Of a DNA stretch of 64,000 nucleotides, positions 1 through 64,000 are shown one piece after another. Below the pieces are notes generated by a model. It saw nothing but the letters and a program-made list of their open reading frames with translations, did no database searches and was not told the DNA's origin. The stretch lies in NCBI GenBank assembly GCA_946557785.1, contig CAMNTH010000007.1, positions 1-64,000 of the forward strand, written 5' to 3'. Each line of letters opens with the position of its first letter. The stretch's first letter is position 1. This DNA comes from an uncultured Blautia sp. (GTDB lineage Bacteria > Bacillota > Clostridia > Lachnospirales > Lachnospiraceae). The position numbers and the translations under genes are program-made.

Positions 1-55
1 GAAGCTCGTCGGGCTCATAACCCGAAGGTCATAGGTTCAAATCCTATCCCCGCTA
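1..55 (+). tRNA. tRNA-fMet (CAT), 5' end outside window
   Basis: Anticodon loop with CAT, T-arm GGTTCAAATCC and the 3' acceptor strand are present; the 5' acceptor and most of the D-arm lie before the window. The anticodon stem has three consecutive G:C pairs (GGG...CCC), the hallmark of initiator rather than elongator tRNA-Met, and the D-arm/anticodon region closely resembles bacterial initiator tRNA. No encoded CCA. Confidence 0.85.
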
Positions 56-60
56 TTTAT

Positions 61-133
<73 letters not shown>

Positions 134-170
134 TTTGCAATGTTAAAAATCATTGCAAATAATGAAAGAT

Positions 171-243
171 GGGATATTAGCTCAGTCGGTAGAGCACTTG
201 ACTTTTAATCAAGTTGTCCGGGGTTCGAATCCCCGATGTCTCA
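171..243 (+). tRNA. tRNA-Lys (TTT)
   Basis: Complete 73-nt cloverleaf. The acceptor arms GGGATAT and ATGTCTC pair with two G.T wobbles, the anticodon loop CTTTTAA contains TTT, and the T-arm is GGGGTTCGAATCCCC. It is the last tRNA of the cluster, followed by a terminator. Confidence 0.95.
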
Positions 244-252
244 TTGAAAAAG

Positions 253-295
253 AAAACCTCAAGTCCTAATGTTTATAGGATTTGAGGTTTTTTCT
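253..295 (+). terminator. Rho-independent terminator of the tRNA cluster
   Basis: Inverted repeat AACCTCAAGTCCTA / TAGGATTTGAGGTT with a short loop and a T-run on the + strand. It ends the tRNA operon. A-rich sequence on its left arm could also serve the converging AraC gene. Confidence 0.85.
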
Positions 296-319
296 GTTAA
301 AGAAATTAAGAAGTAAAAC

Positions 320-1207
320 TCAGTAATTTACTATTTGCTGTTTCCGATATTCAGTAGGACTTACTCCCATAGTTTGGCGGAAACAACGACTGAAATACAG
401 CATATCATGATATCCCAATTCTTCAGCAATTTCACCAACAGATTTCATGGTAGAACGAAGAAGACGGCAAGCCTCTGCTATTCTGGATTTGGTGTGATAC
501 TGCAGCAGGGTTAGGTGCTTTTCTTTTTTAAAAACAGCGGCCATATGCTTATAGCTTAAAAAGAAATATTTTTCCAGTGCCTCTGCAGAAAAGCTTTCTG
601 AGGTATGGTGGGAAAGATAATCAGCAATTCGGTCGGAAAGAGTATTTTTGGGTGCAGGGGGCAAATTTGCAGCTGCAAGTTCTGTTAGTATGGAAAATAA
701 ATGAAGATTGGCATTCCAAAATACCATGCTGTCTTCAGCCTGATAGTTTGAAACCGTATTGGTGAGATGTGCCATTGCATTTCCTGAATGAAGGGAATTG
801 GCAAGCTCTGCAATCATTGCTGCAATTTTGCTTTGTTCCAGACCTGTATGATATTTGGGTAAATCCATTTGAAAGCAAAGTGGTTCATTAAAGGCTGGTG
901 GAGTATTGAGGGAAAGATAATCCCGGAAGGACACTTTCATGTAAAAATGGGCATAATACCAGCTGGTACCTTTAGGAACAGTATATTTTCCATAATGGCG
1001 GATGCCGCTTTGTAAAATAAGAAGCTGACCTGGATGAATTTCGTAATCCGTATCTTCCTCTGTTACATATATACAGCCGCTGACTACAAATATTAAGACA
1101 TAAAAATCAGGGATTCTGTCTACGTGGAAAAAAGGTTCATTTGCCATGCAAAAATCACATCCTGCCAGCACTGGCAGGGAGTCAGAAGTAATGGTAATTG
1201 TTTTCAA
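320..1207 (-). CDS. AraC-family transcriptional regulator
   Basis: Likely sugar-responsive activator: an N-terminal cupin-like sensing domain (roughly residues 20-110) and a C-terminal pair of helix-turn-helix motifs with the AraC signature ending 'FSRCFRQTMGVSPTEYR'. I place the start at the TTG at 1207, because a GGAG ribosome site lies 8-9 nt upstream and the protein then begins LKTITITSDSLP. An ATG at 1273 would add 22 residues that look non-coding and would leave almost no divergent promoter region. It is divergent from the GH127 gene at 1321, so it probably controls that gene in response to an arabinose-derived signal. Function inferred from family and position. Confidence 0.85.
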   Translation of the reverse strand: MKTITITSDSLPVLAGCDFCMANEPFFHVDRIPDFYVLIFVVSGCIYVTEEDTDYEIHPGQLLILQSGIRHYGKYTVPKGTSWYYAHFYMKVSFRDYLSLNTPPAFNEPLCFQMDLPKYHTGLEQSKIAAMIAELANSLHSGNAMAHLTNTVSNYQAEDSMVFWNANLHLFSILTELAAANLPPAPKNTLSDRIADYLSHHTSESFSAEALEKYFFLSYKHMAAVFKKEKHLTLLQYHTKSRIAEACRLLRSTMKSVGEIAEELGYHDMLYFSRCFRQTMGVSPTEYRKQQIVNY

Positions 1208-1320
1208 GATAATTCTCCATATTAATCTGTAAAAAATCCATTTATTTTCACTATCAATCAGATTATCATACATATACAGAAATAAGTCAAGGACAAGTGA
1301 TTATAAAAGGAGGGGTTGAA

Positions 1321-3234
1321 ATGAAGGTGCAGAAACAAATTTCAGTAAAAAATTTTAAGCCGGCAGAAGGTTTTATTGGCAGATACCAGAAATTGATTAA
1401 AGAGGTAGTTATTCCCTATCAGTACAAGGTTCTTTGTGATGAAGCAGAAGGTGCAGAAAAGAGCCATGTAATCCAGAACTTTATTAATGCAGGAAAAGCA
1501 CTTCGGGGAGAGGACGTAGGTGATGGGTTCTATGGTATGGTTTTCCAGGATAGTGATGCGGCAAAATGGCTTGAAGCAGTTGCTTACGCACTGGTGTTAT
1601 ATCCGGATAAAGAACTTGAAGCAATTGCTGATCAGGTGATTGATTATATTGAGGCAGCTCAGGATACAGATGGGTATTTGAATACATACTATACGATTCA
1701 GCACAAAGAGAGACGTTGGATTAATCTTCTGGAAGGCCATGAGTTATATTGTGCAGGCCATATGATGGAAGCTGCTGCTGCTTATTATGAAGCTACAGGG
1801 AAGAATAAACTTCTTAATGTTATGTTAAAAAATGCAGAATGCATATATAAGCACTTTGTAACAGAGGGCCATGAAGGATACCCGGGACATCCGGAAGTAG
1901 AGCTTGCACTGTTAAGAATGTATCGTGCTTCCGGTAATAAGCTTTGTCTGGAGCTTGCACAGCATTTCCTGGATGTGCGGGGTGTGGATCCCCACTTCTT
2001 TGAAAAAGAAGCAGAGAAGAAATCATGGGTAATCTGGAACAATGATCCTCAGAATGGGGAATACCAGCAGTCTCAGTGCCCTGTAAAAGAAATGGATGAA
2101 GCAACAGGACATAGTGTAAGAGCTGTATATCTGTATACTGCAATGGCAGATCTGGCAGGAGAAAAGGATGATAAAAAACTTTTGGAAGCTTGCAGGCGCC
2201 TTTGGAAGAGCATTACAGAGAAAAGAATGTATGTAACAGGCGGAATTGGTTCTACAGTTATTGGAGAAGCTTTTACAGAAGACTATGACCTTCCTAATGA
2301 TACAGCATATGCAGAGACCTGTGCTTCTATCGGACTTATGTTTTTTGCATCCCAGATGCTTTGCAGCAATTTAGACGGTAATTATGCAGACGTTATGGAG
2401 CGGTCATTTTATAATACGGTTTTAGCCGGAATGCAGTTAGACGGCAAACGATTCTTTTATGTAAATCCACTGGAGGTGATTCCGGGAATTGCAGGAGAGG
2501 CCCAGACACATAAGCATGATCTTCCCCAGCGTCCCACCTGGTATGCATGTGCATGCTGTCCGCCTAATGTGGCAAGAACGGTAACATCTATCGGAAGATA
2601 TGCCTATGGTGTAAGCGATGAAACAGCATTTTGTCACTTGTACGCAGCAGGAGATGTAGAATTTGGAAATGGCATGGTACTGAGCTGCACTACAGATTAT
2701 CCCTATGATTTTACCATACACTACAATGTGGCAAAGGGCGGCAAAAAGCTGGCGGTTCGTATTCCTGCATGGAGTGAGACTGTTTCTATAAAACGTGGAA
2801 ATAATGAAGTGCATCCGGAAATAAAGAAGGGTTATGCATATTTTGAAGAAGTAAAAGATGGGGAGCAGATTACACTGATTCTGGACGGGGAACCGAAGTT
2901 TGTCTATGCGTCTCCAAAGATTCCGGATATCCAGGGAGGTATAGCCATTCAAAGAGGACCTCTTGTATATTGTTTCGAAGGGGCAGATAATGATGGGGAT
3001 ATTCTGTCTCTGGAAGTAAATACAAATAATGCTATTGAAGTAGAAGGATTTGATCCGAAGCTGTTAAGCGGTGTAACAAGATTAAAGGTGAAAGCGTTCC
3101 GTAAGGAAATCCCCTCTGGTTTGTACACAACAAAGAAATTAAAAGAAACGGCATGTACCGCTTATGCTATTCCTTATTATGCGTGGGGGAACCGGGGTGA
3201 GAATGAAATGAGGGTCTGGATGACCAGGCACTAA
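1321..3234 (+). CDS. GH127 family beta-L-arabinofuranosidase
   Basis: Retaining glycosidase of GH127 (formerly DUF1680), the family of bifidobacterial HypBA1, which releases L-arabinofuranose from beta-1,2-linked arabino-oligosaccharides. The 637-residue length is typical. The zinc/nucleophile constellation is visible: Glu332 and Cys334 in 'AYAETCAS' and Cys412-Cys413 in 'YACACCPPN', with the same spacing as Glu338, Cys340, Cys417 and Cys418 of HypBA1. No signal peptide, so it acts in the cytoplasm on imported oligosaccharides. Start chosen at the ATG after AAAGGAGGGG; an in-frame earlier start at 1297 is less likely. The only neighbour in the unit is the divergent AraC gene; no transporter is adjacent. 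Confidence 0.93.
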   Translation: MKVQKQISVKNFKPAEGFIGRYQKLIKEVVIPYQYKVLCDEAEGAEKSHVIQNFINAGKALRGEDVGDGFYGMVFQDSDAAKWLEAVAYALVLYPDKELEAIADQVIDYIEAAQDTDGYLNTYYTIQHKERRWINLLEGHELYCAGHMMEAAAAYYEATGKNKLLNVMLKNAECIYKHFVTEGHEGYPGHPEVELALLRMYRASGNKLCLELAQHFLDVRGVDPHFFEKEAEKKSWVIWNNDPQNGEYQQSQCPVKEMDEATGHSVRAVYLYTAMADLAGEKDDKKLLEACRRLWKSITEKRMYVTGGIGSTVIGEAFTEDYDLPNDTAYAETCASIGLMFFASQMLCSNLDGNYADVMERSFYNTVLAGMQLDGKRFFYVNPLEVIPGIAGEAQTHKHDLPQRPTWYACACCPPNVARTVTSIGRYAYGVSDETAFCHLYAAGDVEFGNGMVLSCTTDYPYDFTIHYNVAKGGKKLAVRIPAWSETVSIKRGNNEVHPEIKKGYAYFEEVKDGEQITLILDGEPKFVYASPKIPDIQGGIAIQRGPLVYCFEGADNDGDILSLEVNTNNAIEVEGFDPKLLSGVTRLKVKAFRKEIPSGLYTTKKLKETACTAYAIPYYAWGNRGENEMRVWMTRH

Positions 3235-3261
3235 TAAAAAAATTTCTTTTTTTGTTCTATT

Positions 3262-3345
3262 TGGGAAACCTCCGGGCATAGATTACTATTACCTGTGCGG
3301 TGTTGGGAAGTGCGCAGCCCCGAAGCCGGACATGCATAGTATAAG
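3262..3345 (+). other. Unassigned GC-rich structured leader
   Basis: Sequence between the GH127 gene and the small secreted protein is markedly more GC-rich than its surroundings. It can fold, for example CTGTGC (from about 3292) with GCGCAG (to about 3319), plus a possible TCCGG/CCGGA pairing. It ends just before the AAGGAGGG ribosome site of the gene at 3356. I compared it by eye with cyclic-di-GMP, cobalamin, c-di-AMP, THF and fluoride riboswitch cores and could not assign it to any. It may be a cis-regulatory RNA or just a degraded sequence. Confidence 0.3.
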
Positions 3346-3355
3346 GAGGGCATAT

Positions 3356-3718
3356 ATGAAGAAATTTAAAGCATATTTCAAAATGATGATAACAGCAGTT
3401 ATTTGTTTCGCCATGAGCCTGGTTCCAGGGAAAAAGAAAGGACAGGCTGCTTTGGTATTAAGCCATGGGCAGGGCAGTGCCGGAACGGATAAAAATAAAA
3501 TAGCCTTCTTAAAAACAAATGCGGGAATACAAGGAACTACAGTGAGTACAGCAGCGGCCGACCAGAAAAAAGTCATTGATTTCAGAGAAAGAGTTTCTGC
3601 AGACATGCATAGATTCAGGCCGCAGTCTTTGCAGAAATATGTTTTAGTTCCTGTGGTTGGTCCAGGCGACAGGGTGGGTGCAGGTCATGAATCCTTAATG
3701 GAGGAGGACACAGGATAA
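3356..3718 (+). CDS. Small secreted protein of unknown family
   Basis: 120 residues. The N-terminus is a clear export signal: basic MKKFKAYFK, then a hydrophobic stretch MMITAVICFAMSLV. The rest is polar, alanine/lysine-rich, and ends with a short hydrophobic patch (YVLVPVVGPGD) and an acidic tail. A strong AAGGAGGG lies 6 nt before the ATG; an upstream in-frame ATG at 3332 lacks such a site. I do not recognise a family. The C-terminal half does not look like a folded domain, so this could be the shortened remnant of a longer secreted protein. No operon partner. Confidence 0.5.
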   Translation: MKKFKAYFKMMITAVICFAMSLVPGKKKGQAALVLSHGQGSAGTDKNKIAFLKTNAGIQGTTVSTAAADQKKVIDFRERVSADMHRFRPQSLQKYVLVPVVGPGDRVGAGHESLMEEDTG

Positions 3719-3820
3719 AGAAAAAGACCGCAGAGGACTTTATAATATGTGGATATCACTGCAAAATGTGGATAAGAAAGTCCCCTTAGTCTTTGGAATG
3801 TGTATAATGGATGTGTATCT

Positions 3821-4744
3821 TTAGGTAAAATGAACGGTAATGGAGCAGATTTCGCTGTCTGTGCCTATACGCATGTTAGGTCCCCAGACACCAACGCCGG
3901 AAGTGACGATGTTGTGCATTTGGCCCTTTTTGAGGCAGCCGCATGAATTTTCCCAGAATAAACGGGTGGCCAGGTTTCCGGGAAAAAGCTGGCCGTCATG
4001 GGTGTGGCCGCACAGATCCAAATCGGCTCCTGCTTTGGAGGTTTCGTCCAGCTCTTTGGGCTGGTGGTCTATAAATATAATTGGTTTACTCCTGTCCAGA
4101 TGCTTGGTTAGCTGGGCAGGAGTTTTGCGCTGATGGGGGCATTTTGACGAATGATCCCCGATTTTTTTTGCCCTGGCGGGGTCTTTGCGTCCTACCAAAT
4201 AAAACTTTCCGTCTATCAAAATAGATTCGTCATTTAGAAGATGGATGCCGCAGTCTTTAAGAAAAGCTTCCATACGGGGATCCTCTTTGTCCTTGGGTGC
4301 AGACCGGAAGGTGAATCCTGCAAGAATAGGCTCGTTCAGGTCATGGTTTCCCCAGCAGCAATAGGTTCCATAGGTGGATTGGATGGATTTAAGTCCTTCC
4401 TTAATTCGTTCAGGATTAGAGAAAGCATCGAATTCATTGTCAAAAAAGTCTCCTGCAAAGCATACCAGATCAGGGGTTTCCTGGTTGATCTTTCTGACAA
4501 ATCTTTCTGCATGACGTGCTCCTACGCTGTAGCCCAAATGGGCATCTGCAGCGAGGATAATCTTTAAGGTGTTCATGTTCTTAACTTTTTTATTTACGTT
4601 TACTTCATAATGGGTTACTTTTACATGCATGGTGTGAAGTATTCCATAAGAACTGATACATATTATGAAGAATGTGCAGACTGCACCTGTAATAACAAAA
4701 GCCTTATGATTTCCAATGAGGGATGAGCGGAATCCATATTTCAA
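3821..4744 (-). CDS. Metallophosphoesterase (YaeI/YkuE-like), probably 5'-truncated
   Basis: Calcineurin-like phosphoesterase with all metal-binding blocks: 'AADAHLG', 'FAGDFFDN', 'GNHD', 'FIDHQP' and 'CGHTHDGQ'. One membrane segment precedes the catalytic domain (about residues 16-35), which would place the active site outside the membrane. Relatives with this architecture often carry several N-terminal membrane helices. Here the frame stays open upstream of the TTG at 4744 with a plausible continuation (ILDLGRLILKYG) until a stop near 4786, and no good ribosome site precedes the TTG. That suggests loss of the original 5' end. Internal ATG starts would give a soluble catalytic domain. Confidence 0.75.
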   Translation of the reverse strand: MKYGFRSSLIGNHKAFVITGAVCTFFIICISSYGILHTMHVKVTHYEVNVNKKVKNMNTLKIILAADAHLGYSVGARHAERFVRKINQETPDLVCFAGDFFDNEFDAFSNPERIKEGLKSIQSTYGTYCCWGNHDLNEPILAGFTFRSAPKDKEDPRMEAFLKDCGIHLLNDESILIDGKFYLVGRKDPARAKKIGDHSSKCPHQRKTPAQLTKHLDRSKPIIFIDHQPKELDETSKAGADLDLCGHTHDGQLFPGNLATRLFWENSCGCLKKGQMHNIVTSGVGVWGPNMRIGTDSEICSITVHFT

Positions 4745-4862
4745 AATCAGCCGTCCAAGGTCTAGGATGCCGATTACCTGCAGTCATTTTTGTCTCCCGG
4801 TGATTTTTTTACATTATATAATACGATTGCAGTAATGTCAAAATATGAGACTTGTCCTAACT

Positions 4863-4891
4863 GAATAAAATAAGAAAATTATCCATATACT
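4863..4891 (+). promoter_or_regulatory. Candidate sigma-E promoter of spoIID
   Basis: GAATAA (4863-4868), 15 nt, then CATATACT (4884-4891), about 30 nt before the spoIID start. This matches the mother-cell sigma-E pattern (ATA-type -35 and CATAnnnT -10) in layout. The expected expression of spoIID in other endospore formers supports it. Confidence 0.45.
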
Positions 4892-4920
4892 AGAGAGAAA
4901 TTACATGTGGACATATTTCT

Positions 4921-5751
4921 ATGAAAGAAAAAGTTCTTGGATTTTTTACAGGCAGTTTTCTGTTTTTATTATTTCCTTATGTAATTACAATTTTTGTAAA
5001 TGGGATGGATACAGCGCTTTTAAATCGGCCGTTGGATTTGGAAGCATGCCTTCCCGGAATGGTTTCACTGCAGATACCAGCAGATTATGAGCCGGAGACA
5101 GTGAAATGCCAGACTATTATTGCACGTACTAATCTTTACAGGCGGATTCAGCAGGAAAAGGAACTGGGGGCGGTGTTGGAAGAATTGCGGGAAAGAGTGG
5201 GAAAGGCAAAAAATTACTGTTTTTTTCCGGAGAAAATTTATGAAGAGGCAGTCTTGCAGACGGAGGGGCTGGTGCTTTATCATGAGAGAGAATTAAAGCT
5301 GGTACCGTTTCATGAAGTGAGTGGGGGAATGACAAGAGATGGGGCAGAGGTGCTCCATGATGAAGCATTTTCGTATTTAAAGTCAGTAGACAGCAGAGCA
5401 GACAGGACATCTCCGGATTATTTGAATGGTACATATATTTCACAGCAGCAGATGCCAAAGGAATTGAAAGTGAAAAACAGAGACAGTGCAGGGTATGTCA
5501 CTTGTCTTGTGGCGGATGGAAATGTGTTGGAAGGGGAGGCGTTTCGCCAGGGAATGAGGCTTGAATCTTCTAATTTTACAATACAGAGGGTAGGGGAGGA
5601 GTATAGGCTGCTTTGTAAGGGAAAGGGACATGGGCTTGGCTTTTCCCAGTATGGCGGTAATGAAATTGCAAGGGAAGGAGGGAAATATCAGGATATTTTA
5701 GCAGTATATTTTCCGGAGATGGAAATAGGATCTGTAGAAAACCAGGAATAA
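4921..5751 (+). CDS. spoIID: SpoIID-like sporulation protein
   Basis: SpoIID is the lytic transglycosylase of the engulfment machinery, acting from the mother cell on septal peptidoglycan. Seen here: one N-terminal membrane anchor (about residues 8-26), the SpoIID block 'LPGMVSLQIPADYEPETVKCQTIIART', 'HEVSGGMT', and the C-terminal 'GKGHGLGFSQYGG' block. Oddity: the catalytic glutamate of the usual 'AAEMPA' motif aligns with Gln51 in 'SLQIPA'. Either this lineage uses another residue, or the protein is non-catalytic. It is followed 81 nt later by spoIIQ, the same order as in Bacillus. The ATG at 4921 is used although its ribosome site is weak. Confidence 0.85.
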   Translation: MKEKVLGFFTGSFLFLLFPYVITIFVNGMDTALLNRPLDLEACLPGMVSLQIPADYEPETVKCQTIIARTNLYRRIQQEKELGAVLEELRERVGKAKNYCFFPEKIYEEAVLQTEGLVLYHERELKLVPFHEVSGGMTRDGAEVLHDEAFSYLKSVDSRADRTSPDYLNGTYISQQQMPKELKVKNRDSAGYVTCLVADGNVLEGEAFRQGMRLESSNFTIQRVGEEYRLLCKGKGHGLGFSQYGGNEIAREGGKYQDILAVYFPEMEIGSVENQE

Positions 5752-5832
5752 TTTTTGTGAAAAGATGAATAGACTTACACATTCTGGACACCCTATAAAC
5801 AGCAACAGATTTCAAGTAGAGGTGAAAAGAAG

Positions 5833-6639
5833 ATGATGAAAAACAAAACAGCAAAGATTGTGGTGAATGGTGTGGTTTTGGCTGCAATTGCCGCTATTGG
5901 AGTGGCTGCCTTTCAATTGGGGACTTCTCCAAAGGAGGAAATAACTCCCCAGGAGCTTGTGTATGAAAGCGAGGAAATACAGCAGAATGCCCAGCTTCCG
6001 GAGGATGATGAGTCTTTGGTAGACGCAGGAACCAGCCAGGTAGAAGCCAGCATGGAGGATTCGGATGATTCTTCTGTGAGCATGGAGTCAGAGGAGAATT
6101 CTGACAAAGAGGGTATGACTAATGATGGCATGTCGGGTACAGAAATGGAAGATGGTGCAGAAGAGAATATGGAAAGTGAGGCTGAAAATACATCCGCAGG
6201 AGCTTCTGCAGCTCCGGCACTGAACTTTTCGGAGGATACTTTGACAGAATGGCCTGTACACGGAAATATTCTTTTGGATTACAGCATGGAACAGACTACT
6301 TATTTCCCGACTTTGGATCAGTATAAACTGAACCCTGCAATTGCCGTGCAGGCTGTGGAAGGAGCACCGGTTATGGCAGCAGCAGAGGGGATGATCTTTT
6401 CTATTGAACAGACAAGTCAGACAGGCACAACTGTGACTATGGAGCTGGGAAATGGATATCAGGCAATATACGGTCAGCTGACTGATCTGACAGTTGCAGA
6501 AGGTGATATGGTGAATAAGGGAACAATTATCGGATATATTCATACACCAACAAAATATTACAGTACTGAGGGAAGTAATCTTTATTTTGCGATGAAGAAG
6601 GACGGTAAACCTATCGACCCGATTTTGTATCTTCCGTAA
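5833..6639 (+). CDS. spoIIQ: SpoIIQ-like LytM/M23 protein
   Basis: Forespore membrane partner of SpoIIIAH in the engulfment channel. It has one N-terminal membrane helix (about residues 9-27), a long acidic linker rich in Glu, Ser and Met (about 30-130), and a C-terminal LytM domain (about 135-268). The entry motif 'WPVHGNILLDYS' and 'TLDQY' is typical of SpoIIQ. The zinc ligands of active M23 peptidases are missing: no HxxxD where 'LNPAIAVQAVEG' stands, and the HxH motif is replaced by 'AIYGQL'. A structural, non-enzymatic role is therefore likely. A forespore-type promoter (GAATA 5767-5771, GGACACCCT 5786-5794) is possible but weak. A terminator follows. Confidence 0.87.
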   Translation: MMKNKTAKIVVNGVVLAAIAAIGVAAFQLGTSPKEEITPQELVYESEEIQQNAQLPEDDESLVDAGTSQVEASMEDSDDSSVSMESEENSDKEGMTNDGMSGTEMEDGAEENMESEAENTSAGASAAPALNFSEDTLTEWPVHGNILLDYSMEQTTYFPTLDQYKLNPAIAVQAVEGAPVMAAAEGMIFSIEQTSQTGTTVTMELGNGYQAIYGQLTDLTVAEGDMVNKGTIIGYIHTPTKYYSTEGSNLYFAMKKDGKPIDPILYLP

Positions 6640-6649
6640 AGAAGAAATA

Positions 6650-6690
6650 CGGCAGAAATCTCTTGAATAGAAGATTTCTGCCGATTTTTT
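6650..6690 (+). terminator. Terminator after spoIIQ
   Basis: Perfect 12-bp stem CGGCAGAAATCT / AGATTTCTGCCG with a 10-nt loop, followed by ATTTTTT. Eleven nt after the spoIIQ stop. Confidence 0.92.
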
Positions 6691-6721
6691 CAGTATGTAC
6701 CTGATTTTTGCATATGAGGAA

Positions 6722-6750
6722 TTTACATTTTTTGTAAAAAGTCATATAAT
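6722..6750 (+). promoter_or_regulatory. Vegetative promoter of the lacI-type gene
   Basis: TTTACA (6722-6727), 17-nt spacer, TATAAT (6745-6750): near-consensus sigma-A promoter. A LacI-like half-palindrome with a central CG (AATCGGTTT) follows within 20 nt, suggesting autoregulation. Confidence 0.7.
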
Positions 6751-6836
6751 AAGTGTAATCGGTTTCATATGATAGTAGACGAAATGTGGCTATTCGTTTA
6801 TCTGGAACAAAAGAAGACTGTGTGGGAGAGATACAT

Positions 6837-7823
6837 ATGAATATTGGAGAAATTGCAAAACTTGCGGGCGTTTCAAGCGCGGCTGTTTCCCGGTATTTCA
6901 ATAACGGGTACATATCTGAAGAAAAGCGGGAGACGATACGGAAGGTAGTTGAGAAAACGGGATATCGGCCATCTGTCCAGGCACAGATGCTTCGTACAAA
7001 AAAGACAAAGATGATCGGAGTCATTCTTCCAAAGATTGATCTGGGTTCTATTACCAGTATGGTGTCCGGCTTGCTGGCTGTTTTAAATGAAAATGGCTAT
7101 CAGCTTCTTCTTGCAAATACACAGAATAATTCAGAAAAAGAACTGGAATATTTATCAACGTTTAACAGCAAGCAGGTTGACGGTGTGGTGTTTATTGCCA
7201 CAATTTTTACAGCAAAGCATCGAAAGGCATTGAAGGAAATGACAGTTCCTGTGGTTATTGCGGGACAGAGGCTTTCCGGATATCCCTGCATTTATCATGA
7301 CGATTATAATGCGGTTTATGAGCTTACAAGTATGTTTCTTAAGAAGGGCTGCAGGCAGATTGGATATTTGGGCGTTTTACCCCAGGATAAGGCTGCAGGA
7401 CAGGCTCGATTTGAAGGATACTGTAATGCTGTTACGGACGGGGGGCTTAAGGAGTGCAGGGAAAATACCCTGGTTGCTGATTTTACCATGGAATCCGGTT
7501 ATGAAAAGACAGAGGAGCTTATAAGGAAATGTGGCCTTTTGGACGGGCTCATTTGTGCTACAGATGAGATTGCTATCGGTGCGATACAATATTTTAAGTC
7601 ACAGAAAATTTCAGTTCCAGGCGATATTTTGGTGGCGGGGATAGGGGATTCAGCACTTTCCAAGGTGACAACCCCAACGGTGACTACGGTACATTATTCT
7701 TTTGAAAAGAGCGGAGAGCTGGCAGCAGAAATGCTTTTGAATATTCTGGTTGGAAATGACTGTTCTATCAGGGAAGTAAAGCTTGGGTATTCTATTGTAG
7801 AAAATGAATCCAGCAGGAAATAG
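6837..7823 (+). CDS. LacI-family transcriptional regulator
   Basis: 328-residue sugar-responsive repressor. The N-terminal HTH 'NIGEIAKLAGVSSAAVSRYFNN' (about residues 2-23) and hinge are followed by a periplasmic-binding-protein-like effector domain (about 60-325) with 'DGVVFIAT', 'GYLGV' and 'DGLICATDEIAIGA'. The domain layout is that of the sucrose/galactoside repressors. Start set at the ATG after GGGAGAG; an in-frame ATG at 6786 lacks a ribosome site. It stands alone behind its own promoter, directly upstream of a decayed sugar operon, so its present target is unclear. Confidence 0.92.
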   Translation: MNIGEIAKLAGVSSAAVSRYFNNGYISEEKRETIRKVVEKTGYRPSVQAQMLRTKKTKMIGVILPKIDLGSITSMVSGLLAVLNENGYQLLLANTQNNSEKELEYLSTFNSKQVDGVVFIATIFTAKHRKALKEMTVPVVIAGQRLSGYPCIYHDDYNAVYELTSMFLKKGCRQIGYLGVLPQDKAAGQARFEGYCNAVTDGGLKECRENTLVADFTMESGYEKTEELIRKCGLLDGLICATDEIAIGAIQYFKSQKISVPGDILVAGIGDSALSKVTTPTVTTVHYSFEKSGELAAEMLLNILVGNDCSIREVKLGYSIVENESSRK

Positions 7824-7837
7824 GACGGGATATATTA

Positions 7838-7918
7838 TTCACAAAAAATAATAGAGGCCATATAATAAAGCAGGTGGGAAATGAAAATTCGCAATCGGTA
7901 TTTCTCCTACCTGCTTTT
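7838..7918 (+). ncRNA. Promoter-hairpin repeat element, copy 1 (putative short RNA)
   Basis: TTCACA (7838-7843), exactly 17 nt, TATAAT (7861-7866), then at once a long hairpin AAAGCAGGTGGGAAAT ... TATTTCTCCTACCTGCTTT ending in TTTT. The whole unit recurs at 10172-10252 with the same boxes, spacer length and hairpin stem. Transcription would give a roughly 50-nt RNA that is mostly terminator hairpin. It also serves as the likely terminator of the regulator at 6837. Confidence 0.5.
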
Positions 7919-8175
7919 GGCTTGCTTATTGCCGCATGCAGACTGAATATGCAAGAGTATTTTTCTGCAATTGATGAAGTACTTTGTTTTGGACCGATTG
8001 CTTTTTATAGAGAACCGGGCGGCTGCCGGAGAAAATACCTGCAGCGGTCCTTTACATAAAGGAATTAAATAAAATAATATTGGGACAAAGTCTCCAACTA
8101 TGATAAGATTTATGGTCGATAGTGACAAAAAAATATCACAAAAGATAGATAAAATATATAAAATCAATAATTTTA

Positions 8176-8225
8176 TTAACAAGAAATAATGTACAGTATA
8201 TAATACTATTGTTAAAACGTTTTAA
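8176..8225 (+). promoter_or_regulatory. Promoter with LacI-type operator
   Basis: TTAACA (8176-8181), 17 nt, TATAAT (8199-8204), then the perfect palindrome TTAAAACGTTTTAA (8212-8225) over the expected transcription start. The central CG and symmetry are those of LacI/GalR operators. The same palindrome recurs at 9280-9293, before the relic binding-protein gene. The arrangement fits autorepression by the now-broken regulator at 8255. Confidence 0.75.
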
Positions 8226-8254
8226 TGATTTTAGGAGAATAATAAAAAAGCAAT

Positions 8255-9140
8255 ATGAATAAAGAAAGTGGAAGAAAAAGAGTAACAATCACCCAGGTTG
8301 CTAAACAGGCCGGAGTAACTATTGGTACAGTTTCTCATGTAATTAATGGCACTGCTCCTATTACAGAAGAAACAAAGCAAAAAGTTTATAGGGCAATTCA
8401 TGAATTAAATTATATTCCCAATGTAATGGCAAAATCTCTTAGGAGCAAGAGGAATTATACGATTGGTTTGATGATTCCTAACCTAAATAATAGCTTCCAT
8501 TCTAAGATTACCAGTGTTTTTGTTGATAAGGCATATGAATTGGGATACAGTGTTCAGATACGAGGCTATGAATATTCCCTTGAGAGAGAACTTCATGAAG
8601 AAAGGGATTCCTGTAATATTGGCGGATAGAAGTACACATATTCCTGGAATTCCATATATTGAATATGAAAATAAGCAAATAATGATGGAAATAGTATTTA
8701 TGCTGAAGAGAAAAGGATATGAAAGGATTGGTTTCTTTTCAGAACCCATTTATCTGACTAATCTTCAGGATCGATATCAGGGATACAAGGATGCTCTTCA
8801 AGCATGCGGTTATAAATTTTCAGAAGATTATATTTTTATAAGAAACGATTTATGTCTGAATAATTTAAAAAACGGTTATTTATAAATGAAAGAGATTCTG
8901 CAGTCTCACAGGAAGGAGGAGCTTCCGGACGCATGGATTGCTTCATCTGATCTTTTGGCAATCGGAATTATGCGTGCTATTGAAGAATCCGAATATAAGA
9001 TTCCGGGGGATTTCGGGGTAGTAGGATTTGATAATACGGAAATTTCAGGCTATGTAAATCCCAGGCTGACTACAGTTCATCGGGATCAGACGGCAATGAG
9101 AGAAAAACTTATGGAAATGTATTGTTGGAACAAACATTAA
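8255..9140 (+). pseudogene. Broken LacI-family regulator
   Basis: Three pieces in differing frames spell one LacI-type repressor. Residues from 8255 give the HTH 'TITQVAKQAGVTIGTVSHVING' and the first part of the sensor domain up to 'YEYSLERELHEE'. An apparent deletion of several dozen codons and a frame change then lead into 'FMKKGIPVILADRSTH' and 'GYERIGFFSE'. A stop (TAA, 8883-8885) interrupts the third part, 'PDAWIASSDLLAIGIMRA', which carries on from 8886 to 9140. The ending 'LMEMYCWNKH' is also short. It was probably the repressor of the relic operon downstream. Confidence 0.88.
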
Positions 9141-9279
9141 TTATCAGGGAATCATGCTGATTATTATGCAAGGTACTGCTCTGTGAAGATGGTATAGAGA
9201 TATAGCGGGGAAGAACTTTTTTCACAGAGCTTGCTATAAAAAGGAAGGGGATGATAGGAAAATTTTTTTTTGACAGTTA

Positions 9280-9293
9280 TTAAAACGTTTTAA
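9280..9293 (+). promoter_or_regulatory. LacI-type operator
   Basis: TTAAAACGTTTTAA, identical to the palindrome at 8212-8225, about 30 nt before the relic solute-binding-protein start. It marks the former regulated promoter of the decayed sugar operon. Confidence 0.7.
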
Positions 9294-9321
9294 CGACTGA
9301 AAATATATTGGGAGGTTAAAC

Positions 9322-9456
9322 ATGAAAAAATCAAGAAAGTTATTAGCAGCAGCATTATCAGGCTTAATGTGTGTATCTATGGCAGTACCTGCTTTTGCAG
9401 AAGATGAAAAAGTGCTGACTGTTTACGGGCCACAGCAGCGTACAGACAGGAATTAA
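9322..9456 (+). pseudogene. Remnant of a sugar ABC solute-binding protein
   Basis: Begins with GGGAGG and ATG and encodes a clean signal peptide (MKKSRKLLAAALSG ... VPAFAEDEK) and the first mature residues 'VLTVYGPQQRTDRN'. It then stops after 44 codons. The frame breaks exactly where permease-coding sequence begins, so a large deletion removed most of the binding protein. Confidence 0.85.
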
Positions 9457-9656
9457 AAATACATTGATATTTGCTGTTACCATTGTAATCGGCAGAAATG
9501 TACTGGCTCTTGCATTAGCGTTTTCAGGGTATTTAAACAGGTTTTAACATTAACAAAAGGCGGTCCGGGGCATGAATCTACGGTTATCGGTATGATGATC
9601 GATGAGTACTTTGGCAGAGGCTTTTATGGAAAGGCAACAGCAAAGAAGATGCGTTT
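9457..9656 (+). pseudogene. Remnants of ABC sugar permease(s)
   Basis: Two fragments in different frames. The first (about 9455-9546) reads 'IKNTLIFAVTIVIGRNVLALALAFSG', as in an early permease membrane segment. The second (about 9524-9650) reads 'VLTLTKGGPGHESTVIGMMIDEYFG', the conserved region after the EAA loop of MalF-type permeases ('LTKGGP'). The segment between them, including the EAA loop itself, is deleted. Confidence 0.78.
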
Positions 9657-9840
9657 TACAGGGTGTAGGAGACGGTTATCCTGAGGCGGTGGCAGGGAGA
9701 GTGTATTTCAGCTGGCATTTTGATGGGTTAGAAAGCTGATACTGACAATATCAGTGCCGTTTCATACGGATTCCAGAGTAGTTATTCCGGATGGATATAA
9801 AACAGAATGGTTGTTAAATCAGGTGGTTTTTACTAAGTAA
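9657..9840 (+). pseudogene. Further degenerate coding remnants, possibly glycosidase C-terminus
   Basis: Short open stretches with protein-like composition: 'GVGDGYPEAVAGR' (about 9660-9700) and 'LILTISVPFHTDSRVVIPDGYKT' (about 9737-9805, ending at a stop near 9839). The second resembles the C-terminal beta domain of bacterial alpha-L-rhamnosidases ('VPF.T.A.V.LP'). The first resembles an alanine-racemase-type DGYPR motif. Both assignments are tentative; the stretch is clearly no longer functional. Confidence 0.35.
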
Positions 9841-9899
9841 TGCAGTGTTAGGTTATAGCAGGCGGTTATTTTGAGTTTTAGCATGAAGGAGAAGGTTAA

Positions 9900-10170
9900 A
9901 TGAAGACAGTAAAAGAAAAGCCAATATTAGTAGGGGCGGATTTTGCCGGATATCCATTAAAGGAGGCGGTTGTAGAGCACCTTATTAAAAAAGGATGGAC
10001 AGTTACGGATATTGGTGTAAAATAGGCTGATGAAAAAGATCCGGAAATGTTTCACAGAATTGGTTTGAAGGTTGGGGCTAAAATAACGGAAAAGGAATTC
10101 GAAAGGGCTTTGACTTTCTGCGGAACAGGAATGGGAATCCATATTGCCCCCAGTAAGTGTCCGGAGTACT
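9900..10170 (+). pseudogene. Broken RpiB/LacAB-family sugar-phosphate isomerase
   Basis: AAGGAGAAGG and ATG at 9900 start 'KPILVGADFAGYPLKEAVVEHL', the N-terminus of RpiB/LacA/LacB isomerases. An in-frame TAG sits at 10023-10025 where the family has a catalytic-site loop. After it, 'RALTFCGTGMGIHIAPSKCP' retains the CGTG motif. The frame then runs into the second promoter-hairpin repeat at 10172, which replaces the C-terminal part. Confidence 0.85.
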
Positions 10171-10171
10171 A

Positions 10172-10252
10172 TTCACAAAAAAGAAAGAAAAATGTATAAT
10201 AAAAGCAGGCGGAAAAAGAATTCGTATTGGATTTTTATCCTCCTGCTTTTTT
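10172..10252 (+). ncRNA. Promoter-hairpin repeat element, copy 2 (putative short RNA)
   Basis: TTCACA (10172-10177), 17-nt spacer, TATAAT (10195-10200), then hairpin AAAAGCAGG ... CCTGCTTTT followed by TT. It matches copy 1 at 7838 in both promoter boxes, spacer length, stem ends and the internal AATTCG tract. It abuts the truncated isomerase relic. Confidence 0.5.
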
Positions 10253-10301
10253 ACAAATAAGATAAGTCATAGGATAGATTTAATAGAAAACGGTGCAGAT
10301 G

Positions 10302-10547
10302 ATGAATTATACTTATATGGTAAAGTGTGCGGACGGCACCTTTTATACAGGGTGGACAAACTGTCTGCAAAAACGCCTGAAGGCTCATAATGAAGGCAAA
10401 GACGGTGCAAAATATACAAAAGCGAAACGTCCTGTGGAACTGATCTATTACGAGGGATTTACCACAAAGGAAGAAGCAATGCGGCGGGAATATAGAATAA
10501 AAAAACTCAGCAGGCGGGAGAAAGAGTGCCTTACCGAGTTTTTTTAA
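10302..10547 (+). CDS. GIY-YIG nuclease-like protein (YhbQ/UPF0213 family)
   Basis: 81 residues, a single small GIY-YIG domain: 'YTYMVKCADGTFYTGWTNCLQKRLKAHNEG' contains the two degenerate Y-Y motifs and the catalytic-type Arg, and 'LIYYEGFTTKEEAMRREYRIKKL' the conserved Glu. This is the usual size of free-standing UPF0213 proteins, whose role (DNA repair or recombination) is not well defined. ATG codons at 10299 and 10302 are both possible; a GTG at 10293 is less likely. It stands alone, converging on the hemolysin III gene with a 5-nt gap. Confidence 0.88.
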   Translation: MNYTYMVKCADGTFYTGWTNCLQKRLKAHNEGKDGAKYTKAKRPVELIYYEGFTTKEEAMRREYRIKKLSRREKECLTEFF

Positions 10548-10552
10548 GTTTG

Positions 10553-11215
10553 TTATACCGGCATTGCTGCTACAAAGAAGTACATTACCACAAAATGACA
10601 GACGCTTCCAAGCATGATAAAAACGTGAAAAATTTCATGTGAGCCGAAGTTTTTATGGCGCGAATCAAAAAGAGGAAGCTTCAGACCATAAATAACGCCG
10701 CCTATTGTGTAAATTATACCGCCAGCAAGGAGCCATCCGAAGCCTGCTCTTGGCAGGGAGTGGAAGATGGGGACAAAGGCAAGTACGCATAGCCAGCCCA
10801 TTCCGATATAAAGTACAGAGGATACCCATTTGGGGCAGGTGATCCAGAGACTTTTTAGGATAATGCCCAGTAGGGCAATGGACCAGACAAGGATGCACAG
10901 GATATAGCCGATTTTGTTGTGAAGCGTGATAAGGCAGATTGGTGTATAGCTTCCTGCAATCATAACAAAAATCATCATGTGGTCTATTTTGCGCAGTCTG
11001 CGGTTTACCTTTTCTGTGGAATCTACAGAATGATAGATCGTGCTGGCTGCATAGAGCAGAATCATGGTTAGGATAAAGATACTCAAAGCCGCAATGTGCA
11101 GGGTATCTGTATATCTGCCAGCCTTAAGAAGCAGCGGCAGGGCGCCTGCGATAGCAAGCAGCATAGCAATTCCATGTGTAATGGCGCTTCCGGGGTCTTT
11201 TAGTTTTAGGGTCAT
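10553..11215 (-). CDS. Hemolysin III family (PAQR) membrane protein
   Basis: 220 residues with seven predicted membrane helices. It carries the PAQR/HlyIII signatures 'AASTIYHSVD', 'IDHMMIFVMIAGSYTP' and the C-terminal 'SHEIFHVFIMLGSVCHF', which supply the metal-binding histidines. Bacterial members are often annotated as hemolysin III, but their role is probably membrane-energetics or lipid homeostasis (TrhA-like). GGAGGCGAAT precedes the ATG. Single-gene unit. Confidence 0.92.
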   Translation of the reverse strand: MTLKLKDPGSAITHGIAMLLAIAGALPLLLKAGRYTDTLHIAALSIFILTMILLYAASTIYHSVDSTEKVNRRLRKIDHMMIFVMIAGSYTPICLITLHNKIGYILCILVWSIALLGIILKSLWITCPKWVSSVLYIGMGWLCVLAFVPIFHSLPRAGFGWLLAGGIIYTIGGVIYGLKLPLFDSRHKNFGSHEIFHVFIMLGSVCHFVVMYFFVAAMPV

Positions 11216-11364
11216 ATTATTCGCCTCCTGGATTATATAAAAAGTTAATAGATACTTCTTGATATAGTTTTTAAAACTATGTGTAAAATATATTATTACT
11301 ATATCATAAATATTTGAAAATGCAAGTATTTATGAAAAATATTTAAAAATAAAGAAATTGGAAC

Positions 11365-11393
11365 TTGTGTTCGAAATATAGGTATTGTACAAT
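11365..11393 (+). promoter_or_regulatory. Candidate promoter of the mutarotase-like gene
   Basis: TTGTGT (11365-11370), 17 nt, TACAAT (11388-11393) in an AT-rich 230-nt gap; about 50 nt before the start codon. Confidence 0.45.
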
Positions 11394-11445
11394 AAAAAGC
11401 GTAGAAAAATAGAATTCTGGAAAATAAACATTGGGAGGATTTTTT

Positions 11446-12102
11446 ATGGAACGTCATGGTTTCGCAATGGAAGTAAAAAAGGGAATGATGAATGAATACA
11501 GAAGCCGTCTTGGGGAGATATGGAAGGAACTTGCTGCATTTTTGGACAGAAATGAAATACGGAATTTCAGTATATGGAATGCAGACAGCCTGATTTTTGG
11601 ATATTATGAAAATGCAGACGGGGCAGTTTTATCCCCTGAGGAGACAGAAGCAAGGGATGCCCTGGTAAATAGGATGGAAGATACATTTAACTGGATTTCC
11701 GTACTGGGTCAGGATATGCGTCTCATGTATCATAATTTTGGGGTGGTAAGAGAAGATAAAGAGCTGATTCGCCACAGAATGTTTATGACGAAACTCAAGC
11801 CCGGATGTGAGGAAGAATATAAGCACAGACATGACGGGCTGATTGAACAGCGCGGCGATATGGTGGATCCAGGTCCTGACAGCAATTTCAGCATCTGGTG
11901 CGCAGGGGGATATATTTTTGGATATAACGAAATTGATACTACAATGGAAAAAGAGGAGACGGAAGAAGCCAGAAAAGCAACGATTGCATGGGAAACACGC
12001 CAGCTAGAGATTATGGACTGGATCACAAATGACGTGGATTGGATGACAGGAGAACATCATTGTGCAAGTGTGCGCCTTGCATGGCATATGGGAAAACGGT
12101 AA
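11446..12102 (+). CDS. Tandem L-rhamnose-mutarotase-like protein
   Basis: L-rhamnose mutarotase (RhaM) interconverts sugar anomers and is normally a single domain of about 104 residues. This 218-residue protein holds two copies: 'RHGFAMEVKKGMMNEY ... NFSIWNADSLIFGYYE' (about 2-95) and 'RHRMFMTKLKPGCEEEYKHRH ... NFSIWCAGGYIFGYNE' (about 108-215). Both keep the 'F.M.. K.G...EY' start and the 'NFSIW' strand. A fused dimer is a reasonable reading, since RhaM is dimeric. GGGAGG precedes the ATG; an in-frame TTG at 11431 is unlikely. No rhamnose genes are nearby. Confidence 0.75.
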   Translation: MERHGFAMEVKKGMMNEYRSRLGEIWKELAAFLDRNEIRNFSIWNADSLIFGYYENADGAVLSPEETEARDALVNRMEDTFNWISVLGQDMRLMYHNFGVVREDKELIRHRMFMTKLKPGCEEEYKHRHDGLIEQRGDMVDPGPDSNFSIWCAGGYIFGYNEIDTTMEKEETEEARKATIAWETRQLEIMDWITNDVDWMTGEHHCASVRLAWHMGKR

Positions 12103-12234
12103 TTTTGTTTCCGAAAATATGAGGTATAAAAATCCACCATTTACAGATAATAGTATCACGATAAAGCGACAGGGAGCTGTGATATGCAGTCGTCTTAAGG
12201 TAAATACTAATATGGATAAATGGAGGAATTTTTT

Positions 12235-12783
12235 ATGAAAGCGACAGGAATTGTAAGACGGATAGATGATCTTGGCAGGGTAGTGATTCCCAAGGAAATC
12301 AGACGTACATTGCGGATTAAAGAGGGTACTCCGCTTGAAATTTTTACAGACAGGGAAGGAGAAGTAATTTTAAAAAAATATTCTCCTATCGGAGAGCTGA
12401 GTATTTTTGCAAAGGAATATGCAGAAGCGCTTTCTCAAACTACGGGGCTGGTGTCCTGTATTACGGATCATGATCAGGTAGTTGCTGCAGCTGGACTGGG
12501 AAGCAAGGAATACAGCGGAAAGGAAATCAGCAGGGAGCTGGAAGAGACGATCACAGCCAGAGAAGGGAAATGCCTGAATGCTAATGAGAAGGGCAAGATT
12601 CCGGTTATTGAAGAGCAGAGAGAGGTGCCCTATGCCCAGACTATTCAGCCGATTATTTGTGCAGGGGATGCCATTGGCTCTGTGATTTTGATGGGAAAAA
12701 GCGAGAAGGATGTTTTTGGCGTTCCGGAGCGGATGCTGGTACAGACAGCAGCAGGGTTTCTGGGAAGACAGATGGAACAGTAA
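12235..12783 (+). CDS. spoVT: SpoVT: AbrB-type stage V sporulation regulator
   Basis: Late forespore transcription regulator. Residues 1-50 are the swapped-hairpin AbrB domain ('MKATGIVRRIDDLGRVVIPKEIRR', 'KEGTPLEIF'). Residues 55-182 form the GAF-like C-terminal domain that distinguishes SpoVT from plain AbrB. The length is standard. Start at the ATG after TGGAGG. A sigma-G-like pair (TGATATG around 12180, AAATACTAA around 12201) is possible but weak. Single-gene unit converging on the DAHP synthase gene. Confidence 0.93.
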   Translation: MKATGIVRRIDDLGRVVIPKEIRRTLRIKEGTPLEIFTDREGEVILKKYSPIGELSIFAKEYAEALSQTTGLVSCITDHDQVVAAAGLGSKEYSGKEISRELEETITAREGKCLNANEKGKIPVIEEQREVPYAQTIQPIICAGDAIGSVILMGKSEKDVFGVPERMLVQTAAGFLGRQMEQ

Positions 12784-12801
12784 ATATCAGGGTTTATTAA
12801 G

Positions 12802-12851
12802 AGAAACCTCCCAATGCAGATAAAAAAGCGATGCTGCATCGGGAGGTTTCT
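12802..12851. terminator. Inverted repeat between converging genes
   Basis: AGAAACCTCCCAATGCAG pairs with CTGCATCGGGAGGTTTCT, with one internal mismatch. It lies between the spoVT stop and the end of the DAHP synthase gene. Neither strand has a strong T-run, so it is a weak or bidirectional terminator. Confidence 0.6.
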
Positions 12852-12898
12852 ATGTTCGAGATTATTTAGCCGGAAGGTATTAGACGGTAAGGAGTGCT

Positions 12899-13930
12899 TT
12901 AGCACTTTTCTGCAATTTCGTAGATCAGGCGCTCGGTATCCTCCCATCCAAGGCAGGGATCCGTGATGGACTGGCCGAAGACATGGTTTGGACAAATGTC
13001 CTGACGGCCTTCTATAAGATAGCTTTCGATCATGACGCCTTTTACCAGCTTCTTCAGATCCGGATTGTAGTTGCGGCTGTGAAGGACTTCGCTGACAATG
13101 CGGATCTGTTCTTTGTACTGCTTGTTGGAATTGGAATGATTTACGTCAACAATGACGGCGGGATTTTTCAAATTCCATTTGGAATAAAGGTCTGCAAGAC
13201 GCACCAGGTCTTCATAGTGATAGTTTGGAAGAGTCTGGCCGTATTTATTAACGCCGCCTCGGAGGATGGTGTGTGCCAGGTCGTTTCCGGTAGTTTCAAC
13301 GTCACAGCTCCTGTAGATGAAGTGGTGGGGATGTTGTGCTGCAGTGACGGAATTGAGCATAACGGAAAGGTCGCCGCTTGTAGGGTTTTTCATACCTACG
13401 GGAATGTCCATTCCGCTGGCAGTAAGACGGTGCTGCTGATTTTCTACTGATCTGGCGCCTATCGCTTCGTAGGAGAGGACGTCATCCAGATAGCTGCGAT
13501 TTTCCGGATAGAGCATTTCATCTGCAGAGGAAAGCCCGGTTTCCTCCATAACGCGGATATGCATTTTGCGAATAGCAATAATTCCGGCCAGAAGGTCAGG
13601 CGCCTGGTCCGGGATTGGCTGATGGAGCATTCCTTTATATCCGTCGCCTGTGGTCCGTGGTTTGTTGGTGTAGACCCTGGGAATGATCATTAGTTTGTCA
13701 GATACTTTGTCAGACACTGCTTTCAGGCGGTTTACATATTCACAAACGGAATCTTCATTGTCTGCAGAGCAAGGGCCCACAAGTACGACGAATTTATCTG
13801 ACATTCCTGTAAAAATACTGCGGATTTCCTTGTCACGGAGAGCCTTGGCCTGTTTGATTTTTTCACTGAGCGGATACTGAGATTTCAGCACGTCAGGAAG
13901 GGGAAGCTGGTGATTGGTTTTCATTGACAT
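12899..13930 (-). CDS. 3-deoxy-7-phosphoheptulonate (DAHP) synthase, class I
   Basis: Condenses phosphoenolpyruvate with erythrose 4-phosphate, the first step of the shikimate pathway. The 343-residue length and the motifs 'VGPCSADN', 'PRVYTNKPRTTGDGYKG', 'GARSVENQQHR', 'PVGMKNPTSGD' and 'VDVNHSNSNK' are those of the AroF/AroG/AroH type. Which aromatic amino acid inhibits it cannot be told from the sequence. Single gene; AAAGGAGC lies a little upstream of the start. An overlapping + strand frame is a shadow. Confidence 0.96.
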   Translation of the reverse strand: MSMKTNHQLPLPDVLKSQYPLSEKIKQAKALRDKEIRSIFTGMSDKFVVLVGPCSADNEDSVCEYVNRLKAVSDKVSDKLMIIPRVYTNKPRTTGDGYKGMLHQPIPDQAPDLLAGIIAIRKMHIRVMEETGLSSADEMLYPENRSYLDDVLSYEAIGARSVENQQHRLTASGMDIPVGMKNPTSGDLSVMLNSVTAAQHPHHFIYRSCDVETTGNDLAHTILRGGVNKYGQTLPNYHYEDLVRLADLYSKWNLKNPAVIVDVNHSNSNKQYKEQIRIVSEVLHSRNYNPDLKKLVKGVMIESYLIEGRQDICPNHVFGQSITDPCLGWEDTERLIYEIAEKC

Positions 13931-14035
13931 AATTTTTGTGCTCCTTTATGGAAATATGCACGTTCACGAAAAGCTGGAACGATAAATGTGGTTTATAAAA
14001 ATCATCCAAAGTATAACATAGATTTTTACAGAATG

Positions 14036-14578
14036 CTATCCCTGTATTGCATAGTATTCTTCCAGTGTGATTCCGGTTAGAGAAAGGTAAGAGGCCAGCG
14101 GTTTGGTTACATAGCGGATGTGCCAGGGCTCATATGGAACCTGGGTGATATGTTCTTTATTGGCAGGGTAGCGAAGTATAAATCCATATAGAGGTGCATG
14201 CCGGACAAGCCAGATTCCTTCTTTAGTCCGGGCAAAATCCTCGGTGAGTTCCATATGGATTTCAGGACAGGAAACATCCAGCGCCAGTCCGCTTTGGTGC
14301 TCACTGGTGCCGGGAGGCGCAACATACGGGCTGCCAGTATACAGCTTTTTTTGGCGCTGGTAGGAACGGTAGCCGGAGACTCCCCAGAGATTCAAACCTT
14401 CTCTATGGCTTCTGGTAATCAGCTCCAAAGCGGCAAAAGCGGCCTTTTCTTCCAGGAGGCGTTTGGGGTCACCTGGCAGTGCATCAAAAGGGATGCCAAT
14501 ATCCACCAGATTTTCCGGTATGTAATTTTCTGGAAGCGGATGCTCCCGGTTAATAAGACGCATGTACATTTTTCGCAT
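14036..14578 (-). CDS. M15B (VanY-type) D-alanyl-D-alanine carboxypeptidase family protein
   Basis: Zinc peptidase domain with 'SGYRSYQRQKKLY', the SxHxxGxAxD motif as 'SEHQSGLALD', and the ExWH motif as 'YEPWHIRY'. The family trims D-Ala-D-Ala peptides. No signal peptide or membrane anchor is visible, so it would work in the cytoplasm unless exported non-classically, which is unusual for a cell-wall enzyme. The start is the ATG at 14578; an upstream in-frame ATG at 14602 lies inside a perfect 20-bp hairpin. The hairpin arm also contains the GGGGG ribosome site. It sits 57 nt downstream of pncB on the same strand. Confidence 0.85.
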   Translation of the reverse strand: MRKMYMRLINREHPLPENYIPENLVDIGIPFDALPGDPKRLLEEKAAFAALELITRSHREGLNLWGVSGYRSYQRQKKLYTGSPYVAPPGTSEHQSGLALDVSCPEIHMELTEDFARTKEGIWLVRHAPLYGFILRYPANKEHITQVPYEPWHIRYVTKPLASYLSLTGITLEEYYAIQG

Positions 14579-14582
14579 AGAC

Positions 14583-14626
14583 AAGCCCCCTTTTTCTATC
14601 ATATGTATGATAGAAAAAGGGGGCTT
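14583..14626 (-). terminator. Perfect 20-bp hairpin between pncB and the M15 peptidase gene
   Basis: Two 20-nt arms (14583-14602 and 14607-14626) pair without mismatch around a 4-nt loop. On the - strand it follows the pncB stop by 8 nt, so it may end pncB. Its distal arm contains AAAAAGGGGGCTT, which includes the only ribosome site for the next gene, so the fold would hide that site. No T-run follows. Confidence 0.7.
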
Positions 14627-14634
14627 ATGACTAG

Positions 14635-16098
14635 TTAATCAAGAGCTTTTTCGCTCATTTCTTCCAAAAGGTTTTTCTTTATATCGAAAAGTTTTTGTGA
14701 TAGGTCTACATATACCTTCTGGGGATTAACAAAACGCCGGGACTCGTCCCAGAGAGTGTTTTGTTCTTTTTGGCAGTAGCTGCGCAGCTCCATGACAGAT
14801 GGAGAGGTGTAGACCCGCTTGCCTTCTTTGATCACAGGAACAAGAAGCTCCCGCATCGTATAGGTTCCGCCAAGAACCTTGGTCTTTTTCCATGTGTCTA
14901 CAGGGTCAAAAATCATCATGGTTTCTTCTTCACGGAAAACCTCATCCTTCAGGCAGATAAGATCTGCTTTGATTTTGCCAGTGGACTTGCTGTAAATACG
15001 GTAAACAGTTTTATCCCCTGGGTTAGTAACTTTTTCTGTGTTCTCAGATAGCTTGATTTTGGGAATGAAGGTATTGCTGGAAGTATCTTTTACTGCAGCC
15101 AGCTTATAGACACCTCCAAAGGCAGGATTGTCCTTGCTGGTAATGAGGTTGGTGCCAACACCCCAGGAATTGATTTTGGCATCCTGAGACTTTAAAGACT
15201 CGATAAGATACTCGTCCAGATCACTGGATGCAGAGATAATGGCATCATCGAATCCGGCAGCAGAAAGCATCTTATGGGCTTCCTTGGAAAGGTAGGCAAG
15301 ATCGCCGCTGTCGATACGAATGCCGTATTTTGTTAGGGGAATACCTTCCTCACGCATTTCCTCAAATACACGGATAGCATTGGGAACGCCGGATTTCAGC
15401 ACATCGTAGGTGTCTACCAGGAGTGTGCAGGAATTGGGATATAATTTTGCGTAGGTTTTGAAAGCGGTATATTCATCAGGAAAGCTCATGATCCAGCTAT
15501 GTGCATGAGTACCAAGTACGGGAACGTCAAACATCTGTCCTGTAAGTACATTGGATGTTCCTACGCAGCCGCCGATAACTGCAGCGCGGGCGCCAAAGAT
15601 GCCTGCGTCAGGTCCCTGGGCACGCCGAAGGCCGAATTCCATTACACCGTCGCCCTTTGCTGCATAGCATACACGGGCAGCTTTGGTTGCGATCAGACTT
15701 TGGTGGTTGATGATATTGAGGATGGCTGTTTCAACAAGCTGTGCTTCCATGATGGGGGCGACTACCTTTACAAGGGGTTCCCTTGGGAAAACGACAGTGC
15801 CTTCCGGAATGGCGTAGATATCGCCGGTAAAATGAAAAGTACTTAAATATTCCAGAAAGTCTTTTTCAAATATGTGGAGGCTTCTTAAGTATGCAATATC
15901 CTCCTCTGTAAAACGAAGGTTTTCAATATATTCGATCATCTGCTCCAGCCCGGCAGAAATGGCAAATGCACCGCCGCAGGGATTGGTGCGGTAAAACATA
16001 TCAAATATAACAGTTTGGTTGGTTGGGTTCTTAAAATACCCCTGCATCATGGTCAATTCATAGAGATCAGTGAGCAGAGTCAGATTGTTTGCTCTCAT
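14635..16098 (-). CDS. pncB: Nicotinate phosphoribosyltransferase
   Basis: Makes nicotinate mononucleotide from nicotinate, PRPP and ATP in NAD salvage. 487 residues, the usual length for Firmicute PncB. Motifs include 'LLTDLYELTMMQGYF' at the N-terminus, 'FDMFYRTNPCGGAFAISAGLEQ', 'EFGLRRAQGPDAG' around the active site, 'GTHAHSWIMSF' and 'IRIDSGDLAYLSK'. AAGGAGAAAAAGCT precedes the ATG. The unit continues, possibly conditionally, into the M15 peptidase gene. Confidence 0.97.
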   Translation of the reverse strand: MRANNLTLLTDLYELTMMQGYFKNPTNQTVIFDMFYRTNPCGGAFAISAGLEQMIEYIENLRFTEEDIAYLRSLHIFEKDFLEYLSTFHFTGDIYAIPEGTVVFPREPLVKVVAPIMEAQLVETAILNIINHQSLIATKAARVCYAAKGDGVMEFGLRRAQGPDAGIFGARAAVIGGCVGTSNVLTGQMFDVPVLGTHAHSWIMSFPDEYTAFKTYAKLYPNSCTLLVDTYDVLKSGVPNAIRVFEEMREEGIPLTKYGIRIDSGDLAYLSKEAHKMLSAAGFDDAIISASSDLDEYLIESLKSQDAKINSWGVGTNLITSKDNPAFGGVYKLAAVKDTSSNTFIPKIKLSENTEKVTNPGDKTVYRIYSKSTGKIKADLICLKDEVFREEETMMIFDPVDTWKKTKVLGGTYTMRELLVPVIKEGKRVYTSPSVMELRSYCQKEQNTLWDESRRFVNPQKVYVDLSQKLFDIKKNLLEEMSEKALD

Positions 16099-16242
16099 AG
16101 CTTTTTCTCCTTGCTTTGTATGGTTTCCGTTCAGTTAAAATCTATCCTATTATAACATATTTTTTGCAAATACAATTAGAAATATTTGGAAATTATTAAA
16201 AAACAAAATATAGAAAAAAGTTAAAAAAAGAAAAAATTAACT

Positions 16243-16271
16243 TTACATTTTATGGAAAAAAGAATTATATT
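16243..16271 (+). promoter_or_regulatory. Promoter of the FnIII/BIG2 surface protein gene
   Basis: TTTACA (16243-16248), 17 nt, TATATT (16266-16271), just before AAGGAGG and ATG at 16296; AT-rich flanks. Confidence 0.5.
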
Positions 16272-16295
16272 ATATATATAAGGAGGAGAATTCGT

Positions 16296-17441
16296 ATGAA
16301 AAAGATTCGAAAAATAGCAGCTGCATTATTTATTTGCATATGTATAGGGATCATAAGCCCTGTATCTGTTTTGAACATGGGTGGTGCGGTAGAAGTACAG
16401 GCTGCATCTGTTATCCCAAAGCTTGTTTCAGTAAAGCCATCCGGAACTACGAAGGCGGTAATCAAATGGAAGCCTTTGAAGAGTGCCGCAGGGTACAGGG
16501 TTTACAGGAGCATTGACAGAAAGAACTGGAAGCGAGTAAAGATAGTTTCCGGTGGAAAAAGCAGCTCTTATACAGACGGAAAGCTGACTACAGGTCAAAG
16601 ATATTATTATACTGTCAGAGCATACAGGACCAAAAAGGGCAAGACTGTTTTAAGCTCCTGTGATAAGAAGGGGCTGAGCGTGATTGCAGGTCTTCAGACA
16701 CTAAAATTAAATAAAACAAGCATGACTCTTTATAAAGGTAAGAGTTATACACTGAAGATTAACGGAACTAAGCTGAAACCTACATGGAAATCAAGTAATA
16801 CAAGTGTTGCCTCCGTTAGTCCTGATACCGGAAAGGTGACTGCAAGGAAAAACGGTACGGCTACCATTACAGCGTCCCTTGGAGGAAGAAGATTCACCTG
16901 TAAAGTTACTGTGAAAACACAGTCGGCTGCCAGCGCATCTGCGCCGTATTATAAAAAGCTGAAAACCTACATTACGAAGTATGGAAGAACTGACAATTCG
17001 GGGAATCCTTATATTGGGTATGGGACGACTCAGGATGATATAGACTATAGATGGGGAATCATTTACGAAAAAGCAAAAGACAGGTACGATTTCTTCCTTG
17101 AAGTGGATACACCTGAAGGAGGGAATAGTTTGATTGATATGTATGTAAATGTTCAGAAATCCGGAGATGTAGTGGCTGAGTACGGTCTGTATTATAATAA
17201 TGAATACCTGATTTATGAGACTTCGTCCAAATTCCCGGCAAAGAGCTACACAGGTAAGAACAATATTAAATTTAAAATAGACAGGATCTGTGATAAAAAC
17301 AATACTGAGCTTAAAAGCCAGGCTCAGAATCTTTCTAATTTATATTTGCAGGCTGGCTTCCAGTTTTGGAATGAAACATTACGTTTGACAGCGAAGATTT
17401 CTATGAAGAATCTTGGCTTTACGGCTCTGGCAATTAAATGA
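16296..17441 (+). CDS. Secreted FnIII- and BIG2-domain protein
   Basis: 381 residues. Signal peptide about 1-37 (MKKIRKIAAALFICICIGII ... VQA). One fibronectin type III domain follows at about 40-130, then a bacterial Ig-like BIG2 domain at about 135-205 ('LKLNKTSMTLYKGKSYTLKI', 'TWKSSNTSVASVS', 'GKVTARKNGTATITA'). The C-terminal region (about 215-381) is unassigned and beta-rich in appearance ('DRYDFFLEVDTPEGGNSLIDMYVN'). No LPXTG anchor, so it is released or held by other means. Probably an adhesion or envelope-associated protein; single gene with its own promoter and terminator. Confidence 0.82.
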   Translation: MKKIRKIAAALFICICIGIISPVSVLNMGGAVEVQAASVIPKLVSVKPSGTTKAVIKWKPLKSAAGYRVYRSIDRKNWKRVKIVSGGKSSSYTDGKLTTGQRYYYTVRAYRTKKGKTVLSSCDKKGLSVIAGLQTLKLNKTSMTLYKGKSYTLKINGTKLKPTWKSSNTSVASVSPDTGKVTARKNGTATITASLGGRRFTCKVTVKTQSAASASAPYYKKLKTYITKYGRTDNSGNPYIGYGTTQDDIDYRWGIIYEKAKDRYDFFLEVDTPEGGNSLIDMYVNVQKSGDVVAEYGLYYNNEYLIYETSSKFPAKSYTGKNNIKFKIDRICDKNNTELKSQAQNLSNLYLQAGFQFWNETLRLTAKISMKNLGFTALAIK

Positions 17442-17505
17442 AATAAAATTGAATGATGTGAAGCGTCCCTGCTGATTAAAGAAAGGAAGCGGAAGAAATA
17501 GGTTA

Positions 17506-17557
17506 CACCGTCCGTATTTGGTATTATGTGATATCAAATACGGGCGGTATTTTTTTA
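17506..17557 (+). terminator. Terminator after the FnIII/BIG2 gene
   Basis: 18-bp stem ACCGTCCGTATTTGGTAT / ATATCAAATACGGGCGGT followed by ATTTTTTT. A related hairpin occurs at 60059-60101. Confidence 0.92.
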
Positions 17558-17641
17558 AGAAGAATTAAATTTTCAGATATATATACAAAAAAAGTATAAT
17601 TATCATATATAAATAAAAGATAAAATATTTTGTGAAAATTC

Positions 17642-17700
17642 TTGACAAGGAATATATGTTGTGATATTATCAGGTCATCAGATATCTGATGACCTGATAA
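17642..17700 (+). promoter_or_regulatory. Consensus promoter overlapping a perfect 34-bp palindrome
   Basis: TTGACA (17642-17647), 17 nt, TATTAT (17665-17670). The palindrome 17667-17700 (half-site TTATCAGGTCATCAGAT) begins inside the -10 box and covers the transcription start. It is placed to block polymerase and lies 25 nt before the GntR-family gene, so it is the likely autoregulatory operator of the operon. Confidence 0.85.
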
Positions 17701-17724
17701 TAAGGAAACGGAAAGGAGAATTTA

Positions 17725-18438
17725 GTGAATACTGTTGAAATAACTGCAAAAAGAAAATTAAAAAAAGATTCTCTTCCTCAAATGGTGATGGATTGTATCT
17801 ATCAGGAATTGTTGGAGGGAAAATTAAAACCAGGAGATTTACTGCCATCCGAAGCAGACCTTTCCGAGAAACTGGCTGTTGGAAAATCAAGTATCCGTGA
17901 GGCTATTAAGATGCTGAATGTGATAGGTATTGTAGAATCTGTGCAGGGAGAGGGTACTTTTATTAAGACTGGCGTTGATGACACGGTGATTAATCCTTTG
18001 ACTTATCAGTTAGTGATTCTACAGGGAACGGATGAGCAGATACTGGAACTAAGATATTGGCTGGAACCTAGTTATACACTTCTTGCAATGGCGAAAGCTA
18101 CTGAGCAGGACATTGAGAGGATAAAAAATACCGTTGCTGAATTTGAAGGGAAGATTGCAGCAAACAATCAAACTGCTATGGATGACTTGGCTTTTCATGA
18201 GGCAATTTTGGAAGCAACTCATAATCCATATATTATCCGGATTGGAAAAACAACACTTCGTCTTTTTGAAGCATCCATACAGAAATCAATGAATACCATT
18301 CCTAATACAGCATTGGAAGATCATAAGCGGATTCTGGATGCCTTTTTAAAGAAAGACAGAGATGCCTTAACAGAAGCTGTAACAAAGAGCTTTGACGGAT
18401 GGAAACAGATGCTGGATCATTTATATGACAATAAATAG
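17725..18438 (+). CDS. GntR-family (FadR subfamily) regulator
   Basis: 237 residues. Winged helix at about 17-80 with 'LLPSEADLSEKLAVGKSSIREAIKMLNVIGIVESVQGEGTF' pattern of GntR proteins; FCD effector domain at about 95-230 with the metal-binding residues implied by 'DDLAFHEAILEATHNPY' and 'DHKRILDAF'. FCD-type regulators usually sense small acids or sugar acids. GTG start with AAAGGAG 7 nt upstream. First gene of a unit that continues through a glycosidase, an ABC importer and an amidohydrolase; its own operator lies just upstream. Confidence 0.93.
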   Translation: MNTVEITAKRKLKKDSLPQMVMDCIYQELLEGKLKPGDLLPSEADLSEKLAVGKSSIREAIKMLNVIGIVESVQGEGTFIKTGVDDTVINPLTYQLVILQGTDEQILELRYWLEPSYTLLAMAKATEQDIERIKNTVAEFEGKIAANNQTAMDDLAFHEAILEATHNPYIIRIGKTTLRLFEASIQKSMNTIPNTALEDHKRILDAFLKKDRDALTEAVTKSFDGWKQMLDHLYDNK

Positions 18439-18461
18439 AAAATAAAAGGAGGAGATTTCAG

Positions 18462-20468
18462 TTGAGGTTTGAGCGTTTGGGCGAAAAGTGGATCGTTCGG
18501 ATAATGGACAATGGAGCTGTTGCTTTGGTTGACAAGGTTCATGATGTGGTATGGGGCGGAGACGTTCCCGGATGGGTTGCAATGGAGGACTGCAGATATG
18601 ACTTAGAAGCTCCAACAAGAGTTGGTTCTACTGATAATGGCGGTGCCTTTGCTGTATATGATACACCGGAATATAGCTTTCGTGCAGAGTTTGAGCTAAA
18701 TGATGATGAGATTGCTATTTCTATTCATGAAGTTCGATGCGATGGAGTTTTAAAGGAAATTGAATATCCGGCACATATGCTGAAAATTGACAGCGGTGTA
18801 AAAAATGGATATACGGTGATTCCTCATAAGCAGGGTGCGATTATACCTTCCCGATTGGATGACGGATTCATGAGACATCGCCATAATACGTGGAAGAATA
18901 TTACAGATATTAATGAAGTAATACCTTTTGAATTTTGCGGTCTGAATATGACATGGTTTGGCGCTTCTTTGGAGGAATCATCTGTGATATGCTATTTGCC
19001 CGAAGCAGTTGATATGGCACTTCGGGTAGCCGGAAATGCTGTTTTTGATGAAAAAGGAAATGCGGTTGACAATCATCAGGGTATTTATCCAGGAAAGCGA
19101 TATTCATCCATGACACCTGTCTGGCGCTCCAGTATGGGAAAGCTTTCTTATACAAGAAGTATCGCCGTGAAACAGGTGCAGGATGGATATATCGGAATGG
19201 CGAAATATTACCGTGAGATGGTTATGGCTTCAGGACGATATGTATCCTTAAAAGAAAAAATAGACAAGAATCCCGAAGTGGCGGAAATTATTGGAGCACC
19301 GGATTTAAAAATATATATTTATACGCATAGGCGTAATGAACCAAGACTGCGGTCATGGTCAGAACCTATCCTGGATGGATATGAATGCGTTCATACTACT
19401 TTTGAACAGGTAGGGGAAATCATTGATGATATGCAGAAAATTGATATTAAAAATGCTTTGGTTTTGCTGGGAGGATGGAACAGGGCAGGATATGACAGAG
19501 AGCATATTGATATGTGGCCGCCGGCTGAATGTGCGGGCGGTACGGAAGGTCTTGCATTAGCAAGCCAAAAAGCAAGAGAAGCAGGGTATATTTTTGCACT
19601 GCATGACAATTATCAGGATATTTATCCTGATTCGCCAAGCTATGATGAGAGTCTTGTTATGAAGAATCCAGATGGTTCTGTACAGCTTGGCGGTATCTGG
19701 GATGGAGGCCTGTGCCGGCTTGTTTGTTCTTCTCAGGCTTTGGATCTGGCGAAGCCAGTAATTGAGAATGTGAAAAAATATACTGCAGTAAATTCTTATT
19801 ATCTGGATACAACTACATCAGCGCCTATGTATGAATGTTATGATCAGGAACATCCAATGACGCGTTGCGATGACAGAAAGAATAAGAGGGAGCTGCTGGA
19901 AAAATTAGCAAATCAAAACTGGATTGTGGGAGCAGAAGCGGGGGTCGATTGGGCTGTTCCCATTGCAGCTTACTTTGAGGGAATGCCAGGATCTTCTGTG
20001 GGATTAAACCATGGCGCTGAATCTGCAGATTTTGGAATGATGGTTCCGTTGTTTAATCTTGTATATCATGATTCCGTTGTATGTTATTGGCAGCATGGAC
20101 AGCCTTTCGGACGTGAAGACCATGTAAACCATGTTCTTCATGATCTGCTTAGTGCTCAGCCGTCCAGCTGGTCTCTGATTTTTGATCAATGGGAGGATCT
20201 GAAACCGTTGATTAAGCAATGTGTTGAACTTCTTGGTGAATTGCACAGAAGAACGGCTTTTGCAGAAATGATTAATCATGAATTCCTTACTCCGGATTTT
20301 GAGGTTCATCGCACAACATTTTCGGATGGAACACAGGTATATGTGAATTTTGATATATGTACACATAAATACGGTGATATATTATTGCCGCCCAAGGGTT
20401 TTTACATTTTTTATCCAAATGGTAATCCTGTGGCCGGAAAGCTGTCGCGGGATATCGTGCTAGATTAA
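18462..20468 (+). CDS. Putative intracellular glycoside hydrolase, GH129/GH101-like
   Basis: 668 residues, no signal peptide. N-terminal beta-sandwich (about 1-220) and a TIM-barrel-like middle (about 240-600). The segments 'SYYLDTTTSAPMYEC' and 'WIVGAEAGVDWAVPIAAYFEG' look like nucleophile Asp and acid/base Glu regions of the alpha-N-acetylgalactosaminidases in GH129 and GH101. The assignment rests on motif resemblance only; DUF5696-type proteins are an alternative name for similar sequences. TTG start with AGGAGG 8 nt upstream. Followed by the importer genes, so it probably cleaves the imported glycan in the cytoplasm. Confidence 0.5.
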   Translation: MRFERLGEKWIVRIMDNGAVALVDKVHDVVWGGDVPGWVAMEDCRYDLEAPTRVGSTDNGGAFAVYDTPEYSFRAEFELNDDEIAISIHEVRCDGVLKEIEYPAHMLKIDSGVKNGYTVIPHKQGAIIPSRLDDGFMRHRHNTWKNITDINEVIPFEFCGLNMTWFGASLEESSVICYLPEAVDMALRVAGNAVFDEKGNAVDNHQGIYPGKRYSSMTPVWRSSMGKLSYTRSIAVKQVQDGYIGMAKYYREMVMASGRYVSLKEKIDKNPEVAEIIGAPDLKIYIYTHRRNEPRLRSWSEPILDGYECVHTTFEQVGEIIDDMQKIDIKNALVLLGGWNRAGYDREHIDMWPPAECAGGTEGLALASQKAREAGYIFALHDNYQDIYPDSPSYDESLVMKNPDGSVQLGGIWDGGLCRLVCSSQALDLAKPVIENVKKYTAVNSYYLDTTTSAPMYECYDQEHPMTRCDDRKNKRELLEKLANQNWIVGAEAGVDWAVPIAAYFEGMPGSSVGLNHGAESADFGMMVPLFNLVYHDSVVCYWQHGQPFGREDHVNHVLHDLLSAQPSSWSLIFDQWEDLKPLIKQCVELLGELHRRTAFAEMINHEFLTPDFEVHRTTFSDGTQVYVNFDICTHKYGDILLPPKGFYIFYPNGNPVAGKLSRDIVLD

Positions 20469-20541
20469 AAGTACATAATGGCTATGAACTAGCCAATAGC
20501 ATTCATATATGAATGCCAAAATAAAAAGGAGGGACTATATA

Positions 20542-21795
20542 ATGAAAAAAAGTTGGTTGGGGTATTTTGTAACTGCATCGTTTGTGCTGGGATCCTGCGT
20601 GCCTGCATTTGCGGCAGATGGGGCAGCCCTGGAGTATTGGATTGCGGGGGATCCCAGAAGAACGCCTGCTTATGTGGAATCCTGTGAACGATTCACCGAA
20701 AAGACAGGAATCAATGTGAATGTTGTTGAAGAAGCAGGGGATAATACGCAGATTCAGCAGAAACTTTTGACAATGATTGCTTCCGGAAGTGCTCCGAATG
20801 TCATTCAGGTTGATACAATGTATGTGGCAGATATGGCGAAGGCCGGTATTATTACTCCACTGGATGATTTACCTGGATTTGAAGAAGCGAAGAGCGGATT
20901 AATTGAAGCAGAAGTTTTGCCTTCCGTTGTAGATGGTAAAACATATGGATTTCCTATCCGCGGTAATTCCATTCAGTTAATTTATAACAAGCAAATGTTC
21001 CGTGATGCAGGCCTTGACCCTGAGGCGCCTCCAAAAACGTTGGATGAACTTGCAGATACTGCTGTGAAGCTTACAAAACGAGATGATGACGGAAATGTAG
21101 ATGTATTTGGATTTGAAATTGGTATGTCTACTGACGCACACTGGACATTGCATGCGTTCAGCCCTATTTTCTGGGGATATGGAGGAGAATATCAGTTGGA
21201 GGATGGCTCCTCAGGCTTTGGAACAGATGCAGGAGTTCAGGCATTATCCTATTGGAATAAGCTGGTTAATGAATTGGAGGTTTCTCCAAGTGAGCGTGTA
21301 CAGGATGGTTTTGTAAGTGGAAGAATTGCTATGATGCTGGATGGCGAATGGAATTTCAGAACCTGGCGTGAAGAGTATCCGGAGCTGGATTATGGTGTAA
21401 CCACTATTCCAATGCCTTCTGAAGAGGTTGTTCCTCAGATTCCTCTTGGCGGCCGTGTTTGTGTTATTCCTACAATGGCTGAAGATAAAGAAAATGGATT
21501 TGAACTAATTAAGCATGTGACTTCTTATGATGAACAGATGGCATATACGAAAGATGAAGTGGGCCTTGGGGTGCGTTCTGATATGCTTGATGATTCATGG
21601 TTTAGCGAGAATGAAAACTATCGTATAGTTTTGGATGATATGAAATATTCAAAAGCGAAAGCAGCAACTGAAATTATGCAGATGGATACCATCGTGTATG
21701 ATGCTATCCAGCAGGTAATCAATAATGGTGCAGATCCGGCGGAAGCTTTAGCAGAAGCGGATGTACAATACAATGATCTTCTTGCAAGTTATTAA
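20542..21795 (+). CDS. ABC transporter sugar-binding protein
   Basis: 418-residue family 1 extracellular solute-binding protein. Signal peptide about 1-25; it could be a lipoprotein (LGSC) or be cleaved at AFA. The mature part begins 'LEYWIAGDPRRTPAYVESCERFTEKTGINV' and has 'GSAPNVIQVDTMYVADMAKAG' and 'YGFPIRGNSIQLIYNKQMFRDAGLDP', typical of sugar-binding lobes. AAAGGAGGG precedes the ATG. A hairpin between it and the permease genes probably raises its mRNA level over theirs. Substrate unknown; linked to the GH129-like hydrolase. Confidence 0.93.
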   Translation: MKKSWLGYFVTASFVLGSCVPAFAADGAALEYWIAGDPRRTPAYVESCERFTEKTGINVNVVEEAGDNTQIQQKLLTMIASGSAPNVIQVDTMYVADMAKAGIITPLDDLPGFEEAKSGLIEAEVLPSVVDGKTYGFPIRGNSIQLIYNKQMFRDAGLDPEAPPKTLDELADTAVKLTKRDDDGNVDVFGFEIGMSTDAHWTLHAFSPIFWGYGGEYQLEDGSSGFGTDAGVQALSYWNKLVNELEVSPSERVQDGFVSGRIAMMLDGEWNFRTWREEYPELDYGVTTIPMPSEEVVPQIPLGGRVCVIPTMAEDKENGFELIKHVTSYDEQMAYTKDEVGLGVRSDMLDDSWFSENENYRIVLDDMKYSKAKAATEIMQMDTIVYDAIQQVINNGADPAEALAEADVQYNDLLASY

Positions 21796-21816
21796 TAAGC
21801 TTTTTTATCTCTTTGA

Positions 21817-21842
21817 AACACGGCGGATTTTCCGCCGTGTTC
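21817..21842 (+). terminator. Intra-operon hairpin
   Basis: AACACGGCGGA / TCCGCCGTGTT with a TTT loop, between the binding-protein gene and the first permease gene. There is no long T-run, so it is likely a 3' stabiliser or partial terminator. Confidence 0.75.
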
Positions 21843-21860
21843 TTAGAAAGGAGGTTTTGT

Positions 21861-22763
21861 ATGAAAACCCACAAATTGTCAAACAGTCGGCGTAAAGCTT
21901 TTATCGGTGTCATCTTTTTATTGCCGTTTTTCATTCATTTTGCGATATTTCAGATATATCCGTTTTTTTCCACCCTTGCTACATCATTTACAAATGCAAA
22001 CCTGATGTCATTGACGCAGAAATTTGTAGGATTTAAAAATTATGTCAGTGTATTGCAGGATAAACTTTTTATCATATCATTGAAGAATACATTTATATAT
22101 CTTTTGATAGATGGAGTTGGGGTTGTGGTCTTTGGCATGCTGATGGCGCTTGCATTAAATAAGAAAATACGTGGCTTATCTTTTTTTCGTACAACATATT
22201 ATATTCCGGTGTTGGTAGATTGGACTATTGTTTCTATTGTATTCCTGTTTATTTTGGAACCTAACTTTGGTATTGCAAATTATTTTCTTCGGGAGTTAGG
22301 TCTGCCTACGCAGAAGTTTTTAACAACCCCAAAGCAGGCTCTTATCATTATCGCAATTGCTTCTGTGTGGAAAGGCGTGGGATACTATGCGGTTCTTTTT
22401 CTTGCAGCACTTCAGGATGTACCGGAAACGCTAAAAGAAGCTGCGTCCCTTGACGGAGCAGGGCCTGTCAGGATTTTCTTTAGTATTTCACTTCCCCATA
22501 TGATGCCGGTTGTTGTCTTTGTAGTACTAATGGCCTTTATTGGTTCATTAAAAGGATTTGATCAATTCTATATTATGACGTCCGGAGGGCCTGCAAGATC
22601 AACAACTACCATTATGTATTACTTCTATGAGGTTGCATTTACAAATATGAATACCAGCAAAGGCGCTACGATTGCGATTCTGTTTACAATAATAGTCTTA
22701 GCCTTTACAGGTACCCAAAGATTGCTGTCAAACAAACTTTCAGGTGTTGAGGGCGTGAATTAG
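21861..22763 (+). CDS. ABC sugar permease, MalF/LacF type
   Basis: 300-residue inner-membrane subunit with six predicted helices. The EAA loop is 'ETLKEAASLDGAGPVRIFFSISLPHMMP' in pattern, followed by 'QFYIMTSGGPARSTTTIMYYFYEVAF', the signature downstream block of type-I sugar importers. AAGGAGG precedes the ATG. It pairs with the permease at 22777. No ATPase gene is nearby, so a shared MsmX-like ATPase must power it. Confidence 0.94.
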   Translation: MKTHKLSNSRRKAFIGVIFLLPFFIHFAIFQIYPFFSTLATSFTNANLMSLTQKFVGFKNYVSVLQDKLFIISLKNTFIYLLIDGVGVVVFGMLMALALNKKIRGLSFFRTTYYIPVLVDWTIVSIVFLFILEPNFGIANYFLRELGLPTQKFLTTPKQALIIIAIASVWKGVGYYAVLFLAALQDVPETLKEAASLDGAGPVRIFFSISLPHMMPVVVFVVLMAFIGSLKGFDQFYIMTSGGPARSTTTIMYYFYEVAFTNMNTSKGATIAILFTIIVLAFTGTQRLLSNKLSGVEGVN

Positions 22764-22776
22764 GAGGGCGATCAGT

Positions 22777-23598
22777 TTGAAGAAAAAGACAAAAAATATA
22801 TTGAAATATTTGGCAATGGTATTGATTGCATTGATTTGTATAGGTCCGTTTATATGGCTGCTTTTGAATTCATTTAAACCGTTAAGGGAAATTACAGCAT
22901 GGCCGCCTACGATTTTGCCCCAAACCTTCACCTTTGAAAATTATGTTAATGCGTGGAACGTTGTTCCGTTTGGCAGATATTTGCTGAATAGTTTATTTAC
23001 AGCGGGTACATCTACATTAGCAGTAGTACTTGTTTCCTGTCTGGCAGCATATAGCTTGGTGGTATTAAAATCAAAGCTGTCCAGTATTGTGGAAGTGTGT
23101 ATCCTGGTAGGGCTGATCATGCCGACTCAGATTACGTTTATTCCGCTTTTCAAGATGTGCCGGAGCTTTGGTATAATAGACAGCTATACAGGGCTGATTT
23201 TGCCATACTTATCGTCTGCTTTCGGCGTATATATGATGTCATCATTTTTTAAAATGCTGCCTTTGGAATTAGTTGACTCGGCAAGAATTGACGGGCTTGG
23301 CGAGTTTGGAATTGTAACCAGAATTATTATGCCAAATGCAAAAAGCGGTATTGTTACTTTGACGATTTTTAATTTCCAACAGGTATGGAAAGACTTGTTT
23401 TGGCCGCTGCTTTTAATCAACAAGCCGGAGCTTCGTACAGTACCTATTGGTATTACATCTTTCCTTCAGATGCAGCCGAGGCATCAGGGTCAGATTCTTG
23501 CCGCCGCAATCATATCCGTTATTCCGTTACTTATTGGATATATGTTTTTCCAGAAACAGTTTGTCCAGGGGACTTCATTCAGTGGAATGAAAATGTAA
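22777..23598 (+). CDS. ABC sugar permease, MalG/LacG type
   Basis: 273 residues, six predicted membrane helices; EAA loop 'LELVDSARIDGLGEFGIVTRIIMPNAK' in pattern and the C-terminal 'QKQFVQGTSFSGMKM' typical of the MalG partner. TTG start with GGAGGG 8 nt upstream and a 13-nt gap from the previous gene, consistent with translational coupling. Confidence 0.93.
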   Translation: MKKKTKNILKYLAMVLIALICIGPFIWLLLNSFKPLREITAWPPTILPQTFTFENYVNAWNVVPFGRYLLNSLFTAGTSTLAVVLVSCLAAYSLVVLKSKLSSIVEVCILVGLIMPTQITFIPLFKMCRSFGIIDSYTGLILPYLSSAFGVYMMSSFFKMLPLELVDSARIDGLGEFGIVTRIIMPNAKSGIVTLTIFNFQQVWKDLFWPLLLINKPELRTVPIGITSFLQMQPRHQGQILAAAIISVIPLLIGYMFFQKQFVQGTSFSGMKM

Positions 23599-23625
23599 TA
23601 TTTTTTAGGAGGGAGATACTTTTAA

Positions 23626-24375
23626 ATGATTTATGATGCTGACGTACACCTTTCGTTAACCGAACCAAATGGCCTGTCGGCTGAAGATGCATTACGTCAA
23701 TTAGATAAAGCAGGCATCGATAAGGCCAATATTTGGCTGCAGCCGCCTTATATGCGTTATATTGAAGAGGCAAACCAGTATATTTACCAGTCTGCAAAGA
23801 AATATCCTGATCGTTTTAATCCTACCGGCTGGGTGGATCCGCATTTTGGGTTACAGGCTTCAAAAGAAATGATCAAAAGATGTATAGAAGAATATGGGAT
23901 GAAAACCATTAAATTTAATGGTGCTCAGAATAGCTTTTATATTGATGATGAAAGTTTATTTTCTTTATATGAACAGATGAGTACTGCAGGCTGTTCCGTT
24001 GCATTCCATATTGGTGCAGATGCCTATGATTCTACTCATCCGTTAAGGGCTGAGTGTGTAGCAAAAGCATTTCCAAATATGAAGGTAATGCTTGTGCATA
24101 TGGGCGGTGCGGGTAAACCTGACTTAAGTGAGTTTTGCATTGCAGTGGCAAAACGATGCTCCAATGTATATCTGACTGGCAGCTCTGTATCCTATCTTTC
24201 TGTTAAAAGAACAATTGAAGTTTTGGGAACGGAGCAGGTTTGTTTTGGAAGCGATGCTCCATTTGCGATTCCAAAAGTAGAGAAGGCAGCCTATGATGCA
24301 CTTCTTGAGGATAGTACAGATACGATTGGTTATGAAAATATAATGTATAAAAATGCTGTAAGGTTTTTTGGATAA
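23626..24375 (+). CDS. Amidohydrolase-family (amidohydrolase 2) TIM-barrel hydrolase
   Basis: 249 residues. The metal-site start 'YDADVHLSL' (normally HxH; here DxH), 'MKTIKFNGAQNSF', 'VAFHIGADAYD', 'VMLVHMGGAG' and 'CFGSDAPF' fit the amidohydrolase-2 superfamily, which includes sugar lactonases and decarboxylases. The loss of the first His of HxH is common in the decarboxylase-like branch. As last gene of the GntR-controlled operon it probably acts on a product of the imported glycan, for example a sugar lactone. The exact reaction cannot be named. Confidence 0.75.
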   Translation: MIYDADVHLSLTEPNGLSAEDALRQLDKAGIDKANIWLQPPYMRYIEEANQYIYQSAKKYPDRFNPTGWVDPHFGLQASKEMIKRCIEEYGMKTIKFNGAQNSFYIDDESLFSLYEQMSTAGCSVAFHIGADAYDSTHPLRAECVAKAFPNMKVMLVHMGGAGKPDLSEFCIAVAKRCSNVYLTGSSVSYLSVKRTIEVLGTEQVCFGSDAPFAIPKVEKAAYDALLEDSTDTIGYENIMYKNAVRFFG

Positions 24376-24409
24376 TACCTTTGTACATAGCGGCTTAGCT
24401 GTAAGGCTT

Positions 24410-24456
24410 GGTATTTGTTATGATGTTGGGGGCAGAAGCCCCCAATTATGATACCT
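24410..24456 (+). terminator. Hairpin ending the GntR-controlled operon
   Basis: TTGGGGGC-AGAA-GCCCCCAA core extended by GGTAT / ATACC. Strong stem but no T-run; probably limits read-through toward tRNA-Gln. Confidence 0.55.
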
Positions 24457-24540
24457 AAGGATTGTTCCGTGATTTGCATTCTCACAGCTCTGTTGTGTTT
24501 TTCTTTTCAGAAAAAAAATAAAAAAATTTAAAAAAAATAC

Positions 24541-24569
24541 TTGCAATTTGTTTTGAGTTGATATATAAT
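24541..24569 (+). promoter_or_regulatory. Promoter of tRNA-Gln
   Basis: TTGCAA (24541-24546), 17 nt, TATAAT (24564-24569), 47 nt before the tRNA 5' end. Confidence 0.75.
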
Positions 24570-24615
24570 ATCATTTGTCTTGAGCGACTGATAAGTTTGG
24601 GATAAAACAAAATAT

Positions 24616-24687
24616 AGGGCTATCGCCAAACGGTAAGGCAACGGACTCTGACTCCGTCAGTTCAAGGTTCGAATCCTTGTAGCCCTG
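24616..24687 (+). tRNA. tRNA-Gln (CTG)
   Basis: 72-nt cloverleaf: acceptor arms AGGGCTA / TAGCCCT, D-arm with AAACGGTAAGGC, anticodon stem ACGGA / TCCGT around loop CTCTGAC (anticodon CTG), T-arm CAAGGTTCGAATCCTTG, discriminator G. It reads CAG codons; a TTG-anticodon Gln tRNA must exist elsewhere. It has its own promoter and terminator. Confidence 0.93.
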
Positions 24688-24695
24688 CTAAAGAG

Positions 24696-24731
24696 AACAG
24701 GTATCTTCGATGAGAAGATACCTGTTTTTGT
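24696..24731 (+). terminator. Terminator of tRNA-Gln
   Basis: AACAGGTATCTT / AAGATACCTGTT with TTTTT tail. It belongs to a recurring hairpin type in this window (see 26071 and 32482). Confidence 0.9.
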
Positions 24732-24874
24732 ATTTTGAAGGAATTTGGGGCAATTAGATGAAATTAGCTGCTTAGATTCTTGAAGCTTTAATTGTCTTTT
24801 TTCTGAAAAAAGAAGTTATTGAATGAATAAGAAGTAAAAATGAATAAGATTTTATAAAAATAAGGAGGTATTTT

Positions 24875-25493
24875 ATGAAACGGAAAGGGTTAGTATTATG
24901 GATTCCGGGATATAAAGTGATGGATGAACTGATCTGTGATGAAGCTTTTTATAAAAACTCTGGAGACGGCATTACTTTTTCCGGGGGCGAGTGTATGAAA
25001 CAGAGCCTGTTTTTAAAAGAGATTCTGGTACAGTGCAGAGAAAAAGAGATTCACTGCACTGTAGATACAGCGGGATTTGTAGATTGGGAGAACTTTGAAA
25101 CAGTTTCCGGACTTGTAGATTTATATTTATATGATCTGAAATCTATGGACAATAGGATGCACAAGAAATTCACGGGGGTTTCTAATGAAAGGATTTTGGA
25201 GAATTTAAAGAAACTCAGCCGGAATGGAGAGAATATAATTATACGGATTCCTGTAATTGCATCGTTTAATGATTCAGTTGAGGATATGACGGCCATTGCC
25301 TCTTTCTTATCTGAACTTGGATCGTGTTATCCGGTAGAATTACTGGGCTATCACAATCTTGCGGAAGGAAAATATCAGGGGTTGTGGAAAGATTCCAAAG
25401 TCTTTTTCCGCGATCAGCCAGGAATGTCTTGAGCGGCTTTCGGAAGTTTTCAAAGCAGATGGACGCATAGTAAAGATACATAGTCATTCATGA
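24875..25493 (+). pseudogene. Truncated glycyl-radical-enzyme activase (PflA-like)
   Basis: The C-terminal two thirds of a radical-SAM activating enzyme are clear: 'GDGITFSGGECMKQSLFLKEIL', 'HCTVDTAGFVDWENF', 'YDLKSMDNRMHKKFTGVSNERILENL', 'IIIRIPVIASFNDS'. The N-terminal CxxxCxxC cluster-binding loop is absent; the gene starts with a short unrelated lead (MKRKGLVLWIPGYK). Near 25420 the frame shifts, and the expected C-terminus continues as 'CLERLSEVFKADGRIVKIHS'. Two lesions mean it is not functional as an activase. No glycyl radical enzyme gene is adjacent. Confidence 0.85.
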
Positions 25494-25523
25494 GAAAATG
25501 TGCTGGAAGGTGGAGTGATAAAA

Positions 25524-25973
25524 ATGCTGCATAAAGAAATTGAAATATTAATTTCCGGATATGAATTTACATCTGACAGAGAGGCAGAACCTATTGCAAT
25601 ACAGTACCTGGCTATGGGATATCATGCGGCAGTTCTTCGCTATTCTGTAAAACCGGCGGAGTACCCGGTGGCTCTTTATCAATTAGCCGGTGCGGTTTGT
25701 CATTTAAAAGAGAATGCGAAGAAATATCGTATTGATCCGGACAAAATTTTTGTTCAGGGATTTTCAGCTGGAGGTCATCTGGCTGCAAGCCTGGGTGTGT
25801 TCTGGAAAAGATCTTTTCTGAAGGAAGCGTTTGGGGCAGATAGCGAAATGTTCAGACCTGCAGGGCTGATTTTAAGTTATCCTGTTATTAATTCTTCTGA
25901 GTTTGCCCATGAGAGTTCATTCCGGTGCCTGTTAGGCGGGCGGTATGATACCATGCGGGAAGAGATATGGTAA
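25524..25973 (+). pseudogene. Truncated alpha/beta-hydrolase (acetyl-esterase type)
   Basis: Carries the nucleophile elbow 'GFSAGGHLAASLG' and the surrounding 'GYHAAVLRYSV' and 'AVCHLKENAKKYRIDPDKI' of the BD-FAE/acetyl xylan esterase family. The oxyanion-hole segment (usually PGGGY) is lost, with 'EIEILIS' joined straight to 'GYEFTSDREAEP'. The catalytic Asp/His part is missing after a frame break at 'RYDTMREEIW'. Both ends damaged, so inactive. Confidence 0.82.
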
Positions 25974-26350
25974 AAGAGGAGTGCCAGGGGTGGATAAGGC
26001 TGGCAGAAATGTGGATCAGGAAGAATTGCTGAAAGAAGTTTGAAGTTTATATAATAGCAGCACCTTGGAGAACGGGTACTTTCTATAAGAAAATGCCCGT
26101 TTTATGGTATGATAGGCACTGCCAAAGGGCTGAACAACGTAACCGTGTAATCAGATGTATAGCAGGAACAGTTTCGAGTCTATGCAGGAAACTGAATGTA
26201 CCAAAAGAAGAAACAGATGCTTACATCAGTAAAATCAGAAAGGAAAGAAAAAAGCCGCAAAAGAAGCCGCAGAGAAAGCTGCCAAGGAGGCAGAGAGAAC
26301 TCGTTATAGAGATTCCTTGTGACCATGTATATGAAATGGACAAGGAAATC
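25974..26350 (+). other. Degenerate stretch with relic coding fragments
   Basis: After the esterase relic a short fragment 'VDKAGRNVDQEELLKEV' ends near 26043, then comes the hairpin at 26071. An unassigned open stretch follows up to about 26413: 'RCIAGTVSSLCRKLNVPKEETDAYISKIRKERKK' and a Lys/Gln/Arg-rich tail. In another frame the tail reads as a charged alanine-rich helix (KKAAKEAAEKAAKEAE), with stops upstream. It overlaps the 3' end of the AraC gene and lacks a ribosome site. I see no intact gene here. Confidence 0.4.
26071..26105 (+). terminator. Hairpin of the GGGTA(T/C)-TATAAG type
   Basis: AACGGGTACTTT ... AAAATGCCCGTT with loop CTATAAG and TTTT. Same design as 32482-32516 and 24696-24731. 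Confidence 0.75.
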
Positions 26351-27163
26351 TTAAAACCGTTGCTGTCGGTATTCTCTGGGGGAAATGTGCTCTGTCTTTT
26401 TAAAAAAGCGTGAGAAATAAAAAGGATCAGAAAATCCAAGGGTTTCGGCTATCTCGAAGATAGGCATGCTGGTATGAAGGAGCAGATTCCTGGCTTTTTG
26501 GAGGAGGAGCAGTTCCATGTATTCTTTTAAGCCCTGGCCTGTGTCCTGGCGGAAGGTGCGGGAAAGGATGTGCCTGGGAATGTGCAGATCATTAGAAATA
26601 TCCGGAATGCGCAGTCCTGCATGAAGGTTTGCGGAAAGGTATTCAAGAACCTGCTTCTGACGGAAAAAACCTTTAAAACGTTCCAGATAATCGGCGTTGT
26701 TTGCAGCATGAAGAAAAAATTCATATAAAACCTGCCAGATTATAGATTTTAAGTGGAGGAGTCCGGATAAGGACTCTTTTTTTAGTTCTGTAAGTATGGT
26801 TTCCAACAGGAAATCATCAAAGGGAAGCTGCCGGATAGTTTCAAGTCGGCTGAATAAATCGACGCCTGGGAGAAGCTCCATATTAAAATGCATATAAAAT
26901 TTGCGGATACTTTTTGGACAGCCGTAGGTATAGCAGGAGAAAGCCGGGATAAGGTACATGTGGCCTGGGAAAAGCGTCTGCCTGCCATGCTCATTTTCCA
27001 GATATATTTCTCCTTCAATAATAAAGTAGAGACGGTTGAAAGGGGAAATCATGTGAGGATAATACCAGGAAGTATCTCCTGTAAAAAGGGCATTTTCCAG
27101 GATTTCCAAATGAATCGAATTCCAGTCCGTATTTAAAAATGGGAAGAAATCAAATTTCTGCAT
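26351..27163 (-). CDS. AraC-family transcriptional regulator
   Basis: 270 residues from the ATG at 27163 (MQKFDFFPFLNTDW). N-terminal cupin-like sensor with 'LYFIIEGEIYLENEHGRQTLFPGHMYLIPAF' (about 50-85); C-terminal AraC HTH pair 'LRIPDISNDLHIPRHILSRTFRQDTG' and 'PIFEIAETLGFSDPFYFSRFFKK'. An earlier start at 27292 would add 43 residues of non-AraC-like sequence. It is divergent from the URO-D-family gene at 27317 and is probably its activator. Confidence 0.87.
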   Translation of the reverse strand: MQKFDFFPFLNTDWNSIHLEILENALFTGDTSWYYPHMISPFNRLYFIIEGEIYLENEHGRQTLFPGHMYLIPAFSCYTYGCPKSIRKFYMHFNMELLPGVDLFSRLETIRQLPFDDFLLETILTELKKESLSGLLHLKSIIWQVLYEFFLHAANNADYLERFKGFFRQKQVLEYLSANLHAGLRIPDISNDLHIPRHILSRTFRQDTGQGLKEYMELLLLQKARNLLLHTSMPIFEIAETLGFSDPFYFSRFFKKTEHISPREYRQQRF

Positions 27164-27316
27164 TAAAAAAGTCCATCTTTCTGTACAAAAATAGCATGTA
27201 CTTATTTCTTTTGTTAGTATACTATAAAATACAGAAAAAGCAAGAAGAATCTGTGCGGATTCAAAGTTATGGAAGACTCTTCCGAAAAGCAAAAAGTACA
27301 GGATAGGAGTGAGAAT

Positions 27317-28375
27317 GTGTCATTTGCAGATGGTTGGGCAGCTTTGCATATGGAAATGCCGGAGAAGGTTCCGAGAACAGAGTATTCGGCGGAATTTCAT
27401 TGGGAGCTTGTCAGTAAAGTAACAGGAATAGAAGTAGGACCAAAGAGTTCCGATGAGGTCAAAACAAGGGCCTCCAGTCTGTTCCGTAAGGAGTGGGATT
27501 ATGGATTTGTGTGGAATGTTCTGGTGGATGGAGATGCGCTGGATGCGTGCAGAACCCGTATGGGACATGCCGTTTATGAGGCAGATGGATTAGACTATGA
27601 TAACAGGATTAACTGTCCTTTTGAGGATCCGGAGGATGCGCTGGATTTTCAGCCCATGGAGGTGTATGGGAAAAAGAGTCATAGCGAACTGACAGAAGCG
27701 TTTAACCGGGATTATCGCCTGCGCTGTCAGCTGGTGCCGGATGCGGTGAATACAACGGGAATTTATGTTTCTCTGGTTTCCGGGCTTCTGGAAATATTCG
27801 GATGGGATATGCTGCTGATGGCTCTTGGCATAGATGCGGAAGCTTTTGGAGAAACAGCAAATAGATATGCAGAATGGATGCAGCAGTATTTTGATGCTTT
27901 GGCAGACTGTGAAGCGCCTGTAGTGAAGGTGCATGATGATATTGTGTGGACTGCCGGGGCTTTTGTGCAGCCGGAGTGGTACAGAAAGTATGTATTTCCA
28001 AATTACAAAAAGTATTTCGCACCTCTTCGAGAAGCCGGAAAGAAGATTATTTTTACTTCAGACGGAAATTATACGCAGTTTATTGATGATATTGCACAGT
28101 GCGGAGTAAGCGGTTTTGTAATGGAGCCGGTTACGGATATGAAATATATTGCAAAAAAATATGGAAAGACCCATTCCTTTATTGGAAATGCAGATACCAG
28201 GATTTTGCTTAACGGAACCAGGGAGGATATTTATCAGGAAGTGAAGCGCTGCATGGAGATTGGGAAACAGTGTCCGGGCTTTTTTATGGCAGTGGGAAAT
28301 CATATTCCTCCAAATACACCTGTGGAAAATGCATTATATTATAATGAAGCTTTTGAAAAAATGCGCAGAAGATAA
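27317..28375 (+). CDS. Uroporphyrinogen-decarboxylase-family protein, metal site lost
   Basis: 352 residues of the URO-D/corrinoid methyltransferase fold. Family blocks seen: 'DALDFQPMEVYG', 'GLLEIFGWDMLLMAL', 'VKVHDDIVWTAGAFVQPEWYRKYVFP', 'GVSGFVMEPVTDMKYIAKKYG' and 'FIGNADTRILLNGTREDI'. In MtaA/CmuA-like methyltransferases a His-x-Cys zinc motif follows the barrel strand; here the corresponding 'IFTSDGNYTQ' lacks both ligands. It is not heme-pathway URO-D by context. GTG start after AGGAGTGAG; an ATG at 27269 lacks a site. Followed by a GH29 fucosidase and divergent from AraC. Role unknown, perhaps carbohydrate-linked. Confidence 0.75.
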   Translation: MSFADGWAALHMEMPEKVPRTEYSAEFHWELVSKVTGIEVGPKSSDEVKTRASSLFRKEWDYGFVWNVLVDGDALDACRTRMGHAVYEADGLDYDNRINCPFEDPEDALDFQPMEVYGKKSHSELTEAFNRDYRLRCQLVPDAVNTTGIYVSLVSGLLEIFGWDMLLMALGIDAEAFGETANRYAEWMQQYFDALADCEAPVVKVHDDIVWTAGAFVQPEWYRKYVFPNYKKYFAPLREAGKKIIFTSDGNYTQFIDDIAQCGVSGFVMEPVTDMKYIAKKYGKTHSFIGNADTRILLNGTREDIYQEVKRCMEIGKQCPGFFMAVGNHIPPNTPVENALYYNEAFEKMRRR

Positions 28376-28466
28376 AGATTACGTACAGGCAAAGAATGGG
28401 CTGCAGGGCTGTAAGAAACAATGAATAAAACAACAATAATAAAACAATAAAAGGAGAACAGCAGCA

Positions 28467-29486
28467 ATGGATATGAGAAAATGGTTTAAAGAGGCACAGT
28501 ATGGCATGATGGTTCACTGGGGATTGTATTCCCTGTTGGCAGGAGAATGGAATGGAAAGAGATGCGGAAATTACGCAGAATGGATTCAGACAAATTTAAG
28601 AATTCCCTGTGCGGAATATGATAAGCTGGCATCTGCCTTTAATCCTGTTTATTTTAACGCAGAGGAATGGGTAAAATTTGCAAAGGAATGCGGAATGAAG
28701 TATTTTGTAGTGACCAGTAAGCATCACGAGGGATTTGCAATGTATCATTCCAAAGTGGATAAGTTTAATGTTGTGGATGCAACTCCTTTTGGCAGGGATG
28801 TTGTGGGAGAAATTGCAGAGGCCTGTTATAAGCATGGTATGAAGCTGGGACTTTACTATTCTCAGGACTTAGACTGGCATGATCCTAACGGCGGCGGTTA
28901 CCTTTCCGGACACATTCCTTGTGCAGGAACTGCATGGTGCAATGACTGGGACTTCCCGGAAAATGATAAAAAGAATTTTGATATTTGCTTCAGAAATAAG
29001 ATCTATCCTCAGGTTGAGGAAATTCTCAGAAACTATGGAGAATTGTGCCTGATCTGGTTTGACGTTCCAATGACTTTGGAAGAGCACCAGAGCCGCCAGA
29101 TTTTTGACCTGGTGAAGAAATATCAGCCTAATTGTCTGATCAACTCCAGATTGGGAAATGGCGCATATGATTATGTGTCTCTTGGGGATAATGAGATCCC
29201 GGAAAGCATGCCGGAGAATATGGAGTTTGATCCTTCTCTTATGAATGAGGTTGATGGATTTAAACCTTCACCTTATGGTCTTTATGAAACAGCTGCCACT
29301 ATGAATGATAGCTGGGGTTTCTGTACATGGGATCATAACTGGAAAAAAGCAGAGGAGATCGCTGCTATTAAAAAGAAACTGAATGGAATGGGTATTAATT
29401 ACCTGCTGAACGTAGGACCGGACGGCCTGGGAAGAATACCTGCTGTAAGCCAGGAAATTTTACGAGAAGTAGCAAAAACATTGTAA
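28467..29486 (+). CDS. GH29 alpha-L-fucosidase
   Basis: 339 residues, compact catalytic domain only, no signal peptide, so an intracellular fucosidase. Seen: 'FKEAQYGMMVHWGLYSLLAGEW', 'GMKYFVVTSKHHEGFAMYHS', 'KLGLYYSQDLDWHDPN', nucleophile Asp199 in 'LIWFDVPMT', and 'GFCTWDHNWK' near the end. AAAGGAGAAC precedes the ATG. Second gene of the unit that starts with the URO-D-family gene; a strong convergent terminator follows. Confidence 0.94.
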   Translation: MDMRKWFKEAQYGMMVHWGLYSLLAGEWNGKRCGNYAEWIQTNLRIPCAEYDKLASAFNPVYFNAEEWVKFAKECGMKYFVVTSKHHEGFAMYHSKVDKFNVVDATPFGRDVVGEIAEACYKHGMKLGLYYSQDLDWHDPNGGGYLSGHIPCAGTAWCNDWDFPENDKKNFDICFRNKIYPQVEEILRNYGELCLIWFDVPMTLEEHQSRQIFDLVKKYQPNCLINSRLGNGAYDYVSLGDNEIPESMPENMEFDPSLMNEVDGFKPSPYGLYETAATMNDSWGFCTWDHNWKKAEEIAAIKKKLNGMGINYLLNVGPDGLGRIPAVSQEILREVAKTL

Positions 29487-29532
29487 TTTTATCCCCCGTA
29501 TGGGATGAATCGGATTGCATAGTATGGTTATG

Positions 29533-29576
29533 AAAATGGAGATGCACACGTAGTAATGCGTGTGCATCTCCATTTT
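29533..29576. terminator. Bidirectional terminator
   Basis: Perfect 18-bp stem AAAATGGAGATGCACACG / CGTGTGCATCTCCATTTT between the converging fucosidase and second URO-D-family genes. The A/T ends supply T-runs on both strands. Confidence 0.92.
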
Positions 29577-29598
29577 AGTCTAATCTTAATAATTTTAT

Positions 29599-30657
29599 TT
29601 AACCAATAGTACGGTCAGCCTGGTAAACAGCTTCTATATTCTCAGTAGGTACATCTCCTTCAAAAGCCTGGCTTGCCATCAGGATGTAGCCGCCGTTATG
29701 GTGAAGGGTTTTCATATAGTGGGCAGCTTCCGCTGCCACCTGTTCCGGGGTTCCGTGGGGAAGAAGATCCTGGGTATCAATACCGCCGTGGAATGTAATC
29801 TTTCCGCCGAATGCTTCCTTTAGACCTTCTGGATCCAGACCTTTCACTTTCTGAAGCGGTTCCAGAACATCTACGCCGCATTCAATGAGATAAGGAATGA
29901 TAGGGCGAACGGCACCGCAGGAATGCTGCTGATAAAAGGCTCCATATTTGTGAGCAAGAGCAGTAAGTTTCCTGGTACTTTCCATGAAAAATTCTTTCCA
30001 CATATCTACGCTGAACAGCAGGGAAATCTGTGTACCGTAATCATCGTGAGGACGGAGGATATCAACCATTCCTTCTCCTGCTTCCAGAATTCGTTTGTAA
30101 TATTCCAGTTCAAAATCAACCATTCGTTTCAGGAGTCTTTTCGCGGCTTCTGGTTCATCAACCATGAGCATAAAGAATTCATCCATTTCCATAAGAAATG
30201 TTACGATCTGGAAAGGTCCTTCATGACCTACAATAATGGCTTTGTCCGGATATTTGAGGCATTGTTCCTTAATGGAACTATAATCGAACCAATCCGGATC
30301 AGGGAAAGAAAGCTTCTCAACATCTTCCGCCGTCTCTACACCCTGGAATGGATAATAGGAAGTGATTCCATAAGTATCTACATCAGTTTCATACAGTGTT
30401 TCCTCATAGCCCCAGTAACTCTGGCGTACAAGCTGACCTTTTTCATTACGGTACTCTTTCAGAGCCGGTCCGATGTATTTAGGGGAGATAGGAACAATAT
30501 CAATTTCAAATTTTTCCATAAGCTGGTCATAGCTGGTAAAACCATAATGAGCCATTAATCGTTTCTGCACGCTGCTTATAGCTTCAAAGGCAGCAGGAAT
30601 ACGGTCCGGGTTTTGGTGGGTAATGGCAGCACGTACACGTTCTTTGGATGTCATCAT
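29599..30657 (-). CDS. Uroporphyrinogen-decarboxylase-family protein with intact metal motif
   Basis: 352 residues of the same fold as the protein at 27317, but with the zinc motif present: 'YQQHSCGAVRPIIPYLIECGVDVLEPLQ' followed by 'TFHGGIDTQDLLPHGTPEQV'. The N-terminus 'MTSKERVRAAITHQNPDRIPAAFE' is the standard family start. Such proteins include cobalamin-dependent methyltransferases (MtaA, MtbA), but no corrinoid protein or reactivase gene is nearby. GGAGGAAAAG lies before ATGATG. Divergent from the AraC gene at 30837. Confidence 0.85.
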   Translation of the reverse strand: MMTSKERVRAAITHQNPDRIPAAFEAISSVQKRLMAHYGFTSYDQLMEKFEIDIVPISPKYIGPALKEYRNEKGQLVRQSYWGYEETLYETDVDTYGITSYYPFQGVETAEDVEKLSFPDPDWFDYSSIKEQCLKYPDKAIIVGHEGPFQIVTFLMEMDEFFMLMVDEPEAAKRLLKRMVDFELEYYKRILEAGEGMVDILRPHDDYGTQISLLFSVDMWKEFFMESTRKLTALAHKYGAFYQQHSCGAVRPIIPYLIECGVDVLEPLQKVKGLDPEGLKEAFGGKITFHGGIDTQDLLPHGTPEQVAAEAAHYMKTLHHNGGYILMASQAFEGDVPTENIEAVYQADRTIG

Positions 30658-30772
30658 AACTTTTCCTCCATAAAGTATTTGATTATATTAATCATACTAT
30701 AAAAACGGAATGTGCATAATCGAGAAAAAGATCCAGTTTATTGTATTTTTTAAAACCAAATCCACCAAAAGA

Positions 30773-30800
30773 TTGAAAAAAAAATAATATAAATTATAAT
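30773..30800 (+). promoter_or_regulatory. Candidate promoter of the AraC gene at 30837
   Basis: TTGAAA (30773-30778), 16 nt, TATAAT (30795-30800), 37 nt before the start; AT-rich divergent region shared with the URO-D-family gene. Confidence 0.5.
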
Positions 30801-30836
30801 AATGTTAATGGAAAAAATCATTAAAGGAGCACTGCA

Positions 30837-31679
30837 ATGGAGAGAGAACATTGGGAAGAGCTGCTTGGCTTTGGATATGCCAGGGGGACGGAGGTAAAGA
30901 CAGACAAATTTTTATTTTCTGTTTCCAGGGCAGGATGCAGTGAGTGTAATGAAAATTTTGAGATTATAAGAGAAAATGATTATAAATTCTATACGATTCA
31001 TGTTCTGTTAGAAGGGTATGGATTTTTTCAGATTGCAGGAAAAGAATATTTTTTAAAAAAGGGAGATGTCTTTTTGATTACGCCCGGTCAGGCGCATATG
31101 TACTGTAATCGTTCCTCTTCCTCTCTGGTTCTTCTGTGGGCAGAGATGCAGGGAGGAAACTGTAAAGAAATATTCAGCCGTTTTTCCATTACCGGAATGT
31201 ATACATTGCAGAACCTTCAGGCAGATAAGCTGATCAGACAGCTTCTGGATATGCTTTGGCATATGAAAGAGGGGAAGAAGAATGTATACGAAAGCTCCGG
31301 GGAGGTTTATACTCTTTTGATGTATCTTCTCGAGACTGCAGAGGGGGTGCCAAGGCAGCAGCTGCCAAAGCCTCTGCTCCAGGCGCTTTCTTATATAGAT
31401 GAGAATTTTACAGAGCAGATTAGGATACAGGAGCTTGCAGATCAGCTGCATGTAAGCCATACATATTTAAACAGACTGTTTCATAAAAGCATGGGACTCT
31501 CACCTAACAGGTATATTACGATGAAGCGGGTGGAATATGCCTGCTATCTTCTTAAAACTACAGAAATGAGCTGTGATGAGATCAGTGAAAGAATCGGGCT
31601 GTATGATAATGCGTATTTTTATAAAGTGTTTAAAAAAGCTGTGGGAATGACTCCTGTGAGTTACCGAAATGGAAAATGA
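30837..31679 (+). CDS. AraC-family transcriptional regulator
   Basis: 280 residues. Cupin-like N-terminal sensor ('YTIHVLLEGYGFFQIAGKEYFLKKGDVFLITPGQAHMY', about 47-84) and C-terminal HTH pair ('IRIQELADQLHVSHTYLNRLFHKSMG', 'MSCDEISERIGLYDNAYFYKVFKKAVGMTPVSYR'). AAAGGAGC precedes the ATG. Divergent from the URO-D-family gene at 29599, which it likely controls. The pair mirrors the AraC/URO-D pair at 26.3-28.4 kb. Confidence 0.92.
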   Translation: MEREHWEELLGFGYARGTEVKTDKFLFSVSRAGCSECNENFEIIRENDYKFYTIHVLLEGYGFFQIAGKEYFLKKGDVFLITPGQAHMYCNRSSSSLVLLWAEMQGGNCKEIFSRFSITGMYTLQNLQADKLIRQLLDMLWHMKEGKKNVYESSGEVYTLLMYLLETAEGVPRQQLPKPLLQALSYIDENFTEQIRIQELADQLHVSHTYLNRLFHKSMGLSPNRYITMKRVEYACYLLKTTEMSCDEISERIGLYDNAYFYKVFKKAVGMTPVSYRNGK

Positions 31680-31742
31680 TGGAGTCTCCCTTGTGCCGTG
31701 GAGGGGTTCATAGTATAATGAGGGGCATGGAGGTTTAAAATT

Positions 31743-32450
31743 ATGAGTTATCGTTTTACAGGAAGAGTTCGCTATAGTGAGACCGGGGAAAATGGCTGCC
31801 TGACCTTGCCGGGGATTTTAAACTATTTTCAGGACTGCAGTACCTTTCAGTCAGAGTCCATTCATCAGGGTGTGGAGGAATTGAAAAAGAGAAACAGAGT
31901 ATGGGTGCTTTCCTCCTGGCAGGTGGTTGTGGATCGGTTTCCAAGGTTTGGGGAAGAGATTGAGACTGCCACCTGGGCATATGGATTTAAGGGCTTTATC
32001 GGAACCAGAAATTTTACAATGAAAACCCTGCAGGGGGAAAGCATTGCCTATGCCAATACTTTTTGGACGTTTCTGGATTTTAAACGGGGCATTCCTGCCA
32101 AGCTTACACCTGCAGATATTGCAGGTTATCCGGTAGAGGAAAAGCTTCCGGTGGAATTTGCTCACCGAAAGATCATCATTTCCGGGGCATTCAAACAGGA
32201 GACACCTTTTGCAGTGCATAAGCATCACCTGGACACAAACCATCATGTGAATAATTGTCAGTATGTGCGCATGGCAGAGGACTATCTGCCGGAAGGCTTT
32301 GCCATCCATAAGATGCGTGCGGAGTACAAAAAACAGGCAAGGCTTGGGGACATCATTTGTCCGAAAACCTGCACAGAAGATGGTAAAGTAACTGTGCTTC
32401 TTAATACAGAGCAGGGGGAATGCTATGCTGTGGTGGAATTTATCTCATAG
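31743..32450 (+). CDS. Acyl-ACP thioesterase (FatA/FatB type)
   Basis: 235 residues, double hotdog fold. Hydrolyses acyl-ACP to free fatty acid. Seen: N-terminal hotdog with 'YFQDCSTFQSESIHQGVEEL' and 'VWVLSSWQVVVDRFPRFGEEIETATW', and the catalytic block 'HHLDTNHHVNNCQYVRMAEDYLP' that matches the D-x-N-x-H-V-N-N motif. Ribosome site AGGTTT is weak. It stands alone between the AraC gene and the next importer operon; a terminator follows. Confidence 0.93.
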   Translation: MSYRFTGRVRYSETGENGCLTLPGILNYFQDCSTFQSESIHQGVEELKKRNRVWVLSSWQVVVDRFPRFGEEIETATWAYGFKGFIGTRNFTMKTLQGESIAYANTFWTFLDFKRGIPAKLTPADIAGYPVEEKLPVEFAHRKIIISGAFKQETPFAVHKHHLDTNHHVNNCQYVRMAEDYLPEGFAIHKMRAEYKKQARLGDIICPKTCTEDGKVTVLLNTEQGECYAVVEFIS

Positions 32451-32481
32451 GGGGCTGGGAAAATCAGACAGCAGACCTTAG

Positions 32482-32516
32482 GGCGGGTATCTTTTATAAG
32501 GAGATATCCGTCTTTT
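32482..32516 (+). terminator. Terminator after the thioesterase gene
   Basis: GGCGGGTATCTT / GAGATATCCGTC around a TTATAAG-containing loop with TTTT. Same hairpin type as 24696 and 26071. Confidence 0.82.
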
Positions 32517-32645
32517 GTATTTTTGGGGCATCAGACGGAAACAAGGTCAAATAAGTGATAGGGGGAAGTCTGTTCAGTTATAGAAATCAATATAAAGAAT
32601 TGCTATGATAAGCTCATAATAAACATGATCAGAAGGAGGTCTTTT

Positions 32646-34121
32646 ATGTTAAGAAAGAAAACAGCGGGGATTATGGCGGCTGTACTTGCCGCATCTGCAG
32701 TAATGTGCACTACAAGTACAGTGTTTGCAGATGATGATATTTATACGGCTACCCTGGTTCTTAAAGGTTCACAGCAGCCGGACGAGGAGCGGATCGAGGC
32801 AAAGATCAATGAGGTTCTGGAAAAAGAATTAAATGCTCATCTGGATATCGTGGTGCTTCCCTGGGCAAGCGCAAACCAGCAGATGCAGCTTATGCTGGCA
32901 GGTGATGAAAAAATTGACTTTTTCTACTCAGACGGAACGACTGCAGTGCGGTATATGAACAGCGGACAGATCGTAGACATGACGGAGCTGGTAGACCAGT
33001 ACGGTACGAATCTTAAGGAAATCTATGGAGAAGAGGTACTGAACTCCAATACAGTGGACGGCTTTATGTATGGTGTTCCGAACCAGATCGAGCGTGGAAG
33101 CATTCCCGCAATTTTTATGAGAAAAGACCTGGTAGAAAAGTACAATATTGATACATCCACAATCCATGAACCAAAAGATATGGAAAAGATTTTTGAAACT
33201 GTAAAAGCCGGAGAACCGGATATGACCATGGTATTTTCTGCAAATGAGGATGCACCACTTACCAGATTATTTGCAGGTGATACTTTAGCGGATTCCAATT
33301 ATCTGGGCGTACTGATGGATCAGGAAAACAGCACCACAATTGAAAACTTTTACGCAACTGACTGGTATAAAGAAACAACGACTATGCTTCATGACTGGTA
33401 TAACAAAGGATATATCAGCAAGGACGCCGGAACTGATACAGAAAATTGGAGAACCGTATGCAAAGCAGGAAATCTGTTTTCTATCTTCTTCTCCTATCAC
33501 CCTGGAACGCCTGTAGAATTTGAGAGCTCCACAGGATATGAATTTGAAATCGTAAAATTCCGGGATTATCCTATTAAAAACTGCCCAACCTACAATAATG
33601 TAATGTTCTCTATTGCACAGAATTCCGAGAATCCTGAAAAAACAATGGAGATTCTGGATTATCTGTATGGAAGCCCGGAACTTATGAACCTTCTCAACTG
33701 GGGAGAGGAAGGCGTGGACTATGTAATAGAAGATGAAGAAAACGGAATTATCAATTATCCGGAAGGCATTACTTCTGAAAATGTAGGATACAGCCTGAAT
33801 CTGGGATGGGAGCTTCCAAATCAGTTTATCGCTCATAAGTGGACAGGCTCTGATCCTTTGCTGTGGGAGAAGATGGAAGAGTTCAATAACTCTGCTAAAA
33901 ACTCCAAAGCGGTTGGATTCTTCTTTAATAACTTTGAATATGAGAATGAAATTGCAGCCCTTACCAATGTTGTAAAACAGTATTCCGTTGCCCTGAACAG
34001 CGGTTCAGCAGACCCGGAAGTATATATTCCGGAATTCCTGGAAGCATTGGAACAGGCAGGCATTGATGATGTGATTGCTGCAAAGCAGGAACAGTTTGAT
34101 GCATGGCTTGCCGGCAAATAA
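32646..34121 (+). CDS. LipO-type ABC sugar-binding protein (DUF3502-like)
   Basis: 491 residues. Signal peptide about 1-29 (MLRKKTAGIMAAVLAASAVM ... VFA). The long mature part with 'LEKELNAHLDIVVLPWAS', 'MYGVPNQIERGSIPAIFMRKDLVEKY' and a C-terminal 'WLAGK' end is that of LipO/YtcQ-like binding proteins, partners of LplB and YtcP. AAGGAGG precedes the ATG; an upstream in-frame start at 32625 is not needed. First gene of an operon with two permeases, a YesM/YesN pair and a GH3 enzyme. Confidence 0.92.
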   Translation: MLRKKTAGIMAAVLAASAVMCTTSTVFADDDIYTATLVLKGSQQPDEERIEAKINEVLEKELNAHLDIVVLPWASANQQMQLMLAGDEKIDFFYSDGTTAVRYMNSGQIVDMTELVDQYGTNLKEIYGEEVLNSNTVDGFMYGVPNQIERGSIPAIFMRKDLVEKYNIDTSTIHEPKDMEKIFETVKAGEPDMTMVFSANEDAPLTRLFAGDTLADSNYLGVLMDQENSTTIENFYATDWYKETTTMLHDWYNKGYISKDAGTDTENWRTVCKAGNLFSIFFSYHPGTPVEFESSTGYEFEIVKFRDYPIKNCPTYNNVMFSIAQNSENPEKTMEILDYLYGSPELMNLLNWGEEGVDYVIEDEENGIINYPEGITSENVGYSLNLGWELPNQFIAHKWTGSDPLLWEKMEEFNNSAKNSKAVGFFFNNFEYENEIAALTNVVKQYSVALNSGSADPEVYIPEFLEALEQAGIDDVIAAKQEQFDAWLAGK

Positions 34122-34149
34122 ATAGGATCAAATTGTAATGTAAAGGCAG

Positions 34150-34193
34150 AAGGCTCCTCACAGATCATGTTTCACTGTGCGGAGCCTTTTTTA
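34150..34193 (+). terminator. Intra-operon terminator-like hairpin
   Basis: AAGGCTCCTCACAG / CTGTGCGGAGCCTT followed by TTTT, between the binding protein and LplB-type permease genes. It likely lets most transcripts end after the abundant binding protein. Confidence 0.82.
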
Positions 34194-34210
34194 AGGGAGG
34201 GAATGATTAT

Positions 34211-35134
34211 ATGCAGAAAAAATCACGTATAAAAATATATAAAGAGCATCTTCCCCTGTATTTGATGATGCTTCCGGGACTTTTATACTTATTGATCAAC
34301 AACTATGTTCCAATGGCGGGAATCGTCATAGCGTTCAAAAAGCTGAACTTTGCAAAGGGTATTTTGGCAAGCCCATGGGCAGGACTGAAGAACTTTGAAT
34401 TTCTGTTTAAATCACCGGATGCATGGATTATTACAAGAAATACGCTTTTGTATAACGTGGCTTTTATTATTGTAAATATGGTAGTGGGAATTGCCATTGC
34501 CATACTAATTTGTGAAGTAAGAAGCAAAAAGCTGAAAAAGATGTATCAGAGCGTCATCCTGCTTCCTTTTTTGATGTCTATGGTAATTTTGAGCTATATT
34601 GTATATGCACTTTTAAGCTCCGAAAACGGACTGATAAACAATTCCATACTGTCTGCCCTTGGAATTGATGTTGTACAGTGGTACCAGGAACCGAAATACT
34701 GGCCGGTAATACTGGTAATTGCAAACTGCTGGAAGGGCGTGGGATACGGATGCCTTATTTACATAGCTTCCCTTATAGGGATTGATCCTTCATTTTATGA
34801 GGCCGCAAGGCTGGATGGCGCAAGCAAGTGGCAGGAAATTACGAAAATTACACTGCCAAGCCTTGTTCCGACTATTATTACTTTGCTGCTTTTAAGTATT
34901 GGAAGGATTTTCTACTCGGATTTCGGACTGTTTTATCAGGTACCTATGAACTCCGGCGTGCTTTTCCCAACCACCAATGTTATTGATACTTATGTATACC
35001 GTGCGCTGGTTGAACAGGGAAATATCAGTATGTCATCGGCTGCAGGGGTTTATCAGTCTTTGGTAGGCTTTGTGATCGTTATGGTCAGCAACTGGGTGGT
35101 TCGCAGAGCAGATAAAGACCAGGCACTGTTTTAG
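34211..35134 (+). CDS. lplB: ABC permease, LplB family
   Basis: 307 residues, six predicted membrane helices. Start 'KIYKEHLPLYLMMLPGLLYLLINNYVPMAGIVIAFKK' and EAA loop 'SFYEAARLDGASKWQEITKITLPSLVP' in pattern are typical of LplB; 'IDTYVYRAL' near the C-terminus is a family mark. GGGAGGGA precedes the ATG. Works with the LipO protein and YtcP-type partner; no ATPase gene nearby. Confidence 0.94.
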   Translation: MQKKSRIKIYKEHLPLYLMMLPGLLYLLINNYVPMAGIVIAFKKLNFAKGILASPWAGLKNFEFLFKSPDAWIITRNTLLYNVAFIIVNMVVGIAIAILICEVRSKKLKKMYQSVILLPFLMSMVILSYIVYALLSSENGLINNSILSALGIDVVQWYQEPKYWPVILVIANCWKGVGYGCLIYIASLIGIDPSFYEAARLDGASKWQEITKITLPSLVPTIITLLLLSIGRIFYSDFGLFYQVPMNSGVLFPTTNVIDTYVYRALVEQGNISMSSAAGVYQSLVGFVIVMVSNWVVRRADKDQALF

Positions 35135-35144
35135 GAGGAGAGTT

Positions 35145-36047
35145 ATGACAAATTCAAGAAAAAGTAAGCATTTTCAATTTTGGATCAACCTGATCATGAT
35201 CCTGATTACTTTAATTGTAATCCTGCCGTTTCTGCTGGTTTGTATTTCATCTTTGACAGATGAAACGGTTCTGATTCGCAATGGATATTCTTTTCTGCCG
35301 GAAAAATTGAGTTTTTATGCATACCAGTATATTATCCGCCAGGGAGATAAGATTCTCTGTGCTTATGGCGTGACTATTCTGGTGACCTTTATAGGTACTG
35401 CGCTGAACTTGGCAATGTCCGCAATGCTGGCATATCCTTTGTCAGTAAAAACACTGCCTCATCGCAGGGCAATTACATTTTTTGTATTTTTTACAATGCT
35501 GTTTAACGGCGGGCTGGTACCTACCTACCTGATGTATGTAAACTACTTCCATATTAAAAATACACTTTGGGCGCTGATTATTCCTAACCTGCTTTTAAGC
35601 GCCAATAATATTCTTATGATCCGCAGCTATTTTATGACCAGCATTCCGGGAGCCCTGTTTGAGGCAGCAAAGATTGACGGAGCAGGCCATATGAAGATTT
35701 TTTCAACGCTGGTACTGCCTCTTGGAAAACCGATTCTTGTAACTATGGGACTTTTTTCAGGACTTGCATATTGGAATGACTGGACAAATGGTTTATATTA
35801 TTTATCAGGAAACGATGGACAGAAGCTATACAGCATTCAGAATCTTCTGAACCAGATGATTACGGATATCCAGTACCTGGCAAGCGGCAAGGTTGCCGGA
35901 AATATTGGGGCCGAGGTAGCAAAGCTGCCTGCAACGTCCATCCGTATGGCTATTGCCTTTATTGCAATGCTTCCTTTGTTTATCATTTACCCGTTTCTTC
36001 AGAAATATTTTGCAGAGGGGATCACCCTTGGGGCTGTAAAGGGCTGA
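35145..36047 (+). CDS. ytcP: ABC permease, YtcP family
   Basis: 300 residues, six predicted helices, with 'TMLFNGGLVPTYLMYVNYFHIKNTLWALIIP', EAA loop 'GALFEAAKIDGAGHMKIFSTLVLPL' in pattern, and the C-terminal 'FLQKYFAEGITLGAVKG' shared by YtcP proteins. The gap from lplB is 10 nt with AGGAGGAG, so the two are translated together. Confidence 0.95.
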   Translation: MTNSRKSKHFQFWINLIMILITLIVILPFLLVCISSLTDETVLIRNGYSFLPEKLSFYAYQYIIRQGDKILCAYGVTILVTFIGTALNLAMSAMLAYPLSVKTLPHRRAITFFVFFTMLFNGGLVPTYLMYVNYFHIKNTLWALIIPNLLLSANNILMIRSYFMTSIPGALFEAAKIDGAGHMKIFSTLVLPLGKPILVTMGLFSGLAYWNDWTNGLYYLSGNDGQKLYSIQNLLNQMITDIQYLASGKVAGNIGAEVAKLPATSIRMAIAFIAMLPLFIIYPFLQKYFAEGITLGAVKG

Positions 36048-36072
36048 CCTTGAATTAAAGGAGAGAACAGCT

Positions 36073-37812
36073 ATGAAATTTCCGGAACACAGAAAGCAAA
36101 GATCCATAGCACAGCAGGTAAAAAACTTACTTCTGGGACTTTTGCTGATACTGTTGGTGTACATGGCAGGGAGTGCGATGATCTTGGGAAAACTGCAGCA
36201 GCAGACAGTAAAAGAAATGGATGAAATGTCAAAGCTGTATACTAATGAGCTGGATAATCGTTTTTTGCGGATCAGCAGAAAATTATTTTCTACGATCATG
36301 GAACGGATGCAGGATGATTCTGTGTTCTGGAATTATGTAAATCTGATGCTGGAGGATGAAGGAAATATAGAATATCCTGTTTCAAAACTGAGGGATTTGT
36401 ATTTATCCAGCATTTGGGAGTACGGACAGGAATACCAGCTTTTTCTTTATTTAACAGAACAGGATCAGTACTGGCACCTTACATTGACCTCCGATGGAGG
36501 GCATACAGTATCACAGGAGATTCAGGATGCCATGAAGGGGCAGATACAGGAGCTGCAGAATTACTCTTATTCCGTAAAAAAGAAATGGAATATTGTAGAT
36601 TGCTGCGGTGAAAATTATATGTGTAAAATTGCCCAGAACGGTAATGTAAGCCTGGGATGTTTTGTGCCCGTCAAGAGTATACTGAAACCCTTCGGACAAA
36701 TTACGATCGGGGAAAACGGTTATGTCCGGTTAGCTGATGAGTCAGGGAAAACCGTAGAAATGCTTACTAGCAAGGGAATCGCACAGGTGGAGCAGGAGGA
36801 TATTGAGAAATATTCCATCCGCAAGACATTATCTCAAGCGCCTTTTGAAATACATATACGAGTATCTACGGAACGTGTACTGGAGATGATGATGGGAAGC
36901 GTAGGAGTCCTGTGCGGGATCGCCCTTATTTTAATCGGCTGCTCTGCGTATATATTGCTTGGGCTTCGGAGAAATCTTTTGGCACCGGTGCAGCAGTTTG
37001 TGAAGAATTTGGAAAATTACGGAGAGGAAGACTGCAGGTTTGCACTTACGGAAAGCAATCTTCTGGAGCTGGAGCAGATTGATGATAAATTCAAATATAT
37101 GATTCATCAGATCAGGAAGCTGAAGATTACCCTGTATGAACAGGAACTGGAAAAGCAGAAGATGGAAATGGACTATCTGAAGCTGCAGATAAGGCCACAT
37201 TTTTATTTAAATTGTCTTAATTTTATATACAGTATGATTGATTTCCGGAATTATGATTGCGCAAGGCGAATGATACGGACTACTGCGGAATATTTAAGCT
37301 ATATTTTCCGGAATGTACACGAGCTTGTCCCTGCAGCATCGGAAATGAAGCATTGTGAAAATTATCTGGAGATTCTTCTTCTGCGGTATCCGGGGAAATT
37401 TGAGTATTATCTGGAAGTGCAGGAGGAGGTGAGGGATGCGCTGATCTTTCCGTTTTTAATTCAGGTTTTTGTAGAAAATGCCGCAAAACAGGCGCTTATG
37501 CTGCCGAAAAAAACATTGATTTCCGTAACGGTATATCCGGAGGACCGGAAAGAAGGAAAATATGCGAATATCTATATTTCTGATACAGGAAACGGATTTC
37601 CGGATGAAATCCTTAGGAAGCTGAAACAGGGAGAACAGATTTCGGAAAATGGACAGCATTTGGGAATTGAAAACTGCAGAAAGCGTTTTCACTATTATTA
37701 TCAGGACAGAGGAGAAATTAATTTTGATAACAGCCCTCTTGGCGGTGCAATTGTAGACATACATATTCCATATGAAAAAGGGGAGAATTATGAATCTGCT
37801 GCTGTTAGATGA
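36073..37812 (+). CDS. YesM-type sensor histidine kinase
   Basis: 579 residues. Two membrane segments (about 17-37 and 275-297) enclose an extracellular sensor loop; a coiled segment follows, then the His-kinase domain with H-box 'LKLQIRPHFYLNCLNFIYSMID', N-box 'QVFVENAAKQA' and G-box 'ISDTGNGFP'. The LytS/YesM class phosphorylates a YesN-type regulator. AAAGGAGAG precedes the ATG. It overlaps the regulator gene by 23 nt and lies in an importer operon, so it most likely senses the same sugar. Confidence 0.94.
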   Translation: MKFPEHRKQRSIAQQVKNLLLGLLLILLVYMAGSAMILGKLQQQTVKEMDEMSKLYTNELDNRFLRISRKLFSTIMERMQDDSVFWNYVNLMLEDEGNIEYPVSKLRDLYLSSIWEYGQEYQLFLYLTEQDQYWHLTLTSDGGHTVSQEIQDAMKGQIQELQNYSYSVKKKWNIVDCCGENYMCKIAQNGNVSLGCFVPVKSILKPFGQITIGENGYVRLADESGKTVEMLTSKGIAQVEQEDIEKYSIRKTLSQAPFEIHIRVSTERVLEMMMGSVGVLCGIALILIGCSAYILLGLRRNLLAPVQQFVKNLENYGEEDCRFALTESNLLELEQIDDKFKYMIHQIRKLKITLYEQELEKQKMEMDYLKLQIRPHFYLNCLNFIYSMIDFRNYDCARRMIRTTAEYLSYIFRNVHELVPAASEMKHCENYLEILLLRYPGKFEYYLEVQEEVRDALIFPFLIQVFVENAAKQALMLPKKTLISVTVYPEDRKEGKYANIYISDTGNGFPDEILRKLKQGEQISENGQHLGIENCRKRFHYYYQDRGEINFDNSPLGGAIVDIHIPYEKGENYESAAVR

Positions 37813-39382
37813 TGAAGAATACATGATAGAAAGTATCAAGAAGAACCTGGACTGGAAGAAGTTCTGCATTGAGGAAGTCTATACGGCTTTTTCTGTAAAA
37901 CAAGCCCAAAAGATTATGGAGATGGCAGAAATAGATGTGATCATCAGCGATATTGTTATGCCAAGGGAAAGTGGGTTTGATTTTATCGGGTGGGTGAGAG
38001 AAAATGGTTATGAAGTATCCGTAATCTTTCTCACCAGCTATGCAGAATTTGATTATGCCAAAAAAGCCATTGAACTGGACAGCGTAGACTATCTTTTAAA
38101 GCCTGTGGATTTCCAGAATCTGACAGAAACTCTCTGTGAAGCAATGCGCAAAAGGGAAAAGGCCAGGAAATATGAAAATTACAGGAAAGACAGCGGCCAT
38201 TGGAAAAGCAATCAGTCTGTGATCCGCCGGGAATTTTGGCGGGAGGCACTGCTTGGAGAACTCTCCAGGGAGAAGCTTGATTTGCTGGCAGGGCGCCGAA
38301 GCCTGGAATATTCAGACAAGGATTTTTACCTGCTGTATGTGTGTTTCTGTGCAGGCAGGGAAAACAAAGAGGTCTGGGATGAATGGACGCTGCATTTTGC
38401 TGTAGAAAATGTGCTTTCGGAGCTTATGGAAAACAGCAGCCTTTCTGTGGAAACAGTAGTTTCCATAGAAAAGGGAAATTGTACGGTAATCTGCAAAGAG
38501 CCTAAAGAGGAAGGACCAAATTCCGAAAGGCAGGAATGGAAAAGGGTGTTTGAAACCTTTGCCTGCTGGTTTTCGGATAAGCTTGGTGTAGATATTTGGT
38601 GTGGAGCAGCTTCTGTGAATCACTTCTCTGAAACTGCACAGCTATTACATCAGATCCAAAAGATGAGGGAGAACAGCTTATCAGTCCGGAACAAGGTGCT
38701 GTATCTGCCGGATTTTATACAGCCTGAAAATACTTATCGGAATCCGAATATGGAGCTTTGGAAAGCCCTTATGGAGGAAAAGAAAGAGGAAGCCCTATAT
38801 GTGGCTATGAAAGAGTATCTGGAAACAATTGAGAGAAGTGAGATGGTTACCAGAAAAATCCTGGAGGCATTTCGGGTTGATGTGACACAAATTGCGTATT
38901 CCTGGCTTGCAAAAAAAGAAATCAAAGCACATCTTCTTTTTTCCGGGCAGGAAAACAGGAAAAACAGCCAGAATGCGCTGTCCGGCATTGACGGAGCGCT
39001 GAAATATGCATTTGACCTAATTCATGAGGCGATTCAGTACGAAAAATATGTTTATAAAACAGCATCTGTGACAGAAACGATTTGCCAATACATAGATTCC
39101 CATTATAGTGAGGAGATAAAAAGAGAAACGCTGGCGGAGATGGTGTATTTGAATACAGACTATATGTCCCGGATTTTTAAAAAGGAATTGGGGATTTCCA
39201 TCAGTGCATATCTTATGCAGAAACGGGTGGAAGAGGCAAAAAAGCTGCTGAGCCAGAGCGACCTGCCCATCAATACGGTTTCTATTTATGTAGGGTACAG
39301 TAATTTTTCTTATTTTACAAAAATGTTTAAGGAAAATACAGGGTATTCCCCATTGGAATACAGAAGGAATTTTAAAAAATAA
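37790..39382 (+). CDS. YesN-type response regulator with AraC output domain
   Basis: 530 residues. Receiver domain about 1-120 with phospho-acceptor Asp54 in 'IISDIVMP' and 'LLKPVD'. A long middle region of unknown fold (about 130-420) and a C-terminal AraC HTH pair ('KRETLAEMVYLNTDYMSRIFKKELG', 'LPINTVSIYVGYSNFSYFTKMFKENTGYSPLEYR') follow. Start at the ATG at 37790 after GGGAG. The start lies inside the kinase gene, consistent with coupled translation. Confidence 0.95.
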   Translation: MNLLLLDDEEYMIESIKKNLDWKKFCIEEVYTAFSVKQAQKIMEMAEIDVIISDIVMPRESGFDFIGWVRENGYEVSVIFLTSYAEFDYAKKAIELDSVDYLLKPVDFQNLTETLCEAMRKREKARKYENYRKDSGHWKSNQSVIRREFWREALLGELSREKLDLLAGRRSLEYSDKDFYLLYVCFCAGRENKEVWDEWTLHFAVENVLSELMENSSLSVETVVSIEKGNCTVICKEPKEEGPNSERQEWKRVFETFACWFSDKLGVDIWCGAASVNHFSETAQLLHQIQKMRENSLSVRNKVLYLPDFIQPENTYRNPNMELWKALMEEKKEEALYVAMKEYLETIERSEMVTRKILEAFRVDVTQIAYSWLAKKEIKAHLLFSGQENRKNSQNALSGIDGALKYAFDLIHEAIQYEKYVYKTASVTETICQYIDSHYSEEIKRETLAEMVYLNTDYMSRIFKKELGISISAYLMQKRVEEAKKLLSQSDLPINTVSIYVGYSNFSYFTKMFKENTGYSPLEYRRNFKK

Positions 39383-39409
39383 ACGTAGTAAAAAGGAAAG
39401 GATATCAGG

Positions 39410-41620
39410 ATGACAAAACAGGAATTACGGAATCTTTTGGAGGAAATGTCTCTGGAGGAAAAGATAGATCAGATGAATCAGCTTGCAGGGGGATTTTTTA
39501 CAGAGGATTCTGTTATTACAGGCCCCATGGCAGAGATGGGAATTACGGAAGAAAATATCTCTTTGACAGGTTCTGTACTGGGGCTTTCAGGTGCAGCGCT
39601 TCTGAAAGAAATCCAGAAAAAGTATATGGAGAAGCATCCTCATAAAATCCCCCTTCTTTTTATGATGGATATTATTAATGGGTTTAAGACGATTTTCCCC
39701 ATTCCCCTGGGCCAGGGGGCAACCTTTGAACCGGAGCTTTCCGGGCGATTGGCAAGGATAGCTGCAAGAGAGGCTTCTGCCAGCGGACTGCATGTTACCT
39801 TTTCGCCCATGGCGGATCTGGTGCGGGATGCCCGGTGGGGAAGGGTTATGGAGTCAACAGGAGAGGATCCTTATTTAAACAGCCTTTTTACAGAAGCAAT
39901 GGTAAAAGGATATCAGGGAGAGGATCTAAGAGAAGAAGGAAGCATTGCGGCCTGTGTGAAACATTTTGCCGGATACGGCGCACCGGATGCAGGAAGAGAT
40001 TATAATACAGTGGAATTATCATCCCACAGCCTGCGGGAGTTTTATCTGCCTGCCTATGAAGCTGGCATCTGCGCTGGCTCTGCATTGGTGATGACTTCTT
40101 TTAACACCATAGAAGGGGTTCCGGCAACAGGAAATAGACATCTGATGAGGAAGATCCTCCGGGAGGAAATGGGCTTTGACGGGGTGCTGATCTCAGACTG
40201 GGCTGCTATTGAAGAAATGATATTCCATGGATATTGCCGGAATCGTAAGGATGCTGCTTTGCGTGCTGCCAGGGCAGGGGTTGATATTGATATGATGGCG
40301 GGCATTTATTCCGAAAACTTCAGGAAATTAGTACAAAGCGGAGAAATTTCCATGGAGCTGATAGACGAGTCAGTTATGAGGATCCTGGAACTGAAAAATA
40401 AACTGGGGCTTTTTGAGAATCCATATAAGGATGCGGATGAACAGAAGGAAAAAGAGGTGATTCTCTGCAGGGAACACCGCACCCTGGCCAGGGAGGCGGC
40501 AAGGAAATCCTTTGTACTTCTGAAAAATGAGGAAATCCTTCCTTTGGATAAAAAGAAAAAAACAGCGTATATCGGTCCTTATACAGAGCGCAGAAATCTT
40601 ATGGGCTCCTGGTCTTTGACAGGTGATGAAAAGGATATTGCCACATTAAAGGAAGCAGTAATGAACAGCGCCCTGGGAGAAAACGCAGTCTTTTGCTGCG
40701 GCAGCCCTATGCTTGATAATGATGTTTCTTTGGAGGGATTTCAGGATTGCATAAAGGAGGAGATTCCCAGGGAAGAACAGGAGCGTATGCTTGCCAAAGC
40801 GGAAGAGACAGCCAGAAATGCTGAGATTGTAGTAATGGCACTGGGCGAGGACCGCCTTCAGTCAGGAGAAGCAACCAGCAGGGCGGATATTCAGATCCCA
40901 GGGATACAGCAGGAACTGTTTGAACGGGTGTGCAGGGTAAACCATCAGGTAATTGTGGTGCTGTTTTGCGGACGCCCTCTGGATATCCGGAAAATAGCTG
41001 AAAAAGCAAAAGGGATCCTTGTGGCATGGCTCCCCGGGACAGAGGGTGCGGGTGCAATTACAGACGTGCTTTCCGGTGATTACAGCCCATGCGGCAAGCT
41101 GCCTATGAGTTTCCCGTACTGTGTAGGCCAGGTACCTGTGCATTATAATGAATATGCTACCGGACGTCCTCATGTTCCCGGAAAAGATAAGGACAGATTC
41201 CGTTCAAAATATCTGGATATTCCCAATACGCCTCTTTATCCATTCGGATATGGATTAAGCTATACGGAGTTTTCAATCTCTCCTGTTGAGCTTAGCAGTT
41301 CGTCCATGACAAGACAGGGGCAGATAACAGCTTCTGTAATGGTAAGAAATACAGGAAACGTAAAGGGAACGGAAACCGTACAAATGTATATTCATGATAT
41401 TGCAGCAAGCGTTGTGCGCCCGGTAAAAGAGCTTAAAAGCTTTTTGAAGGTTACTTTGGAACCGGGTGAAGAACAAAAGGTCAGCTTTGCAATCACAGAC
41501 AGGGAGCTTAGGTTCCTGTCGGAGAACGGAATATGGGAAAGCGAATTAGGAGAATTTGAGGTGTTCATCGGCGGCAGCAGCGCCACGGAAAATGCTGCTG
41601 TATTTTCCCTGACGCTCTGA
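39410..41620 (+). CDS. GH3 beta-glucosidase (BglX-like)
   Basis: 736 residues with no signal peptide. GH3 N-terminal barrel ('LFMMDIINGFKTIFPIPLGQGATFEPEL', 'ARWGRVMESTGEDPYLN', 'CVKHFAGYGAPDAGRDYNTVELSS'), nucleophile Asp263 in 'GVLISDWAAIEE', the alpha/beta sandwich with 'LGEDRLQSGEATSR', and a C-terminal FnIII-like domain ('GQITASVMVRNTGNVKGTETVQMYI'). Cytoplasmic BglX-type enzymes cleave beta-gluco-oligosaccharides; some family members prefer xylosides or arabinosides. AAAGGAAAGGA precedes the ATG. Last gene of the unit begun at 32646. Confidence 0.93.
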   Translation: MTKQELRNLLEEMSLEEKIDQMNQLAGGFFTEDSVITGPMAEMGITEENISLTGSVLGLSGAALLKEIQKKYMEKHPHKIPLLFMMDIINGFKTIFPIPLGQGATFEPELSGRLARIAAREASASGLHVTFSPMADLVRDARWGRVMESTGEDPYLNSLFTEAMVKGYQGEDLREEGSIAACVKHFAGYGAPDAGRDYNTVELSSHSLREFYLPAYEAGICAGSALVMTSFNTIEGVPATGNRHLMRKILREEMGFDGVLISDWAAIEEMIFHGYCRNRKDAALRAARAGVDIDMMAGIYSENFRKLVQSGEISMELIDESVMRILELKNKLGLFENPYKDADEQKEKEVILCREHRTLAREAARKSFVLLKNEEILPLDKKKKTAYIGPYTERRNLMGSWSLTGDEKDIATLKEAVMNSALGENAVFCCGSPMLDNDVSLEGFQDCIKEEIPREEQERMLAKAEETARNAEIVVMALGEDRLQSGEATSRADIQIPGIQQELFERVCRVNHQVIVVLFCGRPLDIRKIAEKAKGILVAWLPGTEGAGAITDVLSGDYSPCGKLPMSFPYCVGQVPVHYNEYATGRPHVPGKDKDRFRSKYLDIPNTPLYPFGYGLSYTEFSISPVELSSSSMTRQGQITASVMVRNTGNVKGTETVQMYIHDIAASVVRPVKELKSFLKVTLEPGEEQKVSFAITDRELRFLSENGIWESELGEFEVFIGGSSATENAAVFSLTL

Positions 41621-41628
41621 TATACGGT

Positions 41629-43368
41629 TTATCTTATATTTATCTGATAAGGAAGAAAAAATGTTACTGTGGTTCCCTGTAAGGGGGCTGAGGTAACCGT
41701 TACGGAAGCATCACTGCCGTAAAACAGCTTCAGCCGCTCTTTTGTATTGGAAAGGCCGATGGAGTGGGAGAGCTTTTGGCTGGTGCTTCTTTGACAGTAA
41801 ATCTGCCCAAGCTCCTTTTCCGTCATGCCGGAGCCGTTGTCTGCTATGGAACAGACGAGGGAAGCCTCCTGGCGGCGGATGCAGATGGAGATACAGGGAT
41901 TGGGAAGATTTCCTTTAAAACCATGCAGAATAGAATTCTCTATCACAGGCTGAAACAGCATTTTAAGGATAAGACATTCATAAAGGGAATCCTCCTCAAG
42001 GCAGATATCCAGGGCAATTTTCTGAGGGATATGAAGCTGCATTACCTGAAGGTATTCACGGATGTATTCCAGTTCCTCCCGGATGGTAAAATGGTCGTTG
42101 CCGGATTTTAATGTTTTTTCCAGCAGGCGGCCAAAGGAGGAAATTGTATTGGCAACAGGTTCGTCATGATTAAGGATGGCCATCCACTTAATATTATTTA
42201 AGGTATTAAACATCAGATGGGGGTTGATCTGGGACTGAAGCACCATGTAACGGAAACGCTCCTTTTCATTTTCCTGTTCCAGAAGCTTGCGCTGCTGTGC
42301 CTGGGTTCTTTCAAATAAAATGGAGAGCTGTTCAGCCATATGATTAAAGCTGGTTCCAAGCTCCGTAAGTTCATCCGTAGCATTGGAATGAAAACGGCTG
42401 GAAAAGTCTCCTCTTTCTACATTTACCATCAGCTCCTTTAATGTGCGGATTGGCTTTAGGAAGGAGTGGAGTATCAGAAGAATAGCCCCGATAAAGCATA
42501 GGATCACCGCAAGGTCCCCAAGCATAAAAAGAGAGCTGTAGGAAGAATCCCGATACAGGTCTGCCTTTCGGATCAGGGAGGTAAAGGTCCACTTATTATA
42601 TAAAGGATATGATAAGACCAGATAATCTTCTTTATGTGAAATGTAGTCCTGGTAGGATTCTCCAATAAGGGATTTGTCCTTTGCTGAAATAATTTCGCCA
42701 TCCTGGCTGCACAATAGATTGATGCTGTCTGTATACAGTGTGGAGGACTGAAGGATGCGGAAAAGTTTTTCTTCATCAACGATCAGCAGTGCCTGACCCA
42801 GGTACTGCTTTTTGTAATTGCGGATAGTTTTGCCGATACAAAGTACAATATCATCGGATTCCTTGCCAAGATTTCGCATAGAAGTAGAAAAATAGGTGTA
42901 ATTCAGATTGTTTTCTTTTATGGCATCCAAAAATCCTGCCGTAACCTCACTATCCCATACAGTGTGATCTTTGATATAGTAGGTACTGTATGCAGTCTGC
43001 CTGGTATCCAGGATCAGAAAGTCTACTGTGCAGTAGAAGACATATTTTTGGAACTGCGCCGTAATGCCGTCAATGGCGATCCTGGTGCGAAGCTCATCAT
43101 TGAAGGTTTCCTTCGGAGAACTAAGGGCTTCATAGAGAGAGGAATCCGTGGAAAGCAGATTAAGTGTAACGCCCATTTCCCGAAGAAGCGTCTTAAGGGT
43201 ATTGTCTACATTAATGACTGCATTTTCAAAGGCAAAATTTGTATTTTCCAGAATCCGGTTTTCCATATGAAGCTGGAGCAAAAGATTTAACCCCATGACC
43301 GGCAGGATAACAAAACATAAGATGCAGGCAGTGATTTTAATCTGAAGCCGGCTGAATGTTTTTTTCAT
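41629..43368 (-). CDS. YesM-type sensor histidine kinase
   Basis: 579 residues. Membrane segments about 10-30 and 285-305 flank an extracellular dCache-like sensor. HAMP follows ('FLKPIRTLKELMVNVERGDFSSRF'), then H-box 'QSQINPHLMFNTLNNIKWM', N-box 'QPVIENSILHGF' and G-box 'IADNGSGM'. It lies directly after the response-regulator gene on the same strand (2-nt gap). The pair is divergent from the importer/pentulose operon at 45148, its likely target. Confidence 0.94.
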   Translation of the reverse strand: MKKTFSRLQIKITACILCFVILPVMGLNLLLQLHMENRILENTNFAFENAVINVDNTLKTLLREMGVTLNLLSTDSSLYEALSSPKETFNDELRTRIAIDGITAQFQKYVFYCTVDFLILDTRQTAYSTYYIKDHTVWDSEVTAGFLDAIKENNLNYTYFSTSMRNLGKESDDIVLCIGKTIRNYKKQYLGQALLIVDEEKLFRILQSSTLYTDSINLLCSQDGEIISAKDKSLIGESYQDYISHKEDYLVLSYPLYNKWTFTSLIRKADLYRDSSYSSLFMLGDLAVILCFIGAILLILHSFLKPIRTLKELMVNVERGDFSSRFHSNATDELTELGTSFNHMAEQLSILFERTQAQQRKLLEQENEKERFRYMVLQSQINPHLMFNTLNNIKWMAILNHDEPVANTISSFGRLLEKTLKSGNDHFTIREELEYIREYLQVMQLHIPQKIALDICLEEDSLYECLILKMLFQPVIENSILHGFKGNLPNPCISICIRRQEASLVCSIADNGSGMTEKELGQIYCQRSTSQKLSHSIGLSNTKERLKLFYGSDASVTVTSAPLQGTTVTFFLPYQINIR

Positions 43369-43370
43369 AC

Positions 43371-44894
43371 TCAGTTTCCTTTCTTGTACTGATTGGGAGA
43401 AAGCCCGGTGGCTTTTTTAAATACCTTGCTGAAATAGCCGGTATCATGGAATCCTGTCAGTTCCGCAATTTCTGAAACAGTGTAGTTTTGCCCTGATTCC
43501 AAAAGGCTGCGGGCTTTGGCAATTCTATACTGGATCAGATAATCGCTGAAGGTCTGGCCTGTTTCTTTTTTGAAAAGATAGCTGAGATGATTTTTGCTGA
43601 TGTTGATATACCTAGCAACGTCAGACAGGGAAATATCATTGCTGTAATGCTCTTCAATAAAATTCGCAGCAGCCAGTACATCATTTCGAATATTCTTATA
43701 CCCTTTGGACTGAAGGAGGGCCATATAGGTCTGGATAAAGGAATCAAGGTAGGACTTAAGCTCCAAAAAGGAACGCATCTGGGCGATATCCTGATAAAAA
43801 TAAAGATATTCCTCCGCCATGTCCGCCAGGGTCAATTTCTTTTCTTTTAAATAATTTCCAAGTGTATTAATAAGATCAATGGTATCCAGCTTGACGATTC
43901 TGGGATCCGGCTTTTCCTTCAGTACCCAGAGCGTATAGGCGGCAATCTGCTCAGTGAGGGACTGGAAATGCTGGTGGCGGATAATCTCACCAATATTGCG
44001 GTAAAAGGCTGCTCCGATCCTGGTATCCTCATTGTGGTAAAGCTTTTCCAAATTAGAGTAAATGCCAATACAGCCGGAATTATCATAAAACAATGCATCC
44101 ATGGATTTTTGAGATTCGTGGAGGGCCTTATTCAGAGCCATGGTACATGGACAGCGGCTGCTGATCCCAACCAAAATGGAAACATCCATACAAGAGGAAA
44201 GAAAGCGGTGAAGCTTTTCCATGGATTCTGCAAGGGAGTGCTCCAAAGCTTCGGATTCGGAGGTTTTGGAAAATCCTGTGTATAGAAGAATAGGCTCGGA
44301 ACCATTGACAAGGCAGGGGTGCAGACAACTGACGGGATGTTCCATAAGCCACTGGGTGATAAGCAGCAGCAAAAGACTGCGCACCTCTTTTGTAGAAGAA
44401 GCACCGTAAAAAGTAATTGCGTAATACTCATCAGATACCATTTCTTTTGGAGCCTTGAGGCTGTCAAGTTCAGGAACTTCAAGCAAAGCCGGAGCAGCCT
44501 GGGAGCTGGCCCGCTCTGCCAGGATTTTTTTCGCCACATCGCCTAATACGCTGCATATTTCTTCCGGTGTGGAGGAAAGCTTCAGTATATAATCCCGCAC
44601 GCCTTTTTTAAAAGCGTCCCGAACATAGCTGTAGTCCTCATGGCAGCTTAAAATAATAATATTGGTTCTGATATTTTGCTCCTCCAGCTTCTGTATAAGG
44701 TCCATTCCTGTCATGCCGGGCATCAGAAGATCCAGAAGGATAATATCAGGCATATGCTTCCGGATCATTTCCATTGCCTCCAGGCCATTGGAGGCTTCCC
44801 CCACCAGTTCCAGATCCATTTCCTCCCAGCGGATACAGCTGATCAGTCCCATTCGGACAATAAATTCGTCATCTACAACTAACACTTTTAACAT
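43371..44894 (-). CDS. YesN-type response regulator with AraC output domain
   Basis: 507 residues from ATG at 44894 (MLKVLVVDDEFIVRMGL). Receiver with Asp55 in 'IILLDLLMPGMTG'; in place of the usual Lys-Pro after the beta-5 strand it has 'ILKLSS'. The middle region is unassigned, and a C-terminal AraC HTH pair ('ISLSDVARYINISKNHLSYLFKKETG', 'YTVSEIAELTGFHDTGYFSKVFKKATGLSPNQY') completes it. An upstream ATG at 44957 adds 21 non-receiver residues. First gene of the two-component unit. Confidence 0.93.
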   Translation of the reverse strand: MLKVLVVDDEFIVRMGLISCIRWEEMDLELVGEASNGLEAMEMIRKHMPDIILLDLLMPGMTGMDLIQKLEEQNIRTNIIILSCHEDYSYVRDAFKKGVRDYILKLSSTPEEICSVLGDVAKKILAERASSQAAPALLEVPELDSLKAPKEMVSDEYYAITFYGASSTKEVRSLLLLLITQWLMEHPVSCLHPCLVNGSEPILLYTGFSKTSESEALEHSLAESMEKLHRFLSSCMDVSILVGISSRCPCTMALNKALHESQKSMDALFYDNSGCIGIYSNLEKLYHNEDTRIGAAFYRNIGEIIRHQHFQSLTEQIAAYTLWVLKEKPDPRIVKLDTIDLINTLGNYLKEKKLTLADMAEEYLYFYQDIAQMRSFLELKSYLDSFIQTYMALLQSKGYKNIRNDVLAAANFIEEHYSNDISLSDVARYINISKNHLSYLFKKETGQTFSDYLIQYRIAKARSLLESGQNYTVSEIAELTGFHDTGYFSKVFKKATGLSPNQYKKGN

Positions 44895-45147
44895 AGTTTG
44901 TCCTTCTTTCGTAGTAACAGTGTGCAAAAAAAAGGTTTTACTAAAGTGATTATGCATTATTTACAGCTAATTTGCAAATGGTGGAAGAAAATGCATATTA
45001 TTTTACCTTTTTTCGGATTATATTTCTGCCTTATGGAAGAAATCGTATTTTTTTACAAATAATACAGGACTGTGTTCATTGTGAAAGAAAGGGGTTTATG
45101 GCAGAATAGAGTCACAAAATAAATGATAAAGAAACGGAGGAACGAAA

Positions 45148-46398
45148 ATGAAAAAAAGAATGAAGAAAATGCTGAGCCTGGTTTTAAGCGCATGTATGAC
45201 GCTTCCGGTATTTTCGGCAGCAGCAGTTTACGCAGAGCCAAAGGAGACCATCCGTGTTTGGTACTGGGAAGATAATGACGGCTCTTATGCAGATGCATAT
45301 TCCACATGGAGCGAGCAGTATCCTGATGCAGAACTGGTACTGGAAGCGGTTCCGTGGAACAGCTACCACGATATGCTCATTGCAGCGGCTGCATCAGGAG
45401 ACCTGCCGGATGTTTATAAGATTCAGCCAACCTGGATTCCGGAGCTGAGAAGCCTTGGTGCTATTGCAGAGCTTGATGATTATATTGATTCCTGGGACGG
45501 AAAGGATACTATTCCAATGAGTATGTGGGAATCTGCCAAAGCAGGCCAGGAAGCTACCTTTGCATGGCCCCACAGCCTGGTAGTTCTTTATTTGTACTGC
45601 AGAAAATCCTATTTTGAGGAAGCAGGAGTAGAATATCCAAAAACAATGGATGAATTCTATAAAGCATGTGAAGCTCTCACAAAAGATACGGACGGAGACG
45701 GAGCAACGGATGTTTACGGATTCAGCATGAGAGGCGCCAGAGGCGGACACTTTATGTGGGCAGGCCTGACGCTGAATAACGGCGGCGGCTTCTTCGGGGA
45801 TGACGGAAGCGTTGTGCTGAATACACCGGAAATGGTGGAAGCAAACCAGAAATATCTTGATATTTACCTGAATGGATGGGCGCCAAAAACAGCACCTACT
45901 GACGGATATACGGAAATTGTACAGAATTTCGAGAGCGGCGTAACAGGAATGCTGATTCACCATCTGAATTCCGCAAATGAGATTACGGATGTTCTGGGGG
46001 AGGACGTTGATGTAGTACCTCTTCCGGAAGGCGCTGCAGGAAGATATCTCCCAAGCGAACCTTGTCATTGGGCGGTTTCCGCAAACAGTGAAAATACAGA
46101 AACAGCAATTAACTTCCTGAAATATGCATCAGAGGAAGAGACCCATAAGGCTCTTTGCAAAAATGCAGGCCTAGTACCATTCATTACACCGGTAACTGAG
46201 GATCCGGAATTTACAGAAAATAAATTCTGTGCTGCTTCTATGGAATATCTGGATGATGTGCAGATCTTCCCGGTCTGCAATACATGGGGCGACTGGTCCG
46301 AAACTGTTTGGCCGCAGACAATGCAGCGTGCCATGATGGGCGAGATCTCCAGCGAGGAAATGATCCAGATTCTTGCAGACAATCTTGCAGAGGAATAA
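45148..46398 (+). CDS. ABC sugar-binding protein (family 1)
   Basis: 416 residues. Signal peptide about 1-30; it includes LSAC, which could be a lipobox, while cleavage after VYA is also possible. The mature part 'TIRVWYWEDNDGSYADAYSTWSEQYPDAELVLEAVPWNSYHDM' and 'GDLPDVYKIQPTWIPELRSLGAIAELDDYI' are standard for carbohydrate-binding proteins. ACGGAGGA precedes the ATG. First gene of a ten-gene catabolic locus; the YesN/YesM pair diverges from it. Confidence 0.94.
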   Translation: MKKRMKKMLSLVLSACMTLPVFSAAAVYAEPKETIRVWYWEDNDGSYADAYSTWSEQYPDAELVLEAVPWNSYHDMLIAAAASGDLPDVYKIQPTWIPELRSLGAIAELDDYIDSWDGKDTIPMSMWESAKAGQEATFAWPHSLVVLYLYCRKSYFEEAGVEYPKTMDEFYKACEALTKDTDGDGATDVYGFSMRGARGGHFMWAGLTLNNGGGFFGDDGSVVLNTPEMVEANQKYLDIYLNGWAPKTAPTDGYTEIVQNFESGVTGMLIHHLNSANEITDVLGEDVDVVPLPEGAAGRYLPSEPCHWAVSANSENTETAINFLKYASEEETHKALCKNAGLVPFITPVTEDPEFTENKFCAASMEYLDDVQIFPVCNTWGDWSETVWPQTMQRAMMGEISSEEMIQILADNLAEE

Positions 46399-46425
46399 AA
46401 GAACCGAATGTGTAATAGCTAAAAA

Positions 46426-46461
46426 CGCCGGGCCAATGAAGGAACAGTCATTAGCCCGGCG
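46426..46461 (+). terminator. Intra-operon hairpin
   Basis: CGCCGGGC ... GCCCGGCG, with extra pairing CAATGA / TCATT toward the loop, between the binding protein and first permease genes. No T-run follows; probably an mRNA stabiliser. Confidence 0.75.
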
Positions 46462-46488
46462 GAATTACTCTTAAGGAGGAAGCAGTAC

Positions 46489-47385
46489 ATGGAAAGAAAG
46501 AAAAAAATCCAGTGGCAGCCTGTGCTCCTGCTGGCACCGGCAATCCTGATCGTAGTCCTGATCATCGGATATCCTGTGGCAAGGGCAATCGTCCTCAGCC
46601 TGTACAAATATGATATGACGAACCTGCAGAATGTGAAATTCATCGGCTTGCAGAATTATACAGACATTTTTACGAAAGATGATGCTTTCTGGCCGGCGCT
46701 GAAAAATACAGTGTTATGGGTGGGAGTAACAGTAACCGCACAGCTTCTTCTTTCCTTGCTGCTGGCCAATATTTTAAACAAATCCTTCCGCGGCCGGGGA
46801 ATCGTAAGGTCTGTGGTACTTATTCCGTGGGTGACGCCCTGCGTTCTGATTTCATTGATGTGGGCATGGATATTTAACGGAAACTATGGAGTTATGAATG
46901 AGATTTTAAAGAGCCTTCATCTTATTAAAGAAAATGTGGCGTGGATCGCCCAGCCTAATACTGCACTTTGGGTTCAGATCATGGCAATGATCTGGCAGGG
47001 AATTCCTTTTTTTACAATTATGATCCTGGCAGCTATGCAGTCCGTACCCAGGGAACTGTATGAATCAGCCAGTGTGGACGGAGCGTCTTCCATGAAGCAG
47101 TATTTTTATATTACCATTCCGGGAATTGCATCCACCATCGTATCTACAGTTATGATCAGGCTGATATGGGTGTTTAATAACGTGGACATTGTTTATACCA
47201 TGACAGGCGGAGGGCCTGGCTACAGCTCCCTTACTTTGTCCGTATACACTTATCTGCAGGCGCAGAAATCCATGAAATTCGGATACGGCAGTGCGGTAGC
47301 CATTATCGGAGCGATCCTGATGTCCATTGTGATCTTTATTTATCTTCGCATTACCAGAGAGCAGGGAGGAATGATTGACAAATGA
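46489..47385 (+). CDS. ABC sugar permease, MalF type
   Basis: 298 residues, six predicted helices. 'QPVLLLAPAILIVVLIIGYPVARAIVLSLYKYD' at the start, EAA loop 'ELYESASVDGASSMKQYFYITIPGIAS' in pattern, then 'NNVDIVYTMTGGGPGYSSLTLSVYTYLQA'. AAGGAGGAAG precedes the ATG. It overlaps the next permease gene by 4 nt. Confidence 0.95.
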   Translation: MERKKKIQWQPVLLLAPAILIVVLIIGYPVARAIVLSLYKYDMTNLQNVKFIGLQNYTDIFTKDDAFWPALKNTVLWVGVTVTAQLLLSLLLANILNKSFRGRGIVRSVVLIPWVTPCVLISLMWAWIFNGNYGVMNEILKSLHLIKENVAWIAQPNTALWVQIMAMIWQGIPFFTIMILAAMQSVPRELYESASVDGASSMKQYFYITIPGIASTIVSTVMIRLIWVFNNVDIVYTMTGGGPGYSSLTLSVYTYLQAQKSMKFGYGSAVAIIGAILMSIVIFIYLRITREQGGMIDK

Positions 47386-48206
47386 AAGAGAAAAAAAGTA
47401 TAGGAACCTTTTATATACCCATGATATTTTTCCTTGTTACCGTATTATTTCCCTTTGCCTGGACATTCCTTACATCTTTAAAGAAAAAGAATGAAATGTT
47501 TGCACAGGAATTTCGTTTCCTTCCCGCTGCACCTACACTGGACAGCTATCGGGAATTATTTGAGAAAACAGATTTTTTCAGCAATATGTGGAACAGCCTT
47601 GTAGTATCCTTTGCCACAGTGCTGATCGCAGGCATAGTGTCCTTTATGGCAGGCTATGCGCTTTCCAGATACCGTTTCCGCATGAGGAATGCCCTTATGT
47701 ATTTTTTCCTTCTGCTGTATCTGGTGCCCAGCACATTGCTTTTGATACCTCTGTATACCATTTTTAATAAGATGGGGATCTTGCATACGCAGCTTTGCCT
47801 GATCGTGGCTTACAGTACTTATTCCATCCCGTATTCGGTTTGGCTGACAACGGGATTTATTAACCAGGTGCCCTTTGAACTGGAGGAAGCTGCAGCCCTG
47901 GACGGCTGCAGCCTGGCCCAAAGGATGTTCCGCATCGTGCTTCCTCTTTTGCGTCCTGCTCTGGTGGCATCCTGCAGCTTCATCTTTATCACCTCCTGGA
48001 ATGAGTATACCTATGCAAATATGTTTACAAACAAAGCATCCAGAACGGTGACCGTGGCATTATCTAATTTTATGTCCCAGTACAATATTCGGTGGGATTT
48101 GATCACGGCCGGTGGGATTGTGGTAGTAATTCCGGTTGTTATTATGTTTGTGTTCGTACAGAAGGATTTGATTGCCGGACTGACTGCCGGCGGAGTAAAG
48201 GGCTGA
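47382..48206 (+). CDS. ABC sugar permease, MalG type
   Basis: 274 residues, six predicted helices; 'FELEEAAALDGCSLAQRMFRIVLPLLRPA' EAA loop pattern and the C-terminal 'QKDLIAGLTAGGVKG'. ATG overlaps the stop of the preceding permease gene (ATGA), consistent with coupling. Confidence 0.95.
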   Translation: MKEKKSIGTFYIPMIFFLVTVLFPFAWTFLTSLKKKNEMFAQEFRFLPAAPTLDSYRELFEKTDFFSNMWNSLVVSFATVLIAGIVSFMAGYALSRYRFRMRNALMYFFLLLYLVPSTLLLIPLYTIFNKMGILHTQLCLIVAYSTYSIPYSVWLTTGFINQVPFELEEAAALDGCSLAQRMFRIVLPLLRPALVASCSFIFITSWNEYTYANMFTNKASRTVTVALSNFMSQYNIRWDLITAGGIVVVIPVVIMFVFVQKDLIAGLTAGGVKG

Positions 48207-48232
48207 GAAAGATCTAAAAGAAGGGAGCATTT

Positions 48233-48583
48233 ATGGAAGAATTAAAAAAGGTTTGTTATGTGGTGACAAAAACGGATAATGTGGCAACAGCCATGGCGGA
48301 TATCGAAGCGGGAGAGGTAAAGCTTACCGGAGACGCACCGGAGAAAAGGGCGGGGGTTTTGGCAGTGGAAGCTATTCCTTTTGGGCACAAAATGGCGCTT
48401 TGTGCTCTTCATCCAGGAGACAGGATCATTAAATACGGAGCGCCAATAGGCATTGTTACGGAGGAAATCCGGGAAGGCGAACATGTACATATGCACAATA
48501 TGAAAAGCGCCTATGATTTTCGTTCCGCCCAGCTGGATCCCATGACAGCACATGCCAAAGACATTGAATATAAGACATATTAA
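48233..48583 (+). CDS. UxaA-family dehydratase, small (SAF) subunit
   Basis: 116 residues equal to the N-terminal domain of altronate/galactarate dehydratases: 'IPFGHKMALCALHPGDRIIKYGAPIGIVTEEIREGEHVHMHNM' is the SAF block with the VHxHN end. In UxaA and GarD this is fused to the large domain; here it is a separate gene, with the large part at 48608. AAGGGAGC precedes the ATG. Alternative reading: SuyA of sulfolactate sulfo-lyase, a split homologue. The sugar-kinase and aldolase neighbours favour a sugar acid. Confidence 0.85.
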   Translation: MEELKKVCYVVTKTDNVATAMADIEAGEVKLTGDAPEKRAGVLAVEAIPFGHKMALCALHPGDRIIKYGAPIGIVTEEIREGEHVHMHNMKSAYDFRSAQLDPMTAHAKDIEYKTY

Positions 48584-48607
48584 GGATAAGGGAGGTGCAG
48601 GTTTGAA

Positions 48608-49837
48608 ATGAAAGAGGAGTTACTGTGTCAGGGATATCTGAGAAAGGATGGTTCCAAAGGAATCCGGAATAAAGTCCTGGTTATTTTTACGGTGGAGTGC
48701 AGCAAGCATGTATGCAGGAAAATTGCAGATTATTTTCAGGGTCTTGGAGAGGACGTGGAAGCCATTGGGTCTCATTCCTGTCTTCATAATCAGGTAAATA
48801 TCCGAAGACTTTTGAAATATTGTACTCATCCCAATGTGGGAGGGGTTGTGGCTATCGGGCATGGATGTGAATATACCTATCCGGATCTTCTTGCAGAGGC
48901 TGCGGAAAAATCAGGAAGGGAGGCTGCCTGGTTTTATCAGCAGGAAGCAGGGGGAACCCAGAAAAGTATTGTAAAGGGAATGGCCATTGTACGGGAAATG
49001 CTGGATAAACTGAAGGAAACGCCCAGGGTTCCTATGTATCTTTCCGATCTTGTGGTTGGAGGAGAGTGCGGAGGATCAGATTTTACATCCGGACTTGCAG
49101 GAAATGCCCTGGTAGGCAGTGTGTTTGACTATGTAGTGGATCATGGAGGAACGGCAGTTTTTGAGGAATTGAGCGAGGGTATCGGGCTGAAGGAATACCT
49201 TATGGAGCGCGGGGCTAATGAAAAGGTAAAAGTCGATATTGCCAGGGCTTATGACAAAACCGTGGACTTCTGTGCGGCATATGGACAGTTTTCCATTGCG
49301 CCGGGAAATATGGACGGCGGACTGACTACGATTGAAGAAAAAAGCATGGGCGCTACGGTGAAAAGCGGAAGCCGCCAGATTCAGAGCGTTTTGAAGGTAG
49401 CACAGACTCCGGTATGCAAAGGCCTCCATCTTCTGGATGTAATTCCGGATGAGAAACTGGAGCCGGCTCATTTTATTGCTGCGGATCCTTCGGATATGCT
49501 GGAGCTGGTTGCAGCAGGATGCCATGTGGTATTTCTGGTCACAGGCAGGGGACATGTTGTAGGAACACCGGTAAGCCCGGTAATCAAAGTAACGGGAAAT
49601 CCCAGAACCTATGAAAGAATGTCCGATGATATTGATTTCTGCGCAGCGCCTCTGCTTACCGGAGAGGAGTCCAGGGAAGCTATAACCGGACGGATGATGG
49701 AGCTTTTAAAGAGAGTCTGCGGCGGCGAACCAAGCAATGCAGAGCGTATGGGACACAGGGAAGGAATTCTGTATTTTAATTTCCAGAATCCAACGGAAGT
49801 TCCTGCGTGCTGGGATTTCGGCAAAGGAGGTCACTGA
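48608..49837 (+). CDS. UxaA-family dehydratase, large subunit
   Basis: 409 residues. Family blocks: 'QGYLRKDGSKGIRNKVLVIFTVECSKHVCRKIA', 'GVVAIGHGCEYT', 'LVVGGECGGSDFTSGLAGNALVGSVFDYVVDHGGTAVFEE', 'SIAPGNMDGGLTTIEEKSMG' and 'FLVTGRGHVVGTPVSPVIKVTGNP'. Forms the iron-dependent dehydratase with the small subunit, turning a sugar acid (D-altronate-like) into a 2-keto-3-deoxy acid. GGGAGGTG lies 12 nt before the ATG. One nt separates its stop from the aldolase start. Substrate cannot be fixed from sequence; SuyB is the alternative homologue. Confidence 0.85.
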   Translation: MKEELLCQGYLRKDGSKGIRNKVLVIFTVECSKHVCRKIADYFQGLGEDVEAIGSHSCLHNQVNIRRLLKYCTHPNVGGVVAIGHGCEYTYPDLLAEAAEKSGREAAWFYQQEAGGTQKSIVKGMAIVREMLDKLKETPRVPMYLSDLVVGGECGGSDFTSGLAGNALVGSVFDYVVDHGGTAVFEELSEGIGLKEYLMERGANEKVKVDIARAYDKTVDFCAAYGQFSIAPGNMDGGLTTIEEKSMGATVKSGSRQIQSVLKVAQTPVCKGLHLLDVIPDEKLEPAHFIAADPSDMLELVAAGCHVVFLVTGRGHVVGTPVSPVIKVTGNPRTYERMSDDIDFCAAPLLTGEESREAITGRMMELLKRVCGGEPSNAERMGHREGILYFNFQNPTEVPACWDFGKGGH

Positions 49838-49838
49838 T

Positions 49839-50750
49839 TTGGAAAAAGAAATACAGGGAATCATTCCTCCTTTGCTGACTCCGCTGGATAGAGAGGGAGA
49901 TGTGGACGTTCCGGCCTTGAAGAGGCTGATAGAGCACTGTATAAGAGGAGGCGTAAGCGGAATCTTTGTGCTTGGTTCCTGTGGAGAAGGGACTGTGCTT
50001 TCCAGGGAACAGAGACGATGTGCTGCAGAAAAAGCGCTGGAGATAACAGGAGAGCGCATTCCGGTTTTAGTAGGAGTTCTGGAAACCTCTGCAGCAGGGA
50101 TCACGGAAGAGATTAAGGAATATGAGGAAATGGGAGCGGAGTATTTTGTGGCTGCGGCGCCATATTATTTACCCCCCGGAAGTCAGGAGGAGATTCTGGA
50201 ACATTTCCGCTACATTACAGAGCATATGCATGGAAAGCTGATTATTTATAATATTCCCCCATATACAAATTCAGACATTTTGCCAACGACTATGGAAAGA
50301 CTTTTGGAAATGCCCAAGGTAACTGCCATTAAGGATAGTACAGGAAACTGGGCATTGTTCCAGAAAATCCTGTTTGCAGAAAAGAAGGGAAGCCTGCTGA
50401 GCGGGAACGAGGATCTTTGCGGAGCTGCAATGCTTTTGGGAGCAGATGGCTGCGTGCCCTGCCTTGCAAACATTTATCCCGGGTTTTATGTGGATATGTT
50501 GGGGTATGGAAGAGAGAAAAATGTGGATAAGATACTGGAATATCAGAGAGCCATTGTGGAAATGAAGGAGGTTTTCCAATATGGCAGGAGCTGGATCGCA
50601 GTAGTGAAATATTTATGCGCAAGAAAAGGGTTGATTTTGCCGTATGTGGGCAAAACCCTTCCGGAGCTTACAGAGGGTGAAAAAAATGCCATAGAGGAAT
50701 ACTTAAAAGATCATGAATCCATGTATGAAAACAGGAGGAATCACCTTTAA
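49839..50750 (+). CDS. DapA/NanA-family pyruvate-dependent aldolase
   Basis: 303-residue TIM barrel. 'GIIPPLLTPLDREGDVDVPALKRLIEH' and 'GIFVLGSCGEGTVLSREQR' open it; the catalytic Tyr137 ('IIYNIPPYT') and Schiff-base Lys165 ('VTAIKDSTGNW') are in place. The family holds dihydrodipicolinate synthases, N-acetylneuraminate lyases and 2-keto-3-deoxy sugar-acid aldolases. Next to a sugar-acid dehydratase the last role is most likely: cleaving the keto-deoxy acid to pyruvate and an aldehyde. TTG start with AAAGGAGG 9 nt upstream, inside the previous gene's end. Confidence 0.85.
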   Translation: MEKEIQGIIPPLLTPLDREGDVDVPALKRLIEHCIRGGVSGIFVLGSCGEGTVLSREQRRCAAEKALEITGERIPVLVGVLETSAAGITEEIKEYEEMGAEYFVAAAPYYLPPGSQEEILEHFRYITEHMHGKLIIYNIPPYTNSDILPTTMERLLEMPKVTAIKDSTGNWALFQKILFAEKKGSLLSGNEDLCGAAMLLGADGCVPCLANIYPGFYVDMLGYGREKNVDKILEYQRAIVEMKEVFQYGRSWIAVVKYLCARKGLILPYVGKTLPELTEGEKNAIEEYLKDHESMYENRRNHL

Positions 50751-50763
50751 GGAGGAAGTATAG

Positions 50764-52065
50764 ATGACAGAAAAAGAATTGATCATAAAAGCAGGCAAGG
50801 ATTTGGAGGAAAGGCTTGAAGAAGCAAAAAAAACAGGAAATCTGGTGGTAAAAGATGCAGTGGAGGATGAAAGGACTATCCGGGAGACATTTCAAAAGGG
50901 ACAGGGAATCTTCCGCCTGTTTCCTGCATTTGTTCCCAGGAGATTTGGCAAGGCGGGCCGCAGGCTGAAGCTGCACCCGGATGATTATTTTGCATTTGGA
51001 ATGGCAAGAGGCTCTATTACGGAAAGATGGTTTGCTTCTACCATTGCGGCGCAGAATGGGGAAACTGCTAAGGCAGACGAGGGTATGTCCTATGTATGCG
51101 TGGATTATGACAGCCAGGAGAAATTCTCTCTTAGGAATGCAGTGAAGGTTCTGGGAGAAGAGCTGGTGGGAAAAGAGCTGATGGAAAAGTATAACGGCTG
51201 GCCTATGTATTCCAAGTTTTTTGACAATGAGAATCCATTGTTCCATCATCTGCATCTGACCTTTGAGGATGCACAACGGGTAGGGAAGCTTGGAAAACCG
51301 GAATGCTATTATTTCCCCAAACAGCTTAATAATTATTCCGGAGAATCGGATTATACTTACTTTGGATTTGATCCGGATGTGGATCCGGAAGAAATTAAAG
51401 AGAGGATTCGTAAATTTGCAGATGATGATACCAGGATTACAGATTTGTCCAGAGCATACAGGATTGAACTTGGAACAGGATGGTATACGCCTGCGGGTGT
51501 GATCCATGCACCTGCATCTGTACTGACTTATGAGCCGCAGTGGAATTCGGATGTAAACTCTGTATACGAAAACATTGTATCCGGTGAGGTCTATCCGCCG
51601 GAGATGCTGGACGAGGAGCTGCCGGAGGGATGCAAGGATGCGGAGGACGTATTTAAGCTTCTGGATTGGGAGAAGAATGTAGACCCTCATTACAGAAAGC
51701 ACTATTTCCGCAGGCCCATTATAGAGGCGGAAACAGGAGCATATACACAAAAATGGATTACTTATGCCAATCCTTATATTGCGGCAAAAGAGCTGACGGT
51801 AAATCCGGGACAAAGCGTAACTATTTGTGACGGAGCAGCATATGGCTGTATTTTTGTACAGGGCCATGGTACATTCGGCGTATATGATTGTGAGGCTCCT
51901 ACACTTCTTCATTTTGGACAGCAGAGCTCGGATGAATTTTTTGTATCGGAGAAGGCAGCAGTTCAAGGTGTGACTATTACAAATACAAGTAAAGTGGAGC
52001 CGCTGGTTGTCCTGAAACATTTCGGTCCAAACTGCCCGGGAGTTCCGGAGGAAATGACGGAGTAG
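50764..52065 (+). CDS. Cupin-fold sugar isomerase-like protein (type I PMI-like)
   Basis: 433 residues. Helical N-terminal part (about 1-70), then blocks that resemble type I mannose-6-phosphate isomerases: 'GRRLKLHPDDYFAFGMARGSITERWFAST', 'HHLHLTFEDAQRVGKLGKPECYYFPKQLN' (metal His/Glu), 'RIELGTGWYTPAGVIHAPASVLTYEPQ'. A second cupin follows at about 330-425. Such proteins isomerise aldoses and ketoses, some unphosphorylated. Standing before an L-xylulose kinase and UlaE, it may make L-xylulose from an aldopentose such as L-lyxose or L-xylose. That is inference. AAGGAGGAAG precedes the ATG. Confidence 0.65.
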   Translation: MTEKELIIKAGKDLEERLEEAKKTGNLVVKDAVEDERTIRETFQKGQGIFRLFPAFVPRRFGKAGRRLKLHPDDYFAFGMARGSITERWFASTIAAQNGETAKADEGMSYVCVDYDSQEKFSLRNAVKVLGEELVGKELMEKYNGWPMYSKFFDNENPLFHHLHLTFEDAQRVGKLGKPECYYFPKQLNNYSGESDYTYFGFDPDVDPEEIKERIRKFADDDTRITDLSRAYRIELGTGWYTPAGVIHAPASVLTYEPQWNSDVNSVYENIVSGEVYPPEMLDEELPEGCKDAEDVFKLLDWEKNVDPHYRKHYFRRPIIEAETGAYTQKWITYANPYIAAKELTVNPGQSVTICDGAAYGCIFVQGHGTFGVYDCEAPTLLHFGQQSSDEFFVSEKAAVQGVTITNTSKVEPLVVLKHFGPNCPGVPEEMTE

Positions 52066-52073
52066 GAAAAGGT

Positions 52074-53588
52074 ATGAGATATTTACTTGGAATTGATAAT
52101 GGAGGGACTTTTTCCAAGGCAGCGATTTTCGATGAGGATGGAAATCAGATTTCCGTTGCGAGCCTTCCGACAGAGACGATTACCCCCAAGCCAGGTTATA
52201 CAGAAAAGAATCTGGAGGAGCTGTGGGAGGTAAATGCCAGAGCAATCCGCAGATCTATTGAAAAAAGCGGTATTAACCCAAGGGACATTGCCGGAGTCTC
52301 TTTTTCCGGAGCGGGAAAGGGGCTGTACATGGTAGGATATGACGGAAGACCTTCCTATAATGGTATTATGTCCACAGATACAAGGGCCTGGGCGCAGGTA
52401 GAAAAGTGGTACAAAGACGGAACGAACAAAAAGGTTTATGAAAGGACTTTCCAGGAAATCCTTGCAGTGCAGCCGGTAAGCCTTCTGGCGTGGTTTCAGG
52501 AAAATAAGCCGGAGATACTGCAAAGGACAAAATATATTTTTGCAGTGAAGGATTATATCCGATACAGACTTACAGGCGAGGCTTACAGTGAGTATACGGA
52601 CTGCTCAGGAGGAAATCTGGTAAATATGATCACAGGACAGCATGACAGAGAACTGATGGAGCTGTACGGACTTGAAGACTGTTATGAAAAGCTGCCGCCC
52701 TTGAGGCATTCTGCAGAAATCTGCGGATATATAACAAAAGAGGCAAGTGAGAAGACTCTGCTTCCCCAGGGAATTCCTGTGGCTGCAGGAATGTTTGACG
52801 TGAACGCCTGCGGAATTGCGTCCGGTCTTTGTGATGAGGAGCAGATGTGTATGATCGCAGGTACCTGGAGTATTAATGAATTTATCGGAAAGGCTCCGAT
52901 AACTAATGGTACGGTTGCACTGAATTCCATGTTCTGCATTCCCGGGTACTTTTTGATCGAGGAGAGCAGTCCCACTTCTGCAGGAAATATGGAATGGTTT
53001 ATTCACAGCCTGATGAAGGATGAACTGGAAGAGGCAGAAAAAGAAGGCAGATTGGTTTATGACCTTACAAATGAGTGGGTGGCTTCTATTGAACCCCAGG
53101 ATGATCATATGATTTTCCTGCCGTTTCTCAATGGATCCAATGAAAATCCACTGGCAAAGGGTACTTTTGTAGGAATGACTGCCTACCATAATAAGAAGCA
53201 TATGCTCCGGGCTGTTTATGAAGGAATTGTATTTTCCCATGTCACTCATGTAAGGAAGCTTTTAAGAAACAGGGAAATTCCAAGGAGTATCCGACTTTCG
53301 GGAGGAGCAGCAAATTCAGAGGTGTGGGTACAGATTTTTGCGGATGCACTGCAGATTCCCATTGATGTGGTGGGGGATAAGGAGCTGGGAGCTCAGGGTG
53401 CAGCTATGGCTGCAGGAATAGCCGCAGGGATTTATAAGGATTACCCGGATGCAGCGGCAAGAACCGTGACTATAACCGGAACCGTTTATCCTAGACCGGA
53501 ATATAAAAAAATTTATGAGGAAAAATATGCCGCTTACCGTGCTGTGATCGACGGATTAAACGGGGCGTGGCCCCATTTTAAAAATTAG
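52074..53588 (+). CDS. FGGY-family L-xylulose/sugar kinase (LyxK-like)
   Basis: 504 residues. ATPase-fold start 'MRYLLGIDNGGTFSKAAIFDEDGNQI', substrate region 'VSFSGAGKGLYMVGYDGRP', 'AGMFDVNACGIASGLCDEEQMCMIAGTWSINEF' and C-terminal 'RLSGGAANSEVWVQIFADALQIPIDVVGDKELGAQGAAMAAGIAAG'. The sequence is of the LyxK/YiaP kind, which phosphorylates L-xylulose to L-xylulose 5-phosphate, the substrate of the UlaE-type epimerase next door. AGGAAAAGG precedes the ATG, 8 nt after the isomerase-like gene. Confidence 0.88.
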   Translation: MRYLLGIDNGGTFSKAAIFDEDGNQISVASLPTETITPKPGYTEKNLEELWEVNARAIRRSIEKSGINPRDIAGVSFSGAGKGLYMVGYDGRPSYNGIMSTDTRAWAQVEKWYKDGTNKKVYERTFQEILAVQPVSLLAWFQENKPEILQRTKYIFAVKDYIRYRLTGEAYSEYTDCSGGNLVNMITGQHDRELMELYGLEDCYEKLPPLRHSAEICGYITKEASEKTLLPQGIPVAAGMFDVNACGIASGLCDEEQMCMIAGTWSINEFIGKAPITNGTVALNSMFCIPGYFLIEESSPTSAGNMEWFIHSLMKDELEEAEKEGRLVYDLTNEWVASIEPQDDHMIFLPFLNGSNENPLAKGTFVGMTAYHNKKHMLRAVYEGIVFSHVTHVRKLLRNREIPRSIRLSGGAANSEVWVQIFADALQIPIDVVGDKELGAQGAAMAAGIAAGIYKDYPDAAARTVTITGTVYPRPEYKKIYEEKYAAYRAVIDGLNGAWPHFKN

Positions 53589-53650
53589 GGCATGTCCTTA
53601 AGGAAAGGTAAGATTTTGAACATGCTTTGACGGAGGATTTGAGAAACAGT

Positions 53651-54529
53651 ATGAAAGCATATACATTAGGGGTATATGAAAAAGCAATGCCGGGAGAGCT
53701 GACCTGGAGGGAACGGCTGGAAGCTGCAAAAGATGCAGGCTATGATTTCCTGGAAATCAGTATAGATGAGACAAATGCAAGGCTTGCCCGTCTGGACTGG
53801 ACAAAGGAAGAGAGGCTGGAGCTGATAAATACAATGTATGATACAGGTGTTCCTATCCGAACCATGTGCCTGAGCGGACATCGGAAATATCCTATTGGCA
53901 GCAGCGATGAGGCAACCTGTGCAATGGGGATGGAGATTATGGAAAAGGCCATTCTTCTTGCTGCGGATCTTGGAATCCGGCTTATCCAGCTTGCCGGATA
54001 TGATGTATATTATGAGGAATCTACTTCAGAAACAGTGGAGCGTTTTGGGGAAAATCTGAAAAAATGTGAGCAGATGGCAGCTGCAGCAGGCGTTCTTCTT
54101 GGCTTTGAAACAATGGAAACGGAATTTATGAATACGGTGGGAAAAGCCATGGTTTTTGTGAACCGCCTGAATTCTCCATATCTGGGTATATATCCGGATA
54201 TGGGGAATATTACTAATGCGGCAGCAGCTTACGGGACGGATGTGCTGGAAGATATTCGAAAGGGCAGGGGACATCTGGATGCAGTGCATTTGAAGGAAAC
54301 GGTTCCGGGGGTGTTCCGGGAGGTGGCATTTGGAACAGGCCATGTGGATTTCCCGGCTGTGATAGAAGAAGCCTGGAGGGCAGGTGTGCGCAGATACGTT
54401 ACGGAGTTCTGGTATACGGGAAATCCCCGATGGAGAGATGAAATGAGGCAGGCAGCCAGGATGATGCGGGAGATTTTGAATACCCAGGAGAGAAAAATGG
54501 AAGAGGATACAGTTTGCATATATAACTGA
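53651..54529 (+). CDS. ulaE: L-ribulose-5-phosphate 3-epimerase (UlaE/SgaU)
   Basis: 292-residue TIM barrel, close in pattern to E. coli UlaE: 'LGVYEKAMPGELTWRERLEAAKDAGYDFLEISIDET', 'MCLSGHRKYPIGS', 'IRLIQLAGYDVYYEE', 'LGFETMETEFMN', 'IYPDMGN', 'GHLDAVHLKET'. It converts L-xylulose 5-phosphate to L-ribulose 5-phosphate. Two starts are possible: ATG at 53651 (14 nt after GGAGG) or TTG at 53627; the ATG fits the family N-terminus. It completes the kinase to AraD route. Confidence 0.95.
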   Translation: MKAYTLGVYEKAMPGELTWRERLEAAKDAGYDFLEISIDETNARLARLDWTKEERLELINTMYDTGVPIRTMCLSGHRKYPIGSSDEATCAMGMEIMEKAILLAADLGIRLIQLAGYDVYYEESTSETVERFGENLKKCEQMAAAAGVLLGFETMETEFMNTVGKAMVFVNRLNSPYLGIYPDMGNITNAAAAYGTDVLEDIRKGRGHLDAVHLKETVPGVFREVAFGTGHVDFPAVIEEAWRAGVRRYVTEFWYTGNPRWRDEMRQAARMMREILNTQERKMEEDTVCIYN

Positions 54530-54541
54530 ATTTAATTGATT

Positions 54542-54592
54542 ACTTGTAAATACAAGTTGGATTTTGAGGATACAAGTGTTATAGTATATTAT
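54542..54592 (+). promoter_or_regulatory. araD promoter with AraR-like operators
   Basis: TTGAGG (54564-54569), 17 nt, TATTAT (54587-54592). Upstream lies the palindrome ACTTGTAAATACAAGT (54542-54557), close to the Bacillus AraR operator type (TTGTAC.GTACAA). A half-site ATACAAGT (54570-54577) lies inside the spacer. Two sites about 28 nt apart would suit cooperative repression by an arabinose-responsive AraR. Confidence 0.65.
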
Positions 54593-54636
54593 AAGAGAAA
54601 GATACTGTAACCAATATCAAAAAGGAGAGAAAGAGT

Positions 54637-55329
54637 ATGCTTGAGAAATTAAAAGAAGAAGTATATAAGGCAAATATGGATCTTCCCCAATATGGTCTTG
54701 TGACTTTTACCTGGGGAAATGTAAGCGGTATTGACAGAGAGAAAGGACTTTTTGTCATTAAGCCAAGCGGCGTGGATTACGATAAGCTGACCCCGGAGGA
54801 TATGGTAGTGGTAGACCTTCAGGGGAATAAGGTAGAGGGAAAATACAATCCTTCCTCCGATACAGCCACCCACGTAGTGTTGTATAATGCATTTCCGAAT
54901 GTGGGCGGAATCGTTCATACGCATTCCTCCTGGGCAACAAGCTGGGCACAGGCAGGACGCAGCATTCCCTGCTATGGAACTACTCATGCAGACTATATTT
55001 ACGGCGAAGTTCCCTGTGTAAGAAACCTCACAAAGGATGAGATTGAGGATGCTTATGAAAAAAATACAGGAATCCTCATTGCCGACTATTTTAAAGACAA
55101 GGATTATGAGGCGGTACCGGCCGTACTTTGCAAGAACCACGGACCTTTTACCTGGGGCAAGGATGCTCATGAAGCAGTACATAATGCAGTCGTGCTGGAA
55201 GAGGTGGCCAAGATGGCTACCCGCTGCGAACTGATCAACCCGGAAGTAAAACCGGCTCCACAGGAACTGCAGGATAAGCATTATTACAGAAAACATGGCG
55301 CCAATGCTTATTATGGGCAGGGAAAATAA
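54637..55329 (+). CDS. araD: L-ribulose-5-phosphate 4-epimerase
   Basis: 230-residue class II aldolase-fold enzyme making D-xylulose 5-phosphate for the pentose phosphate pathway. Seen: '[14 protein letters not shown]', '[22 protein letters not shown]', zinc ligands '[17 protein letters not shown]' and '[13 protein letters not shown]', and '[14 protein letters not shown]' at the end. AAAGGAGAGA precedes the ATG. Own promoter with an AraR-like operator, so it may also serve arabinose breakdown together with genes elsewhere (no araA or araB here). Confidence 0.97.
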
Positions 55330-55348
55330 AAACAGAATATGATACCTA

Positions 55349-55388
55349 GCATAGAAGAACCCTGGCGGAAGCCGGGGTTTTTCTATGC
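55349..55388 (+). terminator. Terminator after araD
   Basis: 17-bp stem GCATAGAAGAACCCTGG / CCGGGGTTTTTCTATGC with two wobbles. The T-run is inside the distal arm; probable terminator. Confidence 0.75.
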
Positions 55389-55435
55389 AGTAAAAAGCCT
55401 GCATCATGATAAAAACAGGAATCCAACAGATGTGT

Positions 55436-55477
55436 TAGAAAGTACCACAGATATGGTAGAAAATACCACACATCTGC
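55436..55477. repeat. Tandem 21-bp imperfect repeat upstream of the RHS gene
   Basis: Two adjacent 21-nt units beginning TAGAAAGTACCACAG and TAGAAAATACCACAC, 17 of 21 identical. They are bracketed by CAGATGTG / CACATCTG inverted halves. About 105 nt before the RHS start; could be a binding site array. Confidence 0.5.
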
Positions 55478-55581
55478 TATGGAAAAAGGAACGTTTGTTT
55501 GATATTATTAATCCATCAAAGAGCTCTTGATAAGAAAATAATAGATAAAATTCAAAAACATGAGTAAAAAGGAGAAATAAT

Positions 55582-58269
55582 ATGAAACGGCGTGAACTAA
55601 AAGAAAAAAGAACAGCAAATACAAAGATATTTGAGAACCAGGACCATTCCATGACAGCGGAGATCTATCTTGATGCTGTACATTATCAGGAAGAGGACGG
55701 CTCCTGGCAGGAGATGGATGACGGCCTTTCTGAGGAAGAGGCAGAAGAACCATCTGTAAAGGATTTTGTAAACAAAAAGGGCAGGCTGAAGATCCGCTTT
55801 AAGAAGCATGCCAAGGAGCAGGGGACCGTCACTGTATCTAAAGACGGGGCAGAGCTTGCCTGGGGCATGGAAGGGGGACAGAAGGCAGAAGCCAAGCGCT
55901 GCGGCACTGGCGGAGAGGAACTCCTCTATCCGGAGATCCTTCCGGGGATGGATATGCGCTGCTGTGTGATTGGGGAAAAGGTAAAGGAAGACCTGATCCT
56001 TGCTTCCCCGGACTCCCCGGGAACATTCACTTTCCTTTATAAGCTGAAAAAGCTTGAGGCAGTACAGGGAAAGAACCAGGTATCCTTCCTGGACGAACAG
56101 GGGGAAGAGAAGTTCGTGGTGTCTGCCCCTTACATGAAGGACGCAGCAGGGGAAAGATCCAATGCCATCCAGGTATCCCTTTCCCAGGAGAAGAAAGACC
56201 GCTGCTGCATCACCTTCCAGGCAGATAAGGAGTGGCTTTGGGCGCCGGAACGTAAATACCCGGTAGTCATCGACCCGGTGACTACTACCTCGAAAAAGAG
56301 GGAGGAGATCATGGACGCCCATGTGGATTCCCTCCTGGAAGAGGACAACTTCCAGAACAGCATCATCCTGAAAACAAGGGGAGGGGACAACATCCAGAGA
56401 AGCTTTCTGAAGTTCAAGCTTCCGGCGATCAAGACCGGGGACATGGTCATAAATGCCAGGCTGGTCCTGGTATCCCTGGCGGAGGATGGAAAGGAGAGGA
56501 CTCTCCGGGTGCACCGGGTGCTCCAGGACTGGGATTCCGCAACAATCAACTGGTATAATAAGCCGGTCTATGAGGAAGTGGTACAGGACCTGTGCAAATA
56601 TAAGGGGGACAAACAGAAATATGTGACCCTGGATGTGACCCGCCTTGTGAAAGACTGGTACCAGAATGGGAATAATTTCGGGCTGATGTTCAAGGACGAC
56701 TATGAAATGTCCGGCTATACGGAATTCCTGTCATCAGACTGCGATAACGGCTACCAGGATATGCGGCCGAGGATCGATATCTCCTATGTGAACTATTCCG
56801 GCCTGGAGGACTACTGGACCTACCACAGCCAGGGCGTGGGCCGCGCCGGGACTGTCCATGTAAATGATTATAACGGGAACCTGATCCTGGTCAGCCCCAC
56901 ACTGGTACTCGGGGGCAGCCGCATGCCGGTGAGCCTGAACCATGTGTTCAACTCCAACGACCGGGATGTGGACATCGGCTACGGTAACGGCTTCCGCCTG
57001 AATTACCACCAGACCATTAAAAAAGTGACCATCGGCGGGACAGATTATTACCGCCATACGGACGGCGATGGCACAGTCCATTACTTCTATTATGACAGTA
57101 AGAAAAAGGCCTGGAAGGATGAATCCGGCCTGGAATTCACCCTGACGGTCAACCCCGGTGCAGACGAGGCCTTTGTCATCAAAGATAAAGAGGACAACGA
57201 ACTGGTATTCACCAGCAGCGGCTATCTGGTGAAGGTACGGGATAAGAATGACAATACCCTTGCCATCACATACGGAAGCGGCAGGATCACGAAGATCACA
57301 GACGGTGCAGGCCGTGTGACCACCCTGACCTACCTGAAGGACAGTGCAGGGAAGGCGACAAACTTAAGCCAGGTGAAGACGCCCTCCGGCCAGACCATCA
57401 CCTTTGCCTATACGGCCAATGGGACAATGACGGACCTGACCTCTGTCACAGATATTGATGGCGCCAAAGTAACCTATACCTTTGACAGCAGGGGAAACCT
57501 GGCCTCTGCAGCCAATGCGGACGGTTACCAGGTAAAATACGCTTACTATAACACTGCCCCATACCGTGTAAAAACTATCACAGAATACGGCGGCAGCACT
57601 GCCGGGAACAGCCTGGCCCTGGTCTATGGATACAACAGCACGAAGTTTACGGACAACAAGGGCAGGACGGAGATCCGCCGTTTCAATAACAGCGGCAACC
57701 TCATCCATATCCATGACGGTTTCGGCCATGCAGCCAGCGGAAAATATGATACCGGCGGAAGCCATGTGAACCGCCTGGAAAATGAGACAAAGCTCCAGTC
57801 CAACATCGTGCAGCTCTTAAAAGACCCCATCATCCAGGCAAAGACCATCGGGTGGTTCAGCAAGGTGGGCAAAGAGGGCGCGGGGTCAGCAACGGTGAAC
57901 ACAGATACCGCGTACTGTAAGGTGGGCACCCGGTCCTTAAAGGCAGCCTGTACGGACCAGGGCAGCTACGTCTACTGGGGACAGGATGTGACCCTGCAGA
58001 AAGGCCAGACCTACACCGTATCCATGTATGTGAGGGCGCAGGTCACTGCCGCGGCGGCAGACGGCGGCTGCATGCTGAGGTTCCGCTACCTGGATAAGGA
58101 CGGGGCACAGCACCTCCTGGACAGCGAGATCCTGAAGACCAGCACCCGGGATTTCGTCCGCCTGAAAAGGACCTTCACCCTGCCCGCGGATGCCGGCAGT
58201 GCCACGGTCAGGATCTACATGGAGGTATGGCATGCGGAAGGCACCGCTACGACTCTGCCGGGAATGTGA
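55582..58269 (+). pseudogene. RHS/YD-repeat polymorphic toxin shell, interrupted
   Basis: 895 codons of a secreted-type RHS protein. N-terminal part (about 1-230) as in DNRLRE proteins, DNRLRE-like domain (about 235-395: 'HVDSLLEEDNFQNSIILKTR', 'SFLKFKLP', 'DWDSATINWYNKP'), then YD-repeat shell (about 400-740: 'GDGTVHYFYYDSKKKAWKD', 'GRVTTLTYLKD', 'VTYTFDSRGNLASAANADGYQVKY'), then a carbohydrate-binding-like module ('TVNTDTAYCKVGTRSLKAA', about 770-890). At about 58235 the frame leaves a mid-module sequence and runs out at 'EGTATTLPGM'; the RHS core end continues in another frame. Markedly GC-richer than its neighbours. AAGGAG precedes the ATG. No classical signal peptide. Confidence 0.85.
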
Positions 58270-59153
58270 TCTCCGTCACTTACGACAGCACGCTCTATAT
58301 CTATGTCCGGAACGCCCAGAACGATATCGTCGCCCTGGTTGACTCCAAAGGAAATGAGGTGGTAAGATATACTTATGACAGCTGGGGCAAGGCAAAGATC
58401 GCCGGAAGCATGGCTGAGACCCTCGGAAAGAGGAACCCGTTCCGTTACAGAGGCTACTACTATGATACTGAGACAGGGATGTACTACCTTAAGAGCAGGT
58501 ATTATGATCCGGAATTGAGAAGGTTTATTAATGCGGATACAGTAATCAGCGGTCCGCAGGCTGGCGCTAACCTGTTTGCTTATTGTGAAAACAATCCGGT
58601 GAATATGGCGGATTATGATGGGCATGCGGCATTATCTATTCCTGCTTCCGGTGGTTGGGCATTGGGAAGTATAGTAAAAACTATAGCAAAAGCTATAGTT
58701 GGAGTTGCTGCTACAGTGATAACAGGGACATTTGCTGGTAGTACCAGAAGTCTTTCATATAATGCTCGAAGTTATAGCCCAAGAGATGTAAGATCAGAAA
58801 ATACAAAGCAAAAAACGGGGTATGATGATATTCTATCAGGCATTGCTGGCAAATTTGGAAATTTTAAGTGCGTAGAGGCATCTGATGCTATGCTGATTGC
58901 ACTTAAATCCAAAAGACGGCATGGTAATATTGTTACCTTGAAGGTTGAAGATGAGAACGAAAAACTTATATCTACTTATATTTGGTCTGAGAGCCGGGGA
59001 ATGAATATCAGCGAAAATGGTATTCATAAGGGGATTGAATACAAAGGAAAGATATACTGTAATGTGCACCCATTAGGTTTACCCGAGAAGGCATGGAAGG
59101 CTGACTTTATGGCACCAGTAGGAGTTTTGCAACTACATAGAATTCCATTTTGA
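58227..59153 (+). pseudogene. RHS core end plus papain-fold-like toxin tip, out of frame with its shell
   Basis: From about 58240 the frame reads 'YDSAGNVISVTYDSTLYIYVRNAQNDIVALVD', then the RHS core signature 'RNPFRYRGYYYDTETGMYYLKSRYYDPELRRFINADT' (about residues 70-105) and 'GANLFAYCENNPVN', the usual boundary to variable toxin tips. The tip (about 135-308) has Cys in 'FKCVEASDAM' and His in 'NGIHKGIEYKGKIYCNVHPLG', resembling papain-fold toxin 2 (Tox-PL-2) domains. It has no ribosome site of its own at 58227. Lower GC after 58600, typical of swapped tips. Confidence 0.75.
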
Positions 59154-59170
59154 AAAGGGAGGAAGTTAGA

Positions 59171-59842
59171 ATGATTAAAGATATTCATAAGAATTATCTA
59201 TTTGACCTGCGTGATGATTTACTTTATAAACGTTTAACAGATATTCGTAAGCGTCCGGGCTTATGGCTGGATAAAAAGTCATTAAAAAGGTTGGATCAGT
59301 ATATAAGAGGTTTTTACGATGCCTATATAACGCTTAAAGCAGATAAAACATACTGGATTTCTGAATTTTTTCAGTATGTATGTGATGTCTGCGTTAATGG
59401 AAATCCTTATGGACCATCAAAAGCAATATTTGAATGTGGATACGATGATGAAACAGGATTTGATTATTATTATGAGCTTCTGGATGATTATATAAGGGAT
59501 CATGCAGTAGTAAATGATAAGGATATCCCAGAGGAAGTATTTCAATTAAAAAATGAGCTTAGAATGGTTTATATCGATTGGAATCTGCTTCCTGATATTG
59601 TTAGTGAGTATGTCGGCCAAAACAGAAATAGACTATTTCATTTGATAGGAAATGAATCCCCTTTGGGATATGATAGAATAGCTACTGTCCCAATGTCCCA
59701 TGATGGAATTTTATTTGGAATTTATGATAGGGACTGTAGCGAAATAAGTGCGTATATGGAAGAATACTTAAACGCCTGTGAAGGAGCGGAACAAGGGATT
59801 TCTTATAAAGTAATTAAATTTGATGAGAAAGACGGAAAATGA
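59171..59842 (+). CDS. Candidate immunity protein for the RHS toxin tip
   Basis: 223 residues, acidic, aromatic-rich, no signal peptide or membrane helix. 'DDLLYKRLTDIRKRPGLWLDKKSLKRLDQYIRGFYDAY' at the N-terminus and 'FHLIGNESPLGYDRIATVPMSHDGILFGIYD' later. I do not know the family. It starts 17 nt after the toxin stop with GGGAGGAAG before the ATG. The position and size are those of immunity genes in polymorphic toxin loci, and it is intact although the toxin gene is broken. Confidence 0.65.
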   Translation: MIKDIHKNYLFDLRDDLLYKRLTDIRKRPGLWLDKKSLKRLDQYIRGFYDAYITLKADKTYWISEFFQYVCDVCVNGNPYGPSKAIFECGYDDETGFDYYYELLDDYIRDHAVVNDKDIPEEVFQLKNELRMVYIDWNLLPDIVSEYVGQNRNRLFHLIGNESPLGYDRIATVPMSHDGILFGIYDRDCSEISAYMEEYLNACEGAEQGISYKVIKFDEKDGK

Positions 59843-59894
59843 TTATGTGCTAAGAGAAAAAATCACAGGTAAATAAGTGACATCATTTAAAATG

Positions 59895-59950
59895 GGAAGC
59901 AGTCAAAATAATGTGAGATTTTAAATAAGGCATTGGCTGCTTCCTTTTTT
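59895..59950 (+). terminator. Terminator after the immunity gene
   Basis: GGAAGCAGTCA / TGGCTGCTTCC stem (11 bp) with a 28-nt loop, then TTTTTT. Confidence 0.78.
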
Positions 59951-60201
59951 GCACCCTTTTTTAGAAGAATATGACAAGAAATGGAGATGAAAATTTATGA
60001 AATACAAGATCTTAACAATAACGGCTCTGATCTCTGCTGTTGTTTGATCATAAAAACACCGCCTATATTTGATATACACATTATATCAAATACAGACGGT
60101 TTTATCTGTTTTTTCAGTGCCCTCGATTGAGGGACAGGGGGAGTTGAGATGCCGTAGACATTTTTTATGCTTAACTATTATTTTATAGGTCAGATTCCTG
60201 A
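59951..60201. other. Non-coding gap
   Basis: Between the immunity-gene terminator and the AraC stop. It holds one recurring hairpin (60059-60101) and AT-rich sequence. A short ATG-led stretch (59998-60046) closes after 16 codons and shows no domain. Nothing else is seen. Confidence 0.5.
60059..60101. repeat. Hairpin related to the terminator at 17506
   Basis: ACCGCCTATATTTGATAT ... ATATCAAATACAGACGGT, sharing ACCG, TATTTG, ATATCAAATAC and CGGT with the hairpin at 17507-17548. Two mismatches in the stem. Followed by TTTTATCTGTTTTTT, so a terminator for either flanking gene is possible. Confidence 0.55.
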
Positions 60202-61041
60202 TTAATTTTCATTTGGGGAAAATGTTAAAAGTAATGATGAACTACGGTATGCACTGGGAGTTACGCCCATGCGTTTTTTGAAAAAATAGGAAAAGTGTGC
60301 AGCGCTGTTAAAACCCAGCGAATCAGCAATTTCAGCAATGGGGAAATTTGTGTCCAGGAGAAAAGCGCAGGCTCGGGTTAGTTTCAGGCGTCGGCAATAT
60401 TCAATGGTGCTGCAGCCGAAGTGCTTATTTACCAGGCGTTCCAGCTGAGTTTTACTGAGATTTAGTTTTTCGCACATTTCAGCCAGGGTAAGGTTGTAGC
60501 CGGAGGGAGAGGATATTAGCTTGATAAATTTCTGGTGATGGTCGTTTTCGGACAGACGATTACTTTCTATAAAACTTATAGCATAGGAGTCAATCCAGTT
60601 AATTAACTTGAAACGATTGAAACTGTCAAGATTGTGAAGCAATTTATAAATATCCTGAAACGTGCAGGGGGCATACATGGGTTTTGATATAGCAAAACCG
60701 CTGGGACAGGCTGCGGCAATATTCTTTTGGATATTGCGCAGATCTGAATGGGCAGACAAATCCTCAAGGTCTGTCAGGTCCACACCGATTTGGGAATATC
60801 CTGTAGGTGAAAAGAGTTCATGGGGAAGCTTGGAGGGCAGCAAAAAAGCATGTCCTTCGTGTAAAGAATATTTTTTACCCCCGAACATGACTGTCAGATT
60901 TCCCGAAGTAATGAAATTCAAATGGGAAAAGGTGTGGCTGTGCATGGGAAGGTGAAATCCGGGACGATGCTGCAGAAGGTGGATTTTTTGATAGGGGGAT
61001 GGCAGATCAACGGTAATGGCAATGTCTATATAATTGTTCAT
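60202..61041 (-). CDS. AraC-family transcriptional regulator
   Basis: 279 residues. Cupin sensor with the HxH-type 'FHLPMHSHTFSHLNFITSGNLTVMFGGKKYSLHEGHAFLLPSKLPHEL' (about 28-75) and C-terminal HTH pair ('LTLAEMCEKLNLSKTQLERLVNKHFG', 'FPIAEIADSLGFNSAAHFSYFFKKRMGVTPSAYR'). AGGAGATACAAC precedes the ATG. Divergent from the LipO-type binding protein gene at 61296, so it probably regulates that gene and the GH2 gene. Confidence 0.93.
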   Translation of the reverse strand: MNNYIDIAITVDLPSPYQKIHLLQHRPGFHLPMHSHTFSHLNFITSGNLTVMFGGKKYSLHEGHAFLLPSKLPHELFSPTGYSQIGVDLTDLEDLSAHSDLRNIQKNIAAACPSGFAISKPMYAPCTFQDIYKLLHNLDSFNRFKLINWIDSYAISFIESNRLSENDHHQKFIKLISSPSGYNLTLAEMCEKLNLSKTQLERLVNKHFGCSTIEYCRRLKLTRACAFLLDTNFPIAEIADSLGFNSAAHFSYFFKKRMGVTPSAYRSSSLLLTFSPNEN

Positions 61042-61295
61042 GTTGTATCTCCTATGGTCTGTTTTTGATATTTTCTGGTTATCAAGTGAATATACAAATG
61101 TGCAGATTCGTGGTAAATTTAACGAAGAAAAGCAGTATATTCAAAGATAAAATATAAAATAAATCCTAAAATCCATGGTACCACATCATTTTTCTAAAGA
61201 CAAGAAGATGATGGGAAGATAGGAGCCTTTTTATAATTTAACTTTCATATAACTTGAAGATACTGTAAAAAACGAATAATAATAGGAGGACAAAA

Positions 61296-62753
61296 ATGAA
61301 AAAAGGGTTAGCATTACTTTTAAGTGGAGCTATGGTATTTAGCTCTTGGGTTTGTGGGGGATCCGCAGAGGTAAAAGCAGAAGAAAGAGAACATGTTACA
61401 TTGGAGTTTTATACTCGCGTAAAGGAACAGAATGATCAGCAGGCTGTGTTTGATAAACTGAACGAGTACATGGAAGAAAAGCTGAATACAACCGTAAACT
61501 GGCATTTCCTCGGCGGTGAATTTAATGATAAGATCGCTGCTATTATCAACACAGGGGAAGAGTACGATGCATGCTATACTGCAAGTATTGCAAATTACTA
61601 TGTACCTAATGTTTCCAGAGGTGCTTTTGTGGATTTGACGGACATGCTGGCAGATTATCCGGACCTGTATAATGCAATGCCTGAAAAATTCTGGGATGCA
61701 ACTAAAGTGAACGGACGTATTTATGCGGTACCTAATCAGCAGATTGCAGCAAGACAGGTTTCCTTTGAAATTCCTACCAAATTTTTGGAAGGAACGGGTT
61801 ATACCATTGAAGAACTGGCAGAAGCCGGCGGCGACCTGCAAAGTATGAAGGAATATCTGAAGGCGGCAAAGGAACAGTTTGGCGCAGCTGCACTTGGTGT
61901 AAATACAGGGGCAGTAGAAACCTATTGCGGCTATGAGATGCTGGGTGGAGTAAAAACTGGTCTGGCTGTAAAGTACGGAGATACAGAGGGTAAAGTTGTA
62001 AATATTTACGCAACAGATGAGTTTAAGCAAATGTGTAAGGATATCAATGAGCTTGCAAGTGAAGGATTATTGATTTGCGACACACCGGGTGATAATGATT
62101 ATTATAACAGCCGAATCATGTCTGAAACCTGCTCCTTGTTCTATACAGGAACGCAGAAGCCGGGAGGAGAGGTTGAAATTAGCCTGAGATATGGTGTGGA
62201 TACGTCTGCCGGCGGTTATGGTATTCCTTACCTGGCTACTGCCGGCATCACTTCTACCATGTGGGGGATTTCTGTAACTTCAAAGCATCCGGATCGTACA
62301 TTGGAGGTTCTGAATCTGATCAATACCGATCCATATGCAATGAATCTGCTGGCATATGGCGTTGAGGGAACTCACTGGGAATATGCAGATGAAAGCAAGA
62401 CAAACATCAAGATCCTGGATGCAGGCTATAACCATGGTTCTTCCTGGGCATTGGGCAATGTGTTCCTTACCTATCCGACCGAGGGACAGCCGGTTGACGT
62501 TTGGGAGCAGACAGCAGCTCTTAATGAGAGTGCAGAAGCATCCCCGCTGCTGGGATTCTCTTATACATCAGATAATGTAGAGGTTGAGACAGCCGATGTG
62601 GCGAATGCAGTTTCTTCCGGTTACACTCTGTTCTCCGGAATGGTGGATGTTGAGCAGGGTATTGCGGATCTTCTGGAAAGAATGGATACCGCAGGATTTG
62701 AAACTATGCGCGCAGATGCACAGGCGCAGGTAGATGCGTTTCTTGGCAAATAG
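61296..62753 (+). CDS. LipO-type ABC sugar-binding protein, orphan
   Basis: 485 residues. Signal peptide about 1-28 (MKKGLALLLSGAMVFSSWVC ... VKA). The mature part has the DUF3502-type layout seen in the protein at 32646: 'LNEYMEEKLNTTVNWHFLGGEF', 'WDATKVNGRIYAVPNQQIAARQVSFEIPTKFLEG', and 'QAQVDAFLGK' at the end. TAGGAGGAC precedes the ATG. No permease genes lie before the GH2 gene that follows, so it must work with LplB/YtcP subunits encoded elsewhere. Confidence 0.92.
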   Translation: MKKGLALLLSGAMVFSSWVCGGSAEVKAEEREHVTLEFYTRVKEQNDQQAVFDKLNEYMEEKLNTTVNWHFLGGEFNDKIAAIINTGEEYDACYTASIANYYVPNVSRGAFVDLTDMLADYPDLYNAMPEKFWDATKVNGRIYAVPNQQIAARQVSFEIPTKFLEGTGYTIEELAEAGGDLQSMKEYLKAAKEQFGAAALGVNTGAVETYCGYEMLGGVKTGLAVKYGDTEGKVVNIYATDEFKQMCKDINELASEGLLICDTPGDNDYYNSRIMSETCSLFYTGTQKPGGEVEISLRYGVDTSAGGYGIPYLATAGITSTMWGISVTSKHPDRTLEVLNLINTDPYAMNLLAYGVEGTHWEYADESKTNIKILDAGYNHGSSWALGNVFLTYPTEGQPVDVWEQTAALNESAEASPLLGFSYTSDNVEVETADVANAVSSGYTLFSGMVDVEQGIADLLERMDTAGFETMRADAQAQVDAFLGK

Positions 62754-62792
62754 GAATAAATAAAAAGCATTGATAAATTGCGGATGTTCGTG

Positions 62793-62818
62793 TGGGCAGC
62801 AGATGACTTTGCTGCCCA
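62793..62818 (+). terminator. Hairpin after the orphan binding protein gene
   Basis: TGGGCAGCA / TGCTGCCCA, 9 bp, 8-nt loop, no T-run. Probably a 3' stabiliser between the binding-protein and GH2 genes, as in the other importer units here. Confidence 0.65.
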
Positions 62819-62855
62819 TACAAATATTTAAGATACTTTATATGGAGTTCAGAAT

Positions 62856-64000
62856 ATGGTTAGACAGTATTTAAATGGATTGTGGAAGGTAAAGATAGAC
62901 CCGGAAGAGAACGGAATTGTGAATGGATGGATGAACCAGCCACTGGAGACTGAGATGACGGTTCAGGTGCCGGGATGTATTCAGCAGCTGGATCAGCTGG
63001 CGGAGACATATCCGCCTCATGATGATCTGCGTAATGGATATTTGGGAACATTTTTCCTGGAGAGAGAATTTCAGCTGCCGGATCGAAAAGAAGGAGAAAG
63101 GTGCCAATTAGTAGTCGGAGGTGCTGCACCCACAAGTTATATATGGGTAAATGGAAATTATGTTTCAAAAAGCAGCATGAGTTTGACGCAGATTACCCTG
63201 GATATTACGGAGTATGTTGTAACAGGAAAAAATCGTATTACAGTGGCCATTTCAGAGCAGTATGCGTCATTAGTACGTGGGATGAGGTTTGAGGAATTTA
63301 ACTGGTCTGGGATATATGGACAGGTTTATGTGGAACTGACCGGTGCAATACAGTTTTCAGAGGCGTATATTTCAATAGAGAAGGGAAAATCCGTATTGTA
63401 TTCCACCATAGAGAATCAGGCATCACAGGAGTTTGCAGGAGAGATACAGATACGGATTCAGGAACATGTATTTACAACGAAGGCTGTGCTTGCAGGAAAG
63501 AGCAAAACAGAGCTTGCAGCAGCTGTAAACGTGGAAGATCAGCCGCGTTGGTCATATGGGGAGCCAAATCTGATTGAGGTTGAGCTTAAGTGTACGGATA
63601 ATAATGGACATTTATGTCAAAATATTTTTAAGACGGGATTGCGGGAAATCACTACAGAGAAAAATAGAGTTCTGATGGATGGACTGCCGGTATTTTTTGC
63701 AGGAGCAGGTGAGGAGTACTATTCTCCAACGATTGCACCGCTGACAGATTTGAAGCTGATCCGGGACAGATATGGGGCAATGCAGAAATATGGATTTAAT
63801 TTCTTCCGTTATCATACCCATATTCCTACAGAGGAAGAGCTGACCATCGCAGATGAGATGGGAATGATGATCGGATTGGAATTCGGTATTGTATCTAATT
63901 TTAATAAGATGGAACCGACGGAACTGGCTCTGGAGATGCTGGGCAGATATGTGCGGCAGACGAGACGGCATCCCAGTCTGGTGATTTACGGACTGGGTAA
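62856..64000 (+). CDS. GH2-family glycoside hydrolase, 3' end outside window
   Basis: 381 codons without a stop. Starts MVRQYLNGLWKVKIDPEE; N-terminal sugar-binding sandwich about 1-155 ('VPGCIQQLD', 'GYLGTFFLEREFQLP', 'SYIWVNGNYVSKSSMSLTQITLDITEYV', 'EFNWSGIYGQVYVELTG'), Ig-like domain about 160-265, then the barrel start with 'VLMDGLPVFFAGAGEEYYSP' and 'FNFFRYHTHIPTEEELTIADEMGMMIGLEF'. The window ends in 'RRHPSLVIYGLG', right at the motif that carries the acid/base Glu (usually GNE). Probably a cytoplasmic beta-galactosidase/glucuronidase-type enzyme. The ribosome site before the ATG is weak. Confidence 0.85.
   Translation, partial: MVRQYLNGLWKVKIDPEENGIVNGWMNQPLETEMTVQVPGCIQQLDQLAETYPPHDDLRNGYLGTFFLEREFQLPDRKEGERCQLVVGGAAPTSYIWVNGNYVSKSSMSLTQITLDITEYVVTGKNRITVAISEQYASLVRGMRFEEFNWSGIYGQVYVELTGAIQFSEAYISIEKGKSVLYSTIENQASQEFAGEIQIRIQEHVFTTKAVLAGKSKTELAAAVNVEDQPRWSYGEPNLIEVELKCTDNNGHLCQNIFKTGLREITTEKNRVLMDGLPVFFAGAGEEYYSPTIAPLTDLKLIRDRYGAMQKYGFNFFRYHTHIPTEEELTIADEMGMMIGLEFGIVSNFNKMEPTELALEMLGRYVRQTRRHPSLVIYGLG

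Follow-up and report, generated by a model that had tools for sequence, protein, structure and literature searches.

This study analyzed a 64,000-nucleotide stretch of DNA from an uncultured Blautia sp. (the window) and identified a Blautia-group operon that, judging from its genes, probably converts a rare pentose (L-lyxose being the likeliest) to common sugar phosphates by way of an isomerase family that is widespread but has no name. We favor the reading that two catabolic modules were fused in this lineage by a deletion and that a cupin protein, CUP, is the isomerase that starts the second module (module B) from an aldopentose. The locus would add a new family of isomerases to a known pathway, and its operon fusion would be specific to the lineage.

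The locus comprises ten tightly packed, intact open reading frames between 45148 and 55329. All are on the forward strand, as in a preliminary description that had listed ten same-direction genes. The family assignments in that description held for nine of the ten genes, which matched SBP_bac_1, two BPD_transp_1 permeases, SAF, the GD_AH second and C-terminal domains, DHDPS, FGGY kinase, UlaE-type AP_endonuc_2, and AraD, whereas the cupin protein (433 aa) matched no Pfam or NCBIfam model at E 1e-3. Promoter- and terminator-like sites across the region occurred at chance level. The features are as follows.

41629..43368 (-): sensor histidine kinase, YesM-like by sequence reading; open reading frame divergent from the predicted operon
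43371..44957 (-): response regulator, 528 aa, receiver plus AraC-type helix-turn-helix (open reading frame, sequence reading)
45148..46398 (+): extracellular sugar-binding protein, CUT1 type (PF01547, E 1.7e-35)
46426..46461 (listed on -): 14-bp G+C-rich stem-loop between the binding-protein and permease genes, of a terminator-like class at chance level (9 found versus 8.8 expected)
46489..47385 (+): ABC permease 1 (PF00528, E 1.8e-22)
47382..48206 (+): ABC permease 2 (PF00528, E 1e-21)
48233..48583 (+): small subunit (SAF) of a split UxaA/GarD-type sugar-acid dehydratase (PF08666, E 2.2e-6)
48608..49837 (+): large subunit of the split UxaA/GarD-type dehydratase (PF20629, E 1.1e-71; PF04295, E 1.4e-29)
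49830..50750 (+): DHDPS/NAL-family aldolase, GTG start (PF00701, E 3.5e-51)
50747..50763: presumed deletion junction, where the window starts to align with the relatives' CUP1 leader
50764..52065 (+): CUP, ManA-fold cupin, 433 aa, putative aldose-ketose isomerase (profile, model, and invariant H162/H164/E180/H248)
52074..53588 (+): FGGY kinase, LyxK type (PF00370/PF02782)
53589..53646: site of a GFO/IDH oxidoreductase gene in relatives, missing in the window
53651..54529 (+): UlaE-type L-xylulose-5-phosphate 3-epimerase (TIGR00542)
54637..55329 (+): AraD-type L-ribulose-5-phosphate 4-epimerase (NF006047 and NF009625 passed)

In module A, the importer would take up a sugar acid, the split UxaA/GarD dehydratase would produce a 2-keto-3-deoxy acid, and the DHDPS-family aldolase would yield pyruvate and a short aldehyde. 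In module B, CUP, as a metal-dependent isomerase, would convert an aldopentose (L-lyxose most likely, L-xylose possibly) into L-xylulose, which the kinase would phosphorylate to L-xylulose 5-phosphate; UlaE and AraD would then form L-ribulose 5-phosphate and D-xylulose 5-phosphate, respectively. The fused modules seemingly constitute one transcription unit.

Among the seven E. coli FGGY kinases compared, LyxK was nearest to the window kinase (330 bits versus 169 for LsrK and 116 for XylB), which by sequence is of the LyxK-like L-xylulose kinase type. The UlaE gene product passed TIGR00542 (305.4 bits; cutoff, 272.15) and matched the UlaE structure 3cqh (E 4.8e-78); its start is most likely the ATG at 53651 and not the first in-frame start, a TTG at 53627. 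The AraD gene product matched NF006047 (390 bits over 257) and NF009625 (373 over 369) and scored just under the cutoff of TIGR00760 (386.5 versus 389.1). Compared with the E. coli yia/sgb and ula systems (LyxK, SgbU/UlaE, and SgbE/UlaF), the kinase was 34.5% identical to LyxK, UlaE 48%, and AraD 59% to UlaF, and the last three steps are presumably alike. Unlike these systems, the window has no SgbH/UlaD in the locus or genome, and a putative isomerase would supply L-xylulose. An FGGY survey confines LyxK to a few Gammaproteobacteria groups (PMC3245297); we found LyxK-like kinases in Clostridia and, beside CUP, also in Spirochaetota, Bacteroidota, and one betaproteobacterial bin.

The preliminary description had proposed that an aldose isomerase feeds L-xylulose, on the grounds that the locus lacks UlaD and an isomerase-like protein precedes the kinase. 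Both grounds were borne out, the latter by the predicted ManA fold of CUP and the LyxK-like type of the kinase. UlaD was not found in the window genome assembly (95.8% complete), in 80 CUP loci of relatives at E 1e-12, or, with a limit of E 1e-5, among selected genes of 27 kinase loci; the sole OMP-decarboxylase-family match in the assembly was a 309-aa frame, taken for PyrF because of its length. Because UlaD is missing from both the genome and the 80 loci, the supply of L-xylulose by an aldose isomerase is well supported by the gene content. Of the two aldoses that would give L-xylulose, L-lyxose fits best, L-xylose being the other candidate.

An SDR dehydrogenase was present in 7 of the 20 wider kinase-family loci, suggesting that L-xylulose can arise in other ways, which counts against our reading. 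RhaA homologues speak for an aldose isomerase. E. coli uses L-lyxose via the L-rhamnose isomerase RhaA. In two genomes a RhaA homologue takes the place of CUP, adjoining the kinase and UlaE in L113 and AraD, the kinase, and UlaE in L129. RhaA is not simply a CUP substitute in G076, one of these two genomes, because it also encodes CUP (50% identity) on another contig. Dictyoglomus RhaA converts L-lyxose (PMC5167688), and E. coli grows on L-lyxose only once a cryptic kinase gene has been activated (from a reference title in PMC6958661).

A profile search with CUP identified the putative phosphomannose isomerase 1zx5 (E 2e-4), and the AlphaFold model (pLDDT 95.6) has the phosphomannose isomerase (ManA) cupin fold. 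The model matched ManA 1qwr at TM 0.76-0.77 and 1zx5 at 0.78 when normalized to the target, or 0.56-0.57 when normalized to the query, and its best 17 Foldseek PDB matches were phosphomannose isomerases (target TM, 0.51-0.78). Residues H162, H164, E180, and H248 were identical across all 89 sequences aligned and, by reading of the profile alignment, fall on the metal-ligand columns of 1zx5. The sequence alignment thus contains the ligand pattern Gln/His, His, Glu, His; CUP has His where ManA usually has Gln, as does 1zx5 by alignment reading. CUP shares its predicted fold and four metal-ligand positions with class I ManA (1qwr and 1zx5), but it is 118-133 residues longer than both, is 16-18% identical in the structural match, and, unlike class I ManA, is encoded directly before a ketose kinase gene, which makes a free sugar its likely substrate. 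CUP matches no curated family model and was not classed as a phosphomannose isomerase proper.

CUP relatives are encoded in at least 552 stretches of the species-genome collection. Counting both genomes and bins, the family spans eight or nine phyla, in four of which (Bacillota, Spirochaetota, Bacteroidota, and Pseudomonadota) it is accompanied by the LyxK/UlaE pair. The CUP-kinase-UlaE(-AraD) unit is conserved far beyond Blautia, and kinase and/or UlaE of the window types accompany CUP in 39 of 80 related loci (43 if distant FGGY matches count). An RbsD/FucU mutarotase lies near CUP in 19 of the 80 loci, an indication that the substrate is a free aldose; 13 of these 19 belong to the near clade of the window itself. 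A TIM barrel stands beside CUP in 13 other loci of the 80; the one representative tested was nearest D-psicose 3-epimerase (91 bits, under the cutoff of 300). The TIM barrel and kinase/UlaE never occurred together (0/80; Fisher p 8e-5 strict, 1e-5 lax, with kinship between loci ignored). We tentatively propose CUP as the first member of an unnamed family of enzymes whose natural role is to isomerize L-lyxose (or L-xylose).

In a less likely reading, CUP acts on another aldose or a sugar acid (L-ribose, a uronate, or a hexose), and the matching ketose is handled by the kinase, UlaE, and AraD. Kinase and UlaE of the window types were absent from 41 of the 80 CUP loci within the stretch examined, some contigs being short, and CUP may therefore act on further sugars. 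The family has diverged, as shown by the second CUP of relatives (CUP2), which is 46-48% identical, and no characterized close relative was found among the records searched; the additional length of CUP also fits a different substrate. ManA-fold enzymes are promiscuous: a Bacillus phosphomannose isomerase converts L-lyxose into L-xylulose, in line with our main reading but slowly (2.0 versus 81,000 units for mannose 6-phosphate), and has higher activity on L-ribose, D-ribose, L-talose, and L-mannose (PMC4718643, Table 1). However, the LyxK, UlaE, and AraD types jointly point to L-xylulose, a 3-epimerase would be needless if L-ribose were converted into L-ribulose, and RhaA stands beside the kinase in two genomes.

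Comparison with relatives revealed how the modules are arranged. Close relatives have two neighboring modules, each with its own importer, and between them CUP2, an Rbs-type importer, a mutarotase, and DUF4432; module A ends before a separate CUP2-led unit. These intervening genes and a GFO/IDH oxidoreductase gene are counted with module B of the relatives. Two separated modules, or the second module alone, were observed in 6 of 9 relatives' layouts. The aldolase was found directly joined to CUP in just two genomes, that of the window and G024. Their loci share 98-100% protein identity, and both lack the intervening stretch and the GFO/IDH gene. This gene lies between kinase and UlaE in five relatives (L103, L106, L117, L118, and L119); it had no match elsewhere in the window's own genome at E 1e-20, and G024 carries a homologue (77%) on another contig. 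The one RbsD/FucU gene of the window genome is on contig C3. Alignment to the relatives' CUP1 leader begins at 50747-50750 for L104, L106, L118, and L119, whereas L103 and L117 align only from the start codon of CUP (50764) onward. We infer that a deletion of approximately 7 kb (judged by L103 and L106) or 10 kb (by L104) took most of the Rbs importer/mutarotase/DUF4432/CUP2/GFO-IDH genes in the window lineage and placed CUP directly behind the aldolase. Since module B of the window lacks the importer and mutarotase of relatives, it may be fed by the module A importer or another importer, or it may be decaying, although its frames are intact.

The preliminary description had joined both branches in one pathway and locus and had suggested checking synteny; the L-xylulose branch proved conserved, but the fusion is lineage-specific. 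Comparison did not support a conserved joint locus: module A comes with an importer and a two-component system of its own, lies apart from the CUP2-led unit in relatives, and is missing in 6 of the 13 genomes (own included) whose CUP is at least 88% identical. The case for a joint pathway of the dehydratase and aldolase with the L-xylulose branch is weak. A related reading, which we consider improbable, is that both modules treat one compound class, such as L-ascorbate breakdown products, C5 aldonates passing through dehydratase and aldolase and C5 sugars through CUP and kinase, the fusion being functional and not accidental. Ascorbate decays to L-lyxonate and L-xylonate; records on L-lyxonate and dehydratase contained nothing on this decay route in their titles and abstract openings. 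All seven of the 98 relatives (own included) with a dehydratase of at least 80% identity also have CUP, the modules lie side by side in L103-L106, the four relatives whose contigs allow this reading, and the module A importer is the only one left in the window locus. Against this stand the genomes lacking the dehydratase, the separate importers, and a AAAACGTTTT-type palindrome and spacer that, by reading, precede CUP2 in relatives. Moreover, in three loci the wider dehydratase homologues have UxaC, SDR, and RraA genes as neighbors, which points to hexonates.

That CUP is a chemical stand-in for UlaD, a metal-dependent 3-keto acid decarboxylase giving L-xylulose, is highly improbable: CUP occupies the place of UlaD/SgbH, and E. 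coli LyxK is linked to 3-keto-L-gulonate (PMC6958661), but the ManA fold with its isomerase metal-site pattern, the mutarotase in 19 of 80 loci, and RhaA adjoining the kinase in two genomes argue otherwise. If the isomerase reading is true, CUP would be the missing natural first step of L-xylulose catabolism outside the ascorbate route, and these bacteria would meet L-lyxose or L-xylose in their habitats often enough for selection to act. The reading offers a testable function for a large protein family without a Pfam/NCBIfam model and predicts that rare sugars form part of the diet of Lachnospiraceae, Treponema, Bacteroidales, and others. The E. coli yia operon serves an unidentified carbohydrate yielding L-xylulose (PMC6958661); a dedicated isomerase family would hint at this carbohydrate. 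The locus is also an apparent example of two catabolic units fused by deletion.

The nearest solved relatives of the module A binding protein are acarbose/maltose-binding (E 1e-20) and arabino-oligosaccharide-binding (E 1.7e-16) proteins, too distant for the ligand to be named. The dehydratase carries its GD_AH and SAF domains on two genes, unlike the D-arabinonate and D-altronate dehydratases of the same UxaA/GarD superfamily (PMC6336799, PMC12632266). Cysteines 31, 58, 87, 154, 222, and 305 of its large subunit were kept in all five aligned sequences, down to a 47% homologue. Galactarate dehydratase (TIGR03248) was rejected as an assignment (142.5 versus an equivalog cutoff of 730.85). The nearest wider homologues found (47-50%) belong to UxaC-SDR-SAF-UXA-RraA clusters of other Firmicutes (L107, L161, and L162), which carry uronate isomerase, SDR, and RraA-type aldolase genes, whereas the window locus has none of these. 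The window genome has UxaC outside the locus; UxaC was not found in G059 and G026, approximately 90% complete genomes carrying module A. We take Cj0482/Cj0483 of Campylobacter jejuni to be a split UxaA. The L-fucose locus of that species (Cj0481/DapA, dehydratase Cj0483) resembles the window in its pathway steps, a dehydratase and then a DapA-type aldolase, but it includes dehydrogenases and a hydrolase (PMC6946681), of which the window locus has none.

The divergent two-component system (41629-44957, - strand) is a probable regulator of the importer/dehydratase module. Sensor kinase homologues occupy the same place in L104, L105, L106, and L115 (64-66%) and L160 (74%), and response-regulator homologues lie beside the importer in L103-L106 and L115 (51-71%); we therefore counted the system with the locus surroundings. 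The aldolase, which presumably cleaves a 2-keto-3-deoxy acid, contains the motifs YNIP at 140 and IKDSTG at 167, which we take to be catalytic. Its most likely start is the GTG at 49830, where it overlaps the dehydratase gene at its 3' end, and not 49737. Its last seven residues have no counterpart in the closest relative (L103), whose protein ends before them.

The ten genes of the locus, correctly observed in the preliminary description, lie on contig C7 of a 3.17-Mb assembly of 47 contigs, and they are separated by short gaps or overlap. Among named organisms, Blautia is closest to this genome.

45148 to 55329, + strand, in order: CUT1-type binding protein, two permeases, SAF-domain protein, GD_AH dehydratase subunit, DHDPS-family aldolase (together module A); cupin protein CUP (433 aa), FGGY kinase, UlaE, AraD (module B)

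Two divergent genes upstream, whose sequences read as those of a sensor kinase and a response regulator of the AraC type, have homologues in the same position in relatives. Immediately 3' of AraD, RHS-repeat-like frames were read from the translations (55582 to 59153).

Pfam and NCBIfam searches with CUP at E 1e-3 returned no match; the one match in a plasmid collection (29.5%) was labelled 'hypothetical protein', and a search of the open-access literature found no such isomerase or locus. A profile built on 71 family members reached the putative phosphomannose isomerase 1zx5 (E 2e-4), below which phosphomannose isomerases at E 0.015 to 0.04 were interspersed with a 6-phospho-beta-galactosidase (0.0095), evidently by chance. 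Because of such a match among the phosphomannose isomerases, sequence similarity by itself makes a thin case, and the argument rests on the fold. The AlphaFold model of CUP (pLDDT 95.6, pTM 0.93) matched Bacillus subtilis ManA at E 7.5e-19 (TM 0.57 when normalised by the query and 0.77 by the target) and 1zx5 at a target TM of 0.78, and all 17 top structural matches were phosphomannose isomerases. The alignment for the structure work comprised 70 of 85 CUP rows, 370 to 450 aa long, plus the CUP of the window. H162, H164, E180, and H248 were invariant in 89 of 89 sequences and, in our reading of the profile alignment, fall on its metal-ligand columns. A report on a Bacillus enzyme of the ManA fold gives Gln, His, Glu, and His as the conserved metal-binding residues; this enzyme turns L-lyxose slowly into L-xylulose and acts more quickly on L-ribose, D-ribose, L-talose, and L-mannose (PMC4718643). 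For the earlier proposal that an isomerase supplies the L-xylulose branch, the kind of enzyme is well supported, and the substrate is putative. The real value of the finding lies in the CUP family.

Among seven E. coli FGGY kinases, LyxK was the best match of the window kinase (330 bits), followed by LsrK (169) and XylB (116). UlaE passed TIGR00542 and matched a solved UlaE at 4.8e-78, and AraD passed two NCBIfam models and missed TIGR00760 by 2.6 bits. UlaD, the 3-keto-L-gulonate decarboxylase of the E. coli route, was not found in the genome, since the OMP-decarboxylase family has a single match there; a UlaD hidden elsewhere in the genome was rejected on the same count. Neither UlaD nor AraB was found by tblastn at E 1e-12 in the best 80 CUP loci (0 each); the earlier observation that no UlaD is present held.

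CUP was searched in 98 related genomes, its own included, at E 1e-3, and matched in 23 (15 strongly, with E below 1e-130, and 8 weakly over short, ManA-like stretches). Of the 98, 13 carried it at 88% identity or more, and in 11 of those 13 there was an additional copy at 47 to 48%. Relatives of CUP are encoded in at least 552 stretches of the species genomes, and the best 80, which lean to near relatives and include many Blautia-type near-copies, were analysed. Genes in these loci were our own ORF picks, which may miss genes in G+C-rich contigs, and the counts were repeated by tblastn. These counts revealed a kinase homologue in 41 loci, UlaE in 32, either or both in 43 (4 resting solely on distant FGGY matches of 27 to 30% identity), and AraD in 15; restriction to the cluster of the window kinase or UlaE left 39 of 80. 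RbsD/FucU occurred in 19, a psicose-epimerase-like TIM barrel in 13, DUF4432 in 12, RhaA in 4, and the dehydratase in 2.

The TIM barrel and kinase/UlaE never occurred together (0 of 80; with the strict count, Fisher p is 8e-5, ignoring relatedness). CUP was directly adjacent to the barrel in 10 of the 13 loci (L053, L054, L056, L058, and nine more), and on the CUP tree the barrel label needs 7 changes, 3 of them forced by well-supported branches. This mutual exclusion fits C3 epimerisation of the free ketose where the TIM barrel is present and of its phosphate where kinase/UlaE is present, the epimerase substrate being putative. The tree bears the labels Bacillota, Spirochaetota, Bacteroidota, Planctomycetota, Verrucomicrobiota, Chloroflexota, Pseudomonadota, Actinomycetota, and one Chlamydiota bin; its sources are mostly metagenome bins, so that individual phyla may owe their place to faulty binning. 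Near CUP, six loci also encode a protein assigned, from one representative, to the URO-D family (L041, L065 at 16026 to 17258, L068, L075, L077, and L078). Large proteins of 656 to 1146 aa also lie near CUP:

L065, 6351 to 9788 and 11203 to 13617: two large proteins
L069, 11197 to 13497: large protein
L072, 1415 to 3385: large protein
L098, 10357 to 13728: large protein

These had no Pfam match at the thresholds used and are possibly new glycosidases, which would then reveal where the sugar comes from. Naming the sugar through large neighbours of CUP in other phyla failed, Pfam giving no match, weak matches, or a DUF.

We also examined the surroundings of the kinase in 27 loci: near relatives contributed 7, and a set of 391 class genomes contributed 20 (21 were found there outside the own genome, and that of G333 was left out). 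No UlaD was among the genes picked in the 27. Of the 20 wider loci, 4 contained CUP and 7 an SDR gene. A RhaA homologue occurred once among these 20 (L129) and once among the 7 near relatives (L113). Pfam identifies the L113 protein as RhaA (E 7e-153), and its genome, G076, also holds a CUP at 50% elsewhere. Cis 2,3-hydroxyls are common to L-lyxose and the substrates of ManA and RhaA, and L-lyxose is therefore our first choice over the other aldose yielding L-xylulose. Dictyoglomus RhaA is reported to accept L-lyxose (PMC5167688). Four same-genus loci (L108 to L111) have the kinase without CUP, and in three of them its neighbour is an ABC-2 type system that includes ABC_transp_aux, DUF4340, or GldF/GldG-like proteins, which is an unusual partner for a sugar kinase:

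L108, 4817 to 9491: kinase and ABC-2 type system
L109, 11134 to 15777: kinase and ABC-2 type system
L111, 5614 to 9284: kinase and ABC-2 type system

The layouts of nine relatives were compared. L103, L104, and L106 have importer-SAF-dehydratase-aldolase followed by CUP2-RbsA-RbsC-RbsB-FucU-DUF4432-CUP1-kinase and onward, CUP1 being the counterpart of the window CUP and CUP2 a second paralogue, 46 to 48% identical to the window CUP, that opens an Rbs-type importer unit:

L103, 7462 to 8682: CUP2
L106, 8766 to 9980: CUP2
L104, 10974 to 12188: CUP2
L117, 7327 to 8541: CUP2

In L104 a 925-aa frame separates the two blocks and the sequence stops inside the kinase, L105 is cut shortly into RbsA, and L115 stops after the aldolase. 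The window layout was matched by L102 (genome G024) only. The dehydratase was found at 80% or more in 7 of 98 relatives, every one with CUP. It was absent from 6 of the 13 close-CUP genomes, and L117, L118, and L119 contain only the second of the two blocks; the proposed joint pathway is thus unsupported as a conserved system, and the relatives' layouts reject a single conserved seven-enzyme locus.

The simplest reading is that the window layout arose by deletion, which is preferred because 11 of the 13 close-CUP genomes keep CUP2; the opposite direction is a conceivable alternative. When the window is aligned with the leader of CUP1 in six relatives, similarity begins at 50747 to 50750, at the aldolase stop codon, for 4 of them; for the other 2 it begins at the start codon of CUP. 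The window aldolase is 7 residues longer than that of the closest relative, L103, and that of L104 has the same length but ends in an unrelated sequence, which makes the tail alone weak evidence for deletion. A GFO/IDH gene held by five relatives is missing between 53589 and 53646; a search of the own genome at E 1e-20 gave no match to it, and G024 carries a homologue at 77% on another contig.

Module A contains neither a uronate isomerase nor a dehydrogenase, and UxaC was not found in two of its carriers, G059 and G026 (about 90% complete); the acid is therefore probably imported ready-made rather than formed in the cell. UxaC, present elsewhere in the own genome and G024 and partially in G009, was rejected as its supplier, as it was not found in those two carriers. 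The GFO/IDH oxidoreductase is an unlikely supplier because its presence and that of the dehydratase do not coincide: relatives have it without the dehydratase, and the window has the dehydratase without it. The nearest solved structures were not decisive for the binding-protein ligand or the aldolase substrate. A UxaA/GarD superfamily study describes a D-arabino arrangement at C2-C4 in the acids used by several characterised members, with D-idonate dehydratase and sulfolactate sulfo-lyase outside this pattern (PMC6336799). Wider dehydratase homologues (47 to 50%) recur in a cluster of SAF, dehydratase, SDR, UxaC, RraA-type aldolase, and enolase-superfamily genes with a TRAP or ABC importer:

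L107, 2239 to 12625: cluster
L161, 1353 to 10252: cluster
L162, 4745 to 15977: cluster

L163 has SAF, SDR, and RraA beside its homologue, and L164 has SAF, the other partners not being nearby; labels in L161 to L164 are BLAST matches to L107 proteins. Judged by gene content, the neighbours of these homologues point to a hexonate.
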